From positions 62,001 to 126,000 of the forward strand of contig NZ_CANLZV010000004.1 of assembly GCF_947495665.1 (NCBI RefSeq): a stretch of 64,000 nt of DNA, read 5' to 3'. Origin of the DNA: an uncultured Sunxiuqinia sp. (GTDB taxonomy: Bacteria; Bacteroidota; Bacteroidia; Bacteroidales; Prolixibacteraceae). The translations under genes and the position numbers were made by a program. Shown here piece by piece: positions 1 through 64,000 of this stretch; position 1 is the stretch's first letter; each line of letters opens with the position of its first letter. The notes under the pieces are model-generated. The model did not search any database. It saw nothing but the letters and a program-made list of their open reading frames with translations, and had not been told where the DNA came from.

Positions 1-978
1 CTCTGTGCTTATAAAATTTGTCATTGATAGTCATTATTTGTCAATGATGGTTATTGGTTGTTAGTCGATAGCTATTTACGTGGTGCCCAGACAGGCAGAT
101 TGTGCGTGAGTTCGTACGTTCATGTCTTCGTGCGTTCTCCCTTCTACCTGGCTCATCTGCTCACTTTTCATTAACCCATCCGTCCCGGTTCCCGGGACAC
201 CTTCCCTTCGAGAAGAGAAGGAAATCCAACCACCAGCGTAAGGTGCGTTTTCTAATTAGATTGAGGAATACGCTTAGCGATAAAAGGAAGGCGCATAACA
301 CATGGGGCCTGGGAAATCACCTACTGCCTACTGCCTGTTTACTGTATTCTTTGCTGTTAAAAATTGATCTTCGGATAGTCAGCTATTCGGATTGTGCGTG
401 AGTTCGTACGTTCATGTCTTCGTGCCTTCTCCCTTCTACCTGGCTCATCTGCTCACTTTTCATTAACCCATCCGTCCCGGTTCCCGGGACACCTTCCCTT
501 CGAGAAGAGAAGGAAACCCAACCACCAGCGTCAGGTGCGTTTTCTAATTAGATAGAGGAATACGCTTAGCGATAAAAGGAAGGCGCATAACACATGGGGC
601 CTGGGAAATCACCTACTGCCTACTGCCTGTTTACTGTATTCTTTGCAGTTAAAAATTGATCTTCGGATAGTCAGCTATTCGGATTGTGCGTGAGTTCGTA
701 CGTTCGTGTGTTCTTTTCTTTGCGTTCTCTTGGCGACTTGGCGGTTAAGAAGATTGTTATCAGTTTGGCTCTCGCTACTCGAAGCCTGTTAAAGTTGATT
801 GTGCGTGAGTTCGTACGTTCATGTCTTCGTGTCTTCATGCCTTCACTCGTTCGTTGATCTGTCCGTTGAATTTAAAGCCAATACCAAATTCAGAAAAAAG
901 AATCCATCCAGCATTATTTTTTCAGAGGTTTTCTCCGATTTCTTGCTATTTTAGTTTGCTTATTCTTCAACCCCGATA
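1..978. other. Repeat-rich intergenic region
   Basis: No gene is supportable here. The first 100 bases, including a short TCATTATTTGTCAATGATGG-type stretch, recur in inverted orientation near 51.46-51.52 kb. The middle is occupied by a 292-bp tandem duplication. A further fragment of the same family (the GTGCGTGAGTTCGTACGTTC core) recurs at about 800-831. The 99-codon frame at 102-401 lies entirely inside the repeat and has no family features. No convincing promoter for the kinase at 979 was found; TATTTTAG just upstream is one base off the Bacteroidota -7 consensus. Confidence 0.8.
101..706. repeat. 292-bp direct tandem repeat, two full copies plus partial third
   Basis: The unit begins TGTGCGTGAGTTCGTACGTT. 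Copies begin at 101, 393 and 685, a period of exactly 292 bp. Copies one and two differ at only a few positions by eye; the third stops after about 20 bases. Near-identity suggests a recent duplication. Part of the unit is also found, diverged and inverted, at about 51.3-51.4 kb, so it belongs to a dispersed non-coding family. It is far too long and too few in copy number to be CRISPR. Confidence 0.9.
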
Positions 979-3261
979 ATGAGCAAATTATTCTTACTCC
1001 TTACCTTCTTTTTGGCTGCAATCCATGCTTCAGCTGGTAACCAAAGTGAACTGTGGCAACAAATACAAGGTTCAAAACATGATACAAGCCGTTTTCGTTT
1101 ATTCACGGAATTAGCCGAGTATTACGATAAGCTTCCCCTACCCGATTCGGCCATTTTCTACAGCCAAAAGGCCATTCAAACAGGGCAAAGTGTTCAGCCC
1201 AAAAAGTCAGAAAAGACAAACCACAACTTGCTACTAAGCCGATGTTACCGGGTACTTGGATTTTCATTCTTCATGCAATATCAACTGGATAGCACCTATC
1301 ACCACTTTCATCAGGTGGAGCAAATTGCCCGGCAAGAACTCAGCCAAGAAGATAACAAGCACCAGAAGCGCTATCAACAATTTTTAGCAGAATCACTCCG
1401 GAACATGGGAGTTATTAATTACCTAAAAGGCAATCTGGATCAATCCACCCAGCTGTACCTCCAAGCCATTCCCATCAGTGAAGCCTTACAAGACACTTCG
1501 GAGCTAGCCAACTCCTACTCAAAATTAGGCCTTACCTACAAAAAACAAGGAAAACTGGCAGAAGCTCTAAAATATTTCTACGAATCACTTCACTATTACG
1601 AACGTCTTAATCAACCCAAAGAAACAGCTGTCGCCTTCCTCAACATTGCAACCATTCACTACGATCAGAATAATCACGAAGAGGCCATTGAAGGCTATAA
1701 GCGCACCTTACAATTATTTAAAGCACAAGGCGATGAAAGAGGGGTCGCCATTTGTTTGTCCAATATTGGTAAGTCCTATGGGCACCTTGAAAATTTCGAC
1801 CTGGCTTTGCAGTACGTACAAAAAGCCTTGGAAGTAAACCAAAAAAGGAATAATAAAGCGGGCATAGCCAATAACTATGGAAGCATCGCTATTCTTTATG
1901 AGAATATGGGCAAGTACGAACAAGCTTTAAGCTACTATAAAAAGACCTTAAAACAACAACAAGAGTTGAATGACATTCCCGGCTTGATCAACATTTATGG
2001 GAATCTGGCTTCTGTTCATATCAATCTGGCCAATACGAGTACGAGTTCGGCGCTTCGAGAATCACACCTCAACAGTGCCATTGCCTATGGAACTAAAAGC
2101 CGCCAACTTGCTCCTAACTTCAATGCCCCATTCCAACAAAAGGCAGTTACAATAGCACTTCGTGAAGCCTATACCCAAAAAGGAGATTACAAAAAAGCAT
2201 TGGAATTTGCCAATGCAATTATTGAATTGAATGACACCATTTTCAATAAAAGTAAGGCGGAGGCAGTTGCTGAGGTAGAAGCGAAGTACGAAACAAGCCG
2301 GAAAGAACAACAGATTGAACTTCAAAAGAACCAGCTAGCTCAAAAAGAAATCTTGCTCAGTAAAGAACGCCTGTGGCGCAACTCGGCGATTATTGCCTTT
2401 TCCCTCACCTTGCTGGTTCTAATTCTGATATACCACAACTATAGCCAGCACAAGAAGAACAATCGCATCCTGAGGCTAAAAAATCAGTTGATTGAAGAAC
2501 AGCGGAAAGAAATTCAGAAGCAAATGGACAAGCAATGCGAAACCAACAAACGCCTGAACGAGCTGGTCTTGTTTAAAGAAAAAATCACCGGAATGATTGT
2601 CCACGACTTAAAAAGTCCGTTGAATGGCATTATCAATAGTGGGTATATTGATGACGAAGAGCTTCGCAGTGAACTTGTCATTCACTCCGGTTACGAAATG
2701 CTCAACCTGGTTGATAACATGCTCAACGTTTATAAGGCCGACAGTACCGAAATGAAAGTAAATCCAAGGAAGAATGACTTATTCCAATTGGTTGAAAATG
2801 AAAAAACCGGACTGCTCTTTCTGCTCAACGAAAAAGAATTAAGCCTCAAAATTGAAGACATCACCCGCCCTGTTTTCTTTGCCGACAATCATTTAATCAA
2901 ACGGGTAATTGCCAACCTGCTGAGCAATGCCGTTAAGTTTTCACCGCAAAAAGGAACCATTACGGTTCGCATAGAGCAACCAGGCGAAACAGATATCCGG
3001 ATCGGGATTCGCAATCAAGGGCCTCACATTCCGGAAGAAAAACAGCACCTGATTTTTGAAGAATTTGGACAACATGACTTACGACAACTCGGAGTAACGG
3101 CCTCCACCGGACTGGGACTGACGTTTTGCCAGTTGGCAATAAAAGCTCATGGCGGAACGCTTGGCGTAAACTCATCGGAAGGCAGCGAGACGGAATTCTG
3201 GTTCAAATTACCCAACAGTGTTGTTGAAGAAGAAACTGAAAAATCAATCGAAAATAATTGA
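979..3261 (+). CDS. TPR-containing sensor histidine kinase
   Basis: Membrane sensor kinase of 760 residues. Residues 1-20 form a signal peptide. Residues about 30-430 are helical TPR repeats (spaced Y-A-L/N-I-A patterns), expected in the periplasm. A coiled coil at about 430-465 leads to one membrane span at about 468-488, then a second coiled coil and the kinase core. The H-box motif MIVHDLKSPLNGI places the phospho-acceptor at His542. The N-box is LIKRVIANLLSNAVKFS and the G2 box is STGLGLTFC. The G1 box reads IRNQGPHIP, with Asn where Asp is classical; this variant is not rare in TPR kinases of this phylum. No response regulator is adjacent, so it is an orphan whose partner cannot be named. 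Family assignment is firm; ligand and regulon are unknown. Confidence 0.9.
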   Translation: MSKLFLLLTFFLAAIHASAGNQSELWQQIQGSKHDTSRFRLFTELAEYYDKLPLPDSAIFYSQKAIQTGQSVQPKKSEKTNHNLLLSRCYRVLGFSFFMQYQLDSTYHHFHQVEQIARQELSQEDNKHQKRYQQFLAESLRNMGVINYLKGNLDQSTQLYLQAIPISEALQDTSELANSYSKLGLTYKKQGKLAEALKYFYESLHYYERLNQPKETAVAFLNIATIHYDQNNHEEAIEGYKRTLQLFKAQGDERGVAICLSNIGKSYGHLENFDLALQYVQKALEVNQKRNNKAGIANNYGSIAILYENMGKYEQALSYYKKTLKQQQELNDIPGLINIYGNLASVHINLANTSTSSALRESHLNSAIAYGTKSRQLAPNFNAPFQQKAVTIALREAYTQKGDYKKALEFANAIIELNDTIFNKSKAEAVAEVEAKYETSRKEQQIELQKNQLAQKEILLSKERLWRNSAIIAFSLTLLVLILIYHNYSQHKKNNRILRLKNQLIEEQRKEIQKQMDKQCETNKRLNELVLFKEKITGMIVHDLKSPLNGIINSGYIDDEELRSELVIHSGYEMLNLVDNMLNVYKADSTEMKVNPRKNDLFQLVENEKTGLLFLLNEKELSLKIEDITRPVFFADNHLIKRVIANLLSNAVKFSPQKGTITVRIEQPGETDIRIGIRNQGPHIPEEKQHLIFEEFGQHDLRQLGVTASTGLGLTFCQLAIKAHGGTLGVNSSEGSETEFWFKLPNSVVEEETEKSIENN

Positions 3262-3344
3262 TTGTCCGATTTTCGGATGTTCGGATAGTTCGTAAGTTCG
3301 TGACTTCTTGAGTTCGTGACTTCGGTTATCCGCTTTAAGCGTCT

Positions 3345-3363
3345 TCCTGAACTTGTTTCAGGA
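3345..3363. repeat. Short dispersed palindrome-like repeat
   Basis: TCCTGAACTTGTTTCAGGA occurs here and in inverted orientation at 51589-51607, in both cases in the context GATCCTGAAAC/GTTTCAGGATC followed by AGGAAGACGCT. It has imperfect dyad symmetry and resembles REP-like intergenic sequences that I recall from several bacterial phyla. Its function is unknown. Confidence 0.7.
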
Positions 3364-3399
3364 TCTGTTGCTAATCAGAAGTTGTCGGTTTCGATTAAA

Positions 3400-3447
3400 C
3401 GCTGACAGGACCTTCCGACGCTGACAGGACCTTCCGACGCTGTCAGG
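3400..3447. repeat. 19-bp tandem repeat
   Basis: CGCTGACAGGACCTTCCGA is present twice in tandem (3400-3418 and 3419-3437), followed by a partial third unit with one change (CGCTGTCAGG). It is non-coding. Confidence 0.85.
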
Positions 3448-3881
3448 TTATGGGCTGCCGTTCACCGATGCGTTCTTTTCACCAAGGAAGAGTGGCACCG
3501 GGTTACCGGTGACGAGGTAGTTTTGTTGCCAATTCAGAATTAGTCCGCTTCCTTCTTTGTGCAGTTTTTGACCACCCCGTCCCCGACAAGTCGGGAACAC
3601 CCCTCCTTGTCAGGCGGGGAAATGGGCCTGAGCCGGACAATAGACTTTGCGCCCAACGCAAAAGGAAGTGTTGAACATGGATGACACCACCACGCAAGGA
3701 ACATTGGCCCAGCCGGAAGCTCGCCGTTGATCCCCAACTGCAGTTTGCTGCAAGCCGACTGGAGTTCGTCCGGGACCAACTCGAGTTCTGATTTTGCCGA
3801 CTGCAGTTTGCTTAGAGCTGACTTCGCGGACCTTTTTGCCGAATCAATTCACCTCAGACCCGAATGAGTTTGGTTCAGACC

Positions 3882-3914
3882 CGAATTAATTCATGTTTTA
3901 GCCGAATTAATTCA
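3882..3914. repeat. CGAATTAATTCA short repeats
   Basis: CGAATTAATTCA occurs at 3882 and 3903, with a one-base variant (GAATCAATTCA) at about 3841. Each sits next to ACCTCA or TTCAGACC elements, giving the stretch a mosaic look. Confidence 0.6.
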
Positions 3915-3990
3915 CCTCAAAGGGAACTGAATTCTGTTTTGACCCTCGCGAGTTCATGTTCGACCTCCGCGAGTTCGGTTTTGAGGTGGG

Positions 3991-4015
3991 GGGGGGTACC
4001 TCGGAGGTACCCCCC
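3991..4015. repeat. 12-bp GC-rich perfect inverted repeat
   Basis: GGGGGGTACCTC (3991-4002) and GAGGTACCCCCC (4004-4015) are exact inverse complements separated by one base. There is no T-run on either side, so an intrinsic terminator is unlikely. It may instead be a palindromic element or a cruciform site. Confidence 0.75.
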
Positions 4016-4233
4016 TGAGGTGTTAAATAGAAAATGCTTCGTAAAGATTATCAGCTATTTAGAACGAAAATAAAAAAGTGCTTACTCGTACATACATTTT
4101 GTAAATTTTTATAACTTAATCGGCGAAAACGAAAACAACTAAACTTAAAACGATCACTAATCAGATATATGTTGCACTGCAACTTACACATACCTTGTGT
4201 TCAATTTTAAAAGAAACAGAAGACCATAAAATA

Positions 4234-5781
4234 ATGAAAAACCAATTACTGATTTTAACATCCATTTTTTTCTTGGCAATAAATATTAGTTGTAACAAAC
4301 CGACAAATTCGATTCAGCAGCCAAAAGAAGTTACCATAACTGGGCAAGTAATTAACAAACATAATTATGACCCAAAAACAATCGTCATAATCATTAATGA
4401 CGTAGCTTCAGGAGAACAAATCAAATTTCTTGATGATTTGGATGAAAAAGGAAACTTCGAAATAAAATTTGAAAGGTATTATCCTCAGGAAGTCATGTTA
4501 AAGTATTTCTCAATATGGGAAATATTTGTTCATCCAGGAGACAGTATTCATATTGAATTGGATGCTGAAAAAATGAAATCAAATGAAACTATTTATAATG
4601 CTTTGACTTTTTCAGGAGATGCAATAACCGAAAACCAACAGCTTTCTGCTTTTAATGCATGGTTTAGCCCAATACGAAAAAAAGAATCTCAGTCAAGAGT
4701 AGAAGAAAGTCGTTATAATTTTGAAATGTATAAACAATACAGGGATAGTTTGAGAAATGAATACCAAAAAGAATCTAATGAATTTATAAAGGCGAATAAA
4801 ATCTCAGAGCCAATAAAAACCTGGATTTATTATGAAATTGAACATGACTACATTCATAATTTGGTAAACTATCCAAGACATCATCGTCAATTGAATAATT
4901 ATGAAAAAAGTTGGGATGTACCAGTCGATTATTATGATTTTTTTATAGAATCAAAACTTAATTCCAGATTCATTGCTAACGCACATTTTGCAAAATCCTT
5001 TCTGAACGAATTTTTTATCTTTTATGTCCGTGGTCATATCAGGCAAGAACTAATCACCAAGGGTTTAGTAAAAGACACAATTTTCCCGAATGGTAGAACA
5101 GCACAACGTTGGCTTGTGGAAAATATTGATTCTGTTATAATTAGTGGAATAGACAAGTTAACTCCAGACGAAATAAAACAATATATGCTAAGTAATTACT
5201 TTATTATGAAGCAAAGGCAGAACAGCGATACGGAAACCTATGAAGAGTATTTGCCACTTATAAATAAGGAGATTAAGGAACCATTTTTATTGGCAAACCT
5301 GAAAAAGAATTATGAAGAGAATAAGAAATTAGAGAAATCACCCCAATCAAATAGGAAGAAAATATTTGATGCTGAAGATAACTTAGGAACTGAGATATTA
5401 AAGAAAATTATTTCGGATAACAAAGGCAAAGTAATTTATATCGATTGTTGGGCAATTTGGTGTGGACCTTGTATTGCAGAAATGCCTAATTCGAAAAAAT
5501 TGATGACTGAATTAAATAACGAAAAGGTTGAATTTGTATTCCTGTGTTGTAATTCACCTGCGGATGCAGGAAAGAAAAAAGTGGAAGATTTGAAACTTGG
5601 AGGAACACATTATTTTTTAAATCAAGACCAAACAAATTATATTCAAAAAGAACTTGCGTTTTCATCGTATCCTAACTATGTTCTAATTGACAAGAAAGGA
5701 AATATCGTAACATCAAGTCCATTTAATAGCCCAAGTAATATTGAGACAAAGAAAAAGATATTAGAATTGATTAATGAATAA
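4234..5781 (+). CDS. TlpA/ResA-like thioredoxin-fold lipoprotein
   Basis: 515-residue secreted lipoprotein. The ATG at 4234 is preferred to an upstream in-frame TTG (4195) because it directly precedes a signal peptide ending in the lipobox I-S-C (Cys about 19). Residues about 28-110 resemble the DUF4369-type beta domain often found ahead of TlpA domains. The middle is mostly helical, without recognised motifs. Residues about 380-515 form a thioredoxin fold with the redox motif WCGPC (in CWAIWCGPCIAEMP) and a cis-Pro region in SSYPNYVLI. Expected role: thiol-disulfide exchange at the periplasmic face of a membrane. Its base composition is clearly more AT-rich than the operon downstream, and it stands alone between repeat-rich gaps, which is compatible with lateral transfer. 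Substrate unknown. Confidence 0.85.
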   Translation: MKNQLLILTSIFFLAINISCNKPTNSIQQPKEVTITGQVINKHNYDPKTIVIIINDVASGEQIKFLDDLDEKGNFEIKFERYYPQEVMLKYFSIWEIFVHPGDSIHIELDAEKMKSNETIYNALTFSGDAITENQQLSAFNAWFSPIRKKESQSRVEESRYNFEMYKQYRDSLRNEYQKESNEFIKANKISEPIKTWIYYEIEHDYIHNLVNYPRHHRQLNNYEKSWDVPVDYYDFFIESKLNSRFIANAHFAKSFLNEFFIFYVRGHIRQELITKGLVKDTIFPNGRTAQRWLVENIDSVIISGIDKLTPDEIKQYMLSNYFIMKQRQNSDTETYEEYLPLINKEIKEPFLLANLKKNYEENKKLEKSPQSNRKKIFDAEDNLGTEILKKIISDNKGKVIYIDCWAIWCGPCIAEMPNSKKLMTELNNEKVEFVFLCCNSPADAGKKKVEDLKLGGTHYFLNQDQTNYIQKELAFSSYPNYVLIDKKGNIVTSSPFNSPSNIETKKKILELINE

Positions 5782-5860
5782 AAAACAGAACCACCTACTC
5801 CGCTAGCACAGTTTTACAAACCGTGTCTTGCCGGTAAAAGCAAGAAGTTATTTGCCCACC

Positions 5861-5895
5861 TACCCCTCGTCTCAGCAAAGCGGTGCCGAGGGGTA
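5861..5895. repeat. Inverted repeat in convergent intergenic gap
   Basis: TACCCCTCG (5861-5869) and CGAGGGGTA (5887-5895) form a 9-bp stem with a 17-base loop, between the convergent thioredoxin lipoprotein and ABC permease genes. No T-run follows on either strand. It may act as a bidirectional transcript end or may be another dispersed palindromic repeat. Confidence 0.5.
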
Positions 5896-6012
5896 AGCTG
5901 CTTGTCGTTTGCAACGACGCGACACCAACCAATTGCTTTGAAAAGCCTTTGTTGTTAGCTTTCCATTTAAATAGCTTGGGGCAGCACACCGGACTCACGA
6001 CTCACGACTTCT

Positions 6013-6729
6013 TTAAATGAACTTCTCGCGTTTTTGCAGGTTAAACAGGCCGTAGAGGGTAAACAACAGGGTACCGACGATCAGAAAAATACGGTTTTTC
6101 AGCACGATGCCTTCCCACACTACTTCATTCATATTTCGGGGAACACTGAGTGGATTGAGGAACACATTCCAGTAGGTACGCTGCAGGGCATCGCTAAAGA
6201 TGAGCAGCACCACCCCCAGAATGACCATCACCACCGCAGTTCCGTTGCCATTTTTAATGATGGTGGAAAACATAAACGCCAAACTGCCCAGAAACAAAAC
6301 CGGAAACATGAGTTGCCGGGCTATTTCAACTAAATTAACGGGCGTAAGGAAAATAGAACTCACCCCGGCAAAGGCCAGCAGCAACAGGAAAACCAATACA
6401 AAAACCAGTACGAGCCGCACCAACCACACTTTGTAGCGGTAGTCGGGTATGCCGAATAAAATTTCGAGAATACCGGCGTCCAAATCGTTCTGAATTCCAA
6501 AGGTCATGGGGTAAAAAATCAGCAGCATGGCCGGAAAGATCAGGATGCCATACACAAACTCTTCATCAGGCACCTCGCCATTCCAAACGGCAGTAATGGC
6601 CACAAAAGCAAAAAAGGCAAAAGCAGCCAGTAAAAACCAGATAAAGCGGCCCCCAAAGATGATCCGGAAATTGTATTGAATCATTTTACGGATCAGGTTT
6701 ATCGTATTCTTTAATTTGAGTCTATTCAT
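6013..6729 (-). CDS. ABC-2-type transporter permease
   Basis: 238-residue inner-membrane protein with about six hydrophobic spans: near 27-47, 58-80, 100-125, 138-160, 165-182 and 212-230. The first cytoplasmic segment and the conserved run DLDAGILEILFGIP between spans resemble ABC-2 permeases of gliding/heme-exporter type. It is the last gene of the seven-gene export operon, 105 bp after the RND-ABC fusion. That fusion carries an ATPase domain with no other dedicated permease, so this protein is the natural membrane partner (inference). Substrate unknown. Confidence 0.8.
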   Translation of the reverse strand: MNRLKLKNTINLIRKMIQYNFRIIFGGRFIWFLLAAFAFFAFVAITAVWNGEVPDEEFVYGILIFPAMLLIFYPMTFGIQNDLDAGILEILFGIPDYRYKVWLVRLVLVFVLVFLLLLAFAGVSSIFLTPVNLVEIARQLMFPVLFLGSLAFMFSTIIKNGNGTAVVMVILGVVLLIFSDALQRTYWNVFLNPLSVPRNMNEVVWEGIVLKNRIFLIVGTLLFTLYGLFNLQKREKFI

Positions 6730-6834
6730 TTTTAAGTAAGAGTTTTCAGTTGAGAGTTATCGGTTATCAGTTAATCGTCCCTTGTCAATCGTCCAATCGT
6801 CAATAATTTTGCCTTTGCCTCTGCCTCTGCCTTC

Positions 6835-9800
6835 CTATTTCAAATCTTTAATCAGGCACAAGTAAGCGTCTTCCAAAACCGGCTTGGCCTCAATGGCGTC
6901 CTCCGCAGGTTGCTCATGGCTCAGCATGCGCACCCGAATCTTATCCTCCACCCGCATGTGGTGGGTCACCATGTGTTTGTTGGGCATTTGGTCGAACTCC
7001 GCCACATCCACATCAAACTGCCACACCAGCTTATCGGCCAGGTTCACCATCGCAATCGGAGTTCCGTGATACTTCACCCGCCCGCGGTTGATGACAGCCA
7101 CCTGGTTACACGAGCTGGAAATATCTTCAATAATGTGGGTGGAAAAGATCACGATTCGCTCGCGGCTCAACTCGACCAACAGGTTCCGGAAGCGAATCCG
7201 TTCGCGCGGATCCAGACCGGCAGTCGGCTCATCCACCACCAATATTTTAGGCAGATGAAGCAGGATTTGAGCAATCCCGATTCGCTGCTTCATTCCTCCG
7301 GAAAATGACCCGATTTTGTCGCCGCGTTTTTCCCACATATGCACCGACTTCAGTACATATTCAATGCGCTCCCGACGGGCTTTGGCATCGGTCAGTCCTT
7401 TCAGCAATGCCTGATAATCCAGGAATTCCTGCGCCGGCATATTTTCATAGGTTCCAAATTCCTGCGGCAAATAGCCAATCAGTCCCTGCAACTCTTCCCG
7501 CTTTTTCTGGGTGTCAATTCCATTGATCCACACCTTGCCATAGCTCTGCTCAAATATTCCGCAGATAATCCGCATCATGGTCGATTTTCCGGCTCCGTTG
7601 GGCCCCAGCAAACCAAACATGCCGGTGCCTATCTCCAGCGACACCCCATCCAGAGCTTTAAAGGGCACTTTTCGTTTCCCGATAACCGGAATTTGTTTCA
7701 CCAGGCGCAAGGTGGTCCTCCGCAGGTTTCCAAAGCGTCCGGTAATCCGGTCAATATTCACTTTCTCATCATACAGGCGCCGTGCCGTAACCGAAATAAG
7801 CAAGGCCAAATACCACAGAACGGCAAAGGCCACCACCAAGCCAATAAAGTTGGTTTTCTTCCACAGCACAAACAGCTCAACCAAAGGCAGCAACCAAAAC
7901 AGGAACAGCTTGCTGTATTTCTGAATGGCCTTGAACAAGCCGCCGGAGCTTGCCGCTTGCCGGTGTTCCAGGTAAATGGCTACCGGTTTCCAAATTTGGT
8001 TCAGGTAGAGGTAAACCATAACCAACATGAAGCTGATCCAGAAAGCTGAGGCGAGGTAGAAAAACGTAAAATAGATCAGGAACGCCAGCAGGGGCAGTTG
8101 CCAAATCAGCTGATCAAATTCCCGGATGGACCGGTATTCCTTTTCCAGCCCGGCCCGTCGACGAATGTTCAATCCTCCAGTCCATTCGCGGCTAAAGCGT
8201 CCCGGCCGGTCATAAATTTTCACCAGATTTTGAATAACGATATGCACCCGGTCATCGGGCCCAATCAGTCGGGTTCCCGCTTTTTTCAAGCTGTTTAGCA
8301 CAAACCAGGTCATCCCCGGTACCAGCACCACGGCCAACACTGTATCCAGCAGTTGCCAGGTCAGGGCATCCACCTCCAAGTAAATCCAGCTCAGGATGGC
8401 TCCCATGGCCAGCAGCTGAAAAGCTTTCAGTTTCCAGTCCAGTTGGTAAAACCACTCCAAGGCACTTTCCAGTCCCGAATAAAAGGTCGGAATAAAGATG
8501 AGGGTCAGCACCGTACTCAAGGCTAATCCGCCAATAACAATAATGGCAAAGGGAGCCCCAATCACGCTGACATACTCGGCTTGTCCCATGGCCAGCGGCA
8601 CCATGGCCACAATGGTGGTAATGGTGGTAATCAGAATGGGACGCACCCGCGACAAGCCCGCGGTCATCAGTGCCCGCGGACGACGATAGCCCTGCTTGCG
8701 CAAAATGTTGCTGTAGTCAATCAAAATAATCCCATTGTTGACCACCACACCCAGCAAAATCAGGAAGCCAATCATGGTATTGGCATTGAACAAGCTGTTG
8801 CCGGTAAGCAACAGGGCCAGCAGCGAACCAATAGCGGCCAGCGGAATGGAAAACAGCAACACAAAAGGCGTGGCAAAGGATTCGAAAACCGAAGCCAGAA
8901 TCATAAAAATCAGAATGATGGCGGCCAGAATCAGGAACTTAAACTCGCCCAGGTCGTCTTCTTCATGAATCACCTCGGCAGCAACGCCCGATGGAAAGTT
9001 ATAGGAGGCAATCAGCTCATCAATTTCGTAACGGTAGGAAGCCAGCAAATCATTGGACTGCTGTGCCTCATCAATCAAGCTGTAGGTAATTTCAATTTGT
9101 TTTTCCTGGTTCACCCGGTTAATTCCGGCCAGCCCACGGGCATACACCAGCTGGGCAAAATCCTGCAGGTCGTGCAGCCCTCCGGCAGCATCGCTCACTT
9201 GCAACAGCTTCAGGTCATCCATCGTTCGGGTGTCGTCCTCCAGCGGGTCTTCCTCCCCCTGCCGAATGATAATTTCATACTCATCCACCCCTTGGTTAAA
9301 CTGTACACCGGTAGAAATTTCGCCCGAAAACGAATTCAGCTCGCTGGTAACCTGGCTGATGTTGATGTTGTATTCCGTCATCAGCAAGGGGTCGAACAGC
9401 ATGTGCACTTCCGGCCGGTTATCCGACACGTTCAGCCGCACCCGGTTGATGAAATCCAGTTCTTCCAGGAAGTACTCAATGTCTTCGGCTACGGTCTGCA
9501 TCATCTCGAAATCCTGCCCTTTCAGCACCACTTTTTCTTCGTTGCTGCCAATCCCCAGCAAGCGTTGGAAATTACCCATCATATTTCGACCGCCACCGCC
9601 AAAGCCGCCACCACCACCGCCGGAGCTGCTTTGTTCAAACGAGATTTCGGCCGAACCGATATTCCGGGTCAGCTCACTGATTGATGACTTAATTTCAGCA
9701 AAACTACGGCCATCTATTTTTTCAAAATCCTCCACCAGCTTCACCGTCACCACTGCTTCTTCTTCCTCAATGGTGCTAAGCACATCCTGCTTTTCCTTCA

Positions 9801-11565
9801 CCTCCTCCAGCTTTTCTTCAATCTTGCTAACCGTTTCATCAGTCGTTTCCAGGCTCGACCCGGAAGGCATGGTCACATACAGCTGAATTTGATCGTTCTC
9901 CACTTCCTGCAAAGAACTGACACTGATTGCCAAACTGGCAAACACCGTGATGAAAAAGATTGCCACCGCGCCCAGAATTGTTCCGGCCGGATTGCGCATG
10001 CACGATTTCAGCAACAACATGTAAATCTGCACCATCCGGTTGTTCGTGGTCAGCTTCTGGAATGCAATGTCCTTTCCCTTTTTTCGTTTCAGAATGAAAT
10101 GAACAGCCATGGGCACAAAAAGCAAGGCCACCAACAGCGACACCAGCAAAGTTGAAATGATGGAGACACCCACATGCTTACCCAGCATTTCAATCATGAA
10201 GTTGGACGAAAACACGAACGGCAGAAAGACCGTGATTGTGGTGAGCGTAGCCGCCAGAATGGAGCGCCAAACTTCCGTGGTTCCTTGTGTTACGGCCGAA
10301 TCGGCCTCCTGTCCCTGGCCGGCAAGCCGGTAAATATTTTCGAGCACCACCACACTGTTGTCGAGCAGCATGCCGATAGCCAGCGCCATCCCCACCAGCG
10401 TAAGGCTGTTCAGGGTAATGTCGTAAGCATAAAACAGGTTGAAAGCCGTGAACACCGACACCGGAATTGCCAGCGCGATGAAGGCCACAATGCGCACGTT
10501 TTTCAAAAACATCCACAACACAAACACGGCCATCAAGCCCCCAATCAGCGCCAGGTTGATGATCTGATCAATGTTCTCCTCCATCGTTTCGGCGGAGTTG
10601 TCCTGCACAAAGAGCTGAACATCTTTTCGGGCCAGCTTTTCATTCAATCGTTCAACCAGCTCCTTCGTTTTATGCGACAATTCAATCTGGTTGGCCTGCG
10701 AGTCATTAATCAGCCGAATGGTAACCGCATCCTGCCCATTCACGCGGCTGTAGCTGGTTTCTTCTTTCACCCCAAACCGAATATCGGCAATATCCTTTAG
10801 CAGAATGGGACCTTCGGCAACCACCAGCCGTTCCAGATCACTCACCTGCGTATATTCAGCCGTAACATGAACGAAGTAATGCTTTTCCTTTTCGCGAAGC
10901 GCCCCCACATAGGTACGCGACTGCGAATTTTGCGAGAGCAGCGAACGAATCTGTCCCGGAGTAATGTGATAAGCTTCACAAGCCTCCATATCCAGAATCA
11001 CCTCGATGGATTTTTCTTTTCCGCCAAAGACATTCACCCCGGCAATCCCATCCAGGTTCTCCAAATCGGGAGCAATCTCCTGATCCACCAAATTCCGAAT
11101 CCGGTCTACTCCACCACCACCACGCGCTTGCAGCTCCATAAACTGGCTGCTCATCTGAGACAGATCCACCCGGTTAACACTTACCCGAACGCCTTCGGGC
11201 AAATCTCCCTGTATTTCATTGATTTTTTCCTGCAGCTTGAGGTAGGCGAAGCTAAAATCAACCCCTTTCTGATAATAGACAATCACGGTTCCCATGCGGG
11301 ACGTGATGGTAGATTCGAGCGACTCAATCCCTTCCAGCGTTCCCACGGCTCCTTCAATGGGAATGACCACCTCATTTTCGAGGTACTCCGGATCAGCTTC
11401 CTGCGGTGCAACAGCCTGAACAAAGAGGAAGGGAAGCTCTACATTGGGCAGTAGCTCCACCCCCAGCTGTTTGTAGGAAACATAGCCCAAAAGGGTTAGT
11501 CCTAAAAACAACATGCTAATCAGGGTCTTTCTATCGATGATAAATTTCATTGGTCTATTTTCCAT
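6835..11565 (-). CDS. RND efflux pump fused to an ABC transporter ATPase
   Basis: One uninterrupted frame of 1576 codons. Residues 1 to about 1030 are a complete RND permease: first span near 10-30, large periplasmic loop with porter-type sequence, spans 2-6 near 335-490 with GMALAIGMLLDNSVVVLENI as TM4, a second periplasmic loop, and spans 8-12 near 870-1025 with VVVNNGIILIDY. The TM4 D-N pair and TM10 N-N (instead of AcrB D-D and K) match the HAE-like branch. Residues about 1045-1270 add about six more membrane spans. Residues about 1290-1576 are a full ABC ATPase: Walker A GPNGAGKST (about 1320), signature FSGGMKQR (about 1418), Walker B ILVVDEPTAGLDP (about 1440), H-loop FSTHI (about 1473). 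A glycine-rich tract lies near residue 645. RND pumps use ion gradients, so an attached ATPase is unexpected. An alternative start is the Met at 11550. Confidence 0.92.
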   Translation of the reverse strand: MENRPMKFIIDRKTLISMLFLGLTLLGYVSYKQLGVELLPNVELPFLFVQAVAPQEADPEYLENEVVIPIEGAVGTLEGIESLESTITSRMGTVIVYYQKGVDFSFAYLKLQEKINEIQGDLPEGVRVSVNRVDLSQMSSQFMELQARGGGGVDRIRNLVDQEIAPDLENLDGIAGVNVFGGKEKSIEVILDMEACEAYHITPGQIRSLLSQNSQSRTYVGALREKEKHYFVHVTAEYTQVSDLERLVVAEGPILLKDIADIRFGVKEETSYSRVNGQDAVTIRLINDSQANQIELSHKTKELVERLNEKLARKDVQLFVQDNSAETMEENIDQIINLALIGGLMAVFVLWMFLKNVRIVAFIALAIPVSVFTAFNLFYAYDITLNSLTLVGMALAIGMLLDNSVVVLENIYRLAGQGQEADSAVTQGTTEVWRSILAATLTTITVFLPFVFSSNFMIEMLGKHVGVSIISTLLVSLLVALLFVPMAVHFILKRKKGKDIAFQKLTTNNRMVQIYMLLLKSCMRNPAGTILGAVAIFFITVFASLAISVSSLQEVENDQIQLYVTMPSGSSLETTDETVSKIEEKLEEVKEKQDVLSTIEEEEAVVTVKLVEDFEKIDGRSFAEIKSSISELTRNIGSAEISFEQSSSGGGGGGFGGGGRNMMGNFQRLLGIGSNEEKVVLKGQDFEMMQTVAEDIEYFLEELDFINRVRLNVSDNRPEVHMLFDPLLMTEYNINISQVTSELNSFSGEISTGVQFNQGVDEYEIIIRQGEEDPLEDDTRTMDDLKLLQVSDAAGGLHDLQDFAQLVYARGLAGINRVNQEKQIEITYSLIDEAQQSNDLLASYRYEIDELIASYNFPSGVAAEVIHEEDDLGEFKFLILAAIILIFMILASVFESFATPFVLLFSIPLAAIGSLLALLLTGNSLFNANTMIGFLILLGVVVNNGIILIDYSNILRKQGYRRPRALMTAGLSRVRPILITTITTIVAMVPLAMGQAEYVSVIGAPFAIIVIGGLALSTVLTLIFIPTFYSGLESALEWFYQLDWKLKAFQLLAMGAILSWIYLEVDALTWQLLDTVLAVVLVPGMTWFVLNSLKKAGTRLIGPDDRVHIVIQNLVKIYDRPGRFSREWTGGLNIRRRAGLEKEYRSIREFDQLIWQLPLLAFLIYFTFFYLASAFWISFMLVMVYLYLNQIWKPVAIYLEHRQAASSGGLFKAIQKYSKLFLFWLLPLVELFVLWKKTNFIGLVVAFAVLWYLALLISVTARRLYDEKVNIDRITGRFGNLRRTTLRLVKQIPVIGKRKVPFKALDGVSLEIGTGMFGLLGPNGAGKSTMMRIICGIFEQSYGKVWINGIDTQKKREELQGLIGYLPQEFGTYENMPAQEFLDYQALLKGLTDAKARRERIEYVLKSVHMWEKRGDKIGSFSGGMKQRIGIAQILLHLPKILVVDEPTAGLDPRERIRFRNLLVELSRERIVIFSTHIIEDISSSCNQVAVINRGRVKYHGTPIAMVNLADKLVWQFDVDVAEFDQMPNKHMVTHHMRVEDKIRVRMLSHEQPAEDAIEAKPVLEDAYLCLIKDLK

Positions 11566-11612
11566 TTAACTGGTTACCATTTACGAATTGTCAACCGTAA
11601 ATGAGCAAATCG

Positions 11613-14600
11613 TCAATTCTTATTTTTGATCCGGTCTTTAATTCCCTCAATGGCATCGTACATACACGGAATGACAATCAAAGTCAGCAAGGTGGAGGTC
11701 ACCAAACCACCAATAACCGCCAGCGCCATGGGCGAACGCAGCGAGGCACTTTCACCAATTCCCAGGGTTAGTGGGAACAAGGCCAAAATCGTTGTTAAGC
11801 TGGTCATGATGATCGGGCGAATCCGTTGCTGTCCGGCTTGTAAAATTGCCGCGCGCCGTGCCATGCCCTCCTGCCGCAATTGCAGGATGCGGTCGACAAA
11901 GATGATGGAGTCGTTCACGGCAATACCCACCAGCATGATGATACCGATGTAAGCCATGATGTTGAGTGTTTTTCCCAGCAGGAAGAACACCAAAACAGAG
12001 CCCACCACCGCCAACGGGATGGTCAGCAAAATCGTGAACGGGTGCAGCAACGACTCAAACTGCGAGGCCAACACCATATACACCAGCACAATGGATAAAA
12101 GCAAGGCGAAGCTCAGGCTGGCCATAGACTCCTGCCGTTTTTCTTCTTCACCACTAATGTTCACTTGGTAGTCGGGAGGAATGCTCATGGGAGCCAAGGC
12201 CGCACGAATTTCCTTGACAGCCTGATCCAGCGGGACATCCTTATCCAGCTGGGCCGTAATTTTTCCAATCCGGTTTTGGTTGCGGCGGTACACCTCTTTG
12301 GGTGATTGTCCGATATGAATGTCCGCCAACTCGCTGACCATAAACTCCTGGTTATTGCTTGAAATCATCAGTTCGTCCAACTGCGCCAATCCCTTATCCG
12401 GAAGCTTCAGGGTAATGTCCTGCATTTCGCCCTGCCGTTCCACCTGCCCGGCCAGCTTTCCTTCCAGCTGATCCTGAATTTGCGACACAATGGTGTTCAC
12501 ACTCAGGTTATACATCCCGGCCCGCAAACGATCCACCATGATTTCCACTTCAGGCGAACCTTCTTCCAGCGACGACTCAAAATTGTACATGCCCGGCAGC
12601 CCTTCAACCCGCTGTTTCACTTCAGCAGCAAGCGATTCAATCACCGCCAGGTCTTCTCCCTGCACTTCAATAACCAAAGGAGCCTCGTCGGTTCCCATAA
12701 TACTTTTCAAGGCCGTTTCATCCTGATGATAACTGATTTCCATCCCCGGAATTTCACCCACGGCCTGGCTGATTTTGCGGATGGCAGCCGTTGAGATCAG
12801 TTCGCTTTCCGGAGCCAAAATGATTTTTATGCTGGCGGTATTTTCGCCTTCAAAAATATCGGTGGTAGAGCTGCTGATGCCACTGGTTGGCCCCACATGG
12901 CTGAAACTGGTTTCCAGGTTGTCACCCAACAGTTCAGCCACAATGGCTTCCATATTTTCCACAGCGGCCGTAGTACGAGCCAGGCGTGTGCCTTCCTGCA
13001 TTCGAATTTCGATACTGAATTCGCGGGTTTCTGTTTTCGGCATAAATTCGGTACCAATAAAAGGAACCAGCAAAGCGGATCCGGCCACCAGAATAAGTGC
13101 ACCCAGGATAACCACCCATTTTACCTTCAGCACCTTGTCCAGGAAATTCCCATAGCCTTTCACCTGAACCGAGCGTGATTTCACCTGCTTCTTCCTGTTC
13201 TTATAAAACAGGTTGAACAGCATGGGAATAAACAGAATGGCCACTGCCAGGGATGAAACCAATGAAAAAGCAACCGTCCAGGCCTGATCTTTAAACAGCT
13301 CGCCCGACGCACCATGCAGGTAAACAATGGGCAAAAACACGATGATCGTGGTGATGGTTGATGCGGTGATGGCACCTCCCACTTGCGAGGTTCCCAGAAT
13401 CGCGGAATCGCGCACCGATAGACCCGACTCGTGGTTTCGGAAAATGTTTTCCATCACCACAATGGCATTGTCAACCAGCATGCCGGCCCCCAGCGCCAGC
13501 CCTCCCAAAGTCATTATATTCAGGCTAAGACCGTTAAAATACATGAGGTTGAAAGTGGCAATGATTGAAATGGGAATGGCAACACTGATAATCAGCGTGC
13601 TTCCGGCCCGCCGCAAGAACAGAAACAGCACAAACACGGCTAATAAAATTCCCAGCAAGGCCGACTCTTCCACCTCATTAATGGCATCGCTGATAAAGCT
13701 GCCCTGGTTGGTCACCATTTGCAGTTGGTAGCCGGGCAGCGCTTTTTGAATGTCCGCAATGCCTTCGTTGATTTGCTCAACGGCTTTCACCGTGTTAAAC
13801 TTCGTTTCCTTATAAACAGAAAGGCCCAAACAACGCTTGCCATTCAGGCGAACAATATTCTCAGGATCCTTATTCTGAAAACGAACGGTGGCCACTTCAC
13901 GCAGGTAAATGGGGGCAAAAGCCGCCTCGGCATTATCGGCCGTAATTTGTTTATAGCCTACAATCACGTTTTCAAAATCCTCAACATCCGTTAGCAGGCT
14001 CACCCCTTTCACCACATAGCGCAGGCCCATCTCTTCAATGCTTCCGCCCGAAATATTCTGATTGAAGCTGGCAATACGAGTGCTGATTTCATCCAGCGAC
14101 AAGCCAAAAGCATCCAGCAAGTATTCGCTGGTTTCAATGAGCACTTCCACTTCCTGTGCACCCGACACATCCACTTCGGCCACCCCTTCCAAACGAATCA
14201 GCTCGTTGCGAATGTAGTTGTCGGCAACCTTGCGTAAGTCGTTCATATCGTCGTTGGTGGCATGGCTCAAGCCCAAGATCATTACCGGTGAAGTGTTTGG
14301 ATCGTGCTGGGTAATGTTGATGGCATCAATATCCTGGTTTTGGGCAAAGGAGGTCACGGCTTTCTGTAAATCCAGAAAGGCATCGTCCATGTCCTTGTTC
14401 CAGGCATATTCAACCGTAATCTGGGCGCTTCCCACTTTGGAAACCGACGAAACTTCCACCACATCCGACTGCCGGATTGCCAAAGCTTCGAGGTTTTCCA
14501 CAAACTGATTTTCCATTTCCTCCGGCGGCCGTTCACCCGATTCCAGCTCAATAAACAGGCGCGGGTTATTCAGGTCCGGAAACAGGTCAACGCCCAGCTT

Positions 14601-14693
14601 ATCGTAGGAGATGTAGCCCAGAAGCACCACGCCAAGCACCATCATCAAAACAGTAACCGGATAATTGACCGAAAATTCGCTTAACTTCTTCAC
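11613..14693 (-). CDS. RND efflux transporter permease subunit
   Basis: 1026 residues, the usual full length for an RND pump. The N-terminus KKLSEFSVNYPVTVLMM begins span 1. Two large periplasmic loops carry porter/docking sequence. TM4 contains GGLALGAGMLVDNAIVVMENI, with a single acidic residue in the relay (D-N). TM10 contains IIMLVGIAVNDSIIFVDRI, and TM12 ends in LTLIVIPCMYDAI. It should export a substrate from the periplasm or outer leaflet using the proton or sodium gradient. It lies 12 bp after the adaptor gene and 47 bp before the RND-ABC fusion. The two RND proteins could form mixed trimers, as MdtB/MdtC do (inference from gene order). Confidence 0.95.
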   Translation of the reverse strand: MKKLSEFSVNYPVTVLMMVLGVVLLGYISYDKLGVDLFPDLNNPRLFIELESGERPPEEMENQFVENLEALAIRQSDVVEVSSVSKVGSAQITVEYAWNKDMDDAFLDLQKAVTSFAQNQDIDAINITQHDPNTSPVMILGLSHATNDDMNDLRKVADNYIRNELIRLEGVAEVDVSGAQEVEVLIETSEYLLDAFGLSLDEISTRIASFNQNISGGSIEEMGLRYVVKGVSLLTDVEDFENVIVGYKQITADNAEAAFAPIYLREVATVRFQNKDPENIVRLNGKRCLGLSVYKETKFNTVKAVEQINEGIADIQKALPGYQLQMVTNQGSFISDAINEVEESALLGILLAVFVLFLFLRRAGSTLIISVAIPISIIATFNLMYFNGLSLNIMTLGGLALGAGMLVDNAIVVMENIFRNHESGLSVRDSAILGTSQVGGAITASTITTIIVFLPIVYLHGASGELFKDQAWTVAFSLVSSLAVAILFIPMLFNLFYKNRKKQVKSRSVQVKGYGNFLDKVLKVKWVVILGALILVAGSALLVPFIGTEFMPKTETREFSIEIRMQEGTRLARTTAAVENMEAIVAELLGDNLETSFSHVGPTSGISSSTTDIFEGENTASIKIILAPESELISTAAIRKISQAVGEIPGMEISYHQDETALKSIMGTDEAPLVIEVQGEDLAVIESLAAEVKQRVEGLPGMYNFESSLEEGSPEVEIMVDRLRAGMYNLSVNTIVSQIQDQLEGKLAGQVERQGEMQDITLKLPDKGLAQLDELMISSNNQEFMVSELADIHIGQSPKEVYRRNQNRIGKITAQLDKDVPLDQAVKEIRAALAPMSIPPDYQVNISGEEEKRQESMASLSFALLLSIVLVYMVLASQFESLLHPFTILLTIPLAVVGSVLVFFLLGKTLNIMAYIGIIMLVGIAVNDSIIFVDRILQLRQEGMARRAAILQAGQQRIRPIIMTSLTTILALFPLTLGIGESASLRSPMALAVIGGLVTSTLLTLIVIPCMYDAIEGIKDRIKNKN

Positions 14694-14705
14694 GGGATAT
14701 CCTTT

Positions 14706-15764
14706 CTATTTGATGATTTTTACTTTCGAACGGGCACGCAAGGTCTCAAAGCCTTTCACCACCAATCGGTCGTTGGCTTTCAAGCCGGAAGTAATCTCCA
14801 CCTTATCCTGATTTTCATAGCCCAGGGTCACCTGTTTTTGCTCAGCCGTTCCCTGCTCAACCACAAAAACCGACTTGCCCCGCTGGTTCGAGATGATCAC
14901 CTCTTTCGGAATGACGATGACACTGTCTTTCCGATCAAGCACAATCTCGGCCTGCACAAACATTCCCGGCCGCAGCTTCAACTCGTCATTATCGATGCTC
15001 AACTTTCCTGTGAAAGTGCGCGTTTCGGTGCTGATCGCCGGCGATAATTCCCGAACCATCCCGTGCAAAGTATCTTCGGGCAAAGTGTAATTCATCACGC
15101 GTACATCCTGGTTCGGCTCCACCTGGTTGATGTATTTCTCCGGCAGGTTCACTTCCAGCTGCAACTTCTCATAGCTCATCAGGCTGACCACTTCGGTGCC
15201 GCTGGTTACTTTTGTTCCCTGAGTGAAATAAGGCAATTGGGTAATCACCCCGCCAAACGGTGCACGCACATTCATCTTTTCCATCTGAATTTTAGCCAGT
15301 TCATAACTGTCGCGTGCATTAACGGCCGACACCTCGGCGTTACTCAATTCACTTTGTGTTACCCCACCCTTGTCGAAAAGCGATTTTTGCTTGGTATAGT
15401 TTTGCTCTGAAATTTTCAGGTTCAGCTCTTTGGACTGCATCCCAAGGTTATTGACATACTCTTCATCCTCCAACTTCACAATCACCTGTCCCTGATTGAC
15501 CCGGTCGCCCAGCATAAACGGTTTGCCGGTCTTCGGATTGGTCGCCAGGGTATAGCGACCGGCCATCTCCGTTGTCAGCGTAGCCTCTTTGGTCGCCACC
15601 ACGGTACCTGTCGTATTAATGGTTTGCTCGATAAAGCCAGGTCTCAACTCCTCAACCGAAACCGGGATGGCAATTTCAGTTTCCGAATCAGCACTTTGGT
15701 TGTTGCACGCAGTCAAACCCAGTAGTGCGGATAAAATTACGGTAGTATACAAATTGATCTTCAT
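14706..15764 (-). CDS. RND membrane-fusion (periplasmic adaptor) lipoprotein
   Basis: 352 residues. The signal peptide ends in the lipobox L-T-A-C (Cys about 20), so the adaptor is anchored by lipid in the inner membrane. It shows the usual HlyD/AcrA order: first half of the lipoyl/barrel-sandwich domain (TGTVVATKEATLTTEMAG), a short alpha-helical hairpin with KQKSLFDKGGVTQSEL, the second lipoyl half (VRAPFGGVITQL), a beta-barrel domain, and a membrane-proximal domain with LRPGMFVQAEIVL and VIPKEVI. It connects the RND pumps to the TolC-like protein encoded just upstream (26 bp gap). Identification is firm; specificity unknown. Confidence 0.95.
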   Translation of the reverse strand: MKINLYTTVILSALLGLTACNNQSADSETEIAIPVSVEELRPGFIEQTINTTGTVVATKEATLTTEMAGRYTLATNPKTGKPFMLGDRVNQGQVIVKLEDEEYVNNLGMQSKELNLKISEQNYTKQKSLFDKGGVTQSELSNAEVSAVNARDSYELAKIQMEKMNVRAPFGGVITQLPYFTQGTKVTSGTEVVSLMSYEKLQLEVNLPEKYINQVEPNQDVRVMNYTLPEDTLHGMVRELSPAISTETRTFTGKLSIDNDELKLRPGMFVQAEIVLDRKDSVIVIPKEVIISNQRGKSVFVVEQGTAEQKQVTLGYENQDKVEITSGLKANDRLVVKGFETLRARSKVKIIK

Positions 15765-15790
15765 GGGATTGCGTTTTATAAGGATGGTTT

Positions 15791-17275
15791 TTAGTTATTA
15801 CTTTTTTGAATTAGTTCTTCGGGAACAATGCCTCGTCCCAGCTCAAAGTCGTACAGGGTTTGAATCTTCAGGTTGAGCAGTTCTATTTTATAATCGATTA
15901 AAGACTGTGCGTAAGCCATTTTCTTTTCCGAAAGCTGGGTTTGAAACAGGTTCAGGTCCATGCTGGTCAGGTCGCCATTGGCATAGCGCTCCAGGTTGAT
16001 CTCGTAGGTCAGCTGGGCATTCCGCTCGTTTTGCTCGGCGATGGTAATTTGGTTTTTGAGGTTCTGCAACGAACGATACACCTGACGAATATCCATGATG
16101 ATTTGAATTTTCTGCTGTTCAAAACTCAATTCCTGGGTTTTAATCACAGCTTCCTGGGCTCTCATTCGGGATTTTTTCTCGCCCCAGTCAAACAAGGGCA
16201 CATTGAACGAAAGCGAAACCCGCGGGTTGTTCGTTGGATTCTGATAGATGTTGGACAACTTGGGATCATCGCCAATGATTCCGACCGAAAGGTTCATCTC
16301 CCCTTGAAACTCATTCAAGGCGTTGGTGCGAATCAGATCAAATTGCGAAGTTTCAATGTCAATCTCCCGCTGGCGAAGCTCCATGCGCGAACCCAATCCA
16401 TAATTAATGGCATTTTTCAAATCGACCGCAACAGGCGTGGCATCCACATTAGCCATCACGGCAATCTCCTCAAAAATATCCATGCCAATGTACTGCTTGA
16501 ACTGGTCTTTATAATTTTCCAGACTCACCTGCTGGTTTTGTACGTTCGACTTGGCGGTGGCATAGTTCAATTCAGCCTGATACAGCTCCTCGCGGGCAGC
16601 CAGTCCGGCCTCTACCTTGTTTTTTGTGATCTCGTAACTTTTTTCGGTATTCGCCAATTCGTCCTTCGAAATATTCAGGCTCATTTGAGCCATGTACACA
16701 TTGTAGAAATACTGTGTCACCAACTTCTCCAGATTAAGCAGCTGCATGGCATAGCTCAGGTTCGAGTTTTCCAAATCCAGTTGTAGTTCCCTCAGCTGCA
16801 GTCGAAGCCGGTTGTAGGTGAACAGCGGCTGAGCCAAGCTGATGTATAAATTATTGGTAAACGACCGATCTTCCACATTATTAATGTCACTGTTGCTCTT
16901 TTGCCAGCCAAAGCGGTTAACCAGCGAAACCGTTCCGTCGGTCAGCAAAATAGGCTGCGACACGGTAAAGGTTCCCGACGAACCAAACGACTCATTGGTA
17001 TACCAGGAAGAATAATAATCATCAAACGAGCGGGTACGGCTGTATTCCACCGGGTTCAGGCTGAGCGAAAACTGCGACTTCAATGCTGCTTTCTGGGCAT
17101 TGAGCGACTCCTGCGAACGCTCCAGATTCAGCAAGGATCGCCGAATATCGGGGCTGTTTTGCGAGGCAATTTCCATCGCTTTCTCCAGACTTAGCAGCTG
17201 TTGGGCCCAAAGTGCGCTTACCGGAAACAAGACCAGCAAAATCAGGAACCTAAGTTTAACGAAAGTAGATTTCAT
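15791..17275 (-). CDS. TolC-family outer-membrane efflux protein
   Basis: 494 residues with a cleavable signal peptide ending near A-L-W-A-Q (about 25). Two homologous halves each contain long helices with heptad-like spacing (LEKAMEIASQNSPDIRRS and LKNAINYGLGSRMELRQREI). Two short beta-rich segments (PLFTYNRLRLQ and VPLFDWGEKKSRM) are typical of outer-membrane-factor barrel strands. It should form the trimeric channel for the adjacent adaptor and RND pumps. It lies 15 bp after the ABC permease/peptidase-like gene, so the outer-membrane channel is cotranscribed with an ABC module as well as the RND module. Confidence 0.94.
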   Translation of the reverse strand: MKSTFVKLRFLILLVLFPVSALWAQQLLSLEKAMEIASQNSPDIRRSLLNLERSQESLNAQKAALKSQFSLSLNPVEYSRTRSFDDYYSSWYTNESFGSSGTFTVSQPILLTDGTVSLVNRFGWQKSNSDINNVEDRSFTNNLYISLAQPLFTYNRLRLQLRELQLDLENSNLSYAMQLLNLEKLVTQYFYNVYMAQMSLNISKDELANTEKSYEITKNKVEAGLAAREELYQAELNYATAKSNVQNQQVSLENYKDQFKQYIGMDIFEEIAVMANVDATPVAVDLKNAINYGLGSRMELRQREIDIETSQFDLIRTNALNEFQGEMNLSVGIIGDDPKLSNIYQNPTNNPRVSLSFNVPLFDWGEKKSRMRAQEAVIKTQELSFEQQKIQIIMDIRQVYRSLQNLKNQITIAEQNERNAQLTYEINLERYANGDLTSMDLNLFQTQLSEKKMAYAQSLIDYKIELLNLKIQTLYDFELGRGIVPEELIQKSNN

Positions 17276-17290
17276 ACGTATTTCTTCTTT

Positions 17291-20200
17291 TTATTGTTTA
17301 ATCAGTTTAACGGCATCGGCCACTACCATGCGGGCAGTTGACTGGTTGGTCAGCTCAATTTTGGCCGTATCCGGAGAAAAATAGTAACCACCCAAATGGT
17401 TCCATCCCTCCTCGGCTGTTTTCAAGTCAACCACGACTTCTTCATCCCCATCATCATGATGTACAATAAAGTGGTATTCGCCATCATTACCGCCACGACG
17501 CCCACGTCGGTTATCTTTATACACATAGGCATACACCTGGTAATAGCCCACTTCGGAGAGGGGCACATTCCAGGTAGCCACCTTATCGCCTTCGCCCGCC
17601 CGCAGGTAGTAAGCCGAGCGAATGTAGGCGCCATAAAAACTGGAATGGGTTGTCAGCGTCCAGGTTCGTGGAGCCCGCCAACTGGAGAACCCGGCGTATT
17701 TGCCGGTCGATTTTTCTTCTTTAATCAGCAATTTGCGCAGCAAGCTGGTCTCGGCCTCTCCCCTTACTTCAAAGCCCGGATCTTCATTGTCCAAAATAAT
17801 TTCATTGTCTTCGGCAATGCGAACCGGCTGATCCACAATGCGCTCTCCTTCATAAGGAATCGCCTTTTTATCTTCTTCTATATTATCCAAGGGCAAGCGA
17901 ATTTCAGACGGGATATTTTTAGAGGTCAGCGTATTGACATTGGCTCCACGAGGAGTGCCATTAAGCAAATAGCTCACCTCCTTGGTTTGGTTTCCTTCCA
18001 GGCGAATCAGCTTACTAATGGTTTCCGGGGAACCACCCATCCCGCCAAAACGACCACCAGGCCCTCCTCCCAAACGAAAGTCAACCGACACAATTCCTTC
18101 CACATCTTCGGTGTTGCTTATCTTGAATTTGACCATGGTTTTGAGTTGATCGCCATCCAGCACATTCACCGCATCCACCGGACCAACCAAAAAGGCCGGC
18201 AAGCGAGTACTGCTGAACCAATCTTCCATATAAGGAATCAGATCAATCCCAAATTCTGCCCAAATGGCCTCGTTAAAATCTTCGATGCTTGAAGCGGTAA
18301 ATTTCACTTCCCGAAGGTAATCATACAGAAAATCTTCAAACGCCTCATCTTCGGCCTTGGTCTTGATGATGGAGAACAGGGCTTTTCCTTTTTGCTGAAT
18401 GACATTATCAATGATTTGCTTTTCATCCGGATCATCCAGAATTTCTTCAAAGCTGCGTGATAAAAGAGCCAGGTTGGCTTGCTCATCTTCCGACATGCCT
18501 TGCAGGTCGCGCATCCACCCCATCCGCATGTCTCCGGTCGATTGCTTTTTGTAGGCTTCAAACACCCGGTCGGATACCGGCCAGCGCTCGGAGCGAATGT
18601 AATAGGCATAGTTGTAAAACAGGGGGAATGCATAAAACGCATTTTGTGTCTCCTCAATCTCCAACTCGCCCTGCGACCGGTTAAAATCAGGCCTGCCCTG
18701 CTCGCGGGTAAAGGTTGCCAGGAAGTTTTGAAACACCTGGACTTTCTTCTCTGCGGTGGTCAGGTTTTCATCGTTTCGCCCACCATAGCGACGGCGTTGA
18801 TTCAGGCGGCCGTTAAAGTCAGCTTCGCCCACCAACAAGCCTTTTTCAGGGAATAAGATCATTTCGGGTTGAATTTGCTCACGCGCCCCACTTAAAATGC
18901 GTTCATACGAATAGAACTGCACCGGAACTTCTACCAAATCAAGCCGCTCAAACGGATAATACAAATCAACATCCCGTTCAAAATCCTGAATTACTTCGGT
19001 AATAACTCCCGGAATGGTGTCCTTAATTTCTTCGAAAAACCCGGAAAAATAATCATGTCCTTTCCGGTAATAAATGTTGAAATCCAATCCGTCAATTTCT
19101 TTGTTCATCCGCTCATACGACCCAATGGCCAGCGAAATTTGCGACTGCGCATGCGAGTTGGTAAACACAAACCGTCCTTCAGTTTCCTCCACCAGGCCCT
19201 GCGAAATTGCGGTCAGCCCCGGACGCGAACTGACTTCAAGCCGATACGTACTAAACTGTCGCGACAACCATTGCTTATTTTTCACTCCAAAGCCCGCGCC
19301 GGGAATTGGGTACCAGTTATTTTCGCGGGTCAGCAGCACATAGTCCGGAGTAATAAAAGCATGTCGTTTATCAATCTGATACATGAAGTTGCGATAGGCT
19401 TCTTCCCGGGTTTCATCATCAATATCCAGGAAGCAAGCGGCCTCATTAATCTTTCCGGCGTATGAGAATGTGATTTCCAACTGCTGCCCCGGCCGCACGC
19501 TCAGCCCAGTTAGTTCAATCAGGCCAAGCTTACGTTCAAAGGCCTGAGCTTGTCCGTCCACCGTAAGCTGTTCCAATTTCAGAGCAGGATTCAAACTAAA
19601 CAAAACCGTAGAAATCGGTTCATTCCGGGTATTTTGAGCCTTCAATCTGGCTTCACACACAATCTGTTCGCCCCGATGCTCTAACTGAATATCGTAATTC
19701 GTAATGGTCAGTTGGGGTGTTCCCAGGTATTCATCGTTCAACCGAATCATTTCTGCCCGCAGCTCCTGATCCTTCAAAAAAGAACCGACATGCAAACTTC
19801 CCAGGTAAATGCCCCCCGCCAAACAAAGGGTTCCGAAAACCAGCGAAAACAGACGCATGGTTTCTGAATGCGGCAACCGACGTAAAAGCAGGATGGTATA
19901 AAAAATAAAAGCAATGCCGAAAACCAGGTACATTCCCCGGTGAACAAGAATGGTGGATAAGTTGCCAAAGCCGACAAAATCGGAAAAAGTCAAAGGAATA
20001 TTAAAAGCCATGTAATCGAACAGGTAATAATACTTATCCTGAAGATAAAACAGCGAAATCGCAACATACCCCAGCAGGACGACAAAAGTAACTGCCTGGT
20101 TGCGAATAAGCGACATAACCAAAAAGGAAAGCCCCATGATAAACACCAAGGTGGGCACACTGATTACCAAGAAATAGTAGAGGTAAGCCAACCAGTTGAC

Positions 20201-20626
20201 ACTGGTGTTTTGCGTAATCAAGTTAAATATGAGGGCAATTGTAAGGATGATCAGGTTCAGCACAATAAAAACAACCAGGTTACCCAGCGTTTTGCCAATC
20301 ACATATTCGCCGTTGGTCATCGGACGCATATAGATCACCTCGGTGGTATCCAGCTTCTTATCCCGTTTCAGAAAGTCGGAAGCCAGGAAAATGGCGATCA
20401 CCGCCTGCACCACATTCAAAAACAACAGATTGACATACGGAATGATTGAAGGAAGCCCTTTCATGGCCCACTCTCCGGCACCTCCATTCGACTCAATCAA
20501 TACGCCAAAATTGAATAAAGAGAGGAAGATCATCGCCAGAATCGCGAAAATCCGGAAAAACCAGCTGCGCAACAAAGTCGTTGTTTCGTAACGGGCAATT
20601 GAGCGAATATTGTGTATCGAAATCAT
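17291..20626 (-). CDS. ABC-2 permease fused to inactive M1-peptidase-like domain
   Basis: 1111 residues. The N-terminal region to about 285 carries about seven to eight membrane spans with ABC-2 permease character (LASDFLKRDKKLDTTEVIYMRP). Residues about 300-850 resemble the beta-sandwich and helical parts of M1 aminopeptidases, including a LVEVPVQFYSYER segment near 560. No HExxH zinc motif and no GxMEN motif can be found, so peptidase activity is unlikely. A glycine-rich loop (LGGGPGGRFGGMGG) lies at about residue 860. The C-terminal about 140 residues (ending VVADAVKLI) resemble the golvesin/Xly-type beta domain. Membrane permeases joined to M1-like domains are known in this phylum. The ATPase partner is encoded 93 bp upstream. 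The role may be substrate capture or delivery in the periplasm (inference). Confidence 0.85.
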   Translation of the reverse strand: MISIHNIRSIARYETTTLLRSWFFRIFAILAMIFLSLFNFGVLIESNGGAGEWAMKGLPSIIPYVNLLFLNVVQAVIAIFLASDFLKRDKKLDTTEVIYMRPMTNGEYVIGKTLGNLVVFIVLNLIILTIALIFNLITQNTSVNWLAYLYYFLVISVPTLVFIMGLSFLVMSLIRNQAVTFVVLLGYVAISLFYLQDKYYYLFDYMAFNIPLTFSDFVGFGNLSTILVHRGMYLVFGIAFIFYTILLLRRLPHSETMRLFSLVFGTLCLAGGIYLGSLHVGSFLKDQELRAEMIRLNDEYLGTPQLTITNYDIQLEHRGEQIVCEARLKAQNTRNEPISTVLFSLNPALKLEQLTVDGQAQAFERKLGLIELTGLSVRPGQQLEITFSYAGKINEAACFLDIDDETREEAYRNFMYQIDKRHAFITPDYVLLTRENNWYPIPGAGFGVKNKQWLSRQFSTYRLEVSSRPGLTAISQGLVEETEGRFVFTNSHAQSQISLAIGSYERMNKEIDGLDFNIYYRKGHDYFSGFFEEIKDTIPGVITEVIQDFERDVDLYYPFERLDLVEVPVQFYSYERILSGAREQIQPEMILFPEKGLLVGEADFNGRLNQRRRYGGRNDENLTTAEKKVQVFQNFLATFTREQGRPDFNRSQGELEIEETQNAFYAFPLFYNYAYYIRSERWPVSDRVFEAYKKQSTGDMRMGWMRDLQGMSEDEQANLALLSRSFEEILDDPDEKQIIDNVIQQKGKALFSIIKTKAEDEAFEDFLYDYLREVKFTASSIEDFNEAIWAEFGIDLIPYMEDWFSSTRLPAFLVGPVDAVNVLDGDQLKTMVKFKISNTEDVEGIVSVDFRLGGGPGGRFGGMGGSPETISKLIRLEGNQTKEVSYLLNGTPRGANVNTLTSKNIPSEIRLPLDNIEEDKKAIPYEGERIVDQPVRIAEDNEIILDNEDPGFEVRGEAETSLLRKLLIKEEKSTGKYAGFSSWRAPRTWTLTTHSSFYGAYIRSAYYLRAGEGDKVATWNVPLSEVGYYQVYAYVYKDNRRGRRGGNDGEYHFIVHHDDGDEEVVVDLKTAEEGWNHLGGYYFSPDTAKIELTNQSTARMVVADAVKLIKQ

Positions 20627-20719
20627 AAAAGTCAGTTATCAGTTGTTCAGCCCTTCTGGCCTATCTAATATTTTCTATACCAAATTGTCCGGGAGGCCCT
20701 CCTCCCAATATCTGAATCC

Positions 20720-21613
20720 TTAAACGGCCGTCCATTGGTTTAAGCGACTTTCCATAAAATAAACGTAGGCATGTTCCAGGTTCGGATCAATGTTGTGCCC
20801 CGAATACCCGTTGATCTGATCGGCCACCACCTGTATTTCCCATCCTTCGCTGGTTGGCACATTGGATATTACCGGATACTTTTCATTGATTTCCTGGTAT
20901 TCTGTCTCGCTGGCGTGAATAAGCCAGACCTTATCCCGGGCTTTATCCACCAAGTCATCGGGCGAACCACTGTAAGCCAACTCTCCAAAATTCAGTAAGG
21001 CCATGTTTTTACACGTGCTGGAAATATCGCCCACAATGTGGGTCGAAAGAATAATAATAACATCGTTGGTGGAGATGGTCGATAACAAGTTTCGAAAACG
21101 AATGCGCTCTTCTGGGTCCAGCCCCGTGGTGGGTTCGTCCACAATGATAATCTTCGGATCGTTGATTAAGGCCTGAGCAATTCCCAGGCGGCGCTTCATC
21201 CCTCCCGACAACCGATTGGCTTGTCGGTCGCGCGCTTCAAACAAGCCCACTTCTTCCAGCATTTTGTCCACAGCACTGGCCCGCTCCCTGGCATTTTTCA
21301 TGCCCGCCAGCCGCGCTGCATAGTCCAGAAATTCGTAGGTTTTCAATTGTGAAAAAAAGCGGAAATCCTGCGGCAGGTAACCCAGCATCTTCCGAATCTC
21401 TTTTCGGTTTTTCACCAGGTCATAACCATTGACAGTTACTTTGCCGGAACTTGGTTTCATCAAGGTCACTAAAATCCGCATCAGGCTTGATTTGCCTGCA
21501 CCATTCGGCCCCAGCAGCCCAAACATCCCATTCTCAATTTCCAAATGAACATCGTTTAGGGCCCGGTTTCCGTTGGGATAAATTTTACTTAGTTGGTCAA
21601 TCGTAATTTTCAC
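20720..21613 (-). CDS. ABC transporter ATP-binding protein
   Basis: 297 residues from a GTG start at 21613. A longer frame begins at TTG (21655), but the GTG places the start directly before the ABC domain (VKITIDQLSKIYPNG). Motifs: Walker A GPNGAGKSS, Q-loop GYLPQDF, signature LSGGMKRR, Walker B KIIIVDEPTTGLDP, H-loop LSTHI. It is first in the export operon and should energise the ABC-2 permease/peptidase-like protein that follows. Its sequence is strikingly close to the ATPase domain at the C-terminus of the RND-ABC fusion: both share GMFGLLGPNGAGKS, a GYLPQ.F motif, EFLDY and ERIRFRNLL. The two are therefore paralogous within one operon. Confidence 0.92.
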   Translation of the reverse strand: MKITIDQLSKIYPNGNRALNDVHLEIENGMFGLLGPNGAGKSSLMRILVTLMKPSSGKVTVNGYDLVKNRKEIRKMLGYLPQDFRFFSQLKTYEFLDYAARLAGMKNARERASAVDKMLEEVGLFEARDRQANRLSGGMKRRLGIAQALINDPKIIIVDEPTTGLDPEERIRFRNLLSTISTNDVIIILSTHIVGDISSTCKNMALLNFGELAYSGSPDDLVDKARDKVWLIHASETEYQEINEKYPVISNVPTSEGWEIQVVADQINGYSGHNIDPNLEHAYVYFMESRLNQWTAV

Positions 21614-22100
21614 TGCGTCAGTTTCGTTTAGTTTGTAGACTCTTTCTTTCAGCAAACGTTTAATGCTTATCGAAAGAATTCACCCCTTGTTTCAATAAAA
21701 ATCCGGCTCCTAAATTTGGTAAACATTGGCTCATTTCCATTTTTATTAGACCAAACAGGTTTGCGTACCGACCAAATTACAAAAGAACAGGGTAAACAAC
21801 CTCATGTAAAGACCTGCTGTGAAACGAGTTCTACAAGATTCACAATTATTCTACATCAACACCCAAAGAGAAGCAAGCATCAAATCTCATGTAAAACACT
21901 GCGGAACAAGGCATTGACATCAACTAAACAAAACTGGCACGATTTTCCGGAATAGTTAACAAGGTCAATTTTAAATTCACCTGGGCTTAAGCCTTATCTG
22001 TGAATTGTTCCATTGACCCTGGAATTGACACCAAAGCACTAGCCGCTTGCGTCAATTTCTTCTAATAACTTGAATTACTAATCATCACACTCCGCAAAAA
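21614..22100. other. Divergent intergenic region between export operon and MscS gene
   Basis: About 490 bp without a supportable gene. On the plus strand TTGT (21687-21690) is followed after 20 bases by TAAATTTG (21711-21718), a good match to the Bacteroidota promoter. It lies about 380 bases before the MscS start, and nothing obvious is encoded between. No exact TAnnTTTG match was found on the minus strand for the export operon. The 79-codon frame at 21716-21955 has no credible features. Confidence 0.6.
21687..21718 (+). promoter_or_regulatory. Candidate Bacteroidota promoter upstream of MscS gene
   Basis: TTGT, 20-base spacer, then TAAATTTG, matching the -33/-7 pattern (TTTG, 19-21, TAnnTTTG) with one mismatch in the -33 element. 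It would give a leader of nearly 400 bases for the MscS gene. Confidence 0.4.
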
Positions 22101-23042
22101 ATGAACACATTATTCACTGCCGACTTTTGGGGTACTCTTCTAACCCGATTATCCCACTGGATTTTTACCGAATTGCCATCAATCGTTATTCTGATTGTAC
22201 TCTTACTGGTCACGTTGCGGGTCAGCTTTTTCATGATTCAGAAAATCCGGAATCTTTTGGCCAAACGCACGGTTCATCAATCCGAAGAACCCAACCTGGA
22301 AGTAGAAAAGCGCCTGAATACCTTGATGGGGATCGTCCGCAAAATCGTGGCAGTTATGATTTGGTCCATTTTCATTATGATTTTTTTGAAGAAAATCAAC
22401 ATCGACATTGCACCTATTTTGGCCGGTGCTGGTATTGTGGGGCTGGCTGTGGGCTTCGGAGCTCAGGAATTGGTTCGCGACTTTATCAGCGGATTCTTCA
22501 TTCTACTTGAAAACCAGATCCGCACCGGCGATGTGGCCATCATTAATGGCACCGGAGGGCTCGTCGAAAAAATTGAACTTCGAACCATCACGCTGCGTGA
22601 CTTGTCAGGCGTGGTTCACATTTTTCAAAATGGTAAAATCAACACGGTTTCGAACATGACCAAAGAATGGTCGGCCATGGTTTTTGACATCGGCGTGGCC
22701 TACAAGGAAGATTTGGATCAGGTGATGAAAATCATGCAGGAGGTGGCTGAAAAAATGAGGCAGGACAACCAGTATAAAAACCTTATTCTGGAACCCATGG
22801 AGATTTTCGGGCTTGATAGTTTTGGCGACAGCGCCTTAGTGATTAAAGGGCGGCTAAAAACCAAGCCCAGCCATCAATGGACCGTTGGCCGCGAATACCG
22901 CAAGCGCCTGAAAGCAGCCTTCGATCAGCAACGGATTGAAATTCCGTTTCCACACCGCACCATTTACTGGGGCGAAGAAATTGACCCGCTCAAATTGGTC
23001 ATGGACAAGGAGCAAACCGGCAAAACCTGGCCGGAGCAATAA
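22101..23042 (+). CDS. MscS-family mechanosensitive ion channel
   Basis: 313 residues. There are three hydrophobic spans, near 24-46, 80-100 and 108-135. The third is the pore-lining helix with the characteristic small-residue pattern ILAGAGIVGLAVGFGAQELVRDFISG. The cytoplasmic beta domain follows (GDVAIINGTGGLVEKIELRT, then RDLSGVVHIFQNGKI) and an alpha/beta C-terminal cage with EIPFPHRTIYW. It releases solutes on hypo-osmotic shock. It is monocistronic, with a clear terminator downstream. It is longer at the N-terminus than the three-helix minimum would require, but otherwise typical. Confidence 0.93.
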   Translation: MNTLFTADFWGTLLTRLSHWIFTELPSIVILIVLLLVTLRVSFFMIQKIRNLLAKRTVHQSEEPNLEVEKRLNTLMGIVRKIVAVMIWSIFIMIFLKKINIDIAPILAGAGIVGLAVGFGAQELVRDFISGFFILLENQIRTGDVAIINGTGGLVEKIELRTITLRDLSGVVHIFQNGKINTVSNMTKEWSAMVFDIGVAYKEDLDQVMKIMQEVAEKMRQDNQYKNLILEPMEIFGLDSFGDSALVIKGRLKTKPSHQWTVGREYRKRLKAAFDQQRIEIPFPHRTIYWGEEIDPLKLVMDKEQTGKTWPEQ

Positions 23043-23128
23043 ACGATTTTTTGCGGTTGGCTGGGTTTAGTATCCGAAAACACTAAGCCATTCTTGGTCA
23101 ACCGACTTAGTCTGCGTGAAGATTGAGT

Positions 23129-23166
23129 AAAGCTGGCTGCTAATGTATGCAGCCAGCTTTTTCATT
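23129..23166 (+). terminator. Rho-independent terminator after MscS gene
   Basis: AAAGCTGGCTGC and GCAGCCAGCTTT (23129-23140 and 23149-23160) form a 12-bp stem with an 8-base loop, followed by TTTC. It also lies beyond the 3' end of the minus-strand gene ending at 23214, so it may serve both genes. Confidence 0.85.
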
Positions 23167-23213
23167 GTTTAATTGATCTGTTTTCTGAAAAGAGCGGGAG
23201 CAAAATTTTCAAA

Positions 23214-23864
23214 TCACTGGTTATCTTCCAAAATAATTTCGTCCTCAACGTCCATTTCTTCGGAATGCTCAACAGGCTTTTGACGGATAATCTCAATTTT
23301 TTCACGACCTCCACGCAAGTCCTTCTTCTTGTATGAGATGACTCCCGGGTCGTCTAAGCGAATCACCATCTTATCATCCTGTTGTGCGCTGTGCCAACGA
23401 ATGGCCATAGGAGGATGCGGCGGCTTGGGAACATGCACAACATGTGGAGCCGTATGAATCATCATTTCACGTTTCATAGGTCCGTTACCACGTTTGATTC
23501 TCACCACTTTCCGAACGGAATCGCCCGCTGCAAACCACTCCGATGGCAGGTCGTCTTCTTTCGAAAAAACAAAAACCTCCTGGTTTTCTCCGTCATCCGT
23601 CACCTCTATATTAAAGCGCTTCAGCTTTCCTTTTAGGATGGAATCAAGCTCTTCGGTAAAGCCAAATTCTTCCATCAACTCAAGCTCTGAGGCATCGCCC
23701 AGTAAAACGGTGTCCATAACTGTTTTCTCACCGTTTTCTATTTTAACCAACTTGAGGTGCTTTTTCTTGTCGGGTTGCGAATCGGGTTGCGCGGTCACCA
23801 GAAGAGCAGCCAGCAGAAAAAGTAAAAACAAGCCGATTCTTCTTAATTGTAATTTTGTTTTCAT
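23214..23864 (-). CDS. Small secreted protein, divergent from a two-component system
   Basis: 216 residues from the ATG at 23864, chosen over an upstream in-frame ATG at 23915 because it directly precedes a signal peptide (KTKLQLRRIGLFLLFLLAALLVTAQ). The mature protein is charged. It has a region of alternating acidic residues (GDASELELMEEFGF), a proline/histidine-rich stretch (HTAPHVVHVPKPPHPPMAIRWH) and an acidic tail. I recognise no family. It is transcribed away from the sensor kinase gene at 24002, with about 137 bp between starts. That suggests it is a target or modulator of that system, as small periplasmic proteins are elsewhere (inference). Confidence 0.7.
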   Translation of the reverse strand: MKTKLQLRRIGLFLLFLLAALLVTAQPDSQPDKKKHLKLVKIENGEKTVMDTVLLGDASELELMEEFGFTEELDSILKGKLKRFNIEVTDDGENQEVFVFSKEDDLPSEWFAAGDSVRKVVRIKRGNGPMKREMMIHTAPHVVHVPKPPHPPMAIRWHSAQQDDKMVIRLDDPGVISYKKKDLRGGREKIEIIRQKPVEHSEEMDVEDEIILEDNQ

Positions 23865-23989
23865 AACATGAATTTTAATTGAAGTTTGCATCATCAAAGG
23901 TAGGACAGCCCCCACCCAACTCTCCGTTAAAGCCTGGTTAAACTCTGTTAAGGAAAAGTTAAAGTCAAAAACACGCCAAATGAATTGGT

Positions 23990-23997
23990 TATCTTTG
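23990..23997 (+). promoter_or_regulatory. -7-type element just before the kinase start codon
   Basis: TATCTTTG matches TAnnTTTG exactly and ends four bases before the ATG at 24002. Transcription from it would begin at or next to the start codon and give a leaderless mRNA. No good TTTG lies 19-21 bases upstream, so the call is tentative. Confidence 0.35.
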
Positions 23998-24001
23998 AAC
24001 T

Positions 24002-25636
24002 ATGAACAAACGGTTTTTCACATTACTAATGGTGCTGATGGGCACGTCAATTCTGGGAATTATTGCCATTCAGCTTATTTGGATAAACCAAGCCATGCAA
24101 GTACGCAATGAGCTGTTCGATCGCAGCGTAAACCAGGCCTTGACCAATACGGCGCACCGGATGGAAACCCAGCACGATGTTCAGCTGATCACCGGAATTC
24201 CGCGTCCGGGGCAATTCCACTGGCAAACAAAGCAAATGCCAACACCACCCATTCCGCCTCGTCCCGTGAAAATTATCCGGAATTCAAAATCACCGCAAAG
24301 CAGCAGCCGCATCAAGCTGGACCTTTCCGTCAACGACAGCAATGTGCATATTATAGAACTAAATCAAGACAGTACGTTTAACCTTAAGAACACGCACTCC
24401 TTTATTTCCAAAGCCGATACCATTTACACCACCACCACCGCTTTGGTGAAATCAACCATTGTCAAGCTCGATTCGATTGAAACCATTGTGGATACACTCA
24501 GCTATTTTCATCCACAACTCAAGCAGCGCCTACAAGACAAATCAAAAAATCTGAAAAACATTGGGAACCGGGTTATCCGCGAAATTATCGCTTTTGAAGA
24601 TGCTCCCATTTCCATTGATCAGGTCAATTCGATTCTGAAAGAAGAGCTTCAAAACCAAAACATTAACCTCAGCTACGATGCTGCCATTCTGGAACAAGAC
24701 ACGATCACCAGCATGACGGCACAAGCCGACAGCCTTGCCCTAAGCCATACGCCATACCAAACCAACTTATTTCCTCAAGCCATCTTCGACCGCAATACCC
24801 AACTGGCCCTCTTTTTCCCTACACAAAACCGCTACATTTACCGCTCGGTTTCGTGGCTACTGGCAGCTTCTTTCATCTTTTCACTATTTATTCTGACAAC
24901 CTTTGGATTGACGATCTTTTTTATGCTGAAACAAAAGAAGATTTCGGAGATGAAGTCGGACTTCATCAATAACATGACCCACGAATTTAAAACGCCCATT
25001 GCCACCATTTCAGTGGCTGCCGACTCCATCAAAAATGAAAAAGTGATTCGTCAACCTGACAAAATCAACTACTTTATTGACATGATCAAAAAGGAGAACT
25101 TCCGTATGAACCGGCAGGTAGAAGACATCTTAACCATTGCCCGGCTGGATAAAAAAGAGTTTGATTTCAAATGGGAACCCATTAACCTGCATCATCTGAT
25201 TGAAGATGCTATTGAAAGCATCATATTACAAGTAGAGAAACGCGGAGGTAAAATTGAGACCGAACTGCAGGCGGTCAATCCAACCGTGACAACCGACCGG
25301 ACTCATTGTGCCAATATTATCTACAACCTGCTAGATAATGCCAACAAATACTCAGAGGATAGTCCCCAAATAAAACTTGAAACCCACAACAACTCCAAAG
25401 GGGTAATCATTCGGGTTTCAGATAAAGGCATTGGTATGAGTAAATCGGTTCAAGGCCGGATATTTGAACGCTTTTACCGGCAGACCAGTGGCAATATTCA
25501 CAACGTAAAAGGGTTTGGACTCGGACTGAGCTATGTTAAAGCCATCGTAGAAGCCAATCAAGGAACGATTTCGGTCCACAGCGAACTGGGCAAGGGTAGC
25601 CAGTTTGAGGTATTTTTACCCTTCATGAGAGGATAA
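24002..25636 (+). CDS. Two-component sensor histidine kinase
   Basis: 544 residues. Span 1 at about 7-28; a periplasmic sensor region of about 250 residues with no recognised domain; span 2 at about 282-306. The cytoplasmic core follows directly, without HAMP or PAS: H-box NMTHEFKTPIATI (phospho-acceptor about His327), N-box NIIYNLLDNANKYS, G1 VSDKGIGM, F-box region FERFYRQ, G2 GFGLGLSYV. All catalytic motifs are intact. The response regulator starts 47 bp downstream and forms an operon with it. The signal is unknown; the divergent secreted protein is a candidate periplasmic partner or output. Confidence 0.95.
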   Translation: MNKRFFTLLMVLMGTSILGIIAIQLIWINQAMQVRNELFDRSVNQALTNTAHRMETQHDVQLITGIPRPGQFHWQTKQMPTPPIPPRPVKIIRNSKSPQSSSRIKLDLSVNDSNVHIIELNQDSTFNLKNTHSFISKADTIYTTTTALVKSTIVKLDSIETIVDTLSYFHPQLKQRLQDKSKNLKNIGNRVIREIIAFEDAPISIDQVNSILKEELQNQNINLSYDAAILEQDTITSMTAQADSLALSHTPYQTNLFPQAIFDRNTQLALFFPTQNRYIYRSVSWLLAASFIFSLFILTTFGLTIFFMLKQKKISEMKSDFINNMTHEFKTPIATISVAADSIKNEKVIRQPDKINYFIDMIKKENFRMNRQVEDILTIARLDKKEFDFKWEPINLHHLIEDAIESIILQVEKRGGKIETELQAVNPTVTTDRTHCANIIYNLLDNANKYSEDSPQIKLETHNNSKGVIIRVSDKGIGMSKSVQGRIFERFYRQTSGNIHNVKGFGLGLSYVKAIVEANQGTISVHSELGKGSQFEVFLPFMRG

Positions 25637-25683
25637 ACTGACAATTGATAACATTGAATTCGGAACTTAAAACTAAGAAAACA

Positions 25684-26373
25684 ATGAATGAAAAGCGACA
25701 CCTGTTTTTAGTGGAGGATGATTTGAGTTTCGGTGCGGTATTGAAATCCTACCTTGAACTGAATGACTTTGAAGTGAGCTGGGTGGATGATGGCAAGCTG
25801 GCCATCGATCGCTTCCGAAACTCCAGCTACGACCTCTGTTTGCTGGATGTGATGCTCCCCAACCTGGATGGCTTTACCATTGGTACCGAAGTCCGTAAAA
25901 TTGATCCGCACATTCCCTTCATTTTTCTTACGGCCAAAAACCTGAAGGAAGATGTGCTTCGAGGTTATTCGATTGGTGCCGACGATTACATAACCAAACC
26001 TTTTGACACCGAAGTGTTGCTTTGCAAGATTAAAGCCATATTAAACCGGAACAAGCAACACCCCAAGTCTCGCCCCACTCAATACCAGCTGGGAAACTCG
26101 GTTTTTGATGTTTCGTTGCGAACCATTTCACGCGAAAATATGGAGCAAAAACTTTCACCCAAAGAGGCTGACCTGTTGGAGCTACTCTGCCAAAACAAAA
26201 ATGAACTTTTGCTTCGCGAAACAGCCTTGCTTAAGATATGGGGAGATGATGGTTATTTTACCGCCCGAAGCATGGACGTTTACATTACCAAACTTCGGAA
26301 ATACCTGGCCAACGATGCATCGGTTGAGATTGCCAACATCCACGGGCGAGGCTTCCTGCTTAAAACAGACTGA
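25684..26373 (+). CDS. OmpR/PhoB-family response regulator
   Basis: 229 residues from the ATG at 25684; an in-frame TTG at 25645 is less likely. The receiver domain (about 5-120) has the acidic pair in LVEDD, phospho-acceptor Asp55 in LLDVMLPNLDG, Thr in FLTAKN and Lys in TKPFD. The C-terminal winged-helix DNA-binding domain (about 130-229) has KLSPKEADLLELL and ARSMDVYITKLRKYL, with the wing ending NIHGRGFLLK. It is cotranscribed with the kinase at 24002. Targets are unknown. Confidence 0.96.
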   Translation: MNEKRHLFLVEDDLSFGAVLKSYLELNDFEVSWVDDGKLAIDRFRNSSYDLCLLDVMLPNLDGFTIGTEVRKIDPHIPFIFLTAKNLKEDVLRGYSIGADDYITKPFDTEVLLCKIKAILNRNKQHPKSRPTQYQLGNSVFDVSLRTISRENMEQKLSPKEADLLELLCQNKNELLLRETALLKIWGDDGYFTARSMDVYITKLRKYLANDASVEIANIHGRGFLLKTD

Positions 26374-26397
26374 TCTCTGACAACAAGCCCCCAAAGC

Positions 26398-27417
26398 CTA
26401 TTCCGGCTGATAGCCCGACTGATTTAAGATGCTGAGATAATCCTGTTGCTCCATCAACTGCTGCAGGCTCACTTCCGGATTCTTCTTCATATAAGACCGT
26501 ACAATCTGCCAGCCCAGCCAGGCTCCTACCCTGCCGGGTGACTCGGTGGTAAAACTGGAGGTATAAGGGCCATCATCCACATACCTTTTGATATCCATAC
26601 GCTTGGTCGAAAACAACAAATTCTGCTCAGCCATGTAGCTCCACATAGCCGCCTCGCTTTCCTCACAAAAAGCAAGCTGTGCATCAGTATAACCAACAAT
26701 CAGACTATCGGGCAAATCCGGCATCATGGCCTCCACAAAGTACAGCAGGCTTCCTTGATACACCATGTTTTCAATTACTTTGCTGGCCCTGTTGCTGATT
26801 GGAAACTCGGTAGCTCCCCAAAAATGCATAGCATCCGACACAATCTTTTGCGGGTGCATGTTTCGTATTTTATAGTTCGCAATTCCCAAGCTCGGATAAT
26901 ACGGAGAATCGGCCCCTAGGTACTTGTCCAAACTAATGCCGATCAGTGAATCGGCCAACACCACCGACTGGTTCAATCCACTGATGCAGGTATAAATAGT
27001 TGGAACCACTTTTTGAGGGAAATAATAATGATAGTGCTTAAAGGCCTGCGTAAAATCGTGCGCCAGAGCCTCTTTATCAATCAACTGATCGGCCTGCTGT
27101 TTAAGGCTTACAATCATCGTATCCGCCACAAAGGATTTTAGCTGGGAAAGGAAACCTTCGTCTTCTGGTCCTCCAATCCCAATCATGTGGTAGTTGAATA
27201 ATTCGAAAAAGCGCCCATACTCCTGCTCCAGTTCGGCAATTCGTTCTTTGGTCAGCGCCTCATCTGCAAAAAGCGCATCGTCATAAAACTTCACTGTCTG
27301 TCCTGTCTCGACATCCGAAACATCAACACGCAAAGGATTTCGTTGGCACGAACCAATAACAAAAGCCATACCCACCAAAAACAAAGCCCATTTTATCCTC
27401 GTCATTTCAGCTTTCAT
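26398..27417 (-). CDS. gldB: GldB-like lipoprotein
   Basis: 339 residues. The ATG at 27417 precedes a signal peptide ending in the lipobox I-G-S-C; a longer frame to 27567 would add 50 residues without signal character and run through a terminator. Features typical of the GldB family are the SLDKYLGADSPYY segment, the YKIRNMHPQKIVSDAMHFW region, MVYQGSLLYFVEAMMPDLPDS and a C-terminal GAWLGWQIVRSYMKKNPEVS. GldB is an essential gliding/type IX secretion lipoprotein in flavobacteria. In non-gliding Bacteroidota its homologues are of unclear function, so the symbol indicates family rather than proven gliding. It is convergent with the response regulator gene, 24 bp apart. Confidence 0.8.
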   Translation of the reverse strand: MKAEMTRIKWALFLVGMAFVIGSCQRNPLRVDVSDVETGQTVKFYDDALFADEALTKERIAELEQEYGRFFELFNYHMIGIGGPEDEGFLSQLKSFVADTMIVSLKQQADQLIDKEALAHDFTQAFKHYHYYFPQKVVPTIYTCISGLNQSVVLADSLIGISLDKYLGADSPYYPSLGIANYKIRNMHPQKIVSDAMHFWGATEFPISNRASKVIENMVYQGSLLYFVEAMMPDLPDSLIVGYTDAQLAFCEESEAAMWSYMAEQNLLFSTKRMDIKRYVDDGPYTSSFTTESPGRVGAWLGWQIVRSYMKKNPEVSLQQLMEQQDYLSILNQSGYQPE

Positions 27418-27446
27418 GTTTAAATCATTCGTTCTGTTTAACTTCA

Positions 27447-27480
27447 AAACAAACCCCGACAAATCACGGTCGGGGTCAAA
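27447..27480 (-). terminator. Intrinsic terminator after secreted barrel protein gene
   Basis: Read on the minus strand, ACCCCGAC and GTCGGGGT pair (27469-27476 with 27453-27460) over an 8-base loop, followed by TTGTTTTG. It lies between the stop at 27575 and the start of gldB. Confidence 0.65.
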
Positions 27481-27574
27481 ATTACAACTCGTTAAACTAC
27501 AAAATATTTTCTGATGAACGAACGAAATCCTTGAAAGGCTTGAATTTCTCGCTAAGAAAAGCCTCAATCAATGG

Positions 27575-28405
27575 TTATTCTTTCCAAACCGAATCAAGCA
27601 CTTCCCACAATTCAGCACGCACGTGACTTCGCGATTCATTTGTCTCCTGCATCAACATGTCGATATCTTTACCGGCATGGGCATTCTCAAAGGCTCCATA
27701 TACATCGGCTGCCCCCAGTTTCGAAAAGTCAGCAAAGTAATCAACAGTTACATAATCAAAAGGCAAGCTTTCCCCAAATGGGTAAACCGACTGCCACAAG
27801 GACCAGCCACTACGGGTATCGGCATTAATCAATGCCTGGTGCACGGGGCGCCATACGTTCATTTCATTGTTCACATAGGCACCTCCATGTCCAGGCTTAA
27901 CTTTCATGCTGTTGACCTGAATGTATTTAAAATTGCCGGGGCCACCTTCTGGATAAACAGCGCCAACCCGACGAATCAGAACTTGCCGGACAAGCTGCCG
28001 GCTATCCATCGTTTCTTCAAACAACTCATCCAGATCCGCTTCAGGATGCACCTTTTCCATGTCCACCGAAAAGGTATGCTCCAATTTAGCCGGATCATCA
28101 AATAGCGCAACGGTAACAAAGTTATACTCATCATCAGCGCCCGTGTAATGAATGCGGTACAACACCCATCCAATGATCTCCCCTTGGTTAATGCGCTCCT
28201 GGTGGATGGGCTTCCACACCTTCTGCTCAAGGTCAACATACTTACCCTCATCGCCAGCTTCCACTTTCATGAAATCAACCACTGCAAAAAGCGAGGGTTC
28301 ATCCTGAGCCTGGCTGGTAAAAAGCCCGGCTCCAAAAACAAATGCGATTGCCAAAGCCCAACGCATTACCTTCCGACTCATGTCATCTTTTGTACTCATT
28401 TTCAT
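27575..28405 (-). CDS. Secreted protein with duplicated alpha/beta-barrel-like domain
   Basis: 276 residues with a signal peptide (cleavage near T-S-Q-A-Q, about 34; the exact start among Met 1, 3 and 9 is uncertain). The mature protein is an internal duplication. Repeat 1 has VDFMKVEAGDEGKYVDLEQ, VWKPIHQ, then GWVLYRI and YNFVTVALFDD. Repeat 2 has VNSMKVKPGHGGAYVNNEM, VWRPVHQ, then GWSLWQSV and FDYVTVDYFAD. The pattern resembles dimeric alpha/beta-barrel (ABM/NIPSNAP-like) modules, which as a tandem could fold into one pseudo-dimer. No catalytic residue is evident. It is single-gene, with its own terminator. Function unknown. Confidence 0.75.
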   Translation of the reverse strand: MKMSTKDDMSRKVMRWALAIAFVFGAGLFTSQAQDEPSLFAVVDFMKVEAGDEGKYVDLEQKVWKPIHQERINQGEIIGWVLYRIHYTGADDEYNFVTVALFDDPAKLEHTFSVDMEKVHPEADLDELFEETMDSRQLVRQVLIRRVGAVYPEGGPGNFKYIQVNSMKVKPGHGGAYVNNEMNVWRPVHQALINADTRSGWSLWQSVYPFGESLPFDYVTVDYFADFSKLGAADVYGAFENAHAGKDIDMLMQETNESRSHVRAELWEVLDSVWKE

Positions 28406-28739
28406 GTCATTTAAAGTTATTCAATCAATTCCTGAATAAGTTACCACTTATTTAGATTAAATAAAAATAAAACCTAAAGGGCAAGAACCTAACCACCAGT
28501 CGATTAACATACTAAAAAGCATCGGCAGTGACATAAAAAAATCGTTTAATTAATGTAAAAATCACCCAGCAGCAGGAAGTTTCATTAAATCGTCTAATTT
28601 TGGGTTAACAAATCCAAAAGTTCGGAAACAACTGATAAACCGATGAATTGTCTTTCTCAAAAGAAAATTCGAGATTTGCAGATACAAAAAAACAAGATCA
28701 TCCGTTCAATTATTCAGATATTCAGAAACAAAAACAATT
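28406..28739. other. Divergent intergenic region
   Basis: AT-rich, no gene seen. TAATTTTG (28595-28602) is an exact -7 match on the plus strand, about 138 bases upstream of the barrel protein gene; no good TTTG lies at the right distance. On the minus strand TAACTTTA lies close to the start of the secreted protein gene, one base off the -7 consensus. Confidence 0.5.
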
Positions 28740-29417
28740 ATGAAACACCGATACCATAACCTTTTGCTCCTCCTTCTTTTGTTCCTTATCAGTCAATCGG
28801 CGTTCTCGCAGCGAGCCATGGACCTATCCTTCACCGGCAGCCCTTCCATCAACTGGTTTTCCTCCGACACCGAGGGCGTTGAATCAGGAAAAGTAGCCAT
28901 GGGTTTTGATTACGGAGTAAATGCGGACTTTTATTTTGATGCCGAAAACAAGTACGCCATTTCTACCGGATTAATTGTCAACAACGTGGGAGCCAAACTG
29001 AGTTACTACAACCCAATGGGCGATATTCAGTTTGCCGGCGAAAGCTTTGCTTCAGGAGCCTCTTTCCGCTACCGGCTAAAATATGTCGAAGTTCCCCTGA
29101 TGATAAAGTTACACACCAGCCAGTTTCAACGCTGGTCGTACTGGGGACAGTTTGGCTTCTCCTCCTTTGTGAACATCCAGGCCAAAGGCGACAGCAGCGA
29201 CGGCAGATTCGATAAGCACAAGATCAATGATGAAGTCAAATTATTCAACCTCGCCCTGAACATTGGTATTGGCTCCAACTTTGACTTGGGAGGCGACAAC
29301 GCCATCGCCCTTGGGCTGGTGTACAAAAACGGTTTTATGGATGTAACATCCAATGACCAGTTTGAAGACAAAACAACCTTAAATTCACTCGTTCTGAAAC
29401 TGGGCTTGATATTCTAA
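28740..29417 (+). CDS. PorT-family outer-membrane beta-barrel protein
   Basis: 225 residues with a signal peptide (cleavage near S-A-F-S-Q, about 24). The rest alternates amphipathic strands with short turns: GFDYGVNADFYF, YAISTGLIVNNVGAKLSYY, LKYVEVPLMIKLHT, WSYWGQFGFSSFVNI, FNLALNIGIGSNFDLGG, AIALGLVYKNGFMDV. It ends in LKLGLIF, the aromatic C-terminus of an outer-membrane barrel. The LKYVEVPLMIKL strand is characteristic of the PorT/OMP_b-brl_2 group. About eight strands are expected. It is monocistronic. Transport or structural role unknown. Confidence 0.85.
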   Translation: MKHRYHNLLLLLLLFLISQSAFSQRAMDLSFTGSPSINWFSSDTEGVESGKVAMGFDYGVNADFYFDAENKYAISTGLIVNNVGAKLSYYNPMGDIQFAGESFASGASFRYRLKYVEVPLMIKLHTSQFQRWSYWGQFGFSSFVNIQAKGDSSDGRFDKHKINDEVKLFNLALNIGIGSNFDLGGDNAIALGLVYKNGFMDVTSNDQFEDKTTLNSLVLKLGLIF

Positions 29418-29493
29418 AGCCTGTCTCCGGCTTCGAAATAAACGATTGTGGCAATTCGACAGGCAATCAAGGGGTTTTTTATTCTTTTTCAGT

Positions 29494-29501
29494 TATTTTT
29501 G
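29494..29501 (+). promoter_or_regulatory. Bacteroidota -7 box before nadE
   Basis: TATTTTTG matches TAnnTTTG exactly. A T-rich stretch (29475-29480) stands near the -33 position but is not a clean TTTG. The leader to the nadE start would be about 135 bases. Confidence 0.45.
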
Positions 29502-29641
29502 CGAATCCCATAGGATCCGTTTGAAAACGAATAAATTATCAGATGAAACACCCATGACTGCGATTTCCGGATACCAGGAGCATGCTACAAGTAGCTTATT
29601 CGGTGTCTTGATTTTCGGGTCCTGGCTCTAATTTAAAACAC

Positions 29642-31285
29642 ATGAAAATTGCACTGGCGCAACTGAATTACCATATTGCCAACTTCGAGGCAAACACCAA
29701 TAAAATTATCGGAGCTATCCGGCAGGCTGAAGAACAAGGAGCTGAACTTGTCGTTTTTTCAGAACTGGCAGTTACCGGCTATTATCCGCATGATTTACTG
29801 GAACGCAAAGAGTTTATTAAGAAAGCCGAACAGGCCATTCTGAAAATTGCGCAGGAGTGCACCAACATTGCGGCGCTGGTTGGCGCACCAAGCATCAATC
29901 AAAGTCCGCGAGGTAAGAAATTATTCAACTCTGCATACTTGCTTAACCAAGGAAAGGTTGAAACCGTACGCCACAAGTCATTATTGCCAACCTACGACAT
30001 TTTTGACGAATACCGCCACTTTGAACCCAACCGCCAATTTGAAATCGTTCCGTTTAAAGGCAAGAAGCTAGCCATCACCATTTGTGAAGACCTGTGGGAC
30101 GAACAGCCCACCCAAAATGAATTTGGAAAAGATAAATTATACACCCGGTCGCCGCTGGAAGAGCTCAGCAAGCACCAGCCTGATTTGGTGATCAACCTGT
30201 CGGCATCACCGTTTTCCTACAACCAGGAAAACTGGCGCAAAGACACCTTGGTCAAAAAAGCCATCAAATACCAACTTCCGATTGTCTATGTCAACCAGGT
30301 TGGCGCGCAAACCGAAATTGTGTTCGATGGCGGTTCCTTTTTCCTGAAAGAAGATGGAACCATTCCCGTGGAACTGGCCTATTTTGAAGAAGACTTTCAG
30401 GTGATTGATACCGATAATCCTACTTCAAAACCAATCGAACACGAGGATTACATTGCCAAAATTCACCAGGCCTTGGTTTTAGGCATTCGCGACTATTTTC
30501 AGAAAATGGGCTTTAAAGATGCCATACTGGGGCTATCCGGCGGGATTGATTCAGCACTGGTTTGTGCCTTGGCCGTTGAAGCCCTAGGCAAAGATCATGT
30601 ACGTGGCGTACTAATGCCCTCCCGCTACTCGTCAGACCACAGCATTGACGATGCTGTAAAACTGGCTGAAAACCTCGGAATCAGGCACGACACCATCGCT
30701 ATCCAAAGCATGGTCAATGATTTTGAAGAACAACTAAAACCCTTGTTCAATAACCTGCCACCCAATGTGGCCGAAGAAAATATCCAGGCCCGCACACGAG
30801 GCATCCTGGTGATGGCTCTTTCCAACAAGTTTGGCAATATTTTGCTGAACACGACCAACAAAAGTGAGTGCGCTGTGGGCTACGGCACCTTGTATGGCGA
30901 CATGAATGGTGGACTGTCGGTATTAGGCGATGTTTACAAAACCGATGTTTATAAACTCTCCCACTACATCAACCGCGAGCAGGAGATCATTCCACACAAC
31001 AGCATTGTCAAGCCACCGTCGGCCGAATTACGCCCCGACCAAAAAGACACGGATTCCCTGCCCGATTACGATATTTTGGATGCGGTACTGTTCAATTACA
31101 TTGAAATGAACCTATCTCCGGATGAAATTATTAGCAAGGGTTTTGAGCCGGAAACCGTTTTAAAGATAACTCGAATGGTCAATCAAAATGAGTACAAACG
31201 GTTTCAATCCCCTCCAATTTTAAGAGTAAGTTCAAAAGCTTTTGGCTTTGGCCGAAGAATGCCCCTGGTGGCCAGGTATAATTAG
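29642..31285 (+). CDS. nadE: Glutamine-dependent NAD+ synthetase
   Basis: 547 residues, two domains. Residues 1 to about 260 are a carbon-nitrogen hydrolase (glutaminase) domain with the catalytic triad regions VVFSELAVTGYYP (Glu), VRHKSLLPTYDIFDE (Lys) and AITICEDLWDE (Cys). Residues about 270-547 are the ammonia-dependent synthetase domain, with the PP-loop GLSGGIDSALVCALA (about 297), the GVLMPSRYSS segment and NKSECAVGYGTLYGDMNGGL. It converts deamido-NAD to NAD with glutamine as nitrogen donor, the last step of NAD synthesis. Length and motifs are complete. It is monocistronic. Confidence 0.97.
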   Translation: MKIALAQLNYHIANFEANTNKIIGAIRQAEEQGAELVVFSELAVTGYYPHDLLERKEFIKKAEQAILKIAQECTNIAALVGAPSINQSPRGKKLFNSAYLLNQGKVETVRHKSLLPTYDIFDEYRHFEPNRQFEIVPFKGKKLAITICEDLWDEQPTQNEFGKDKLYTRSPLEELSKHQPDLVINLSASPFSYNQENWRKDTLVKKAIKYQLPIVYVNQVGAQTEIVFDGGSFFLKEDGTIPVELAYFEEDFQVIDTDNPTSKPIEHEDYIAKIHQALVLGIRDYFQKMGFKDAILGLSGGIDSALVCALAVEALGKDHVRGVLMPSRYSSDHSIDDAVKLAENLGIRHDTIAIQSMVNDFEEQLKPLFNNLPPNVAEENIQARTRGILVMALSNKFGNILLNTTNKSECAVGYGTLYGDMNGGLSVLGDVYKTDVYKLSHYINREQEIIPHNSIVKPPSAELRPDQKDTDSLPDYDILDAVLFNYIEMNLSPDEIISKGFEPETVLKITRMVNQNEYKRFQSPPILRVSSKAFGFGRRMPLVARYN

Positions 31286-31374
31286 TTTAAAAAGGCTTGA
31301 TTTTCCCTGCACACCCCATAAAATGAGAGGTCACCACAATCAGCCTCACTCAAGGGCAAATAAGTCGTCAAAAG

Positions 31375-31405
31375 ATTTTTTATTTGTTAAATTTAGTTAA
31401 CTTTG
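31375..31405 (+). promoter_or_regulatory. Bacteroidota promoter of the Crp/Fnr gene
   Basis: TAACTTTG (31398-31405) is an exact -7 match. A TTTT run at 31376-31379 stands about 18 bases upstream, at the -33 position. It gives a short leader of about 25 bases to the ATG at 31435. Confidence 0.55.
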
Positions 31406-31434
31406 ATGCTGTATAACATATAAAGTTGGAATAT

Positions 31435-32136
31435 ATGCTGAGTCATGAAAGGGGAATTAAGGAGATGCTCGAAAATCCAGAATCGGTTTTCAGTTTGTTA
31501 ACTCCCGATGAAAAAGAGCAACTACTCAAACATATCACGCTCGCCAATTTTAAGAAAAATGAGTTCATCTATAAGGAAGGTGATAAACCCAGCGGATTCT
31601 TGTTCTTGATTGAAGGAAAAATCAAGATCTTTAAAGAAGGGGTTGGGGGACGCGAACAAATCATTCGCATGACCAAGCCTTGTGGCTTTATTGGGTACCG
31701 CGCTCTTTTGGCCGGAGAAATACACATTGCATCAGCCGTTGCTTTAGAAGACTCACTGGCCTGCCATGTTGATTCCGAATTTTTCTTCGACTACATGCTG
31801 AAAAACTCAGACATTACCGCTAAGCTTTTACGGAAACTGGCCCGCGAACTCGGTTTTTCCAACTCGCGCACCGTTACGCTTACCCAGAAACATATTCGCG
31901 GACGTTTAGCCGAATCCTTGCTTTTATTAAAAGAAAAGTATGGGTATGAAAACGACGGGGCAACGTTGAAAGTGTTCCTTTCGCGCGAAGATATTGCCAA
32001 CCTTTCAAACATGACCACATCCAATGCCATCCGTACGCTTTCCACTTTTGCAGGCGAAAAAGTCATTGCCATTGATGGTCGTAAAATCCGGATTCTAGAC
32101 GCACATAAACTGGATAAAATTAGCAAACTGGGCTAA
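31435..32136 (+). CDS. Crp/Fnr-family transcriptional regulator
   Basis: 233 residues from the ATG at 31435 (an in-frame TTG lies nine bases upstream). The cyclic-nucleotide-binding-fold domain (about 15-130) contains FIYKEGDKPSGFLFLIEGKIKIF. A long dimerisation helix follows (about 130-160). The winged-helix HTH (about 165-230) has HIRGRLAESLLLL, then the recognition region LSREDIANLSNMTTSNAIRTLSTF. There is no N-terminal Cys cluster, so it is not an Fe-S Fnr type. The effector is unknown. It is monocistronic between a good promoter and a strong terminator. Confidence 0.93.
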   Translation: MLSHERGIKEMLENPESVFSLLTPDEKEQLLKHITLANFKKNEFIYKEGDKPSGFLFLIEGKIKIFKEGVGGREQIIRMTKPCGFIGYRALLAGEIHIASAVALEDSLACHVDSEFFFDYMLKNSDITAKLLRKLARELGFSNSRTVTLTQKHIRGRLAESLLLLKEKYGYENDGATLKVFLSREDIANLSNMTTSNAIRTLSTFAGEKVIAIDGRKIRILDAHKLDKISKLG

Positions 32137-32156
32137 AATCCACTAACTATAAAAAG

Positions 32157-32199
32157 CAAAAGGAGAAATTGACCTGTTTCAGCTCAATTTCTCCTTTTG
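32157..32199. terminator. Strong bidirectional terminator
   Basis: CAAAAGGAGAAATTGA (32157-32172) and TCAATTTCTCCTTTTG (32184-32199) form a perfect 16-bp stem with an 11-base loop. The flanking A and T runs suit termination of both the Crp/Fnr gene (plus) and the convergent murF-alr gene (minus). Confidence 0.9.
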
Positions 32200-32264
32200 T
32201 TCTTACTGGCCCCACGCTACCGGAAACCTCCATTTGGACCAAGTCGGATTTTGCAAAAGTTTTC

Positions 32265-34745
32265 TTATTCTTGCGAATACACCCGTCGTACGCGTTGCGA
32301 AATCCCTGTCAAAATCTCATACGGAATCGTTTCGGCCCAAGCAGCAAGCTCCATTAAGCCAATGTGCTCGCCCATCAACTCGACCAAGTCACCCGCTTCT
32401 ACCTCTACTTCCGAAACGTCAATCATCGTCATATCCATGCAAACATTCCCGATAACAGGCACCCGCCCACCATTCACCCATACTTTACCCACGCCATTAC
32501 TGAAGCGGCGGTTGTAACCATCGGCATAACCGACCGGAATGACCGCGATTTGCTTGTGTCGATCCACTTTTCCTTTTCGTCCATAGCCAACGGTCTCTTG
32601 TTTCAACACCGTTTTCACTTGCGAAACAGCCGTTGTCCAACGCGCAATTGGTCTTACGTCAATCGATTCGGAAGCCACTCCATAAAGCCCTATTCCCAGT
32701 CGGACCATATCCATCTGAAACTCCGGGAAGCGCTCAATGCCGGCTGAGTTGAGAATATGCCGGATCACCTTATTTTTTTGATTAGCAACAACCACATCAG
32801 CTAGTTGCTCGAACCGCTCATATTGCCTTCGGGTGAACGCATCATGCAAGGGTTCGTCGGTGGCTGCCAAATGCGAAAAGACCGACTGCACGCGCAGAAT
32901 CCCCTCTTGTTGCACCTGGCTCGCAATTTCAGCCAACTCCTCAGCATCCGAAAATCCCAGGCGGTTCATGCCAGTTTCCAGCTTAATATGAACCGGATAC
33001 TGCGAAACCGCTGAGTGAGCCGCCACCTTATTAAATTTCCGGAACACCTCCCAGGAATAAATGTTGGGTTCCAAGCGGTACTCAATCATCGCATCAAAGC
33101 TGTGTTCCTCCGGGTTCATTACCAAAATGGGCGTTTCAATGCCGGCCTGTCGCAACTCAATTCCCTCATCAGCCACGGCTACCGCCAGGTAGTTCACCTT
33201 CTGGTATTCCAGAGCACGAGCGATTTCCACCGTTCCACTTCCGTAGGAAAAGGCTTTCACCATAACCATTATACGGGTTTCAGGTTTGATTACAGCCCGA
33301 AAAGCGTTCAGGTTCTCCACCAAGGTGTTCAAGCTAATTTCCAGCTGGGTACGATGGTATTTTTTCTGAAGCAAGGAAGACACACTTTCGAATCGAAACT
33401 CACGCGCTCCTTTTAAAAGGATGACTTCATTCTGAAAATCTTCCGTCTTTGCCTGTTTCACAAACTCCTGCGTTGACTCGTAAAACTGGGCCAGCACCTG
33501 AAACACACCTCGATGCTCCTGAATGACCGAACCAATTCCGATGAGTTGATTCACCCGATTCAGCTGCAGCAAACGATTCACCTCCGTGTAGAGTTGATAG
33601 GGCGCAAAGCCAGATTGCTTGATGTCGGATAAAATAACGGTTTTCCGCTGGCTTGGGAAACCGGTTTGTTGATTCAGAAACTGCAAGGCAATTTCCAGCG
33701 AATTGATATCTGAATTGTAAAAGTCATTAATCAGCGTACAGCCATTCACCCCCTGCTTAAGCTCAAGTCGCATGGCAACGGCCTGCAAACTTTCAAACCC
33801 GCAGATGACGGAATCACTCAACCATCCTTTGGCACAAATGAGCGCCAAACAGTGACAAGCATTCTCTATGGAAGCCTCATCAACAAATGGAATCGGAATG
33901 GCATAGCTGGATTTTCCCCACTCAAAAAGAAGCTGGGTTGTTGCCTGGCTGGATTTTACAGTAAACGCCAGATCGGCCGGCAAACCATTGGTTGACCACG
34001 AAAAAATACGGGTTTCGCTTGATGCATATTTTTCAGAAGCCATTTGAAAAACCAGCTCCTGATCCCGCCGGCAAACCAACAAGTTGGCTCCTTCAAAAAG
34101 CCGCAGTTTTTCGCCCACTTTTTCTTCCATCGAAGAAAAGTTTTCCTGATGTGCATCACCAATGTTGGTAAACAAGCCCATTTCCGGACGAATCAATCCG
34201 GTCAGTTTCTCCATTTCGCCGGGCTTTGAAACTCCTGCCTCCAGAATCCCCAACTCCGCATCTCCCTGCATGTTCCAAATTGAAAGCGGAACACCAACCT
34301 GCGAGTTGTAGCTTTTGGGACTTCTAAAAATTCGGAATTCCTGTTGCAGCAAATCAAAAAGCCATTCTTTCACAATGGTTTTCCCATTGCTCCCGGTGAT
34401 TGCCAAAACAGGGAACTGAAATTCATTTCGAATAAAGGCGGATAACTGCTGAAGCGCAGTCAATGTATTCTTTACAACAATAAAAGAGGCTTCCTGAAAG
34501 GCATCCGATTCCTGCGGAGGCGCTGAAACCACAAAATGGCGAACGCCTTTTTCATACAGCTCAAGCAAGTGACGGTGGCCGTCATGACGCTCTCCGACCA
34601 AGGCAAAGAAAAGACAGCCTTCCGGATCGACCAGTGTTCGGCTATCGATGGAAAGCAATGAAACACCCCTCGTTTTTGCAGCACTTCCCGTCACTACGGT
34701 TCCCTCAACAACTGCTGCTATTTTCTCAATTGACAATTGGCTCAT
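32265..34745 (-). CDS. murF-alr: Bifunctional MurF ligase / alanine racemase
   Basis: 826 residues. The N-terminal half (about 1-450) is UDP-N-acetylmuramoyl-tripeptide:D-Ala-D-Ala ligase, with the ATP loop AITGSNGKTIVKEW (about 120), FTNIGDAHQENF and the LINDFYNSDINSLEIAL region. The C-terminal half (about 455-826) is a PLP-dependent alanine racemase, with the lysine motif MVMVKAFSYGSGTVEIAR, HIKLETGMNRLGF and the C-terminal GYADGYNRR and GNVCMDMTMIDV. The enzyme makes D-alanine and attaches D-Ala-D-Ala to the peptidoglycan precursor in the cytoplasm. This fusion is well known in Bacteroidota. It starts 2 bp after tdk ends, so the two are cotranscribed. Confidence 0.96.
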   Translation of the reverse strand: MSQLSIEKIAAVVEGTVVTGSAAKTRGVSLLSIDSRTLVDPEGCLFFALVGERHDGHRHLLELYEKGVRHFVVSAPPQESDAFQEASFIVVKNTLTALQQLSAFIRNEFQFPVLAITGSNGKTIVKEWLFDLLQQEFRIFRSPKSYNSQVGVPLSIWNMQGDAELGILEAGVSKPGEMEKLTGLIRPEMGLFTNIGDAHQENFSSMEEKVGEKLRLFEGANLLVCRRDQELVFQMASEKYASSETRIFSWSTNGLPADLAFTVKSSQATTQLLFEWGKSSYAIPIPFVDEASIENACHCLALICAKGWLSDSVICGFESLQAVAMRLELKQGVNGCTLINDFYNSDINSLEIALQFLNQQTGFPSQRKTVILSDIKQSGFAPYQLYTEVNRLLQLNRVNQLIGIGSVIQEHRGVFQVLAQFYESTQEFVKQAKTEDFQNEVILLKGAREFRFESVSSLLQKKYHRTQLEISLNTLVENLNAFRAVIKPETRIMVMVKAFSYGSGTVEIARALEYQKVNYLAVAVADEGIELRQAGIETPILVMNPEEHSFDAMIEYRLEPNIYSWEVFRKFNKVAAHSAVSQYPVHIKLETGMNRLGFSDAEELAEIASQVQQEGILRVQSVFSHLAATDEPLHDAFTRRQYERFEQLADVVVANQKNKVIRHILNSAGIERFPEFQMDMVRLGIGLYGVASESIDVRPIARWTTAVSQVKTVLKQETVGYGRKGKVDRHKQIAVIPVGYADGYNRRFSNGVGKVWVNGGRVPVIGNVCMDMTMIDVSEVEVEAGDLVELMGEHIGLMELAAWAETIPYEILTGISQRVRRVYSQE

Positions 34746-34747
34746 AA

Positions 34748-35320
34748 TTATTTCACCTTATTGTAGCACACCCGACAAAGTGGTTCATATTCTGACTTCT
34801 CCCCTAAAAAGACTTGCTTGTCATTCGAGACCAGTCGGTGCGAAAACTGAGCCACACTGCCACATCGTACGCAGATGGCATGTACTTTCGACACATAATT
34901 GGCGATTGCCATCAGGTCGGGCATCGGCCCAAAAGGCTTCCCTTGAAAATCCATATCCAACCCGGCAACAATTACCCGAACTCCCATGTCAGCCAATTTC
35001 TGGCAAACATCAACCAGGCCTTTATCGAAAAACTGAGCTTCATCGATGGCCACCACATCCACATTTCCGGCCAGCAACAAAATATTCGCAGAGTTTTCAA
35101 CCGGAGAACTGGGGATGGAATTCTCGTCATGCGACACCACATCCTGCAATGAATAGCGGGTATCGACAATCGGCTTAAAGATTTCCACTTTTTGGCGGGC
35201 AAACTGTGCTCGTCGCAATCGTCTGATTAACTCTTCTGTTTTTCCGGAAAACATGGAACCGGCAATAACTTCTATTGTTCCGCCGTTTTTATGATGACTG
35301 ACATCCCTTTCAAGAAACAT
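34748..35320 (-). CDS. tdk: Thymidine kinase
   Basis: 190 residues, type II thymidine kinase. P-loop [15 protein letters not shown] (about 22), Walker B-like [10 protein letters not shown] with the catalytic Glu, lasso region with AICVRCG and LCRVCYNK giving four Cys for structural zinc. It phosphorylates thymidine in the salvage pathway. It is first in a two-gene operon with murF-alr. Confidence 0.97.
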
Positions 35321-35354
35321 TTACAGTGTTTAAATTTGTATTTTACTACTTTTA

Positions 35355-35362
35355 CAAAAGTA
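35355..35362 (-). promoter_or_regulatory. Candidate -7 box of tdk operon
   Basis: On the minus strand TACTTTTG matches TAnnTTTG exactly, about 35 bases before the tdk ATG. A clear TTTG at the usual distance is missing. The site sits in a small palindrome (CTTTTACAAAAG). Confidence 0.45.
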
Positions 35363-35397
35363 ACGAAATTGTCGGGTTAAATTGTTTTTGAATCATT

Positions 35398-36243
35398 ATG
35401 GAAAAGCACAAATTGATACACCTCATTTTAAAAGATCTGGAAGAATTAAATGAAATTGCCGCCGAGCTAAAACAGTCTCAGGAGCTCTCGCGTTTTATGC
35501 TTGACATTGCCGTTAGCAAGTCGAAACTTGTGGCGCAGGAGTTTGAATTCTTAAAAGAACTCAGCCAGCAGAAAAGCACCAACGGAAGCGCTCTAAAAGA
35601 GCCCGTAACCCTGGCAAGTCCCATTGTTTCGGAACCGGCAATGGAAACAACAGAGGAGGAAATAACAGCAAAGGTAGAATCTCCCAAACAGGCAATTGAA
35701 CAGCCGGAGCCTTCTTCGATTCAACCCGAGAAAAGCGAGGAGCCCACAACAACTGAACCTGAACCTCAGGTAGCCGAAGTTCCTGAGGAACCAATTTCAG
35801 CAGAAACTAACGAGGTAGAACCGGAAGCTGTTGTTAGCCCGAATATTCAAGAAGTGGAAGAAGTAAGTGAAAAACAAACCGTCATGGCTGAGAACTTACC
35901 AGAAGAAGAGGAAGAACCTGTGTTTTCCAAAACCCTTGGTGAAAATTTTGTTACGGGCAAGTCACTGAATGACCTGCTTCTGGAAGGCAAACCAGTAGAC
36001 ACCAAACTGTCCAGTTCACCCATCCAGAAGCTCGAAACAGCCATTGGCCTTAATGACCGCTTTCAATATACCCGGGAACTTTTCAACAACAATCCCGAAC
36101 TTTTTTCACAAACCGTGAAGGAGATTGACCAGGCCCAAAACCTGGAGGAAGCCGTGGCCTATCTGAATTCCAACTTCAAATGGAAAAAGACCGACACCAG
36201 CGTTCAGTTTGCTCAACTGATTAAACGACGTTTCAACAACTAA
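35398..36243 (+). CDS. Conserved acidic protein of unknown function
   Basis: 281 residues, no signal peptide or membrane span. The N-terminal helical segment (about 1-55) is likely coiled coil. A long Glu/Pro/Thr-rich acidic linker (about 65-170) is low-complexity and probably disordered. The C-terminal about 105 residues (FVTGKSLNDLLLEG, SPIQKLETAIGLNDRFQYTRELF, EAVAYLNSNFKWKK) form a compact helical domain that I associate with uncharacterised Bacteroidota proteins located near rsmI. It is followed by rsmI after 41 bp, so the two are probably cotranscribed. I assign no function. Confidence 0.8.
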   Translation: MEKHKLIHLILKDLEELNEIAAELKQSQELSRFMLDIAVSKSKLVAQEFEFLKELSQQKSTNGSALKEPVTLASPIVSEPAMETTEEEITAKVESPKQAIEQPEPSSIQPEKSEEPTTTEPEPQVAEVPEEPISAETNEVEPEAVVSPNIQEVEEVSEKQTVMAENLPEEEEEPVFSKTLGENFVTGKSLNDLLLEGKPVDTKLSSSPIQKLETAIGLNDRFQYTRELFNNNPELFSQTVKEIDQAQNLEEAVAYLNSNFKWKKTDTSVQFAQLIKRRFNN

Positions 36244-36284
36244 ACCGAAATTCAAACTGAGATACATTAATTACACAGCAAAAA

Positions 36285-36977
36285 ATGGGAAAACTATATA
36301 TTGTGCCAACTCCAATTGGCAATTTGGATGATATGACTTTGCGGGCCATCAAAGTTTTAAAGGAAGTGGACTTGATTTTGGCAGAAGACACACGCACCTC
36401 TTCCAAGCTGCTTCATCATTTTGAAATTCAGAAGAAGGTCTTTTCACACCATAAATTTAACGAACATAAAACCGTAGAGCACATTGCCCAGCGTATTGCC
36501 GGGGGCGAAACCATTGCCCTCATTTCGGATGCAGGCACGCCAGCGATAAGTGATCCCGGTTATTTATTGGTGAGAGCTTGCATTGACCATGAAATTGAGG
36601 TTGAATGCCTGCCCGGAGCCACTGCGCTAATTCCAGCCTTGGTCAACTCCGGACTCCCCAACGACCGTTTTTGCTTTGAAGGATTTTTACCACCCAAGAA
36701 AGGACGTCAGAAAAAGCTGATGCAACTGGCCGAAGAAGAACGCACCCTGATTTTTTACGAATCGCCTTACCGACTGGTGAAGAGCCTCGAGCAATTTGCT
36801 GAGTTTTTTGGTGCCGACCGCAGAGCATCCGTTTCACGCGAACTTTCCAAACTGCATGAAGAAAATGCACGAGGCACAGTCACCGAACTCGCCAACCATT
36901 TCAAATCAAAAACTGTTAAGGGGGAAATTGTAATTGTGGTAGAAGGCAAAAGCAAGCCAACAAAAGCCAATAATTGA
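36285..36977 (+). CDS. rsmI: 16S rRNA (cytidine1402-2'-O)-methyltransferase
   Basis: 230 residues, tetrapyrrole-methylase fold. The N-terminus has LYIVPTPIGNLDDMTLRAI. Other signature runs are DLILAEDTRTSSKLLHH, FSHHKFNEH, the GTPAISDPGYLLV cofactor loop, and LPGATALIPALVNSGLPNDRFCFEGFLP. It methylates the 2'-hydroxyl of C1402 in 16S rRNA at the ribosomal P-site, using S-adenosylmethionine. Length is slightly short at the C-terminus compared with E. coli but complete for the catalytic domain. Confidence 0.96.
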   Translation: MGKLYIVPTPIGNLDDMTLRAIKVLKEVDLILAEDTRTSSKLLHHFEIQKKVFSHHKFNEHKTVEHIAQRIAGGETIALISDAGTPAISDPGYLLVRACIDHEIEVECLPGATALIPALVNSGLPNDRFCFEGFLPPKKGRQKKLMQLAEEERTLIFYESPYRLVKSLEQFAEFFGADRRASVSRELSKLHEENARGTVTELANHFKSKTVKGEIVIVVEGKSKPTKANN

Positions 36978-37127
36978 CCACTATCACAAGGAGGTTCAAC
37001 ATTCGGACATTCAACTTCCCGGGCTTTAAAGAACTTCGAACAACTTGATATTTCGAACCTGGAATTTGGAACTTGCAACTTGCAACAAAAGACTCAGTCA
37101 ATAATAAAAAAAGAACAACGGAGCTGC

Positions 37128-37880
37128 ATGAGACAATACGACCATCTCTATTTTGACCTCGACCATACCCTGTGGGATTTCGGCACCAATTCGAGACTCG
37201 CCATGCAAAAAACCGTTGCTGAAATGGGATTAGACAAGCTGATCCCTGACTTTGACCGCTTTTTTGCTTATTACGAAACCATAAACACCAAACTCTGGGC
37301 AGCATACCGCAAGCAGGAAATCCGAAAACAAGAATTGATTCGTAAACGATTTGAGGATACTTTGAATTATTTCAACATCACGACGGTTGACCCGCTGGCC
37401 ATGAACGACCACTACCTGAAGCTGATGCCCGTCCAAAAACAGCTTTACCCCAATGTACTTGACGTATTGGACTACCTGAAGCAAAAAGGCTATCAAATGC
37501 ATATCATCACCAATGGCTTCACCGAAGTTCAACATCGCAAAATTGAATCAAGTGGCTTAGCGCCTTATTTCAAACGCATTTTTATCTCAGAGGAAGTGCA
37601 AGCCCCAAAACCAGACAAACGGATTTTTCAACACGCCCTTTCATCCTGCAATGCCCGTAAAAAGAAGAGTTTAATGATTGGCGATTCATGGGAGGCAGAC
37701 ATCCTAGGAGCTAAAAACGCTGGTATCAATCAGGTCTTAGTCTTACACAATACACACCCCCAGACAACACCACCAGCAAAAGAATGGGGCGAGGAAAAAG
37801 AACACTACTTCCAAAATATATCTCCTTCAACAACGACTTACATTGTAAGCGGAATTGAAAAGCTAAGCAAACTGCTTTAA
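37128..37880 (+). CDS. HAD-superfamily phosphatase, YjjG-like
   Basis: 250 residues from the ATG at 37128. A longer frame from TTG at 37080 runs through repeat-like text and is rejected. HAD motif I is HLYFDLDHTLWDF (nucleophile and acid Asp pair), motif II HIITNGF, motif III Lys in QAPKPDKRIF, motif IV MIGDSWEADILGAKNAG. The helical cap has the YjjG pattern. YjjG-type enzymes dephosphorylate nucleoside monophosphates, preferentially non-canonical pyrimidines; the exact substrate here is inferred. It stands alone after rsmI, with a 150-bp gap. Confidence 0.88.
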   Translation: MRQYDHLYFDLDHTLWDFGTNSRLAMQKTVAEMGLDKLIPDFDRFFAYYETINTKLWAAYRKQEIRKQELIRKRFEDTLNYFNITTVDPLAMNDHYLKLMPVQKQLYPNVLDVLDYLKQKGYQMHIITNGFTEVQHRKIESSGLAPYFKRIFISEEVQAPKPDKRIFQHALSSCNARKKKSLMIGDSWEADILGAKNAGINQVLVLHNTHPQTTPPAKEWGEEKEHYFQNISPSTTTYIVSGIEKLSKLL

Positions 37881-37982
37881 ATTCAAAGCTGTCCTTTCCG
37901 CTATTCTAAAAACAAAAGCTTACCCAGCAGCAGGCACAACACGTTGTTTTTGCGCTTCTGTATCCAAACGGGCAGAACCACC

Positions 37983-38010
37983 AATGATGACTTTTGTCAT
38001 CATTTTATAC
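37983..38010 (+). terminator. Hairpin downstream of the HAD gene
   Basis: AATGATGAC (37983-37991) and GTCATCATT (37996-38004) pair over a 4-base loop and are followed by TTATAC. It lies about 100 bases beyond the stop codon, so it is a plausible but not certain terminator. Confidence 0.5.
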
Positions 38011-38287
38011 CAATTAACATTTTTGATTATTTATTCAACATTTCATCTGCCATTGCACCTGATCCAATACACTTCTTAGCAAAAACCATTGAATTAATTA
38101 CGAAATGAAACTAATCTTTCTGTAAATTATTTCCCGCATAAAATAAATAACACAATCTTGAAACAAGAGTCTTCAAACCCGCATGCCATAAGGGGTTCAG
38201 CAAACAGCCACCGAGACACGGAACACCAAACACTTACAATCCACAAATGAGATATATCAACTTTTATGTATTTTTTTGATTAAAAAC

Positions 38288-38317
38288 TTTCGCGGTATGA
38301 GGATTTTTATATTTTTG
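38288..38317 (+). promoter_or_regulatory. Promoter of first SusCD operon
   Basis: TATTTTTG (38310-38317) is an exact -7 match, with TTTC (38288-38291) 18 bases upstream. The same -7 box, followed by similar sequence (TTTTTTAACA, then ATTGAAATTGAAGG), stands upstream of the second SusCD operon at 45182, which supports a real shared promoter and leader. Confidence 0.55.
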
Positions 38318-38405
38318 TATTTAGTTAAGGTTTTTTAACAATCTTAAAGCAATTGAAATTGAAGGTTTCAAACACTTTTTCTCGCTAAACAACAGGCCAA
38401 TTTTA

Positions 38406-38500
38406 TTTGGGGGAATAAACGACCTGTTTTACACTAAAGGGGATAAAATTTTACTATCCTGTTTTATTGATGCATGATAAATTAATGCTATTAAAAAACT
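38406..38500 (+). repeat. SusC leader module, upstream copy
   Basis: Contains TTTGGGGGA (38406-38414), ATTTTACTATCC (about 38448-38459) and AAATTAATGCTATTAAA (about 38477-38493). The same three elements in the same order stand directly before the first SusC gene (38840-38936). The first and third also precede the second SusC gene. Here the module is not followed by a SusC reading frame, so it looks like a remnant or duplicated regulatory leader. Confidence 0.6.
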
Positions 38501-38603
38501 AACATGACTAAATCCGCATTATTGCCAGCAATTTCTGCCTGCTCACTTTCCGAGCAACAAGCAATTAAAATGAACCGCAATATGCCTATGATATTAAAAA
38601 AAC

Positions 38604-38673
38604 GGACCAGAGGCTTGCACTTCTTTCTCCTTCAATTTCAAAGAAAAGTTCTCAGTAACTGCACCTCTGGTCC
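38604..38673 (+). other. Potential RNA stem in SusC leader
   Basis: GGACCAGAGG (38604-38613) pairs perfectly with CCTCTGGTCC (38664-38673), and the stem is extended by TGCA/TGCA across a 2-base bulge. The loop is about 40 bases. There is no T-run, so it is not a standard terminator. Being within the transcribed leader, it could be an RNA regulatory structure or the inverted ends of a small decayed element. Confidence 0.45.
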
Positions 38674-38839
38674 TCTTTGCTCTCAACACACGACTACTCA
38701 CTACCAAAACAACATACTCAACACGACAAACACAGCTAACATTGGTGCAAATTTTTTAACTAAATAACACAACACTAGACCGAAAAATAAAATGAAGTGA
38801 AAAGTAAAATAAAAGAATGCTCTTGTTCATGATTCATGG

Positions 38840-38948
38840 TTGGGGGACCGAAAAGTAATCAGAAACCAAAAGGAAGCAAGATCAGATTTTACTATCCCTT
38901 TATCATACGAGCAAAAAATTAATGCTGTTAAATTTTAAAATTATTTCT
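38840..38948 (+). repeat. SusC leader module, gene-proximal copy
   Basis: TTGGGGGA (38840), ATTTTACTATCC (about 38884-38895) and AAATTAATGCTGTTAAATTTTAAAATTATTTCT before the ATG. The last roughly 35 bases are identical to those before the second SusC gene at 45395. Confidence 0.75.
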
Positions 38949-41900
38949 ATGAAAAAAATCGCATTGTTACTTGTAATTTTTGCATTTGGTTTGCAGTCGA
39001 TATACGCGCAAACCAAGGAAATTTCAGGTACAGTTACTTCCGCCGAAGACGGGAGTACTATCCCTGGCGTTTCCGTATCTGTGAAAGGTACTACACTTGG
39101 TACCATAACAGACCTTGACGGAAACTATGTCATTACCGCTCCTCAAGAGGCAAGAACATTGGTATTCTCCTTTGTTGGCATGCAAACCCAAGAGTTGGCG
39201 ATCACCGGCAACAGAGTCGATGTTGAAATGGAATCCGACGTTGTTGGAATCAACGAAGTGGTTGTAACAGCCCTGGGTATTAAGAGGTCGCAAAAAGCAA
39301 TCGGATATGCAGCAGCCTCCGTTGGCGCCGAAGAGCTAACAAAAACCAGAAACTCAGACATCATGTCAAGTGTTTCGGGAAAAGTTGCTGGGGTTCAGAT
39401 CTCCACAAGCTCGTCCGACCCTGGTGCTTCAAACTCAGTAATCATCCGGGGGGTAACTTCCTTAGGCGGAAGCAACCAGCCCTTGTATGTTATTGATGGC
39501 GTTCCATTAACCAACAACGCCAGCAGCAGTGCAAGCCTGGACAATGGCTTTGACTTTGGTAATGCGGCCAACCTTGTCAATCCCGACGACGTTGATAATA
39601 TTACCATCTTAAAGGGAGCATCCGCTACGGCACTGTATGGTAGCCGCGCCTCTAACGGAGTTGTATTAATCACCACCAAAGACGGATCAGGCAAAACCAG
39701 AATTGACTTCAACTCAAGTGTTGAATTCTCAGACATTCTTCGCCTGCCTGAATTCCAAAACGACTTTGGAATGGGATGGGACGCACACCACACATTAAAC
39801 GAGAATGGTAGCTGGGGACCAGCCTTCGACGGAAGCCTACGCCTATGGGGTAATATCTACAACAACTCCCAGAAGCTCAAACCATTTCTTCCTCAAAAGG
39901 ACAACGTAAAAGACTTCTTTGACTATGGAATGAAATACTCAAACTCAGTCTCTCTTTCAGGAGGAAGTGACAAAACAACTTACTATTCTTCATTATCGTA
40001 CATCAAACAAGATGGACTTATCCCCACTGATATTGATTTATACAACAAGTACACATCCTCTTTCAGGGCAACACACGAAATTGGTAAATTGAAGGTATCA
40101 ACCTCCATCAACTACTCTCAACAAGAGAACAAGTTCGCCCCAACAGGACAGGGACTGACCGTTATCAATGGACTCTACCAAACACCAAGAGACGTAAGCA
40201 TTGTAAGTTTAGCTGACTATAAAACCGATCCTTTCGATAACATCGATTATTATTACACTCCCTACGGTATTGCGAATCCCTATTTCGTAATTGATAACAT
40301 GGAAGCAGCCTACGAACAAAAAAAGTTCTTTGGAAAAATGCAATTTGACTATCAAATCACAGACGACTTGGGCGCGATGTATCGTATGGGTATTGATGCT
40401 TCTGATGATGTTCAAAAGATTGGAACACCTGAGGTTCAGGCCGCTCCAGGAACACCCAACGAAAATGCATCGACAAATCAAGAAGGCTCAGTTGAAAAAG
40501 CAACTATTCGCAGACATGAATACACCCACGATTTCTTGCTGAACTACAACAAAATGCTGGAAGACTTCACCATCAGCGCAGTAGGCGGTATTAACATCAA
40601 CGAACGCAATGTAAGCTCACTAGAAGGAACAGTAACCGGCTTAGATATCCCTGGGTTTTATGATCTAAGCAACTCTTCCTCCACTCCCGTCGTAAATGAA
40701 TTCTATTCAAAAAGACGCCTGGTTGGCTTATTGGCCAGCGCAGAAGTCGGGTACAAGGAAACATTATTCCTTACCCTGAATGCCCGGAACGACTGGTCAT
40801 CAACACTCCCTAAAGACAACAACCAATTCTTCTACTATGGAGCCGCAGCGAGTTTCCTCTTCAGCGAATTACTACCTGAAAACATGAAAAAATCCGTTGA
40901 CCTCGGAAAAATTCGCTTAGCCTATGGAACAACCGGTAATGATGCTGACGTATACTCCATCAACCCTGCTTTCATCAAGAGTGTAATATTCAACCCATTC
41001 CGAACACTGGATTTCCCTCTCAACGGACAAAATGCGTTTGAGGTGGGCAACACCTTAGGAAACCAATTACTACAACCTGAGATTTCTTCCGAATTTGAAA
41101 TTGGAATGGAAGTTAAACTCTTCGGCAACCGACTGGGATTTGACATCGCCTATTACGACAAAACCTCCGACAATCAGATCTTTGGACTTGACCTGGCTCC
41201 ATCAACCGGATACACCAACCAAACAACAAACCTTGGTGAAATCAACAACAAGGGTATCGAACTATTGGTGGAAGGTACACCTATCCGCACCAGAGACTTC
41301 AGCTGGAACATTCTATTTAACTATGCTAAAAACAAAAATAAACTGGTTAGCCTTCCCGAGGAACTAGGCGATAAAATTCCAATTGGAGGATTAAGCACAA
41401 TCGGCTTTGTAGCTGTTGTAGGACAACCCATTGGGCTTTACGAAGGAACAGTTCCTCAAAGAACACCCGATGGCAGAATCGTTGTAAATCCAACCACAGG
41501 TAGACCACTTACGGCAACCGAGAAAGAAATCATCGGAAGCTCAGATTACGACTACACCATGGGGATTACCAACTCATTCAGCTACAAAGATTTCACCTTA
41601 AGTGCTGATTTAGACATTCGCCAAGGTGGAGTGATGTTCTCAAGAACAGCTGACATCAACTATTTCACGGGTAACATTGTTCAAACAACCTACAACTCGC
41701 GAAGAACTTTCATTATTCCAAATTCGGTCATTGAAAATCCAGATGGAGAAGGCTACATCACCAATACCACACCTATCTCCAAAGAAGACATGGATGACTA
41801 TTTTGCAGATGGAGCTGACTTACTCGATGAAACATTCCTGATTTCGCGCTCATTTGTGAAACTGAGACGCGTAGCCTTAACGTATGATCTACCAAGAAAA

Positions 41901-42098
41901 TACACAGAAAAAACACCATTTACCGGGATTTCACTAACAGCATATGGAAACAACCTGGCACTGTGGACCCCGGCTGAAAACAACCTGATCGATCCAGAAG
42001 TATCGACTTTCGGAAATGATCTTGAAGGTAAATTTGGTGAATTTACAGCAAACCCATCAACACGGAGCTGGGGCTTTAATCTTAAGTTGAACTTCTAA
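38949..42098 (+). CDS. SusC/RagA-family TonB-dependent outer-membrane transporter
   Basis: 1049 residues from the ATG at 38949. An in-frame ATG at 38922 would add nine residues (MLLNFKIIS) that belong to the conserved leader. Signal peptide 1 to about 20 (ending Y-A-Q). A carboxypeptidase-regulatory-like beta domain (about 23-95; KEISGTVTSAEDGSTIPGVSVSVKG) is followed by a TonB-box-like GINEVVVTALG, the plug (about 110-230, with VIIRGVTSLGG and LKGASATALYGSRASNGVVLITTK) and a 22-strand barrel ending WGFNLKLNF. It imports oligomers with its SusD partner, energised by TonB. The SusD gene starts 10 bp downstream. No hydrolase nearby reveals the ligand. Confidence 0.96.
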   Translation: MKKIALLLVIFAFGLQSIYAQTKEISGTVTSAEDGSTIPGVSVSVKGTTLGTITDLDGNYVITAPQEARTLVFSFVGMQTQELAITGNRVDVEMESDVVGINEVVVTALGIKRSQKAIGYAAASVGAEELTKTRNSDIMSSVSGKVAGVQISTSSSDPGASNSVIIRGVTSLGGSNQPLYVIDGVPLTNNASSSASLDNGFDFGNAANLVNPDDVDNITILKGASATALYGSRASNGVVLITTKDGSGKTRIDFNSSVEFSDILRLPEFQNDFGMGWDAHHTLNENGSWGPAFDGSLRLWGNIYNNSQKLKPFLPQKDNVKDFFDYGMKYSNSVSLSGGSDKTTYYSSLSYIKQDGLIPTDIDLYNKYTSSFRATHEIGKLKVSTSINYSQQENKFAPTGQGLTVINGLYQTPRDVSIVSLADYKTDPFDNIDYYYTPYGIANPYFVIDNMEAAYEQKKFFGKMQFDYQITDDLGAMYRMGIDASDDVQKIGTPEVQAAPGTPNENASTNQEGSVEKATIRRHEYTHDFLLNYNKMLEDFTISAVGGININERNVSSLEGTVTGLDIPGFYDLSNSSSTPVVNEFYSKRRLVGLLASAEVGYKETLFLTLNARNDWSSTLPKDNNQFFYYGAAASFLFSELLPENMKKSVDLGKIRLAYGTTGNDADVYSINPAFIKSVIFNPFRTLDFPLNGQNAFEVGNTLGNQLLQPEISSEFEIGMEVKLFGNRLGFDIAYYDKTSDNQIFGLDLAPSTGYTNQTTNLGEINNKGIELLVEGTPIRTRDFSWNILFNYAKNKNKLVSLPEELGDKIPIGGLSTIGFVAVVGQPIGLYEGTVPQRTPDGRIVVNPTTGRPLTATEKEIIGSSDYDYTMGITNSFSYKDFTLSADLDIRQGGVMFSRTADINYFTGNIVQTTYNSRRTFIIPNSVIENPDGEGYITNTTPISKEDMDDYFADGADLLDETFLISRSFVKLRRVALTYDLPRKYTEKTPFTGISLTAYGNNLALWTPAENNLIDPEVSTFGNDLEGKFGEFTANPSTRSWGFNLKLNF

Positions 42099-42108
42099 AA
42101 AAAAGAAC

Positions 42109-43563
42109 ATGAAAAAAATATTGTTAATACTTACTCTTATAAGTACAATGTTGGTTTCCTGCGAGAGCTGGTTGGATGTTAATGACGACCCCAACGTACC
42201 CACTGCAGTAACCACAGAACTGGTTTTACCTGCTGCCCAGGCATCCATTGCTGTTCAAGTTGGAGGTCTGCTTTTCAATACGGGTGGTTTTTACGCGCAA
42301 TATTGGTCACAAGCTCCTGAAGCAAACCAATACAACAACTTAGACAAGTTCGATGTAAAAACCGACTTTATGGATAACGTCTATACGGAGCTATACGCCG
42401 GAGCACTTAACGACCTAAAGTATATTTTAACTGCCGCTGAAGAAGAAGAAGATTGGGGAAATTATTTGGCTGCAACAGTTCTGCGTGCCTACACTTACCA
42501 ACTTCTGGTTGATTTATTCGACAAGGTTCCTTACACTGAAGCCCTACAAGGGACAGAAGTACTCAACCCAGTCTTTGACGACGGAAAAGTCGTATATGAT
42601 GGCATCACAAGTGAAATCAATGATGCCCTCAGCAAGGTAACAGGCACTGAAATGGTAGCCACCACCGACATGCTTTTAGGAGCAGACATTGATGAATGGA
42701 TCGGTTTTGCCAATGCCCTGAAATTAAAAATCTTCATGCGTCAAAGCGAAACTTCCGAAAACCATCAGGCAGAAGTAAAAGCTTTGATTGCCGAGAATAA
42801 TTTCATGACAATGGACGTCATGTTTGCGTCATTCGCTGACGAACAAAACAAACGCAACCCTTGGTACGACACCGATGTTGATCGCTTGGGAGGAATCAAC
42901 CATGTAGCAACAAGAAACATCATCAGTTTCCTTGCTACAAACGCAGACCCTAGGATAGATATCATGTGGAAGAAAGCAACCAAGAATGACGAATTCAACG
43001 GTAACTTCCCTGCTGGAAAAACGATTCCCGGAATTAAAAACGAAGACTTTAGCTTCCCGAACGTAAGTCCAACACAACCAATTTATCTTTACACAATGAG
43101 CGAGCTATACCTGTTTATTGCGGAAGCAGAACTTCGCTACAACAATGATGCAACTGCCGCTAAAGTAGCCTACGAAGCCGCCATTGACGCCAACTTGGCA
43201 CTTCACGGAATCAGCACTCCAGGAGCCGACCTCTACGGAACGGGCAAACCCTATGAGTTTGACGGAACACACAAGCAAATTATGATGCAGAAGTGGGCAT
43301 CCCTGGCCTTAGTTAATAATATTGAAGCTTGGTTCGAAACGAAGCGAACGGAATACCCGGTTATATCAGGAGCAACGGCAAGCCAAATCATGGATAATCC
43401 TACTTTATACACACCCGGAGATCGTATTCGCCCTTATGAGAACAATCTTGGAGATGGCAAATGGCTAAATCGCTTCTATTATCCTGATGCTGCTGTGTCT
43501 ACCAATGAAAACACACCTAGTCAGCCAAACCTGACGGACAAAGTTTGGTGGGATCAAAATTAA
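42109..43563 (+). CDS. SusD/RagB-family substrate-binding lipoprotein
   Basis: 484 residues. The signal peptide ends in the lipobox L-V-S-C (about 18), followed by ESWLDVNDDPNVPT, the typical N-terminus of the SusD-like_2 branch. Helical TPR-like segments (AATVLRAYTYQLLVDLFDKVPYTEALQG) and a C-terminal MQKWASLALVNNIEAWFETKRTEYP stretch follow. It forms the surface lid over the SusC transporter encoded just upstream. The ligand is unknown. It is followed by two small lipoproteins in the same operon. Confidence 0.95.
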   Translation: MKKILLILTLISTMLVSCESWLDVNDDPNVPTAVTTELVLPAAQASIAVQVGGLLFNTGGFYAQYWSQAPEANQYNNLDKFDVKTDFMDNVYTELYAGALNDLKYILTAAEEEEDWGNYLAATVLRAYTYQLLVDLFDKVPYTEALQGTEVLNPVFDDGKVVYDGITSEINDALSKVTGTEMVATTDMLLGADIDEWIGFANALKLKIFMRQSETSENHQAEVKALIAENNFMTMDVMFASFADEQNKRNPWYDTDVDRLGGINHVATRNIISFLATNADPRIDIMWKKATKNDEFNGNFPAGKTIPGIKNEDFSFPNVSPTQPIYLYTMSELYLFIAEAELRYNNDATAAKVAYEAAIDANLALHGISTPGADLYGTGKPYEFDGTHKQIMMQKWASLALVNNIEAWFETKRTEYPVISGATASQIMDNPTLYTPGDRIRPYENNLGDGKWLNRFYYPDAAVSTNENTPSQPNLTDKVWWDQN

Positions 43564-43582
43564 ATTTTAAAACGAAAGAAAT

Positions 43583-44317
43583 ATGAAAAAAATAATAGCG
43601 AGCCTTTTCGTATTGAGTATCCTGTTTATTGGATGTGAAAAGGATATTACGACAGAAGACATATCCACCATTACAAACTATGTTACTTTCTCATTTGACG
43701 ATACAAGTGAAAAAGATCAGCTTGGAAATAATAAATTGATAATTGAGAAAGGTACTCCGTATGACGTTGCAGAACACTTCTCTGCAACGGAGGGCTCTGA
43801 AGACGTGACTGATAGAGCTGAAATAGATGGAACAATAGATGTTAATACACCGGGATACTACCCGATTCACTATTCTGCAGTTAATGCAGACGGCTATTCT
43901 GCCGGAGTAACAAAAGGCATCTTTGTTTCTGATCCTGACTTTACAACTGATATCTCAGGCAGTTACACTGCAACTGTCTACAGAACACCAACAGGAGAGA
44001 CATTCACTGAAGGATTTCCTGTTAACATTACCCTAATTACCAATGGAAATTTCTACATTAACAGACTACTAGGTAGTTATTACTATGATGGATTTGGGTA
44101 TAGTTCTTCTGGCAGTTATTTTGTCCATGGATTTGTTGCTCTACATCCTGACAATACGTTAACCCACGGAGCAAGCTTCTCTCCCGCATGGCAAGATACG
44201 CTGGAAGGAGAAGGTATCGTTGATGGCAGTTATGACCCAGACTCTGGTGTAATTACATACGGTGCACTCTATGCAGGAGGACGTACCTTCCATGTTACAT
44301 TAACCCCAAATTTCTAA
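43583..44317 (+). CDS. SusCD-associated lipoprotein with Ig-like domain (DUF5012/BT_2262-like)
   Basis: 244 residues. Lipobox L-F-I-G-C (about 18). Residues about 30-115 form an Ig-like/HYR-type beta domain: VTFSFDD at the start, then GTPYDVAEHFSA, and NTPGYYPIHYSAVNADGYSAGVTK. Residues about 120-244 form a second beta-rich domain with ISGSYTATVYRTP and many aromatic residues. The order and setting fit the DUF5012/BT_2262-like lipoproteins that accompany SusCD pairs. It probably sits on the cell surface and contributes to ligand capture (inference). Confidence 0.75.
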   Translation: MKKIIASLFVLSILFIGCEKDITTEDISTITNYVTFSFDDTSEKDQLGNNKLIIEKGTPYDVAEHFSATEGSEDVTDRAEIDGTIDVNTPGYYPIHYSAVNADGYSAGVTKGIFVSDPDFTTDISGSYTATVYRTPTGETFTEGFPVNITLITNGNFYINRLLGSYYYDGFGYSSSGSYFVHGFVALHPDNTLTHGASFSPAWQDTLEGEGIVDGSYDPDSGVITYGALYAGGRTFHVTLTPNF

Positions 44318-44335
44318 CATAAAAATTGATAGAAT

Positions 44336-44782
44336 ATGAAAGCAATCACTAAATATTTTTTCTTCCTTCTTGCATTTGTCGCATTTTCGGCATGCCAGGA
44401 AGACCTTAAAATTGAAGATGCAGGGTCCTTACAACTGTCAGGCGACTGGACTGTCATAGAATACAGCCTGGATGCCGATCCGCTTTATGGCCCATACGAA
44501 TTGCAGCTTTACAACACGGCCACGGGTACCGATTCCATTTGGATTGAAAACATCTACGACAGCGGATATAAGGTAAAAAGTGCTAAACTCTCCGAAACAA
44601 CCTTTGCAGTCACTGGAGCAACTGATGTTAATGGCGAAGCTGATGGACTAATTGATATCATTGATGGCAAAGTTATCAACAATGACAGTATCGTCTTTCG
44701 TGTAGTTCTGTATGATGAAGATGGTGAAGTAGTTGACGATTACCTGGAATCAGGACACCGCTATACAGGCTGGCAAGATTAA
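44336..44782 (+). CDS. SusCD-associated small lipoprotein (lipid-binding-like family)
   Basis: 148 residues. Lipobox A-F-S-A-C (about 20), then a single beta-rich domain starting LSGDWTVIEYSLD and ending GHRYTGWQD. The SGDWTV...GHRYTG.. pattern fits the Bacteroidota lipid-binding lipoprotein family (PF12888 type), which often closes SusCD operons. It is the last gene before a clear terminator. Confidence 0.7.
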   Translation: MKAITKYFFFLLAFVAFSACQEDLKIEDAGSLQLSGDWTVIEYSLDADPLYGPYELQLYNTATGTDSIWIENIYDSGYKVKSAKLSETTFAVTGATDVNGEADGLIDIIDGKVINNDSIVFRVVLYDEDGEVVDDYLESGHRYTGWQD

Positions 44783-44848
44783 TCTCTAAATCCAGAAAAA
44801 CCGCAGTGTGCTTTTTAAAAGCTAAAAAAGCTTACATGAAACAAATAT

Positions 44849-44882
44849 TCCCTGAGCAAGAAATGCTCAGGGATTTTTGTTT
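44849..44882 (+). terminator. Rho-independent terminator of first SusCD operon
   Basis: TCCCTGAGCA (44849-44858) and TGCTCAGGGA (44864-44873) form a 10-bp stem with a 5-base loop followed by TTTTTGTTT. Confidence 0.93.
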
Positions 44883-45181
44883 AGTAAAATGAGAGGTAAC
44901 AAACTCAGCGTCCAATAATAGCCCCGAACATATCATCTCCTCTCCTTCAACAACCTTCAATAATCAACATCCGTTGAGCACCTTACTAATAATTACGCCA
45001 TACAAAACCGCCACTCTACCCCTACACTACTCATTGTCAGTAAACAATATTCTTTTCATCCGTATTTTGGCAACAAAAAACACCCCTCCTCCAAAACCCC
45101 AGTAAAAACGACCCATGTAAGCTTTAGGTTACTTATTTCTTAACAGATGTTATCAACACTAGCAAGATTCAGTTTAATTAT

Positions 45182-45189
45182 TATTTTTG
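45182..45189 (+). promoter_or_regulatory. -7 box of second SusCD operon
   Basis: TATTTTTG, an exact match, with downstream leader sequence resembling that after 38317 of the first operon. The -33 element is not clear. The leader is about 200 bases. Confidence 0.5.
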
Positions 45190-45277
45190 CTCAATTAAGA
45201 CTTTTTAACATCTGGTTAGAAAGCATAAATTGAAATTGAAGGGTCAATTTAAGTCATTTCGGTTCGTGCTTTTATGA

Positions 45278-45394
45278 TTTGGGGATCATAAAACAAGCTT
45301 AACGTTAAAGGACAGTCTCGTCTTGTGGCTACGCTTTTGCCTTGATTGTTGAATAGTTATAAAATTAATGCTGTTAAATTTTAAAATTATTTCT
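45278..45394 (+). repeat. SusC leader module of second SusC gene
   Basis: TTTGGGGATCAT (45278) and AAATTAATGCTGTTAAATTTTAAAATTATTTCT directly before the ATG. The latter is identical to the leader of the first SusC gene, and similarity continues into the signal peptide and N-terminal domain codons. Confidence 0.75.
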
Positions 45395-48300
45395 ATGAGA
45401 AAAATCGCATTGTTACTTGCAATTTTTGCTTTTGGTTTGCAGTCATTGTATGCGCAAACCAAGGAAATTACAGGTACTGTCACTTCCGCCGATGACGGAA
45501 GTACGATCCCTGGTGTCTCTGTTTCCGTAAAGGGCACCACACTGGGAACTATTACAGATTTAGATGGAGCTTATGTTATTAACGTTCCTCAAGACGCCGC
45601 ATCCTTGGTGTTTTCATTTGTTGGTATGCAGTCACAAGAATTAGCCATTAGCGGCTCGGTGGTGAATGCAACACTAGCACAAGATTTCGTAGGTGTTGAA
45701 GAAGTTATGGTTGTTGCCTACGGTACATCAACCAAAGGATCATTTACCGGTTCGGCTGCAGTTATGGGAACCGAAAAACTGGAAAAACGCCAAGTATCCA
45801 ACGTATCCAACGCATTAGCTGGAGCCGTTGCCGGTGTTCAGGTATTGACAGACAACGGACAACCCGGATCTTCAGCAACAGTGCGCGTTCGTGGTGTTGG
45901 ATCAATCAACGCAGAATCAGACCCCTTGTATGTTGTGGATGGTATTCCATTTGACGGAGACTTAGCCTCAATCAATACTTCCGACATTGAGTCGATGACC
46001 GTATTGAAAGATGCTGCTTCTACAGCCCTTTATGGTGCACGTGGAGCCAACGGGATCATCATGATTACCACTAAAAAAGGAACATCCGGAGAAGCTAAAA
46101 TCAACTTCGACATGAAAGTTGGTGTAAACGACCGTGCCGTTGAAAACTATGATGTTTTCACCAGCCACCAAAAATATACGGAAACAGCCTATAATGCTAT
46201 CTATAATGCTGGTATTTATAACCTGAAATACAGTCCAGCTAAGGCTAACGCGTATGCCAATGCAATGTTGACCACTGATTCAGAAGGTGGTTATGGATAC
46301 AATATTTACACAGTTCCACAAGGTGAACTTCTAGTTGGATTTAATGGAAAACTAAACCCCAACGCTGCTTTAGGCTATAGCGACGGAACCTATTATTATA
46401 CGCCAGATAACTGGGCCGACGAAACATTCTCGAACAACCCAAGACAAGATTACAACCTGTCGATCTCTGGTGGTAACGACAAACAAAACTACTTCATTTC
46501 ATTTGGTTACATGGATGACCAGGGAGTGATTTCAGGTTCTGGCTTTAACCGTATCTCCGGACGTTTCAACGGAGACCATAAAGTAAAAGAATGGTTGAAA
46601 GTGGGCGCCAATGTGAGCTACAGCCAAATCAACAGCGATTATCCTGGCGAGCAGGTAACAACAAACTCCAGCGGGAACGCTTTCTTTATCGCCAACTACA
46701 TTGCTCCGGTTTATCCAATCTATGTGCGCGATGCCAACTCGAAAGACATCTTGCTTAACAATGGTCGTAAAGTCTATGACTATGGAGATGGAAATAGCAC
46801 GAACTTCTCCCGTTCGTTTATGCAAATCGCCAACCCCGCCGGTGACTTGACTTACAACAAAACAGAATACTTAACGGATGTTATTAACAGCTCTTGGTAT
46901 GCTGAACTGACTCCACTGGAAGGATTGAAGTTGACTGCCAAGTATGGTTTCAACATCGATAATACGCGTTACAACGACTTAGGAAATGCCTACATGGGAC
47001 AAAGTGCAAATTACGGCGGAACGGCTTACCAGGAACAAACCCGTACACAGGGCTTCAACCAGCAATACATTGCTTACTACCGTTTTGCCGTAGCTGATGT
47101 ACACCAGTTTGACATCACGGCTGGTTACGACGGTTATACGTATTCTGACGAGTTTGTTTTCGCTTCGGGAGACGAACTATATAATCCGGAAAACTATTAT
47201 GTAGGTAATGCCATTGACAACCTCCGTGGTGGTGGTGGTAAAGATGTTTACACCACCAAAGGTATTTTGGCCCGTGTAAACTACTCGTATCAGGACACCT
47301 ACTTTGCAAACATTGCATACCGTCGTGATGCGTCATCTCGTTTTAGCCCGGACAACCGTTGGGGTGACTTCTACTCGGCCAGTGCTGCGTGGATGATGAG
47401 CAACGAAGACTTCCTGGCTGGTGTGCATTGGATTGACATGTTGAAGTTGAAAGCCTCTTACGGGGAGCAAGGAAACGACAACATCGGAAACTATTATGCC
47501 TGGTTAGACCAGTTCAAAGTAACCGGATCAGATGGTGTATTTTCGGATGGAACCTTGGCTTACAAAGGAAATCCGGACATTACCTGGGAAACTTCTACTT
47601 CATATAACTTGGGAGCAGATTTTGGCCTGTTCTCCAATACCGTGTCAGGATCAATTGAGTATTTTGGCCGTAAATCAGCCGACATGCTTTACTACAAGCC
47701 TGTTGCCGGAAGTTTGGGCTACACCTCAATCCCGATGAACGTAGGTTCAATGACCAACTCAGGAATTGAAGTTGACTTGGCTTGGAGCATTTTGAAAACA
47801 AACAATATCAACTGGAGCCTGAATACAAACGCCACCTTTATCAAGAATAAGATTAATGAGCTGCATTCTGATTTGAATGGTGAGTTGATTGATGGTGCAA
47901 GGATTTATGAAGAAGGCGAATCGATGTACCGGATGTACTTAGTTGACTATGCTGGCGTAGATGCCGAAACCGGAATGGCACAATACTGGGCTGAAGATGC
48001 TGAAGGCAACCCAATTAAAACCAGTGACTACACCGTTGCTCAAGACTATAAAGTAGCGACAGATAATTTGCTACCTGCTGTATACGGTGGATTTGGAACA
48101 ACTGTTGATGCCTATGGCTTTGATGCTTCTATTCAATTCTCTTACCAATTGGGAGGTGAAATTTACGATTCAGGTTACGCACGCCTAATGCACAGTGGTA
48201 AGTCAAGTTCTGCCGGAACCAACTGGCACAAAGACATCCAAAACGCCTGGACACCAACCAACACCAATACGGATGTTCCGCGCTTAAACGCAAACGACCG

Positions 48301-48562
48301 GTATGCCAGCTCTCAGTCTACCCGCTTCCTGACAAGCTCTGACTACCTGAGCTTGAACAACATTACAGTAGGTTACACTTTGCCTTCAAACATGGCACAA
48401 TCAGTAAGTTTTGATAAAATCCGCGTTTATTTTGCTGCGGATAACATCGCTTTACTGTCAAGTCGTAAAGGCTTGGATCCACGTCAAAGTTATACCACAG
48501 CAACAACGGCGCGCTACACACCAATTCGCACCATTTCTGGAGGTATCAATTTAACATTCTAA
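45395..48562 (+). CDS. SusC/RagA-family TonB-dependent outer-membrane transporter
   Basis: 1055 residues from the ATG at 45395 (a conserved in-frame ATG nine codons upstream is rejected, as for the first SusC). Signal peptide RKIALLLAIFAFGLQSLYAQ, nearly the same as in the first SusC. CarboxypepD_reg-like domain about 23-95, VGVEEVMVVAYG as TonB-box region, plug with VRVRGVGSINAES and LKDAASTALYGARGANGIIMITTKKG, and a barrel ending SGGINLTF. Beyond the first 100 residues it diverges clearly from the other SusC, so ligand specificity should differ. The SusD partner starts 16 bp downstream. Confidence 0.96.
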   Translation: MRKIALLLAIFAFGLQSLYAQTKEITGTVTSADDGSTIPGVSVSVKGTTLGTITDLDGAYVINVPQDAASLVFSFVGMQSQELAISGSVVNATLAQDFVGVEEVMVVAYGTSTKGSFTGSAAVMGTEKLEKRQVSNVSNALAGAVAGVQVLTDNGQPGSSATVRVRGVGSINAESDPLYVVDGIPFDGDLASINTSDIESMTVLKDAASTALYGARGANGIIMITTKKGTSGEAKINFDMKVGVNDRAVENYDVFTSHQKYTETAYNAIYNAGIYNLKYSPAKANAYANAMLTTDSEGGYGYNIYTVPQGELLVGFNGKLNPNAALGYSDGTYYYTPDNWADETFSNNPRQDYNLSISGGNDKQNYFISFGYMDDQGVISGSGFNRISGRFNGDHKVKEWLKVGANVSYSQINSDYPGEQVTTNSSGNAFFIANYIAPVYPIYVRDANSKDILLNNGRKVYDYGDGNSTNFSRSFMQIANPAGDLTYNKTEYLTDVINSSWYAELTPLEGLKLTAKYGFNIDNTRYNDLGNAYMGQSANYGGTAYQEQTRTQGFNQQYIAYYRFAVADVHQFDITAGYDGYTYSDEFVFASGDELYNPENYYVGNAIDNLRGGGGKDVYTTKGILARVNYSYQDTYFANIAYRRDASSRFSPDNRWGDFYSASAAWMMSNEDFLAGVHWIDMLKLKASYGEQGNDNIGNYYAWLDQFKVTGSDGVFSDGTLAYKGNPDITWETSTSYNLGADFGLFSNTVSGSIEYFGRKSADMLYYKPVAGSLGYTSIPMNVGSMTNSGIEVDLAWSILKTNNINWSLNTNATFIKNKINELHSDLNGELIDGARIYEEGESMYRMYLVDYAGVDAETGMAQYWAEDAEGNPIKTSDYTVAQDYKVATDNLLPAVYGGFGTTVDAYGFDASIQFSYQLGGEIYDSGYARLMHSGKSSSAGTNWHKDIQNAWTPTNTNTDVPRLNANDRYASSQSTRFLTSSDYLSLNNITVGYTLPSNMAQSVSFDKIRVYFAADNIALLSSRKGLDPRQSYTTATTARYTPIRTISGGINLTF

Positions 48563-48578
48563 TAAAAAATTGACAATT

Positions 48579-50189
48579 ATGACTTTTAATAAAACATATT
48601 TCCTTGCGTTAATCGCATCCTTTTCCTTCGCCCTTACTGGGTGCGAAGACCTGGACATGCTGCCCGAAGGAGACGAAATAACGTCTTCCCAAAAAGAAGA
48701 GGTGGTGGAAAACGACCCGTCGAAAGCAGAAGCCGGAGTAAACTCTATTTTTGCTCAATTTTCGCAATTTGCCCCCAATGAAGATGCTTTGGGGTCTGAA
48801 CGTCACAATGACTTTGGCTACCCGGCCATCATGATGTTTACCGATGCCAACGGCTACGATGTAGTATCGGAAGACAACGGTTACAACTGGTCAGGCAACA
48901 GCCTGGACTACTCTGACCGGGAGAAAGCATCCCGCGAAGGCCAAATCACCTGGAACAACATGTACGCCATCATCAACATGGCGAACAATGTAGTTGGATC
49001 TATCGACGAAGAAGTGGAAGACCCAACTTCTCAATTCTATTTAGGACAAGGATTGGCCACACGTGCCTTTAGCTACTGGGTATTGGCTCAGTTGTACCAA
49101 TTCAACTATGTGGGGAATGAAGCGGCTCCTTGTGTACCAATCATTACGAATGAAAATGCGGGTGTAGCTGCTTTGGAAGGTGCAGCACGCTCAAGTGTAA
49201 AAGAAGTGTATGACTTAATTACTTCTGATATTGACAAAGCCATTACTTTCCTGAGCTCGGCAAAGGAACAAGGCATCAACCGCAAAGACAAACGTTACAT
49301 TGACTTAGCCGTAGCCTACGGTCTTCGCGCCCGGATTAACCTGACTATGCAGAACTGGGCTGAAGCTGCTGCAGATGCCAGCAAAGCTATTGAACTTTCA
49401 AATGCCACACCTAGTGGTCTTGATGCAGCCAATAAACCAGCTTTCTGGACAGTAGACGAAGACAATTGGATGTGGGGAATTATTATTGCTGAAACCGACC
49501 GTGTAGTAACTTCTGGTATTGTGAACTGGATCTCACACATTGGTTCTCTAAACTGGGGATATGCCAATTATTCCGGAGGAAAGCAGATTAATAAACTTCT
49601 TTTCGAATCAATCCCGGCAACAGATGTTCGCAAAGGATGGTGGATCGATGAGACTCTGAGCTCTCCTAACTTGAATGAAGAGCAAGCTGAAGCAATGATT
49701 AGCATTGGCTATGTTCCTTACACGCAAGTAAAATTTGCTCCTTACCAAAACGTGGTTGAAACATCAACCAATGCCAACGACGTTCCTTTGATGCGCATCG
49801 AAGAGATGTACCTGATTAAAGCCGAAGCGGAAGCCATGAGCGGAGCAAATGGAAAAACAACCCTGGAAAACTTTATCCAGACTTACCGCAATCCGGACTA
49901 TGTTTGCGCAGCCACATCTCCTGAAGATATTCAGGAAGAAGTATTCAACCAACGTCGGATTGAATTGTGGGGCGAAGGCTTAAACTGGTTCGATATTATG
50001 CGTTTGAACAAAGGTGTTGACCGTCGCGGTGCAGGCTACCCGAATGCCACGATGGTATTCAACATTCCGGCCAAAGACGCTAACCTGCTATGGCCAATTC
50101 CTGAAGCTGAAATTCAAGCAAACCCGGCTTTAACCAACGCGGATAATAACCCAGCGGGTACAACTCCGGAGCCAGTAGCAGATCTTTAA
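48579..50189 (+). CDS. SusD/RagB-family substrate-binding lipoprotein
   Basis: 536 residues from the ATG at 48579 (an in-frame TTG at 48570 is less likely). Lipobox A-L-T-G-C (about 21) followed by EDLDMLPEGD. Helical TPR-like scaffold with LATRAFSYWVLAQLYQFNYVG, DLAVAYGLRARINLTMQNW and AAADASKAIELS. The C-terminal VFNQRRIELWGEGLNWFDIMRLNKG is the classical SusD/RagB signature. Partner of the SusC encoded upstream. Confidence 0.96.
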   Translation: MTFNKTYFLALIASFSFALTGCEDLDMLPEGDEITSSQKEEVVENDPSKAEAGVNSIFAQFSQFAPNEDALGSERHNDFGYPAIMMFTDANGYDVVSEDNGYNWSGNSLDYSDREKASREGQITWNNMYAIINMANNVVGSIDEEVEDPTSQFYLGQGLATRAFSYWVLAQLYQFNYVGNEAAPCVPIITNENAGVAALEGAARSSVKEVYDLITSDIDKAITFLSSAKEQGINRKDKRYIDLAVAYGLRARINLTMQNWAEAAADASKAIELSNATPSGLDAANKPAFWTVDEDNWMWGIIIAETDRVVTSGIVNWISHIGSLNWGYANYSGGKQINKLLFESIPATDVRKGWWIDETLSSPNLNEEQAEAMISIGYVPYTQVKFAPYQNVVETSTNANDVPLMRIEEMYLIKAEAEAMSGANGKTTLENFIQTYRNPDYVCAATSPEDIQEEVFNQRRIELWGEGLNWFDIMRLNKGVDRRGAGYPNATMVFNIPAKDANLLWPIPEAEIQANPALTNADNNPAGTTPEPVADL

Positions 50190-50213
50190 TGTCTCACCCA
50201 ATTATTGAAAATT

Positions 50214-50972
50214 ATGAAAATAAACAAATTATATTTCGCATTCTTCGTATTACTAGCAACTACCATGGTAGCCTGTAGCGAATATGAAGATACCGTTGAG
50301 CCAAGCCCAGTGGTGCCAGCAGATAACCCTGCCGTTCGCTTTTACTCGAATAACGCCACATTGTTTGAATTTGAATCAACAGATGTCCTGTCGTTTGACC
50401 TAACTGTGGTTAGAGACAACAAAGAGGAAGCAGTTGAAGTGCCAATTACAGAAGTGGCTGATACCGCAAACATTTTCAATGTACCTGAGACCTTAACTTT
50501 TCCAGCTGGAGTAGATACTCTTAGTCTAACCATTACACTGGATGACAATGCTCCACTAGGAAAAAATTGTGGTTTGGAAATTCAACTTGACGAGCAATAT
50601 GCAAATCCTTATAAAGTAGAATATCCCTACTTCAAACTTGAAACCTTTATTCAACCACCATGTTCAGAGAATGAAGTAATTCTGAATATTACTTTTGATG
50701 GCTATGCCAGCGAATGTACATGGGAAATTCTGGATGCTGACGACGAAGTTATAACATCAGGAGGCCCTTGGGCCGATGGTACTGTTTCAGCAACCAGCAA
50801 GCATTGCTTGGAAGATGGTACTTATACATTCAAAATTTACGATGAATACGGCGATGGACTAACTTACCCGGAAACGGGAGCTGCCTCTCTTGTTTTTGAT
50901 GGTAACGAGATTGTACACATCGATGGTGATTTTGGAGATACAGGATCTGCAAGCTTCACATTAGGAAATTAA
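50214..50972 (+). CDS. SusCD-associated surface lipoprotein with two beta domains
   Basis: 252 residues from the ATG at 50214. Lipobox M-V-A-C (about 21). Residues about 38-145 resemble a Calx-beta-like domain (DLTVVRDNKEEAVEVPI, FPAGVDTLSLTITLDDN). Residues about 150-252 form a small beta domain with ECTWEILDADDEVI, HCLEDGTYTFKIYDEYGDGL and GSASFTLG. That pattern is frequent at the ends of secreted Bacteroidota proteins and has a possible disulfide between Cys in ASEC and KHC. It closes the second SusCD operon and precedes a terminator. It may help bind the imported ligand; none is identified. Confidence 0.72.
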   Translation: MKINKLYFAFFVLLATTMVACSEYEDTVEPSPVVPADNPAVRFYSNNATLFEFESTDVLSFDLTVVRDNKEEAVEVPITEVADTANIFNVPETLTFPAGVDTLSLTITLDDNAPLGKNCGLEIQLDEQYANPYKVEYPYFKLETFIQPPCSENEVILNITFDGYASECTWEILDADDEVITSGGPWADGTVSATSKHCLEDGTYTFKIYDEYGDGLTYPETGAASLVFDGNEIVHIDGDFGDTGSASFTLGN

Positions 50973-50992
50973 TCCTACAAAATAATTCACTT

Positions 50993-51027
50993 AAAGGGCT
51001 GTCCAACTATTGGGCAGCCCTTTTTGT
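50993..51027 (+). terminator. Rho-independent terminator of second SusCD operon
   Basis: AAAGGGCTGTCC pairs with GGGCAGCCCTTT (51012-51023, one mismatch) over a short loop, followed by TTGTTTTT. Confidence 0.9.
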
Positions 51028-51269
51028 TTTTCGCTCTAACGCGCGACATGCTTGATACCATCTCCACTACTACATTGTTTATTCCTTGATATCTAAAGGT
51101 ATTTTCTCTGTATTTAAACACAGAAGATACGCAGAACTAACACAGAAAATACATTGAAGATATGACCTTGCTCCGAACACAAGACCTCGCCGGGTACATG
51201 GTAAAATCGGTCAGACACGAATTCAGGGACACACAAAAGCATGAATTCTCGGAAAGGAAAACCGATATA

Positions 51270-51520
51270 TGATAACAATCTTCTTAACCACAAAGAAAGC
51301 GCAAAGGAAAGAACACACGAGATCACGAAGGCAAGAACTCACGCACAATCCGAAAAGCTGACTATCTGAAAATCAATTTTTAACTGCAAAGAATCCAGTA
51401 AACAGGCAGAAGGAGAACCTACTGACGTCAAATGGAAATAGTGGGAATCAAGCATCTAACCAATGTCCATCATTGACAAATAATGACTATAATGACCAAT
51501 TTTAACCACAGAGGAAAACA
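51270..51520 (-). repeat. Diverged inverted copy of the 5'-end repeat family
   Basis: The reverse complement reads GCAGTTAAAAATTGAT, TCAGATAGTCAGC, GGATTGTGCGTGAGTTC, then GTGTGTTCTTTCCTTTGCG and GTTAAGAAGATTGTTATCA. This is the same order as 640-760 at the window start. A second block (TCATTATTTGTCAATGATGG) matches 32-51. This is a dispersed intergenic family, not a coding element. Confidence 0.8.
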
Positions 51521-51740
51521 GCGTTTTTTTCACCGACTTACACGGAGAAAGGCGCAGCTGTTGGGCACAAACTGAAAACCGATAACCGATCCTGAAACAA
51601 GTTCAGGAAGACGCTCAAATCATCGTACACACGAAGTTTGAAAACTGTCAACTGAAAACCGATAACTGAAAACAGTCTTCTTAACCGCGAAGAAATAACA
51701 CATGAACTTAAGTACTCAGGAACTTATGAACTTTCCTCTT

Positions 51741-53039
51741 TTAAGTCTTCTGCTTTTTCTTTTTAGCGGCAGGGAAAAGAATGTTATTCAAAATCAGGCG
51801 GTAGCCCGGAGAGTTGGGGTGTAGGTTTAAATCGGTTGGTGGATCGCCCACCAGGTGACGGTAGTCTTCCGGATCGTGCCCGCCATAAAAGGTCCAGAAG
51901 CCCTGCCCTACTTCGCCATGAATATAACGGGCCTCACCGGCTGCCTTATTTTCGCCCATTACCAGCACATCCGGTTTCACCAGCTGATGCTTAAAAGCAG
52001 TGGTTTGCCCCATAAACCCCTTAATGATCCGTTCGTGGTTTTGGGTAAGCATGGTGGGTATAGGGTCCCATTTGGCTGAAAATTCAAACAAGGTAAAGTA
52101 GTCTTGTGCCGGCGTCACTTTTCGGCTCGTAGAAACATCAATATCCGAAAACTCATACTGAAAGGGATCTTTCACCACGGTAAAATCACGAAAGGCCAGT
52201 GTGCGGTTATAATTGAGCTTATCGTTCAGATGCGGGTCGGCCGGGTCGCCGTCAAACATCGACTCACAAATGTCCACTCCATCTGCCGCACGGGCAATAT
52301 CGTAGGTGTCGGTAGCCGCACACATGGCAAATAGAAAGCCGCCGCGAGCAATGTAAGCCTGAATTTCGTTGGTTACAGCCTGTTTCATCTCCGAAACTTT
52401 GGCAAAGCCCAGTTTATTGGCCAGTTCCTGATTGGTCTTCACTTCCTCCTGGTACCAGGGCATATGCTGGTACGAGCGGAAAAACTTTCCAAACTGCCCG
52501 GTAAAATCTTCATGATGCAAGTGCAACCAATCATAGTCCGGCAACTGATTCGTCAGGATTTCTTCGTCATAAATCACCTCGTATGGAATTTCGGCATAGG
52601 ATAAAACCAAGGTCACGGCATCATCCCAAGGCTGTTTGTTAGGTGGAGAATATACCGCAATTTTGGGTGCTTTTTGCATGCTTATGGCATCCTGGTTTAC
52701 CTCAGCCCGACCTATCTCGGCCAACAATTGATTGACCTGTGCATCTGCCAGCTTTTCAACGCGAACACCGCGAACCAAACATTCGCTTTCAATTTCCTGG
52801 TAATAGGGTATTAAAAAACTGCCGCCGCGGTAGTTGAGTAACCATTTTACTTCAATGGCCTGCTCCAGCGTCCAGTAGGCAATTCCGTAAGCTTTTAAGT
52901 GATTTTGCTGTTGCTGATCCATGGGAACCAACAAATAAACAGCCCAGCTGCTCTGGGCGAAGAACAACGAAAGAAAAAGGACCAGCAAGCCCTTCTTCAG
53001 GCGTTTAAAAAGGAATATCGTCTGCTTTAGGCATTCCAT
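51741..53039 (-). CDS. Secreted GATase1-like protein of unknown function
   Basis: 432 residues from the ATG at 53039, which overlaps the 3' end of dnaB by 35 bp in another frame; a still longer frame (to 53105) overlaps by 101 bp and is less likely. Signal peptide about 1-33 (LLVLFLSLFFAQSSWA). The domain at about 135-400 has the look of a class I amidotransferase/ThuA-like flavodoxin fold: APKIAVYSPPNKQPWDDAVTLVL, YDWLHLHHEDF, then GGFLFAMCAATDTYDIA, whose Cys occupies the nucleophile-elbow position, and a C-terminal FWTFYGGHDPEDY. Homologues in this phylum are, as I recall, often labelled asparagine synthetase B, which the sequence does not support. Function unknown. Confidence 0.75.
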   Translation of the reverse strand: MECLKQTIFLFKRLKKGLLVLFLSLFFAQSSWAVYLLVPMDQQQQNHLKAYGIAYWTLEQAIEVKWLLNYRGGSFLIPYYQEIESECLVRGVRVEKLADAQVNQLLAEIGRAEVNQDAISMQKAPKIAVYSPPNKQPWDDAVTLVLSYAEIPYEVIYDEEILTNQLPDYDWLHLHHEDFTGQFGKFFRSYQHMPWYQEEVKTNQELANKLGFAKVSEMKQAVTNEIQAYIARGGFLFAMCAATDTYDIARAADGVDICESMFDGDPADPHLNDKLNYNRTLAFRDFTVVKDPFQYEFSDIDVSTSRKVTPAQDYFTLFEFSAKWDPIPTMLTQNHERIIKGFMGQTTAFKHQLVKPDVLVMGENKAAGEARYIHGEVGQGFWTFYGGHDPEDYRHLVGDPPTDLNLHPNSPGYRLILNNILFPAAKKKKQKT

Positions 53040-54552
53040 ATGAATCGCTATTTTCGGACTCAAAACCACTGTTGACCGGCATTTCCATGCCTCCCGTGTC
53101 ATCATTCATTTTTGACCCAAAGGTTTGTCCAAAGTTTCCATCGCCAATTTCCTCCGGAATAACCGTTTCCAAATCGGCAAACTTCACGTTTTGTTTCTTA
53201 AAGGCCAGCTGCACATCGCCCACCGAACCGTTACGGTGTTTGGCAATAATAATCTCGGCCACACCAATCAGCGAATTCCCGTTTTCATCCTCTGTAATTC
53301 CGTAGTATTCCGGACGGTGAATAAACAACACCAAGTCGGCATCCTGCTCAATCGCACCGGATTCCCTCAAGTCGGAAAGCTGTGGCCGTTTCCCTTCGCG
53401 CGATTCCACCGAACGGTTTAGCTGCGAAAGTGCCAAAATCGGGATATCCAGCTCCTTGGCAATGGCTTTCAGCGAGCGGGAAATCATACTCACCTCCTGC
53501 TCACGGCTTCCGCGTCCGGCATCACCTGCCGTCATCAGCTGCAAGTAGTCAACAATCACCGCACCAATATTGTGTTGCATTTTCAAGCGCCGGCACTTGG
53601 CCCGGAATTCAAAAATGGACAAGGCAGGCGTATCGTCGATAAACAGCGGGGCATCTTCCAGCACGTTCAGCTTCCGGTTAAAGTGTTCCCACTCCCAATC
53701 GACAAGGCTACCATTCTTAATTTTTTCGGATCCCAGCTCCGTTTCGGCCGCAATCAAACGGTTAACCAACTGCACCGAGGACATCTCCAGCGAGAAAACC
53801 GCTACCGGAGCCCGATGCTCAACAGCCATGTTCCGAGCCATGGAAAGTACGAAAGCCGTCTTACCCATCGCCGGACGTGCGGCGATAATCACCAAGTCGG
53901 TTTTCTGCCATCCTGAAGTCATTCGGTCCAAAGCAGTAAATCCGCTGGGCACCCCGCTCAAGCCATCTTCGCGCTTCGATGCTTCTTCAATCAAGCGCGC
54001 AGCTTCTTTCAGAATGGGTTTAATTGGCAGGGTTTCTTTTTTGATGTTTCCTTCCGCAACTTTAAAAAGAGCCGTTTCCGAAAAGTCAATCAAATCATCC
54101 ACATCCATATTGTCATCATAGGCACTGGTTTGAATCTCCGATGACACCCGGATCAATTCGCGTTGAATGTATTTCTGGGCAATAATGCGGGCATGGAATT
54201 CGATGTGAGCCGCCGACGCCACACGACTGGTTAATTGGGTAATGTACAGCGGACCACCAACAGCATCCAGCTGCGCCATGTCGCGCAATTGCTGAGTTAC
54301 CATCAACAAGTCAACCGGCTTTTCGTGGGTGGACAAATACTTGATGGCATCAAAAATCTTTTTGTGTTCTTCCTTGTAAAAACTAGGCGTGTCAATCACA
54401 TCAGCCACCGTAACATAAGCATCCCGCTCCAACATTAAGGCACCCAAAACGGCTTCTTCAACATCAATTGCCTGGGGGGGCAACTTGCCATATTGCGCGT
54501 TGAGCTGTTCTAGGGAGGAAACTTTTTGATTGCTTTTTTTATCTGTGGCCAT
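53005..54552 (-). CDS. dnaB: Replicative DNA helicase
   Basis: 515 residues. The N-terminal helical domain (about 20-130) has PPQAIDVEEAVLGALMLERDA. The RecA-like motor (about 180-460) has Walker A AARPAMGKTAF, Walker B IGAVIVDYLQLM, and LSQLNRSVESREGKRPQLSDLRESGAIEQDADLV split over motifs H3-H4. The C-terminal about 50 residues are Gly/Asn/Asp-rich and probably disordered. It is the hexameric 5'-3' helicase of the replication fork. The 3' end overlaps the start of the next gene on the same strand. Confidence 0.97.
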   Translation of the reverse strand: MATDKKSNQKVSSLEQLNAQYGKLPPQAIDVEEAVLGALMLERDAYVTVADVIDTPSFYKEEHKKIFDAIKYLSTHEKPVDLLMVTQQLRDMAQLDAVGGPLYITQLTSRVASAAHIEFHARIIAQKYIQRELIRVSSEIQTSAYDDNMDVDDLIDFSETALFKVAEGNIKKETLPIKPILKEAARLIEEASKREDGLSGVPSGFTALDRMTSGWQKTDLVIIAARPAMGKTAFVLSMARNMAVEHRAPVAVFSLEMSSVQLVNRLIAAETELGSEKIKNGSLVDWEWEHFNRKLNVLEDAPLFIDDTPALSIFEFRAKCRRLKMQHNIGAVIVDYLQLMTAGDAGRGSREQEVSMISRSLKAIAKELDIPILALSQLNRSVESREGKRPQLSDLRESGAIEQDADLVLFIHRPEYYGITEDENGNSLIGVAEIIIAKHRNGSVGDVQLAFKKQNVKFADLETVIPEEIGDGNFGQTFGSKMNDDTGGMEMPVNSGFESENSDSYGMPKADDIPF

Positions 54553-54628
54553 ATCTGCAAATACTATACGTGTTGATTTTCAATTTCTTTCGAAAAGCTA
54601 ATTGGTTCGAGAAACGAACTTTAAAGGT

Positions 54629-54657
54629 AAAAAAAAAGGAGACCTTTTATAATCTCC
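54629..54657 (-). terminator. Rho-independent terminator after ddl
   Basis: Read on the minus strand, GGAGA (54657-54653) and TCTCC (54642-54638) pair over a 10-base loop, followed by a run of nine T. It ends the PASTA-rluD-ddl transcript before dnaB. Confidence 0.7.
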
Positions 54658-54682
54658 CTCAGGAATTTATAAGGACTAGTTT

Positions 54683-55660
54683 TCAACAAACCTGGTCTTT
54701 TATAATCTTGCTTATGATGTCTTTCAGTTGCATTCCCATGGCTTCAATCTGCTGAGGAATAAAACTTGTTGCGGTCATTCCCGGTGTGGTATTTACTTCC
54801 AGGAAATAAAAAACACCATCCTTCAGGATATAATCGATCCGGACAATTCCCTTGCAATTGCAAAGGTCGTAAATACGCGATGAAAGCTGCTGACAGGTTT
54901 CAGTCAGCGATTCGGAAATACGAGCAGGTGTAATTTCAAGCGTTGCGCCTTTGGTGTATTTCGCCTCAAAATCGAAGAACTCATTCTTGGGGATCACTTC
55001 GGTTACCGGAAACAAAAACGACTCATTCTTCAGCTTCACAAGTCCACTGGTAATTTCAAGTCCTTCAATAAACTCTTCAACCAAGGCTTCGTTGCTTTCT
55101 TTCCAAGCGGCTTCAATAGCTACTTTCAGGTCAGACTTCGTCTTCACCTTGGTTATTCCAAAACTGGAACCACCGGCATTGGGTTTTACAAAAACAGGCA
55201 AACCCAGCTCTTCAACCAAGACATCCTCGTCAATCACATCCCCTTTGGTTAGGCGAACGGATTTGGCCATAGCCAGATCGAAATTGCGTAAATAGTTGCT
55301 GCAGTAATACTTATTGAAGGTAAGCGCTGATGATTGCACGCCGCAAGTGGAATAGGGAATTTTCAACAAATCGAAGTAGCCCTGCAAAATACCATCCTCA
55401 CCCGGTGTGCCATGAATGGTGATGTAAGCATAATCGAACCGGATGTGCTCATTTTGGTAGTGAACTGAAAAATCCTGCTTGTTGATGTCCGCCACCGGCT
55501 CCCCATCAACCACCAATTTCCAGTCGGCTCCTTTCATTTCCACAGCCCAAGGCTGAAACAATTCCGGATCAATCGACTGAAAGACATTTTTGCTGCTATT
55601 CACCGATACCACATATTCGGAGGAATCGCCTCCGTACACCACTGCAATATTCTTTTTCAT
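54683..55660 (-). CDS. ddl: D-alanine--D-alanine ligase
   Basis: 325 residues, ATP-grasp enzyme. N-terminal VVYGGDSSEYVVSVNS, then IHGTPGEDGILQGYFDLLKIPYSTCG; central LPVFVKPNAGGSSFGITKVKT (ATP-binding lysine) and EEFIEGLEITSGLVK; C-terminal CKGIVRIDYILKDG and FLEVNTTPGMTATSFIPQQ with metal-binding Glu/Asn. It makes the D-Ala-D-Ala dipeptide used by the MurF encoded at 32.3 kb. The start is 3 bp after the pseudouridine synthase gene, so the two are cotranscribed. Confidence 0.97.
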   Translation of the reverse strand: MKKNIAVVYGGDSSEYVVSVNSSKNVFQSIDPELFQPWAVEMKGADWKLVVDGEPVADINKQDFSVHYQNEHIRFDYAYITIHGTPGEDGILQGYFDLLKIPYSTCGVQSSALTFNKYYCSNYLRNFDLAMAKSVRLTKGDVIDEDVLVEELGLPVFVKPNAGGSSFGITKVKTKSDLKVAIEAAWKESNEALVEEFIEGLEITSGLVKLKNESFLFPVTEVIPKNEFFDFEAKYTKGATLEITPARISESLTETCQQLSSRIYDLCNCKGIVRIDYILKDGVFYFLEVNTTPGMTATSFIPQQIEAMGMQLKDIISKIIKDQVC

Positions 55661-55663
55661 CCG

Positions 55664-56722
55664 TTAATCAATATTTCTGTTAGCAATGTAAGCACGCCAT
55701 TTGTCAATCGCCTGGCTCATGTCTTCCGGCAATTCGGAATCGAAAAGCATTTCCTCGCCTGTTACCGGGTGAATAAACCCGAGTGTTTTGGCATGCAAGG
55801 CCTGGCGAGGCAACACGTTAAAACAGTTGTGTACAAATTGCTTGTATTTGGCAAAAGTGGTTCCCCGTAGTACCTGATTGCCACCATAGGTATCATCGTT
55901 AAAAAGCGGATGCCCCAGGTATTTCATATGTACCCGGATCTGGTGCGTACGGCCGGTTTCCAGCTGGCACTGAACCAGGGTAACATAGCCCAGCTCTTCC
56001 AAAACCTTGTAGTGTGTTACCGCATGTTTGCCATGTTCCCCTTCAGGATACACGGTAAAAACCTGCCGGTCTTTCACACTGCGCCCAATATTTCCTTCAA
56101 TGGTGCCCGTGGGTTCTTTGGGTGTTCCCCAAACCAACGCAACATACTGTCGTTTCGTTGTTTTATCAAAAAACTGTTGAGACAACTTCACTTTGGCCAA
56201 TTCGGTTTTAGCGACCACCATTAAGCCCGAAGTATTTTTATCAATGCGGTGTACCAGTCCGGGACGCGGATCTGTTGTTTTGAAAAGCGGCAGGTCCTGG
56301 TAATAATAGGCCAGGGCATTAACCAATGTTCCGCTGTAATTCCCGTGTCCGGGATGAACCACCAAACCAGGCTGCTTATTGACCACCAGCAACTGGTCGT
56401 CTTCGTACACAATATCTAAAGGAATATGTTCCGGTATAATCTTCAACTCACGCCGGGGAAAATCCATTACAATGGCCACTTCATCCCCAGGCTTAACTTT
56501 ATAATTTGACTTGACAGCCTGTCCGTTAACCAGAATATTACCGGCTTCGGCCGCCGCTTGAATCCGGCTTCGCGAAGCATTGTCGATCCGGTTTACCAGA
56601 AATTTATCCACCCGAAGCAATTTCTGCCCGGCATCTACCATCAGCTTATAGTGCTCATACAAAGCACCTTCTTCCGACTCATCCAGCTCTTCACTGAAGT
56701 CTGTATTTTTATCTTCAACCAT
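55664..56722 (-). CDS. RluD-family 23S rRNA pseudouridine synthase
   Basis: 352 residues. An S4 RNA-binding domain (about 35-95; LRVDKFLVNRIDNASRSRIQAAAEAGNI) is followed by the catalytic domain with GLVHRIDKNTSGLMVVAK (catalytic Asp about 158), QYVALVWGTP, ETGRTHQIRVHMKYLGHPLFND and RQALHAKTLGF. RluD types modify U1911/1915/1917 of helix 69; the exact target here is inferred. It is encoded between the PASTA protein and ddl with 2-3 bp gaps. Confidence 0.93.
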   Translation of the reverse strand: MVEDKNTDFSEELDESEEGALYEHYKLMVDAGQKLLRVDKFLVNRIDNASRSRIQAAAEAGNILVNGQAVKSNYKVKPGDEVAIVMDFPRRELKIIPEHIPLDIVYEDDQLLVVNKQPGLVVHPGHGNYSGTLVNALAYYYQDLPLFKTTDPRPGLVHRIDKNTSGLMVVAKTELAKVKLSQQFFDKTTKRQYVALVWGTPKEPTGTIEGNIGRSVKDRQVFTVYPEGEHGKHAVTHYKVLEELGYVTLVQCQLETGRTHQIRVHMKYLGHPLFNDDTYGGNQVLRGTTFAKYKQFVHNCFNVLPRQALHAKTLGFIHPVTGEEMLFDSELPEDMSQAIDKWRAYIANRNID

Positions 56723-56724
56723 CC

Positions 56725-57531
56725 TTAAAATTCCTCTTCTTCTTCCAACTTTAGTTTCTCCTCATCCACGGTCAACCAGATATCGATTGACGCTCCCTGC
56801 TCAATTTTTGCGCCCGGGGCCGGGGCCGGACGTTGCTGCCACACACGTGCGCTGGCACTATCTTCAGCCGTTTCAAAAGAGTCATCATAAATAATTGCTC
56901 CCAAATTCAGGAACGACACTGCAGTCAACTCAGTGGCTTGATCCAGCCGAACACCTAATAAATCCGGAACTTCAGTAGCTTCACCAAAGCGACTTTGCCC
57001 CACCGTTAAATCAATATTAGCCCCCTTGTTGACCAAGGTTCCTTGTTTCACCGGTTTCCCTTGAAGTTTCTGTTCCAACACCAGGTTTGGAAACTCGCTA
57101 GGCACATAATCCACATTCCCAACATTCAAGCCGAAACTCATCATCAGGTTCATGGCCTGACGATACGAAATATCGGTCAGTTTGGGCATAGCAACCTGCT
57201 CCGGTTTAGACGCGCAAATGGTCAAAAAAATAGTACGTCCACGCTTCACCATGGCTCCGGCTGCAGGCACTTGGTCAATGACTGCTCCAGGCGCTGCATC
57301 TTTAATGTACAAGGAATCCACGACATCAAAAAGCAACTCATCCTCCACCACTTTCATTTTCACTTGCTCAAGCTGCATGCCCGAAAAATCGGGTACGGCA
57401 TAAGCTTCACCATGGTTGGTATAAATTCGCAATCCGAATATGGTGATCAACAACAGCATCACCGTAATAACAATTGCCAGTAAGACACTTATCCAGAAAC
57501 TCTTACTTGCCAGGTACGCCTTAAAACTCAT
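56725..57531 (-). CDS. PASTA-domain membrane protein
   Basis: 268 residues. A short cytoplasmic N-terminus, one membrane span (about 12-36) and three PASTA repeats (about 42-110, 113-180, 187-255) with the typical VPDFSGMQLEQVKMKV, MPKLTDISYRQAMNLM and VPDLLGVRLDQATEL starts. The C-terminus is acidic (KLKLEEEEEF). There is no kinase or transpeptidase domain. PASTA repeats bind muropeptides or act as spacers, so the protein probably monitors or scaffolds peptidoglycan. It is first in the operon with the rluD-like gene and ddl, an arrangement common in Bacteroidota. Confidence 0.92.
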   Translation of the reverse strand: MSFKAYLASKSFWISVLLAIVITVMLLLITIFGLRIYTNHGEAYAVPDFSGMQLEQVKMKVVEDELLFDVVDSLYIKDAAPGAVIDQVPAAGAMVKRGRTIFLTICASKPEQVAMPKLTDISYRQAMNLMMSFGLNVGNVDYVPSEFPNLVLEQKLQGKPVKQGTLVNKGANIDLTVGQSRFGEATEVPDLLGVRLDQATELTAVSFLNLGAIIYDDSFETAEDSASARVWQQRPAPAPGAKIEQGASIDIWLTVDEEKLKLEEEEEF

Positions 57532-57741
57532 AGGGTAAGCATTTAATCTTCTTATGAAACAAAAATAGCTTAAAAATTAGTATGTGGAAATGCGATTAAA
57601 ATTTAATCCGAATATCTGGCACAATGGGTTATCAGCTTAACGTTTTGGTCAACTCATACCCGCTCGGAGGATAGTTTCAAGCCTGCCAACCAACTTCGGT
57701 CTCCCGGCATCTTTCGGCTGACCTATTCAACATGGCCCAAC

Positions 57742-57774
57742 AAAAAAAGGCAAAGAATAGTTATTCTTCACCTT
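57742..57774 (-). terminator. Rho-independent terminator after rpmH
   Basis: On the minus strand AAGGTGAAGAATA and TATTCTTTGCCTT pair (13 bp, two G-T pairs, minimal loop), followed by TTTTTG. It lies about 30 bases beyond the rpmH stop. Confidence 0.8.
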
Positions 57775-57801
57775 TCAATGTATTTAAGTTTTTTCAGTGT
57801 C

Positions 57802-57960
57802 TTAACGCTTATGACGTGGTTCGTCAGAAACAGTCAATTTCTTTCTTCCTTTCGCACGACGCAATTTCAAAACTTTGCGACCGCCGACAGAAGCCATTTT
57901 CGCACGAAATCCATGTTTATTTCTGCGCTTTCTGTTAGATGGTTGAAATGTCCTTTTCAT
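57802..57960 (-). CDS. rpmH: 50S ribosomal protein L34
   Basis: 52 residues, very basic. It begins [18 protein letters not shown], continues [20 protein letters not shown] and ends DEPRHKR: the complete L34 signature. It is a structural protein of the large ribosomal subunit. It has an almost ideal promoter upstream and a terminator downstream, forming its own transcription unit. L34 is usually next to rnpA near the origin in other phyla; here its neighbours are rsmG and the PASTA gene. Confidence 0.98.
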
Positions 57961-58006
57961 TTGTCAATATTTTTATGTGTGATGTACTCTCGCTTATTTT
58001 GGACTG

Positions 58007-58037
58007 CAAAAATAATTCTTTTTTGATTCCTTCCAAA
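58007..58037 (-). promoter_or_regulatory. Consensus Bacteroidota promoter of rpmH
   Basis: On the minus strand TTTG (58037-58034), a 19-base spacer and TATTTTTG (58014-58007) match the -33/-7 consensus (TTTG, 19-21, TAnnTTTG) exactly. The leader to the rpmH ATG is about 40 bases. Confidence 0.85.
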
Positions 58038-58190
58038 ATATTGTCAGGAATTTTCACGGGTTTTCATACGAATTCTTCATCCGGCTCGGGTTCCAGCAAC
58101 ATTTTTATAGTCAGTCAGTCCAATCCTTCGCTGGCAGCAATTCCTGCGTTACAGCCAAGGTCATGCCACAGCCAGCGGTATTGCATGAAA

Positions 58191-58811
58191 TTAGAGTCGT
58201 AAATGAATCAGCTTTTTCGTTTCAAAAAACTCCTCCTCAAATTGGTCACTCAAAGGGTAAACCGATACCTTTTTCCTGAAGGCTTCCAGCTCATCGTCAA
58301 AATCGCCACCCTTCAGGTATAAAATACCATTCGCTAATGAATTATGCTGAACCTTACTGATTTTCTTGCGCACCAGCGAAACAAATTTTGGGAAAGCAGT
58401 GACCGCCCGGCTGACAACAAAGTCAAATTGCCCGGGCACTTTTTCTGCCCGGTTCTGCTCCGCCCGAACATTGGTTAAGCCCAGACTCTGGCTCACTCCT
58501 TCAACCACTTTAATCTTCTTGGCAATGGAATCGACCAGAAAAAAATTGGTTTCAGGAAAAAGAATCGCTAATGGAATGCCCGGGAAACCACCTCCCGTTC
58601 CAACATCCATGATGGAGGTTCCCGGTTCAAACCGGATGTATTTGGCAATGGCCAACGAATGCAGTACATGGCGCTCATACAAATGATCGATGTCCTTGCG
58701 GGAAACGACATTAATTTTTTCGTTCCACTCGCTGTACAATGCTCCCAATTGTGACAATTGCTCCTGTTGCTGACTTGTTAAATCCGGAAAATATTTCGTG
58801 ATGATTTCCAT
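58191..58811 (-). CDS. rsmG: 16S rRNA (guanine527-N7)-methyltransferase
   Basis: 206 residues from the ATG at 58811 (an in-frame TTG upstream at 58865 is rejected). The SAM-binding motif is IMDVGTGGGFPGIPLAILFP. The N-terminal LYSEWNEKINVVSRKD and YERHVLHSLAIAKY are GidB/RsmG signatures, and VVSRAVTAFPKFV corresponds to the catalytic-domain region. It methylates G527 in the 530 loop of 16S rRNA. It lies divergently organised with nothing; its 3' end faces the rpmH promoter on the same strand. Confidence 0.96.
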   Translation of the reverse strand: MEIITKYFPDLTSQQQEQLSQLGALYSEWNEKINVVSRKDIDHLYERHVLHSLAIAKYIRFEPGTSIMDVGTGGGFPGIPLAILFPETNFFLVDSIAKKIKVVEGVSQSLGLTNVRAEQNRAEKVPGQFDFVVSRAVTAFPKFVSLVRKKISKVQHNSLANGILYLKGGDFDDELEAFRKKVSVYPLSDQFEEEFFETKKLIHLRL

Positions 58812-58906
58812 AGAATATGCGTATAATAAAATTACAAAACCGCTGACCCTTGAAGATGTCTTCAATTTAGCCTCGAAACAAAATAAACAAGCTGCAAGCT
58901 ACGAAC

Positions 58907-59518
58907 TTACTCTTCCTGATCATCAATCTCGGTAGATTCAATCATTTTAAAAAGCATTTCCCGTGCTCTGAACAACTGAGCTTTTACTGTTCCGAGCGGC
59001 AAATTTAGCTCTTTTGCAATTTCCTCATACGAATATTCACGAAAATAACGAAGTTCCACCAAGGTGCGGTAGCGCGGTTTTAGTTTATGAACGATGCGAC
59101 GTAGTAAAATGGCCTTTTGAATACGAATCAGTTTTTCCTCCGGGTTCGGGTCTTTCGATTTGAGTCGAACCGACTGCTCATTTTCATTGCTTTCCGGATT
59201 GCTTTCAATCGAAACGTGCACGCCCTTCTTCTTACGCAAGAAATCGATGCAATTGTTTGAGGCAATCTTAAACAGCCAGGTACTAAAGGCGTAGCTAGGT
59301 GAATACTGATGCAGATTTTTAAATGCTTTACCAAAAGCTTCGATGGTCAGGTCTTCGGCATCGTTCTTATTATTGACCATTTTCAGGAGCATAAAATAAA
59401 TGGCATCCTTATACTTACTCAACAGCTTTGCAAACGCTTTTTCATCTCCTTCCAAGGCGGACTCGACTAGCGCGTAATCCTGTTGGGCCTTATCGGACAA
59501 ATTAGGATTTAATTCCAT
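58907..59518 (-). CDS. RNA polymerase sigma factor, ECF type
   Basis: 203 residues. Region 2 (about 15-95) has FAKLLSKYKDAIYFMLLKMV, AEDLTIEAFGKAFKNLHQY and FSTWLFKIASNNCIDFLRKKK. Region 4 (about 140-195) has KPRYRTLVELRYFREYSYEEIAKEL and GTVKAQLFRAREML. There is a linker rich in Asn/Glu/Ser. No anti-sigma gene is next to it, which agrees with the broadly conserved, possibly housekeeping-like ECF sigma of this phylum. Its start overlaps the end of the glycosyltransferase gene by 10 bp, so they are translationally coupled. Confidence 0.93.
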   Translation of the reverse strand: MELNPNLSDKAQQDYALVESALEGDEKAFAKLLSKYKDAIYFMLLKMVNNKNDAEDLTIEAFGKAFKNLHQYSPSYAFSTWLFKIASNNCIDFLRKKKGVHVSIESNPESNENEQSVRLKSKDPNPEEKLIRIQKAILLRRIVHKLKPRYRTLVELRYFREYSYEEIAKELNLPLGTVKAQLFRAREMLFKMIESTEIDDQEE

Positions 59519-60636
59519 TTATTTCGTTTATGATGGATGTAAATTTTTATACCATGCAACAAACTAATTATCGGCCTGATATAAACGTACACAAACGAAG
59601 ATAAAAAGATTTTATCTTCCTTCAAACGGGCTGACATAGTTTTGACAATAAAAAGTTGTAAAAAAAGGACAAAAAAGGCTGGAATTACAAAAAACGGCCA
59701 ATTCTGAGGCTCCACAACTAACAGCCAGGTCCCTAGTCCGACAAACAGTAACTTAAAGACATCGGCCAGCCCATGAAGCAACCGGGCTCCAAATCGCAAC
59801 TGCCGGTTCAGACAAATTTTCTTTTTTATTAAAGCTGAAAAATCGCTCGATTCCGTCTCGGTATTTTCCCGTACACAGGTTTCAGTATCCACAGAAACCT
59901 TTACCTTCTTCTTGACCGCAGCATTCAAAACCAATTCCAGGTTAGCAAAATGGTCGTTCATCTTCCCTTTAAAGCCAGATTGGTTAAAATAAATGGCCCG
60001 TTGAAAAAGCACGTTACTATCCTGATAAATAACAGGCAAACCTCCCAATGAATAGGCAGCCGAGCTTAAGAAAGCAGAAAAACGCTCCAATCGACACAGT
60101 TTATTCCACACATTTCGTTGTGCCAAAACATTGGTGTAATTAATCAGCAAGCTTGAATCGCCCACCTGTTCATTCGCCTTTTTCAGAAACTGCCGATTAA
60201 TCTGATGACTGTCGGGCCTTACAAACAATACCAACTCCGAGTTGGAGGCTTTCATCGCCAGATTGATGGAAAGCTTTTCAGAGAAATTGGTTTCCTGACA
60301 AATAGAGGTGAATTTTAACCGGGGAAATTTTTTGGCCAGCTGAGCGACCTTCTGAATGGTGCAATCTTCGGAGAAATCATCCACCACAATCACATCATAG
60401 TTCGAATAATCCTGCTCCAGCAACTGCGTCAGCACCGCTTCAATGCGCTCTTCTTCGTTACGTACCGCCAGGCAAACACTCACCGACCGCTCTGCCTGTT
60501 GCGGTGATGTTTTTTTTATCAACAACAAACGGAGATAGAAAAACAATAGAAAGAACAACTCAACCACCACAGCTCCAAAGAAAATGGCCGGGGCAATCCA
60601 TTCCAACGTTGTTCGGTTAAAGAAGTCGCAGTTCAT
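59509..60636 (-). CDS. Membrane-anchored family 2 glycosyltransferase
   Basis: 375 residues. Span near 13-38, then a GT-A domain with SVSVCLAVRNEEERIEAVLTQL, YDVIVVDDFSEDCT (nucleotide-binding Asp pair), KASNSELVLFVRPDSHQ in place of the usual DxD region, and QLRFGARL at the position of the QxxRW-like motif. Two or three C-terminal spans lie near 290-350. It probably transfers a sugar to a lipid or polysaccharide at the inner membrane. Donor and acceptor are unknown, and the altered DxD (RPDS) makes activity less certain. Confidence 0.82.
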   Translation of the reverse strand: MNCDFFNRTTLEWIAPAIFFGAVVVELFFLLFFYLRLLLIKKTSPQQAERSVSVCLAVRNEEERIEAVLTQLLEQDYSNYDVIVVDDFSEDCTIQKVAQLAKKFPRLKFTSICQETNFSEKLSINLAMKASNSELVLFVRPDSHQINRQFLKKANEQVGDSSLLINYTNVLAQRNVWNKLCRLERFSAFLSSAAYSLGGLPVIYQDSNVLFQRAIYFNQSGFKGKMNDHFANLELVLNAAVKKKVKVSVDTETCVRENTETESSDFSALIKKKICLNRQLRFGARLLHGLADVFKLLFVGLGTWLLVVEPQNWPFFVIPAFFVLFLQLFIVKTMSARLKEDKIFLSSFVYVYIRPIISLLHGIKIYIHHKRNKWN

Positions 60637-60652
60637 GTTCAGATTTTACTCG

Positions 60653-60660
60653 CAAATTTA
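60653..60660 (-). promoter_or_regulatory. -7 box before the glycosyltransferase/sigma operon
   Basis: TAAATTTG on the minus strand, an exact TAnnTTTG, about 17 bases before the ATG at 60636. No clean TTTG at the usual distance. Confidence 0.4.
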
Positions 60661-60722
60661 ACAATCAAACACATTTAATTCCGTTTTTTTAAATTAAAAT
60701 AATGACCAGCCAGAAGCGTGGC

Positions 60723-60755
60723 TTTCTGGTGGTTTAACTTTTATGCCTATCTTTG
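60723..60755 (+). promoter_or_regulatory. Promoter of tgt operon
   Basis: TTTC (60723-60726), a 21-base spacer and TATCTTTG (60748-60755): one mismatch to the Bacteroidota consensus. The leader is only about 15 bases. Confidence 0.6.
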
Positions 60756-60774
60756 AGCACTCAAAAATTAATGC

Positions 60775-61905
60775 ATGGACTTTACGCTTCAACATCAAGC
60801 AGTTAACAGCCAAGCCCGGGCTGGAAGATTGGAAACAGACCACGGGGCAATTGAAACACCTATTTTCATGCCGGTTGGAACAGCCGGATCAGTCAAAGGA
60901 ATTCATGTTAAAGAATTAAAAGACGATATTCAAGCACAAATCATTCTTGGAAACACCTACCATTTGTATCTGCGCCCCGGAACCGAGATCATTCAAGAGG
61001 CTGGCGGCCTGCATAAATTTAACGGATGGGATGGCCCCATTCTGACCGACAGTGGCGGTTTTCAGGTTTTTTCACTGGGAGACATCCGCAAGCTAAGCGA
61101 AGAAGGAGCTAAATTTCAGTCTCATATTGACGGATCGCGTCACTTGTTTACGCCCGAAAGCGTCATTGACATTCAACGTCAGATCGGCGCCGACATTATC
61201 ATGGCCTTTGACGAGTGTACGCCAGGGGATGCTGATTACGATTACGCCAAAAAATCGCTGGGACTAACCCAACGCTGGCTTGAGCGTTGTGTCAACCAAA
61301 TGGAAAAAACCAGCCCGCTTTACGGGCACCAGCAATCCCTTTTCCCCATCGTTCAGGGGGCCGTTTATCCGGATCTTCGGGAAGCGGCTGCCAAACACGT
61401 CAGCTCCATCCCCAGTGATGGTTATGCCATTGGCGGATTGTCGGTAGGCGAATCCGAGGAAGACATGTACGCCATGATTGATGTGGTTAATCCGATTCTG
61501 CCCAAAGAAAAGCCCCGCTACCTGATGGGCGTTGGAACCCCCATCAACATTCTGGAAGCCATTGATCGTGGCGTGGACATGTTTGATTGTGTAATGCCTA
61601 CCCGCAACGGGCGAAACGGTATGCTGTTCACGAAAAACGGCATTATCAACATTAAGAACCGGAAATGGGCCAACGATTTCTCTCCGGTTGACCCCGATGG
61701 CACTTCTTTTGTGGACCAGCACTATTCGAAGGCTTTTTTACGTCACCTTATTGTTTCTAATGAAATGCTGGGTGCACAAATTGCCAGCCAGCATAACCTG
61801 GCCTTTTACTTGTGGCTGGTTAAGGAAGCCCGCCAGCAAATTCTGGCAAACACCTTCAAAGAGTGGAAAGAAGAGCTGGTTCAAAAACTTGGCAGGCGAT
61901 TATAA
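60775..61905 (+). CDS. tgt: tRNA-guanine transglycosylase lacking zinc cysteines
   Basis: 376 residues, full length. Catalytic and substrate motifs are intact: TPIFMPVGTAGSVKG, LILTDSGGFQVFSLG-type (here ILTDSGGFQVFSLG) with the general acid/base Asp, MAFDECTPGDADY, GGLSVGESEEDMYAM and the nucleophile region FDCVMPTRNGRNGMLFT. The enzyme exchanges guanine-34 for preQ1 in GUN tRNAs on the way to queuosine. The C-terminal zinc site of E. coli/Zymomonas Tgt, C-x-C-x-x-C, is here DGTSFVDQHYSKAFLRHL, so all three Cys positions read Gly, Ser and Asp; the His in ASQHNL remains. It is followed after 32 bp by an LptF/G-like gene. Confidence 0.95.
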   Translation: MDFTLQHQAVNSQARAGRLETDHGAIETPIFMPVGTAGSVKGIHVKELKDDIQAQIILGNTYHLYLRPGTEIIQEAGGLHKFNGWDGPILTDSGGFQVFSLGDIRKLSEEGAKFQSHIDGSRHLFTPESVIDIQRQIGADIIMAFDECTPGDADYDYAKKSLGLTQRWLERCVNQMEKTSPLYGHQQSLFPIVQGAVYPDLREAAAKHVSSIPSDGYAIGGLSVGESEEDMYAMIDVVNPILPKEKPRYLMGVGTPINILEAIDRGVDMFDCVMPTRNGRNGMLFTKNGIINIKNRKWANDFSPVDPDGTSFVDQHYSKAFLRHLIVSNEMLGAQIASQHNLAFYLWLVKEARQQILANTFKEWKEELVQKLGRRL

Positions 61906-61937
61906 ATTTTTCAGCATAAAGAAAACTAGTGGGCCCT

Positions 61938-63026
61938 ATGAAAATACCCAGACTGCAAACCATTGACATTTACATCATAAAGAAGTTTCTCGGAACATTC
62001 TTTTACTCCATTGCACTAATCATCAGCATTGCCATGGTGTTTGACGTCTCGGAAAACCTGGACGAATTTATTTCGAAAGACGCGCCTATCAACGTCATTA
62101 TTTTTGACTATTACCTGAATTTCGTTCCCTTCTACGCCAACTTATTCAGCGCGCTGTTTACATTCATTGCCGTCATCTTCTTTACCTCGAAGATGGCCTA
62201 CAACTCGGAGATCATTGCTATTTTGAGTAGCGGCGTTTCTTATGCCCGGCTCATGCGTCCGTACATGGTTTCGGCCTTTATGATTGCACTTTTCTCTTAC
62301 ACACTGGGCAACTACATTATTCCGCCGTCGAATAAAAAAAGGATCGAATTCAGAAGCACCTATATCGATTCGCCCCGAAACTACCTGGAAAGAAACATTC
62401 ACCGACAACTCTCTCCGGGCGTTTTTATTTATATGCAAAGCTACAATACCTCCAATGATGTGGGGTATAAGTTTACCATTGAAAAGTTTGAAGAAGGAAA
62501 ATTGAAGTCGAAGCTTGAAGCCGACTACATCAAATGGGACCGGGAAGATAAAAAGTGGACCGTTAATAATTATGTCATTCGCGATATTGACGGCTACACG
62601 GAAACCATCGACACCGGTACCAAGCTGGATACCACTTTAAATATGACACCTGAAGACTACCGGGTCATGAAAAATGTTGTGGAAACCATGATACTGCCTG
62701 ACCTGAATGATGAAATTAAAGACATGAAGCTGCGCGGGGTGAATACCACCGAATTTGAAATTGAAAAACACCGGCGTTTTGCAGGCCCCTTCTCCGCCTT
62801 TATCCTGACGATCATCGGAGCATCGCTGGCTTCGCGAAAAGTAAAAGGAGGACTTGGCCTTCATCTTGGCTTAGGAATTCTGCAAGCCTTCACCTACATC
62901 ATGTTTATGCAAATATCCACCGTTTTTGCACTGTCAGGAGCCGTTTCCCCCTTGATGGGCGCATGGATCCCTAACATCCTTTTCGGTGCACTGGCCGCAT
63001 ACATGTACAAATGGGGAAGCCGCTAA
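61938..63026 (+). CDS. LptF/LptG (YjgP/YjgQ)-family permease
   Basis: 362 residues from the ATG at 61938 (GTG nine bases upstream is an alternative). The N-terminal IDIYIIKKFLGTFFYSIALIISIAMVFDVSENL span, split by the family's typical DLSE/DVSE turn, then spans near 50-72 and 90-118. A periplasmic beta-jellyroll of about 130 residues (ISPRNYLERNIHRQLSPG-type segment) follows, and three C-terminal spans (about 275-355). It is a subunit of the LPS-exporting LptBFG ABC transporter. Only one of the two paralogues is here, so F and G cannot be told apart. Confidence 0.9.
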   Translation: MKIPRLQTIDIYIIKKFLGTFFYSIALIISIAMVFDVSENLDEFISKDAPINVIIFDYYLNFVPFYANLFSALFTFIAVIFFTSKMAYNSEIIAILSSGVSYARLMRPYMVSAFMIALFSYTLGNYIIPPSNKKRIEFRSTYIDSPRNYLERNIHRQLSPGVFIYMQSYNTSNDVGYKFTIEKFEEGKLKSKLEADYIKWDREDKKWTVNNYVIRDIDGYTETIDTGTKLDTTLNMTPEDYRVMKNVVETMILPDLNDEIKDMKLRGVNTTEFEIEKHRRFAGPFSAFILTIIGASLASRKVKGGLGLHLGLGILQAFTYIMFMQISTVFALSGAVSPLMGAWIPNILFGALAAYMYKWGSR

Positions 63027-63133
63027 GCGAACCTTCAAACGATATATCAAATTGTTCAAAACCAAATATTAACTCTCTCGTAAGAGCTAACATCAAATGT
63101 TTTAAAAATGTAGTAATGTGTTTGAAAAAGTTC

Positions 63134-63141
63134 TAATTTTG
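63134..63141 (+). promoter_or_regulatory. -7 box before the carboxylase gene
   Basis: TAATTTTG is an exact TAnnTTTG, about 87 bases upstream of the ATG at 63228. No clear TTTG stands 19-21 bases before it. Confidence 0.4.
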
Positions 63142-63227
63142 ACCCGTTGAAGAACATAAAACTAAACACAAAATCATAACGGTCTCAAACAAAAACGAGA
63201 CATTTTTTTTAATTAAAACTATATGAT

Positions 63228-64000
63228 ATGTCGTTGAAACGGAATATCCTTGACCTTCGAAAAAGGAAAAGTGAAGTTCTCAAAGGTGGTGGTGAAAAAG
63301 CCATTGAGAAGCAAGTAGCCATGGGGAAACTCACGGCCCGCGAACGTATTTTATACATCCTTGACGAGGGTTCATTTCACGAGTACGACCTGTTTGTTGA
63401 GCACGTTGGCCGCGATTTTGACATGGAAAAGAAAAAATTGCATGGCGATGGTGTCATCATCGGAACAGGAACAATTCATGGTTCTCCGATTTGTATTTTT
63501 GCACAAGATTTCACCGTAGCCGGTGGGTCACTGGGCTTAATGCACGCCCGGAAAATCACAAAAATCATGGATCACGCCCTTAAAATGCGCGTGCCTTTAA
63601 TCGGTATCAACGACTCTGGTGGTGCCCGTATTCAGGAAGGTGTTGACTCCCTGGCAGGTTATGGCGAAATCTTCTTCCGCAACACCCTGGCCTCTGGTGT
63701 GATCCCTCAAATCTCAGTTATTCTGGGCCCTTGCGCCGGTGGAGCCGTATACTCTCCTGCTTTAACTGACTTTGTATTTGTGGTAAATAACATCTCCAAA
63801 ATGTTTATTACCGGACCAAGTGTCATCAAAACGGTACTTGGCGAGGAAATCTCCATGGAAGAGCTTGGAGGAGCTAAAGTTCATGCTGAAGTGACCGGGA
63901 ACGCCCACTTCTATGCTGAAAGCGAATTGGAATGCTTTGATCAAATCAAGAAATTGATGGCTTACATTCCATGGAACAACAAGCAAAAAGCAACGAAAAT
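63228..64000 (+). CDS. Acyl-CoA carboxylase beta (carboxyltransferase) subunit, 5' part
   Basis: 257 codons read from the ATG at 63228 before the window ends, about half of the usual 510-520 residues. It starts SLKRNILDLRKRKSEVLKGGG. Family signatures: MGKLTARERI, then GDGVIIGTGTIHGSPICIFAQDFTVAGGSLG (split across the biotin/CoA pocket), GINDSGGARIQEGVDSLAGYGEIFF, and LGPCAGGAVYSPALTDF with the first oxyanion-hole glycines. It transfers carboxyl groups between biotin and a short acyl-CoA, probably propionyl-CoA/methylmalonyl-CoA. In this phylum it usually starts a propionyl-CoA carboxylase or methylmalonyl-CoA decarboxylase operon. It is incomplete only because of the window edge. Confidence 0.93.
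   Translation, partial: MSLKRNILDLRKRKSEVLKGGGEKAIEKQVAMGKLTARERILYILDEGSFHEYDLFVEHVGRDFDMEKKKLHGDGVIIGTGTIHGSPICIFAQDFTVAGGSLGLMHARKITKIMDHALKMRVPLIGINDSGGARIQEGVDSLAGYGEIFFRNTLASGVIPQISVILGPCAGGAVYSPALTDFVFVVNNISKMFITGPSVIKTVLGEEISMEELGGAKVHAEVTGNAHFYAESELECFDQIKKLMAYIPWNNKQKATK

What the first reader, a model, noticed from the sequence alone, without database searches (positions are those of the whole stretch)
6835..11565. Single-chain fusion of an RND pump with a complete ABC ATPase
One unbroken frame encodes a full 12-span RND permease (about 1030 residues), six extra membrane spans, and an ABC ATPase with intact Walker A, signature, Walker B and H-loop. RND pumps are established as ion-gradient driven and ABC ATPases energise separate membrane proteins, so one polypeptide holding both is unexpected. 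I know of no described protein with this order, but I cannot search. Possible meanings: ATP-dependent gating of an RND pump, or tethering of an ABC module to a tripartite exporter.
Basis: partly seen in the sequence, partly recalled or inferred. Interest (0 to 1): 0.88.

Follow-up and report, generated by a model that had tools for sequence, protein, structure and literature searches.

The report
RND pump fused to ABC ATPase
Some bacteria of the phylum Bacteroidota carry a seven-gene export machine in which a pump of the proton-driven RND kind and the ATP-burning motor of a second, different transporter are one protein chain, a combination for which we found no earlier description.

Summary
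Window 6835-11565 (-) is one open frame of 1576 aa: a complete RND permease (residues 6-1030), six extra membrane spans and an ABC ATPase (NBD) with its motifs. It is not an assembly accident. In a sample of the order, 52 of 393 genomes carry the linker: in one frame of 1515-1640 aa in 44, cut by contig ends in 8, split between the halves in none.

Two things were missed. First, the fusion is gene 6 of a conserved seven-gene operon: NBD1, ABC-2 permease with M1-like and golvesin regions (TMD1), TolC, adaptor, RND1, RND2-NBD2 fusion, and a six-span ABC-2-like protein (TMD2, 6013-6729). In 395 genomes across the phylum, linker, TMD2 and full-length TMD1 occur in the same six. Second, the NBD looks interrupted: its first-strand motif lies before the last four extra spans.

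So the fused ATPase most likely powers its own ABC permease pair and bolts it to an RND tripartite pump, rather than replacing the pump's proton drive. This is inference. Both RNDs keep the TM4 Asp, in a relay variant also seen in an unfused RND of the same genome. Nine literature searches listed no RND-ABC fusion.

The parts
6835..11565 (-). RND2-NBD2 fusion, 1576 aa: RND permease (res 6-1030), six extra spans (res 1046-1261), ABC ATPase (first-strand motif res ~1107-1118, remainder 1300-1576)
7783..8430 (-). stretch with the six extra membrane spans of the fusion (res 1046-1261): TM13-14 before, TM15-18 after, the NBD first-strand motif
   Evidence: hydropathy and loop charge; alignment A1; coordinates
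8212..8247 (-). NBD first-strand (beta-1) motif, residues 1107-1118, separated from the rest of the NBD by four spans
   Evidence: best match to the NBD1 beta-1 profile at this site in 34 of 35 fusion rows, second best in the other
6838..7668 (-). main part of the fused ABC ATPase (NBD2), res 1300-1576
6013..6729 (-). TMD2, 238 aa, ABC-2-like membrane protein directly downstream; proposed partner of the fused NBD
   Evidence: co-occurrence
11613..14693 (-). RND1, sister RND permease, 1026 aa, no ABC domain
14706..15764 (-). periplasmic adaptor (membrane fusion protein), TIGR01730 RND_mfp
15791..17275 (-). TolC-type outer membrane channel (OEP)
17291..20626 (-). TMD1: ABC-2 permease + M1-peptidase-like region without the HExxH zinc motif + Golvesin_C domain, 1111 aa
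20720..21655 (-). NBD1, separate ABC ATPase, 43% identical to the fused NBD

Best explanation
The seven genes encode one envelope-spanning exporter with two motors. SHOWN: a complete RND permease and a complete ABC ATPase are one chain, and in every locus where the sequence reaches, the chain lies with a second RND, an adaptor, a TolC channel, a second ABC ATPase and two ABC-permease-like membrane proteins. INFERRED: NBD2 (fused) and NBD1 pair as the ATPase dimer of an ABC exporter whose membrane part is TMD1 plus TMD2. RND1 and RND2 form a mixed trimer, as MdtB and MdtC do, docked to the adaptor and TolC. ATP hydrolysis moves or extracts a substrate from the cytosol or inner membrane through TMD1/TMD2 onto the periplasmic M1-like/golvesin part of TMD1. 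The RND trimer picks it up there and pushes it through TolC using the proton gradient. Fusing NBD2 to RND2 fixes the stoichiometry and holds the two transporters side by side, so the substrate is handed over rather than released. The extra spans, four of them inside the NBD, bolt the ATPase to the membrane next to the RND. The substrate is unknown.
For: (1) Gene order is conserved: of 12 loci with a complete fusion gene, 12 have TMD2, RND1, adaptor, TolC and TMD1, and 11 have NBD1 (the twelfth starts at a contig edge). Gaps in the window are 12-105 bases; in relatives they run from overlaps to 351 bases. Seven loci from four further families, two of them in another class, have fusion, RND1, adaptor, TolC (one partial) and TMD2 in 7 of 7. 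(2) On one sample of 395 phylum genomes, linker, TMD2 and full-length TMD1 each occur in the same 6, so at those thresholds neither permease-like protein was seen without the fusion. (3) Among the 60 solved chains listed, the ABC matches of the fused NBD are ABCA-type, which energise ABC-2-type membrane parts (recalled). (4) TMD2 is modelled (pLDDT 78.3) as eight helices that I read as a connecting helix, TM1-2, a short coupling helix (82-92) and TM3-6. Six of its seven best Foldseek hits are chains of the ABC-2 systems NosDFY and KpsMT. (5) Both NBDs keep their catalytic motifs. (6) The fused RND keeps Asp402, Arg973 and Thr980 in 28 of 28 rows. Its D-N/N-N relay recurs in an unfused RND of the same genome (L086), so the variant need not come from the fusion.
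Against: TMD2 has no significant Pfam match (ABC2_membrane_3 at E 4.1). Its profile does not match TMD1 (probability 0.4%, E 0.17), and its Foldseek hits are not below E 0.001 (best 0.15). The linker+NBD model is poor (mean pLDDT 63.7, pTM 0.34), so neither the interruption of the NBD nor its docking is shown structurally. NBD2 is not specially close to NBD1: 43%, against 45.6% to an ABC ATPase on a Rhodococcus plasmid. No complex, transport, ATPase or substrate datum exists. Both RNDs lack the AcrB Lys940 equivalent and the second TM4 Asp, so their proton coupling is itself assumed.
Confidence: 0.6

Rival explanations
1. ATP acts directly on the RND: the fused NBD (alone or with NBD1) gates or drives the RND conformational cycle, and TMD1/TMD2 serve as scaffolding or a sensor.
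For: The NBD is covalently attached after the last RND span, and the extra spans could transmit motion. Both RND subunits carry a reduced relay (Asp-Asn in TM4, Asn in place of Lys in TM10).
Against: The D-N/N-N relay also occurs in an unfused RND of the same genome (L086) and D-N in two more (L088). Two permease-like partners are present wherever the sequence reaches, so the NBD has a conventional job.
Confidence: 0.2
2. Mechanotransmission: the ABC part does not carry substrate across the membrane. As in MacB- or FtsEX-type systems (recalled), ATP cycles move the large M1-like/golvesin part of TMD1, which pushes or loads substrate already in the periplasm or outer leaflet into the RND-adaptor-TolC conduit. 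This is compatible with the tether and overlaps with the best explanation.
For: TMD1 has roughly 800 residues beyond its membrane part (by eye), without HExxH in 12 of 12, conserved with the operon. RND tripartite pumps remove compounds from the periplasm (PMC9629497, passages seen).
Against: The permease proteins resemble ABC-2 exporters rather than the MacB/FtsX type: PF12679 in TMD1, NosDFY/KpsMT chains as structural neighbours of TMD2. NosDFY, however, may itself do mechanical work (recalled).
Confidence: 0.25
3. Simple gene-fusion convenience: the join has no meaning beyond co-expression, and the RND pump and the ABC transporter act separately on related substrates.
For: Fusions of adjacent operon genes are common (general knowledge).
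Against: Split between the halves in 0 of 44 complete cases (the 52 carriers fall in 22 family labels), and present in another class. The linker is under purifying selection and keeps invariant residues.
Confidence: 0.12
4. Assembly or annotation artefact.
For: None for the join. One relative (G010) has a frame change inside the RND half.
Against: 44 of 52 carriers in the order sample have one full-length frame. Isolate genomes such as Sunxiuqinia indica, Labilibacter sediminis and Mangrovibacterium lignilyticum have it.
Confidence: 0.01

Closest known systems
HAE-1/MdtBC-type RND tripartite pumps (AcrB, MdtB, CmeB)
   Same: Complete ACR_tran domain, adaptor and TolC in the operon, best solved-structure match MdtB (9lyq, E 1.2e-67) then CmeB; two RND genes with one adaptor and one channel. 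MdtBC as a rare heterotrimer: PMC8277102, passage seen.
   Different: One RND subunit ends in six further spans and an ABC ATPase; relay is D-N/N-N instead of the AcrB D-D/K (AcrB residues recalled).
ABC-2/ABCA-type exporters, NosDFY in particular
   Same: NBD nearest to ABCA1 among solved ABC chains listed; ABC-2 domain PF12679 in TMD1; TMD2 model nearest to NosDFY chains; a separate NBD gene.
   Different: One of the two NBDs is the tail of an RND permease and appears interrupted by four spans.
ABC-2 permease fused to M1 peptidase (TC 3.A.1.145; Myxococcus Q1D520)
   Same: TMD1 has the same order, N-terminal ABC-2 part then M1-like part (PMC3924187, passages seen).
   Different: TMD1 here lacks HExxH in 12 of 12, adds a Golvesin_C domain, and sits with RND genes.
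MacAB-TolC
   Same: ATP-driven exporter working with an adaptor and TolC (recalled).
   Different: MacB is a single ABC half-transporter with its own adaptor; here RND and ABC modules are both present.

Membership tests
RND (HAE-1-like) permease | complete ACR_tran domain with both porter halves | tested here: met
   Pfam profile 2-1018 of 1021 over residues 6-1030
RND (HAE-1-like) permease | TM4 Asp of the proton relay | tested here: met
   Asp402 in 28 of 28 fusion rows
RND (HAE-1-like) permease | AcrB-type full relay (second TM4 Asp, TM10 Lys) | tested here: not met
   Asn403 and Asn943 in 28 of 28; same variant in unfused RND L086
RND (HAE-1-like) permease | NCBIfam curated cut-off | tested here: not met
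   best NF033617 457.9 bits against a cut-off of 1250; the sister RND1 is also below, 605.4
RND tripartite system | adaptor and TolC channel in the operon | tested here: met
ABC ATPase (NBD) | Walker A, signature, Walker B, H-loop | tested here: met
   35 of 35 rows; Q-loop pattern LPQ[DE]F in 28 of 35, and the five of the other seven that were printed read LPQAF
ABC ATPase (NBD) | contiguous domain starting with the beta-1 strand | tested here: not met
   by sequence: 110-209 residues lie between the beta-1 motif and the rest in 35 of 35 rows; structure model too poor to confirm
ABC-2 exporter | six-span ABC-2 membrane domain as partner | tested here: inconclusive
   TMD1 meets PF12679 (35 bits, cut-off 27.2). 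TMD2 has no significant Pfam hit; its best fold neighbours are NosDFY/KpsMT chains at E 0.15-0.69
M1 peptidase (TMD1) | HExxH zinc site | tested here: not met
   0 of 12
RND or ABC system | measured PMF- or ATP-dependent transport | not testable with these tools
   needs experiment

The most novel reading that the evidence does not exclude
A hybrid primary-secondary transporter: one chain couples ATP hydrolysis and the proton gradient in a single concerted export cycle. The NBD is opened at its first hairpin and threaded through the membrane, so that its motion is transmitted directly to the RND trimer as well as to the ABC permease pair.
Probability: 0.25. Interest if true: 0.92.

Novelty: new variant of a known kind. 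Interest (0 to 1): 0.72.

Why it matters
RND pumps and ABC transporters are taught as separate classes with separate energy sources. A conserved family in which the two are one chain, inside an operon that supplies both sets of parts, is a natural system for asking whether a two-step export route (cytosol or inner membrane to periplasm, then periplasm to outside) can be run by one physically coupled machine. It also offers an NBD apparently split by membrane spans, which would be a new way (to my knowledge) of attaching an ATPase to a membrane protein.

Tried and rejected
Artefact or frameshift at the join: rejected; one relative (G010) has a frame change inside the RND half near residue 130. 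Proton relay lost because of the fusion: not supported after the own-genome control, since unfused RND L086 has the same D-N/N-N pattern. TMD2 as a recent copy of TMD1's membrane part: not supported. Structure of linker plus NBD: model too poor to use; its Foldseek hits say ABC ATPase only. Conserved neighbours that would name the substrate: ten frames flanking the operon in the window were compared with flanking frames of L028-L040; the four matches are 22-30% identity hits to two frames of one locus, L029. Other flanks were not compared with each other. Fusion on plasmids: 0 of the best 5000 records have one place covering 80% of the linker+NBD query (record limit reached). G085 (E 1.8e-4) and G481 (E 9.3e-4, 31-aa frame) were dropped as chance; G085 was checked, G481 judged from its row only. 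Literature: nine searches (one search listed 12 of 32 papers; searches found none) listed no paper whose title or abstract start describes an RND-ABC fusion. Passages of PMC8277102 (first 300,000 of 747,799 characters held), PMC3924187, PMC7997004 and PMC9629497 were seen by term search only. The library holds open-licence papers only; subscription papers and protein-database annotations were not seen.

Sample notes: one search dropped 5 duplicate loci (28 rows kept, the window's own gene present as window and L001). Searches use 35 rows with that same duplicate. In one search the script counted 33 of 35 as best-at-site; L024, missed by the pattern, also has its best site there, giving 34; FUS_L078 ranks it second. 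Hydropathy found 4 spans in the insert in 20 of 35 rows, 3 in 11, 2 in 3 and 1 in 1, so 'four' is the majority reading, not unanimous; two rows (L074, L075) have a short 110-residue insert. Loop charges for the window fit the proposed topology except that the short loop before TM18 has 2 K/R of 4. TMD1 was searched at E <= 1e-10, linker and TMD2 at E <= 0.001.

Second check of this report: mended the span counts, the number of unfused control RNDs (12, not 11), the TMD2 helix description, one coordinate, and the wording of absolute claims; checked the partial frames.

Full report
WHAT IS THERE. The frame at 6835-11565 (-) is open for 1576 codons. Pfam places a full AcrB/AcrD/AcrF domain on residues 6-1030 and a full ABC_tran domain on 1306-1449. 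Between them lie two spans (1046-1065, 1072-1093), a segment of 59 residues with 14 K/R, four spans (1153-1171, 1175-1192, 1218-1235, 1240-1261) and a 39-residue segment with 12 K/R. Walker A, signature, Walker B and H-loop patterns are present in 35 of 35 fusion rows. The nearest named records are Sunxiuqinia at up to 91% identity, of the Prolixibacteraceae, Marinilabiliales, Bacteroidota.

IT IS REAL AND CONSERVED. 27 of 41 genomes match at E <= 1e-100: 22 with one frame of about 1570 aa, four cut at contig ends and one, G010, with a frame change near residue 130 inside the RND half. The other 14 of 41 lack it at that threshold. Named records include Sunxiuqinia, Gaoshiqia, Mangrovibacterium, Plebeiobacterium, Labilibacter and MAGs labelled Tannerella. 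A profile of the linker alone (residues 1036-1300, alignment A1) matches 53 of 393 genomes in the order, one of them (G085) by chance. Of the 52 others, in 22 family labels, 44 have a single frame of 1515-1640 aa and 8 are cut by a contig end, judged from coordinates and, for five, contig lengths. None is split between the halves. Across the phylum 7 of 395 match, one of them (G481) judged chance from its row; the other six include another order and another class. The system is therefore patchy and uncommon in the phylum. Purifying selection acts on RND, linker, NBD and TMD2 alike.

THE NBD LOOKS INTERRUPTED. A profile of the separate NBD1 family aligns to the fusion only from its 17th position, at residue 1303. 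The missing first 16 positions, the beta-1 strand motif, were sought along each fusion with a simple substitution-matrix profile. The best site was the segment around residue 1107 (VHIVIQNLVKIY in the window), before the last four spans, in 34 of 35 rows, and second best in the other. In alignment A1 the matching residues I74, V80, K81, Y83 and R85 are invariant in 18 of 18. So the membrane spans appear to be inserted in the first hairpin of the ATPase. The structure prediction was too poor to confirm this: mean pLDDT 63.7, with a strand predicted at residues 1107-1111 but at block pLDDT 39.

THE OPERON. Around the fusion, on the same strand with gaps of 12-105 bases, lie an ABC ATPase (NBD1); a 1111-aa protein with ABC-2 permease, M1-like and Golvesin_C regions (TMD1); TolC; adaptor; a second RND (RND1); the fusion; and a 238-aa membrane protein (TMD2). 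TMD2 has no significant Pfam match. Its model (pLDDT 78.3) has eight helices that I read as the order of an ABC-2 permease, and six of its seven best Foldseek hits are chains of NosDFY and KpsMT, at E 0.15-0.69, which is suggestive only. In 12 loci with a complete fusion gene the order is the same, NBD1 being beyond the contig edge in one. Seven loci from four further families agree wherever the stretch reaches. On the same 395 genomes TMD2 is found in 6 and full-length TMD1 in 6, the same six that have the linker. Seven more genomes match only about the last 115-145 positions of TMD1, its Golvesin_C part. Ten flanking frames of the window showed no consistent partner in the flanks of the named loci.

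ENERGY. In AcrB (numbering recalled) the proton relay uses two Asp in TM4, a Lys in TM10 and an Arg near TM11. The fusion has Asp402-Asn403, Asn943-Asn944 and Arg973 in 28 of 28 rows. RND1 has Asp-Asn in TM4 and Asn followed by Asp or Asn in TM10 in the 10 rows. Of twelve other RND frames of the same genome without an ABC tail, one (L086) has the same D-N/N-N pattern, two (L088) have D-N in TM4, six have D-D and three have D-G or D-V. The variant is therefore not by itself a sign that ATP has replaced the proton drive.

INTERPRETATION. The fused NBD resembles ABCA-type NBDs and was not seen without ABC-2-like permease partners where the sequence reaches. The simplest reading is an ABC exporter (NBD1 + NBD2, TMD1 + TMD2) built onto an RND tripartite pump, the join being the RND2-NBD2 chain. 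Two RND genes with one adaptor suggest a mixed trimer as in MdtBC; with one RND2 per trimer there would be one NBD2 to pair with one NBD1. The M1-like part of TMD1 lacks HExxH in 12 of 12, so a binding or mechanical role is likelier than peptidase activity. All of this paragraph is inference.

KNOWN WORK. ABC-2 permeases fused to M1 peptidases are described in Myxococcus (PMC3924187, passages). MdtBC is noted as a rare RND heterotrimer (PMC8277102, passage). Nine searches of the held library listed no paper on an RND-ABC fusion, judged from titles and abstract starts. Subscription papers and protein-database annotations could not be searched.

VERDICT. The best-supported meaning is physical coupling of an ABC exporter to an RND tripartite pump. 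Each half belongs to a known family; the composite, and the membrane-interrupted NBD, are new to me and to the searches made.

Noticed in passing
window 17291-20626 (-): ABC-2 permease with an M1-like region without HExxH (0 of 12 relatives) and a Golvesin_C domain; found at full length only in the genomes that have the fusion, in a sample of 395.
   Followed up: partly
window 11613-14693 (-); L086; L088: RND permeases with an Asp-Asn TM4 pair and Asn in place of the TM10 Lys; a relay variant shared by fused and unfused RNDs of one genome.
   Followed up: partly
L074 11348-15943 (+), L075 10552-15078 (+): Fusion homologues with a shorter 110-residue insert in the NBD, apparently lacking two of the four inserted spans.
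   Followed up: partly
L112 about 10343-10800 (+): In this relative (G010) the fusion gene changes frame near residue 130 of the RND half, so it is either a sequencing error or a broken copy.
   Followed up: partly
window 9589-9621 (-), residues 649-659 of the fusion: Glycine-rich loop in the second half of the RND part.
   Followed up: no
window 979-3261 (+): TPR-repeat protein with a histidine-kinase ATPase domain beside the operon on the other strand.
   Followed up: no
window 24002-26373 (+): By eye a sensor-kinase-like frame followed by a response-regulator-like frame beyond the NBD1 end of the operon (one search printed their starts).
   Followed up: no
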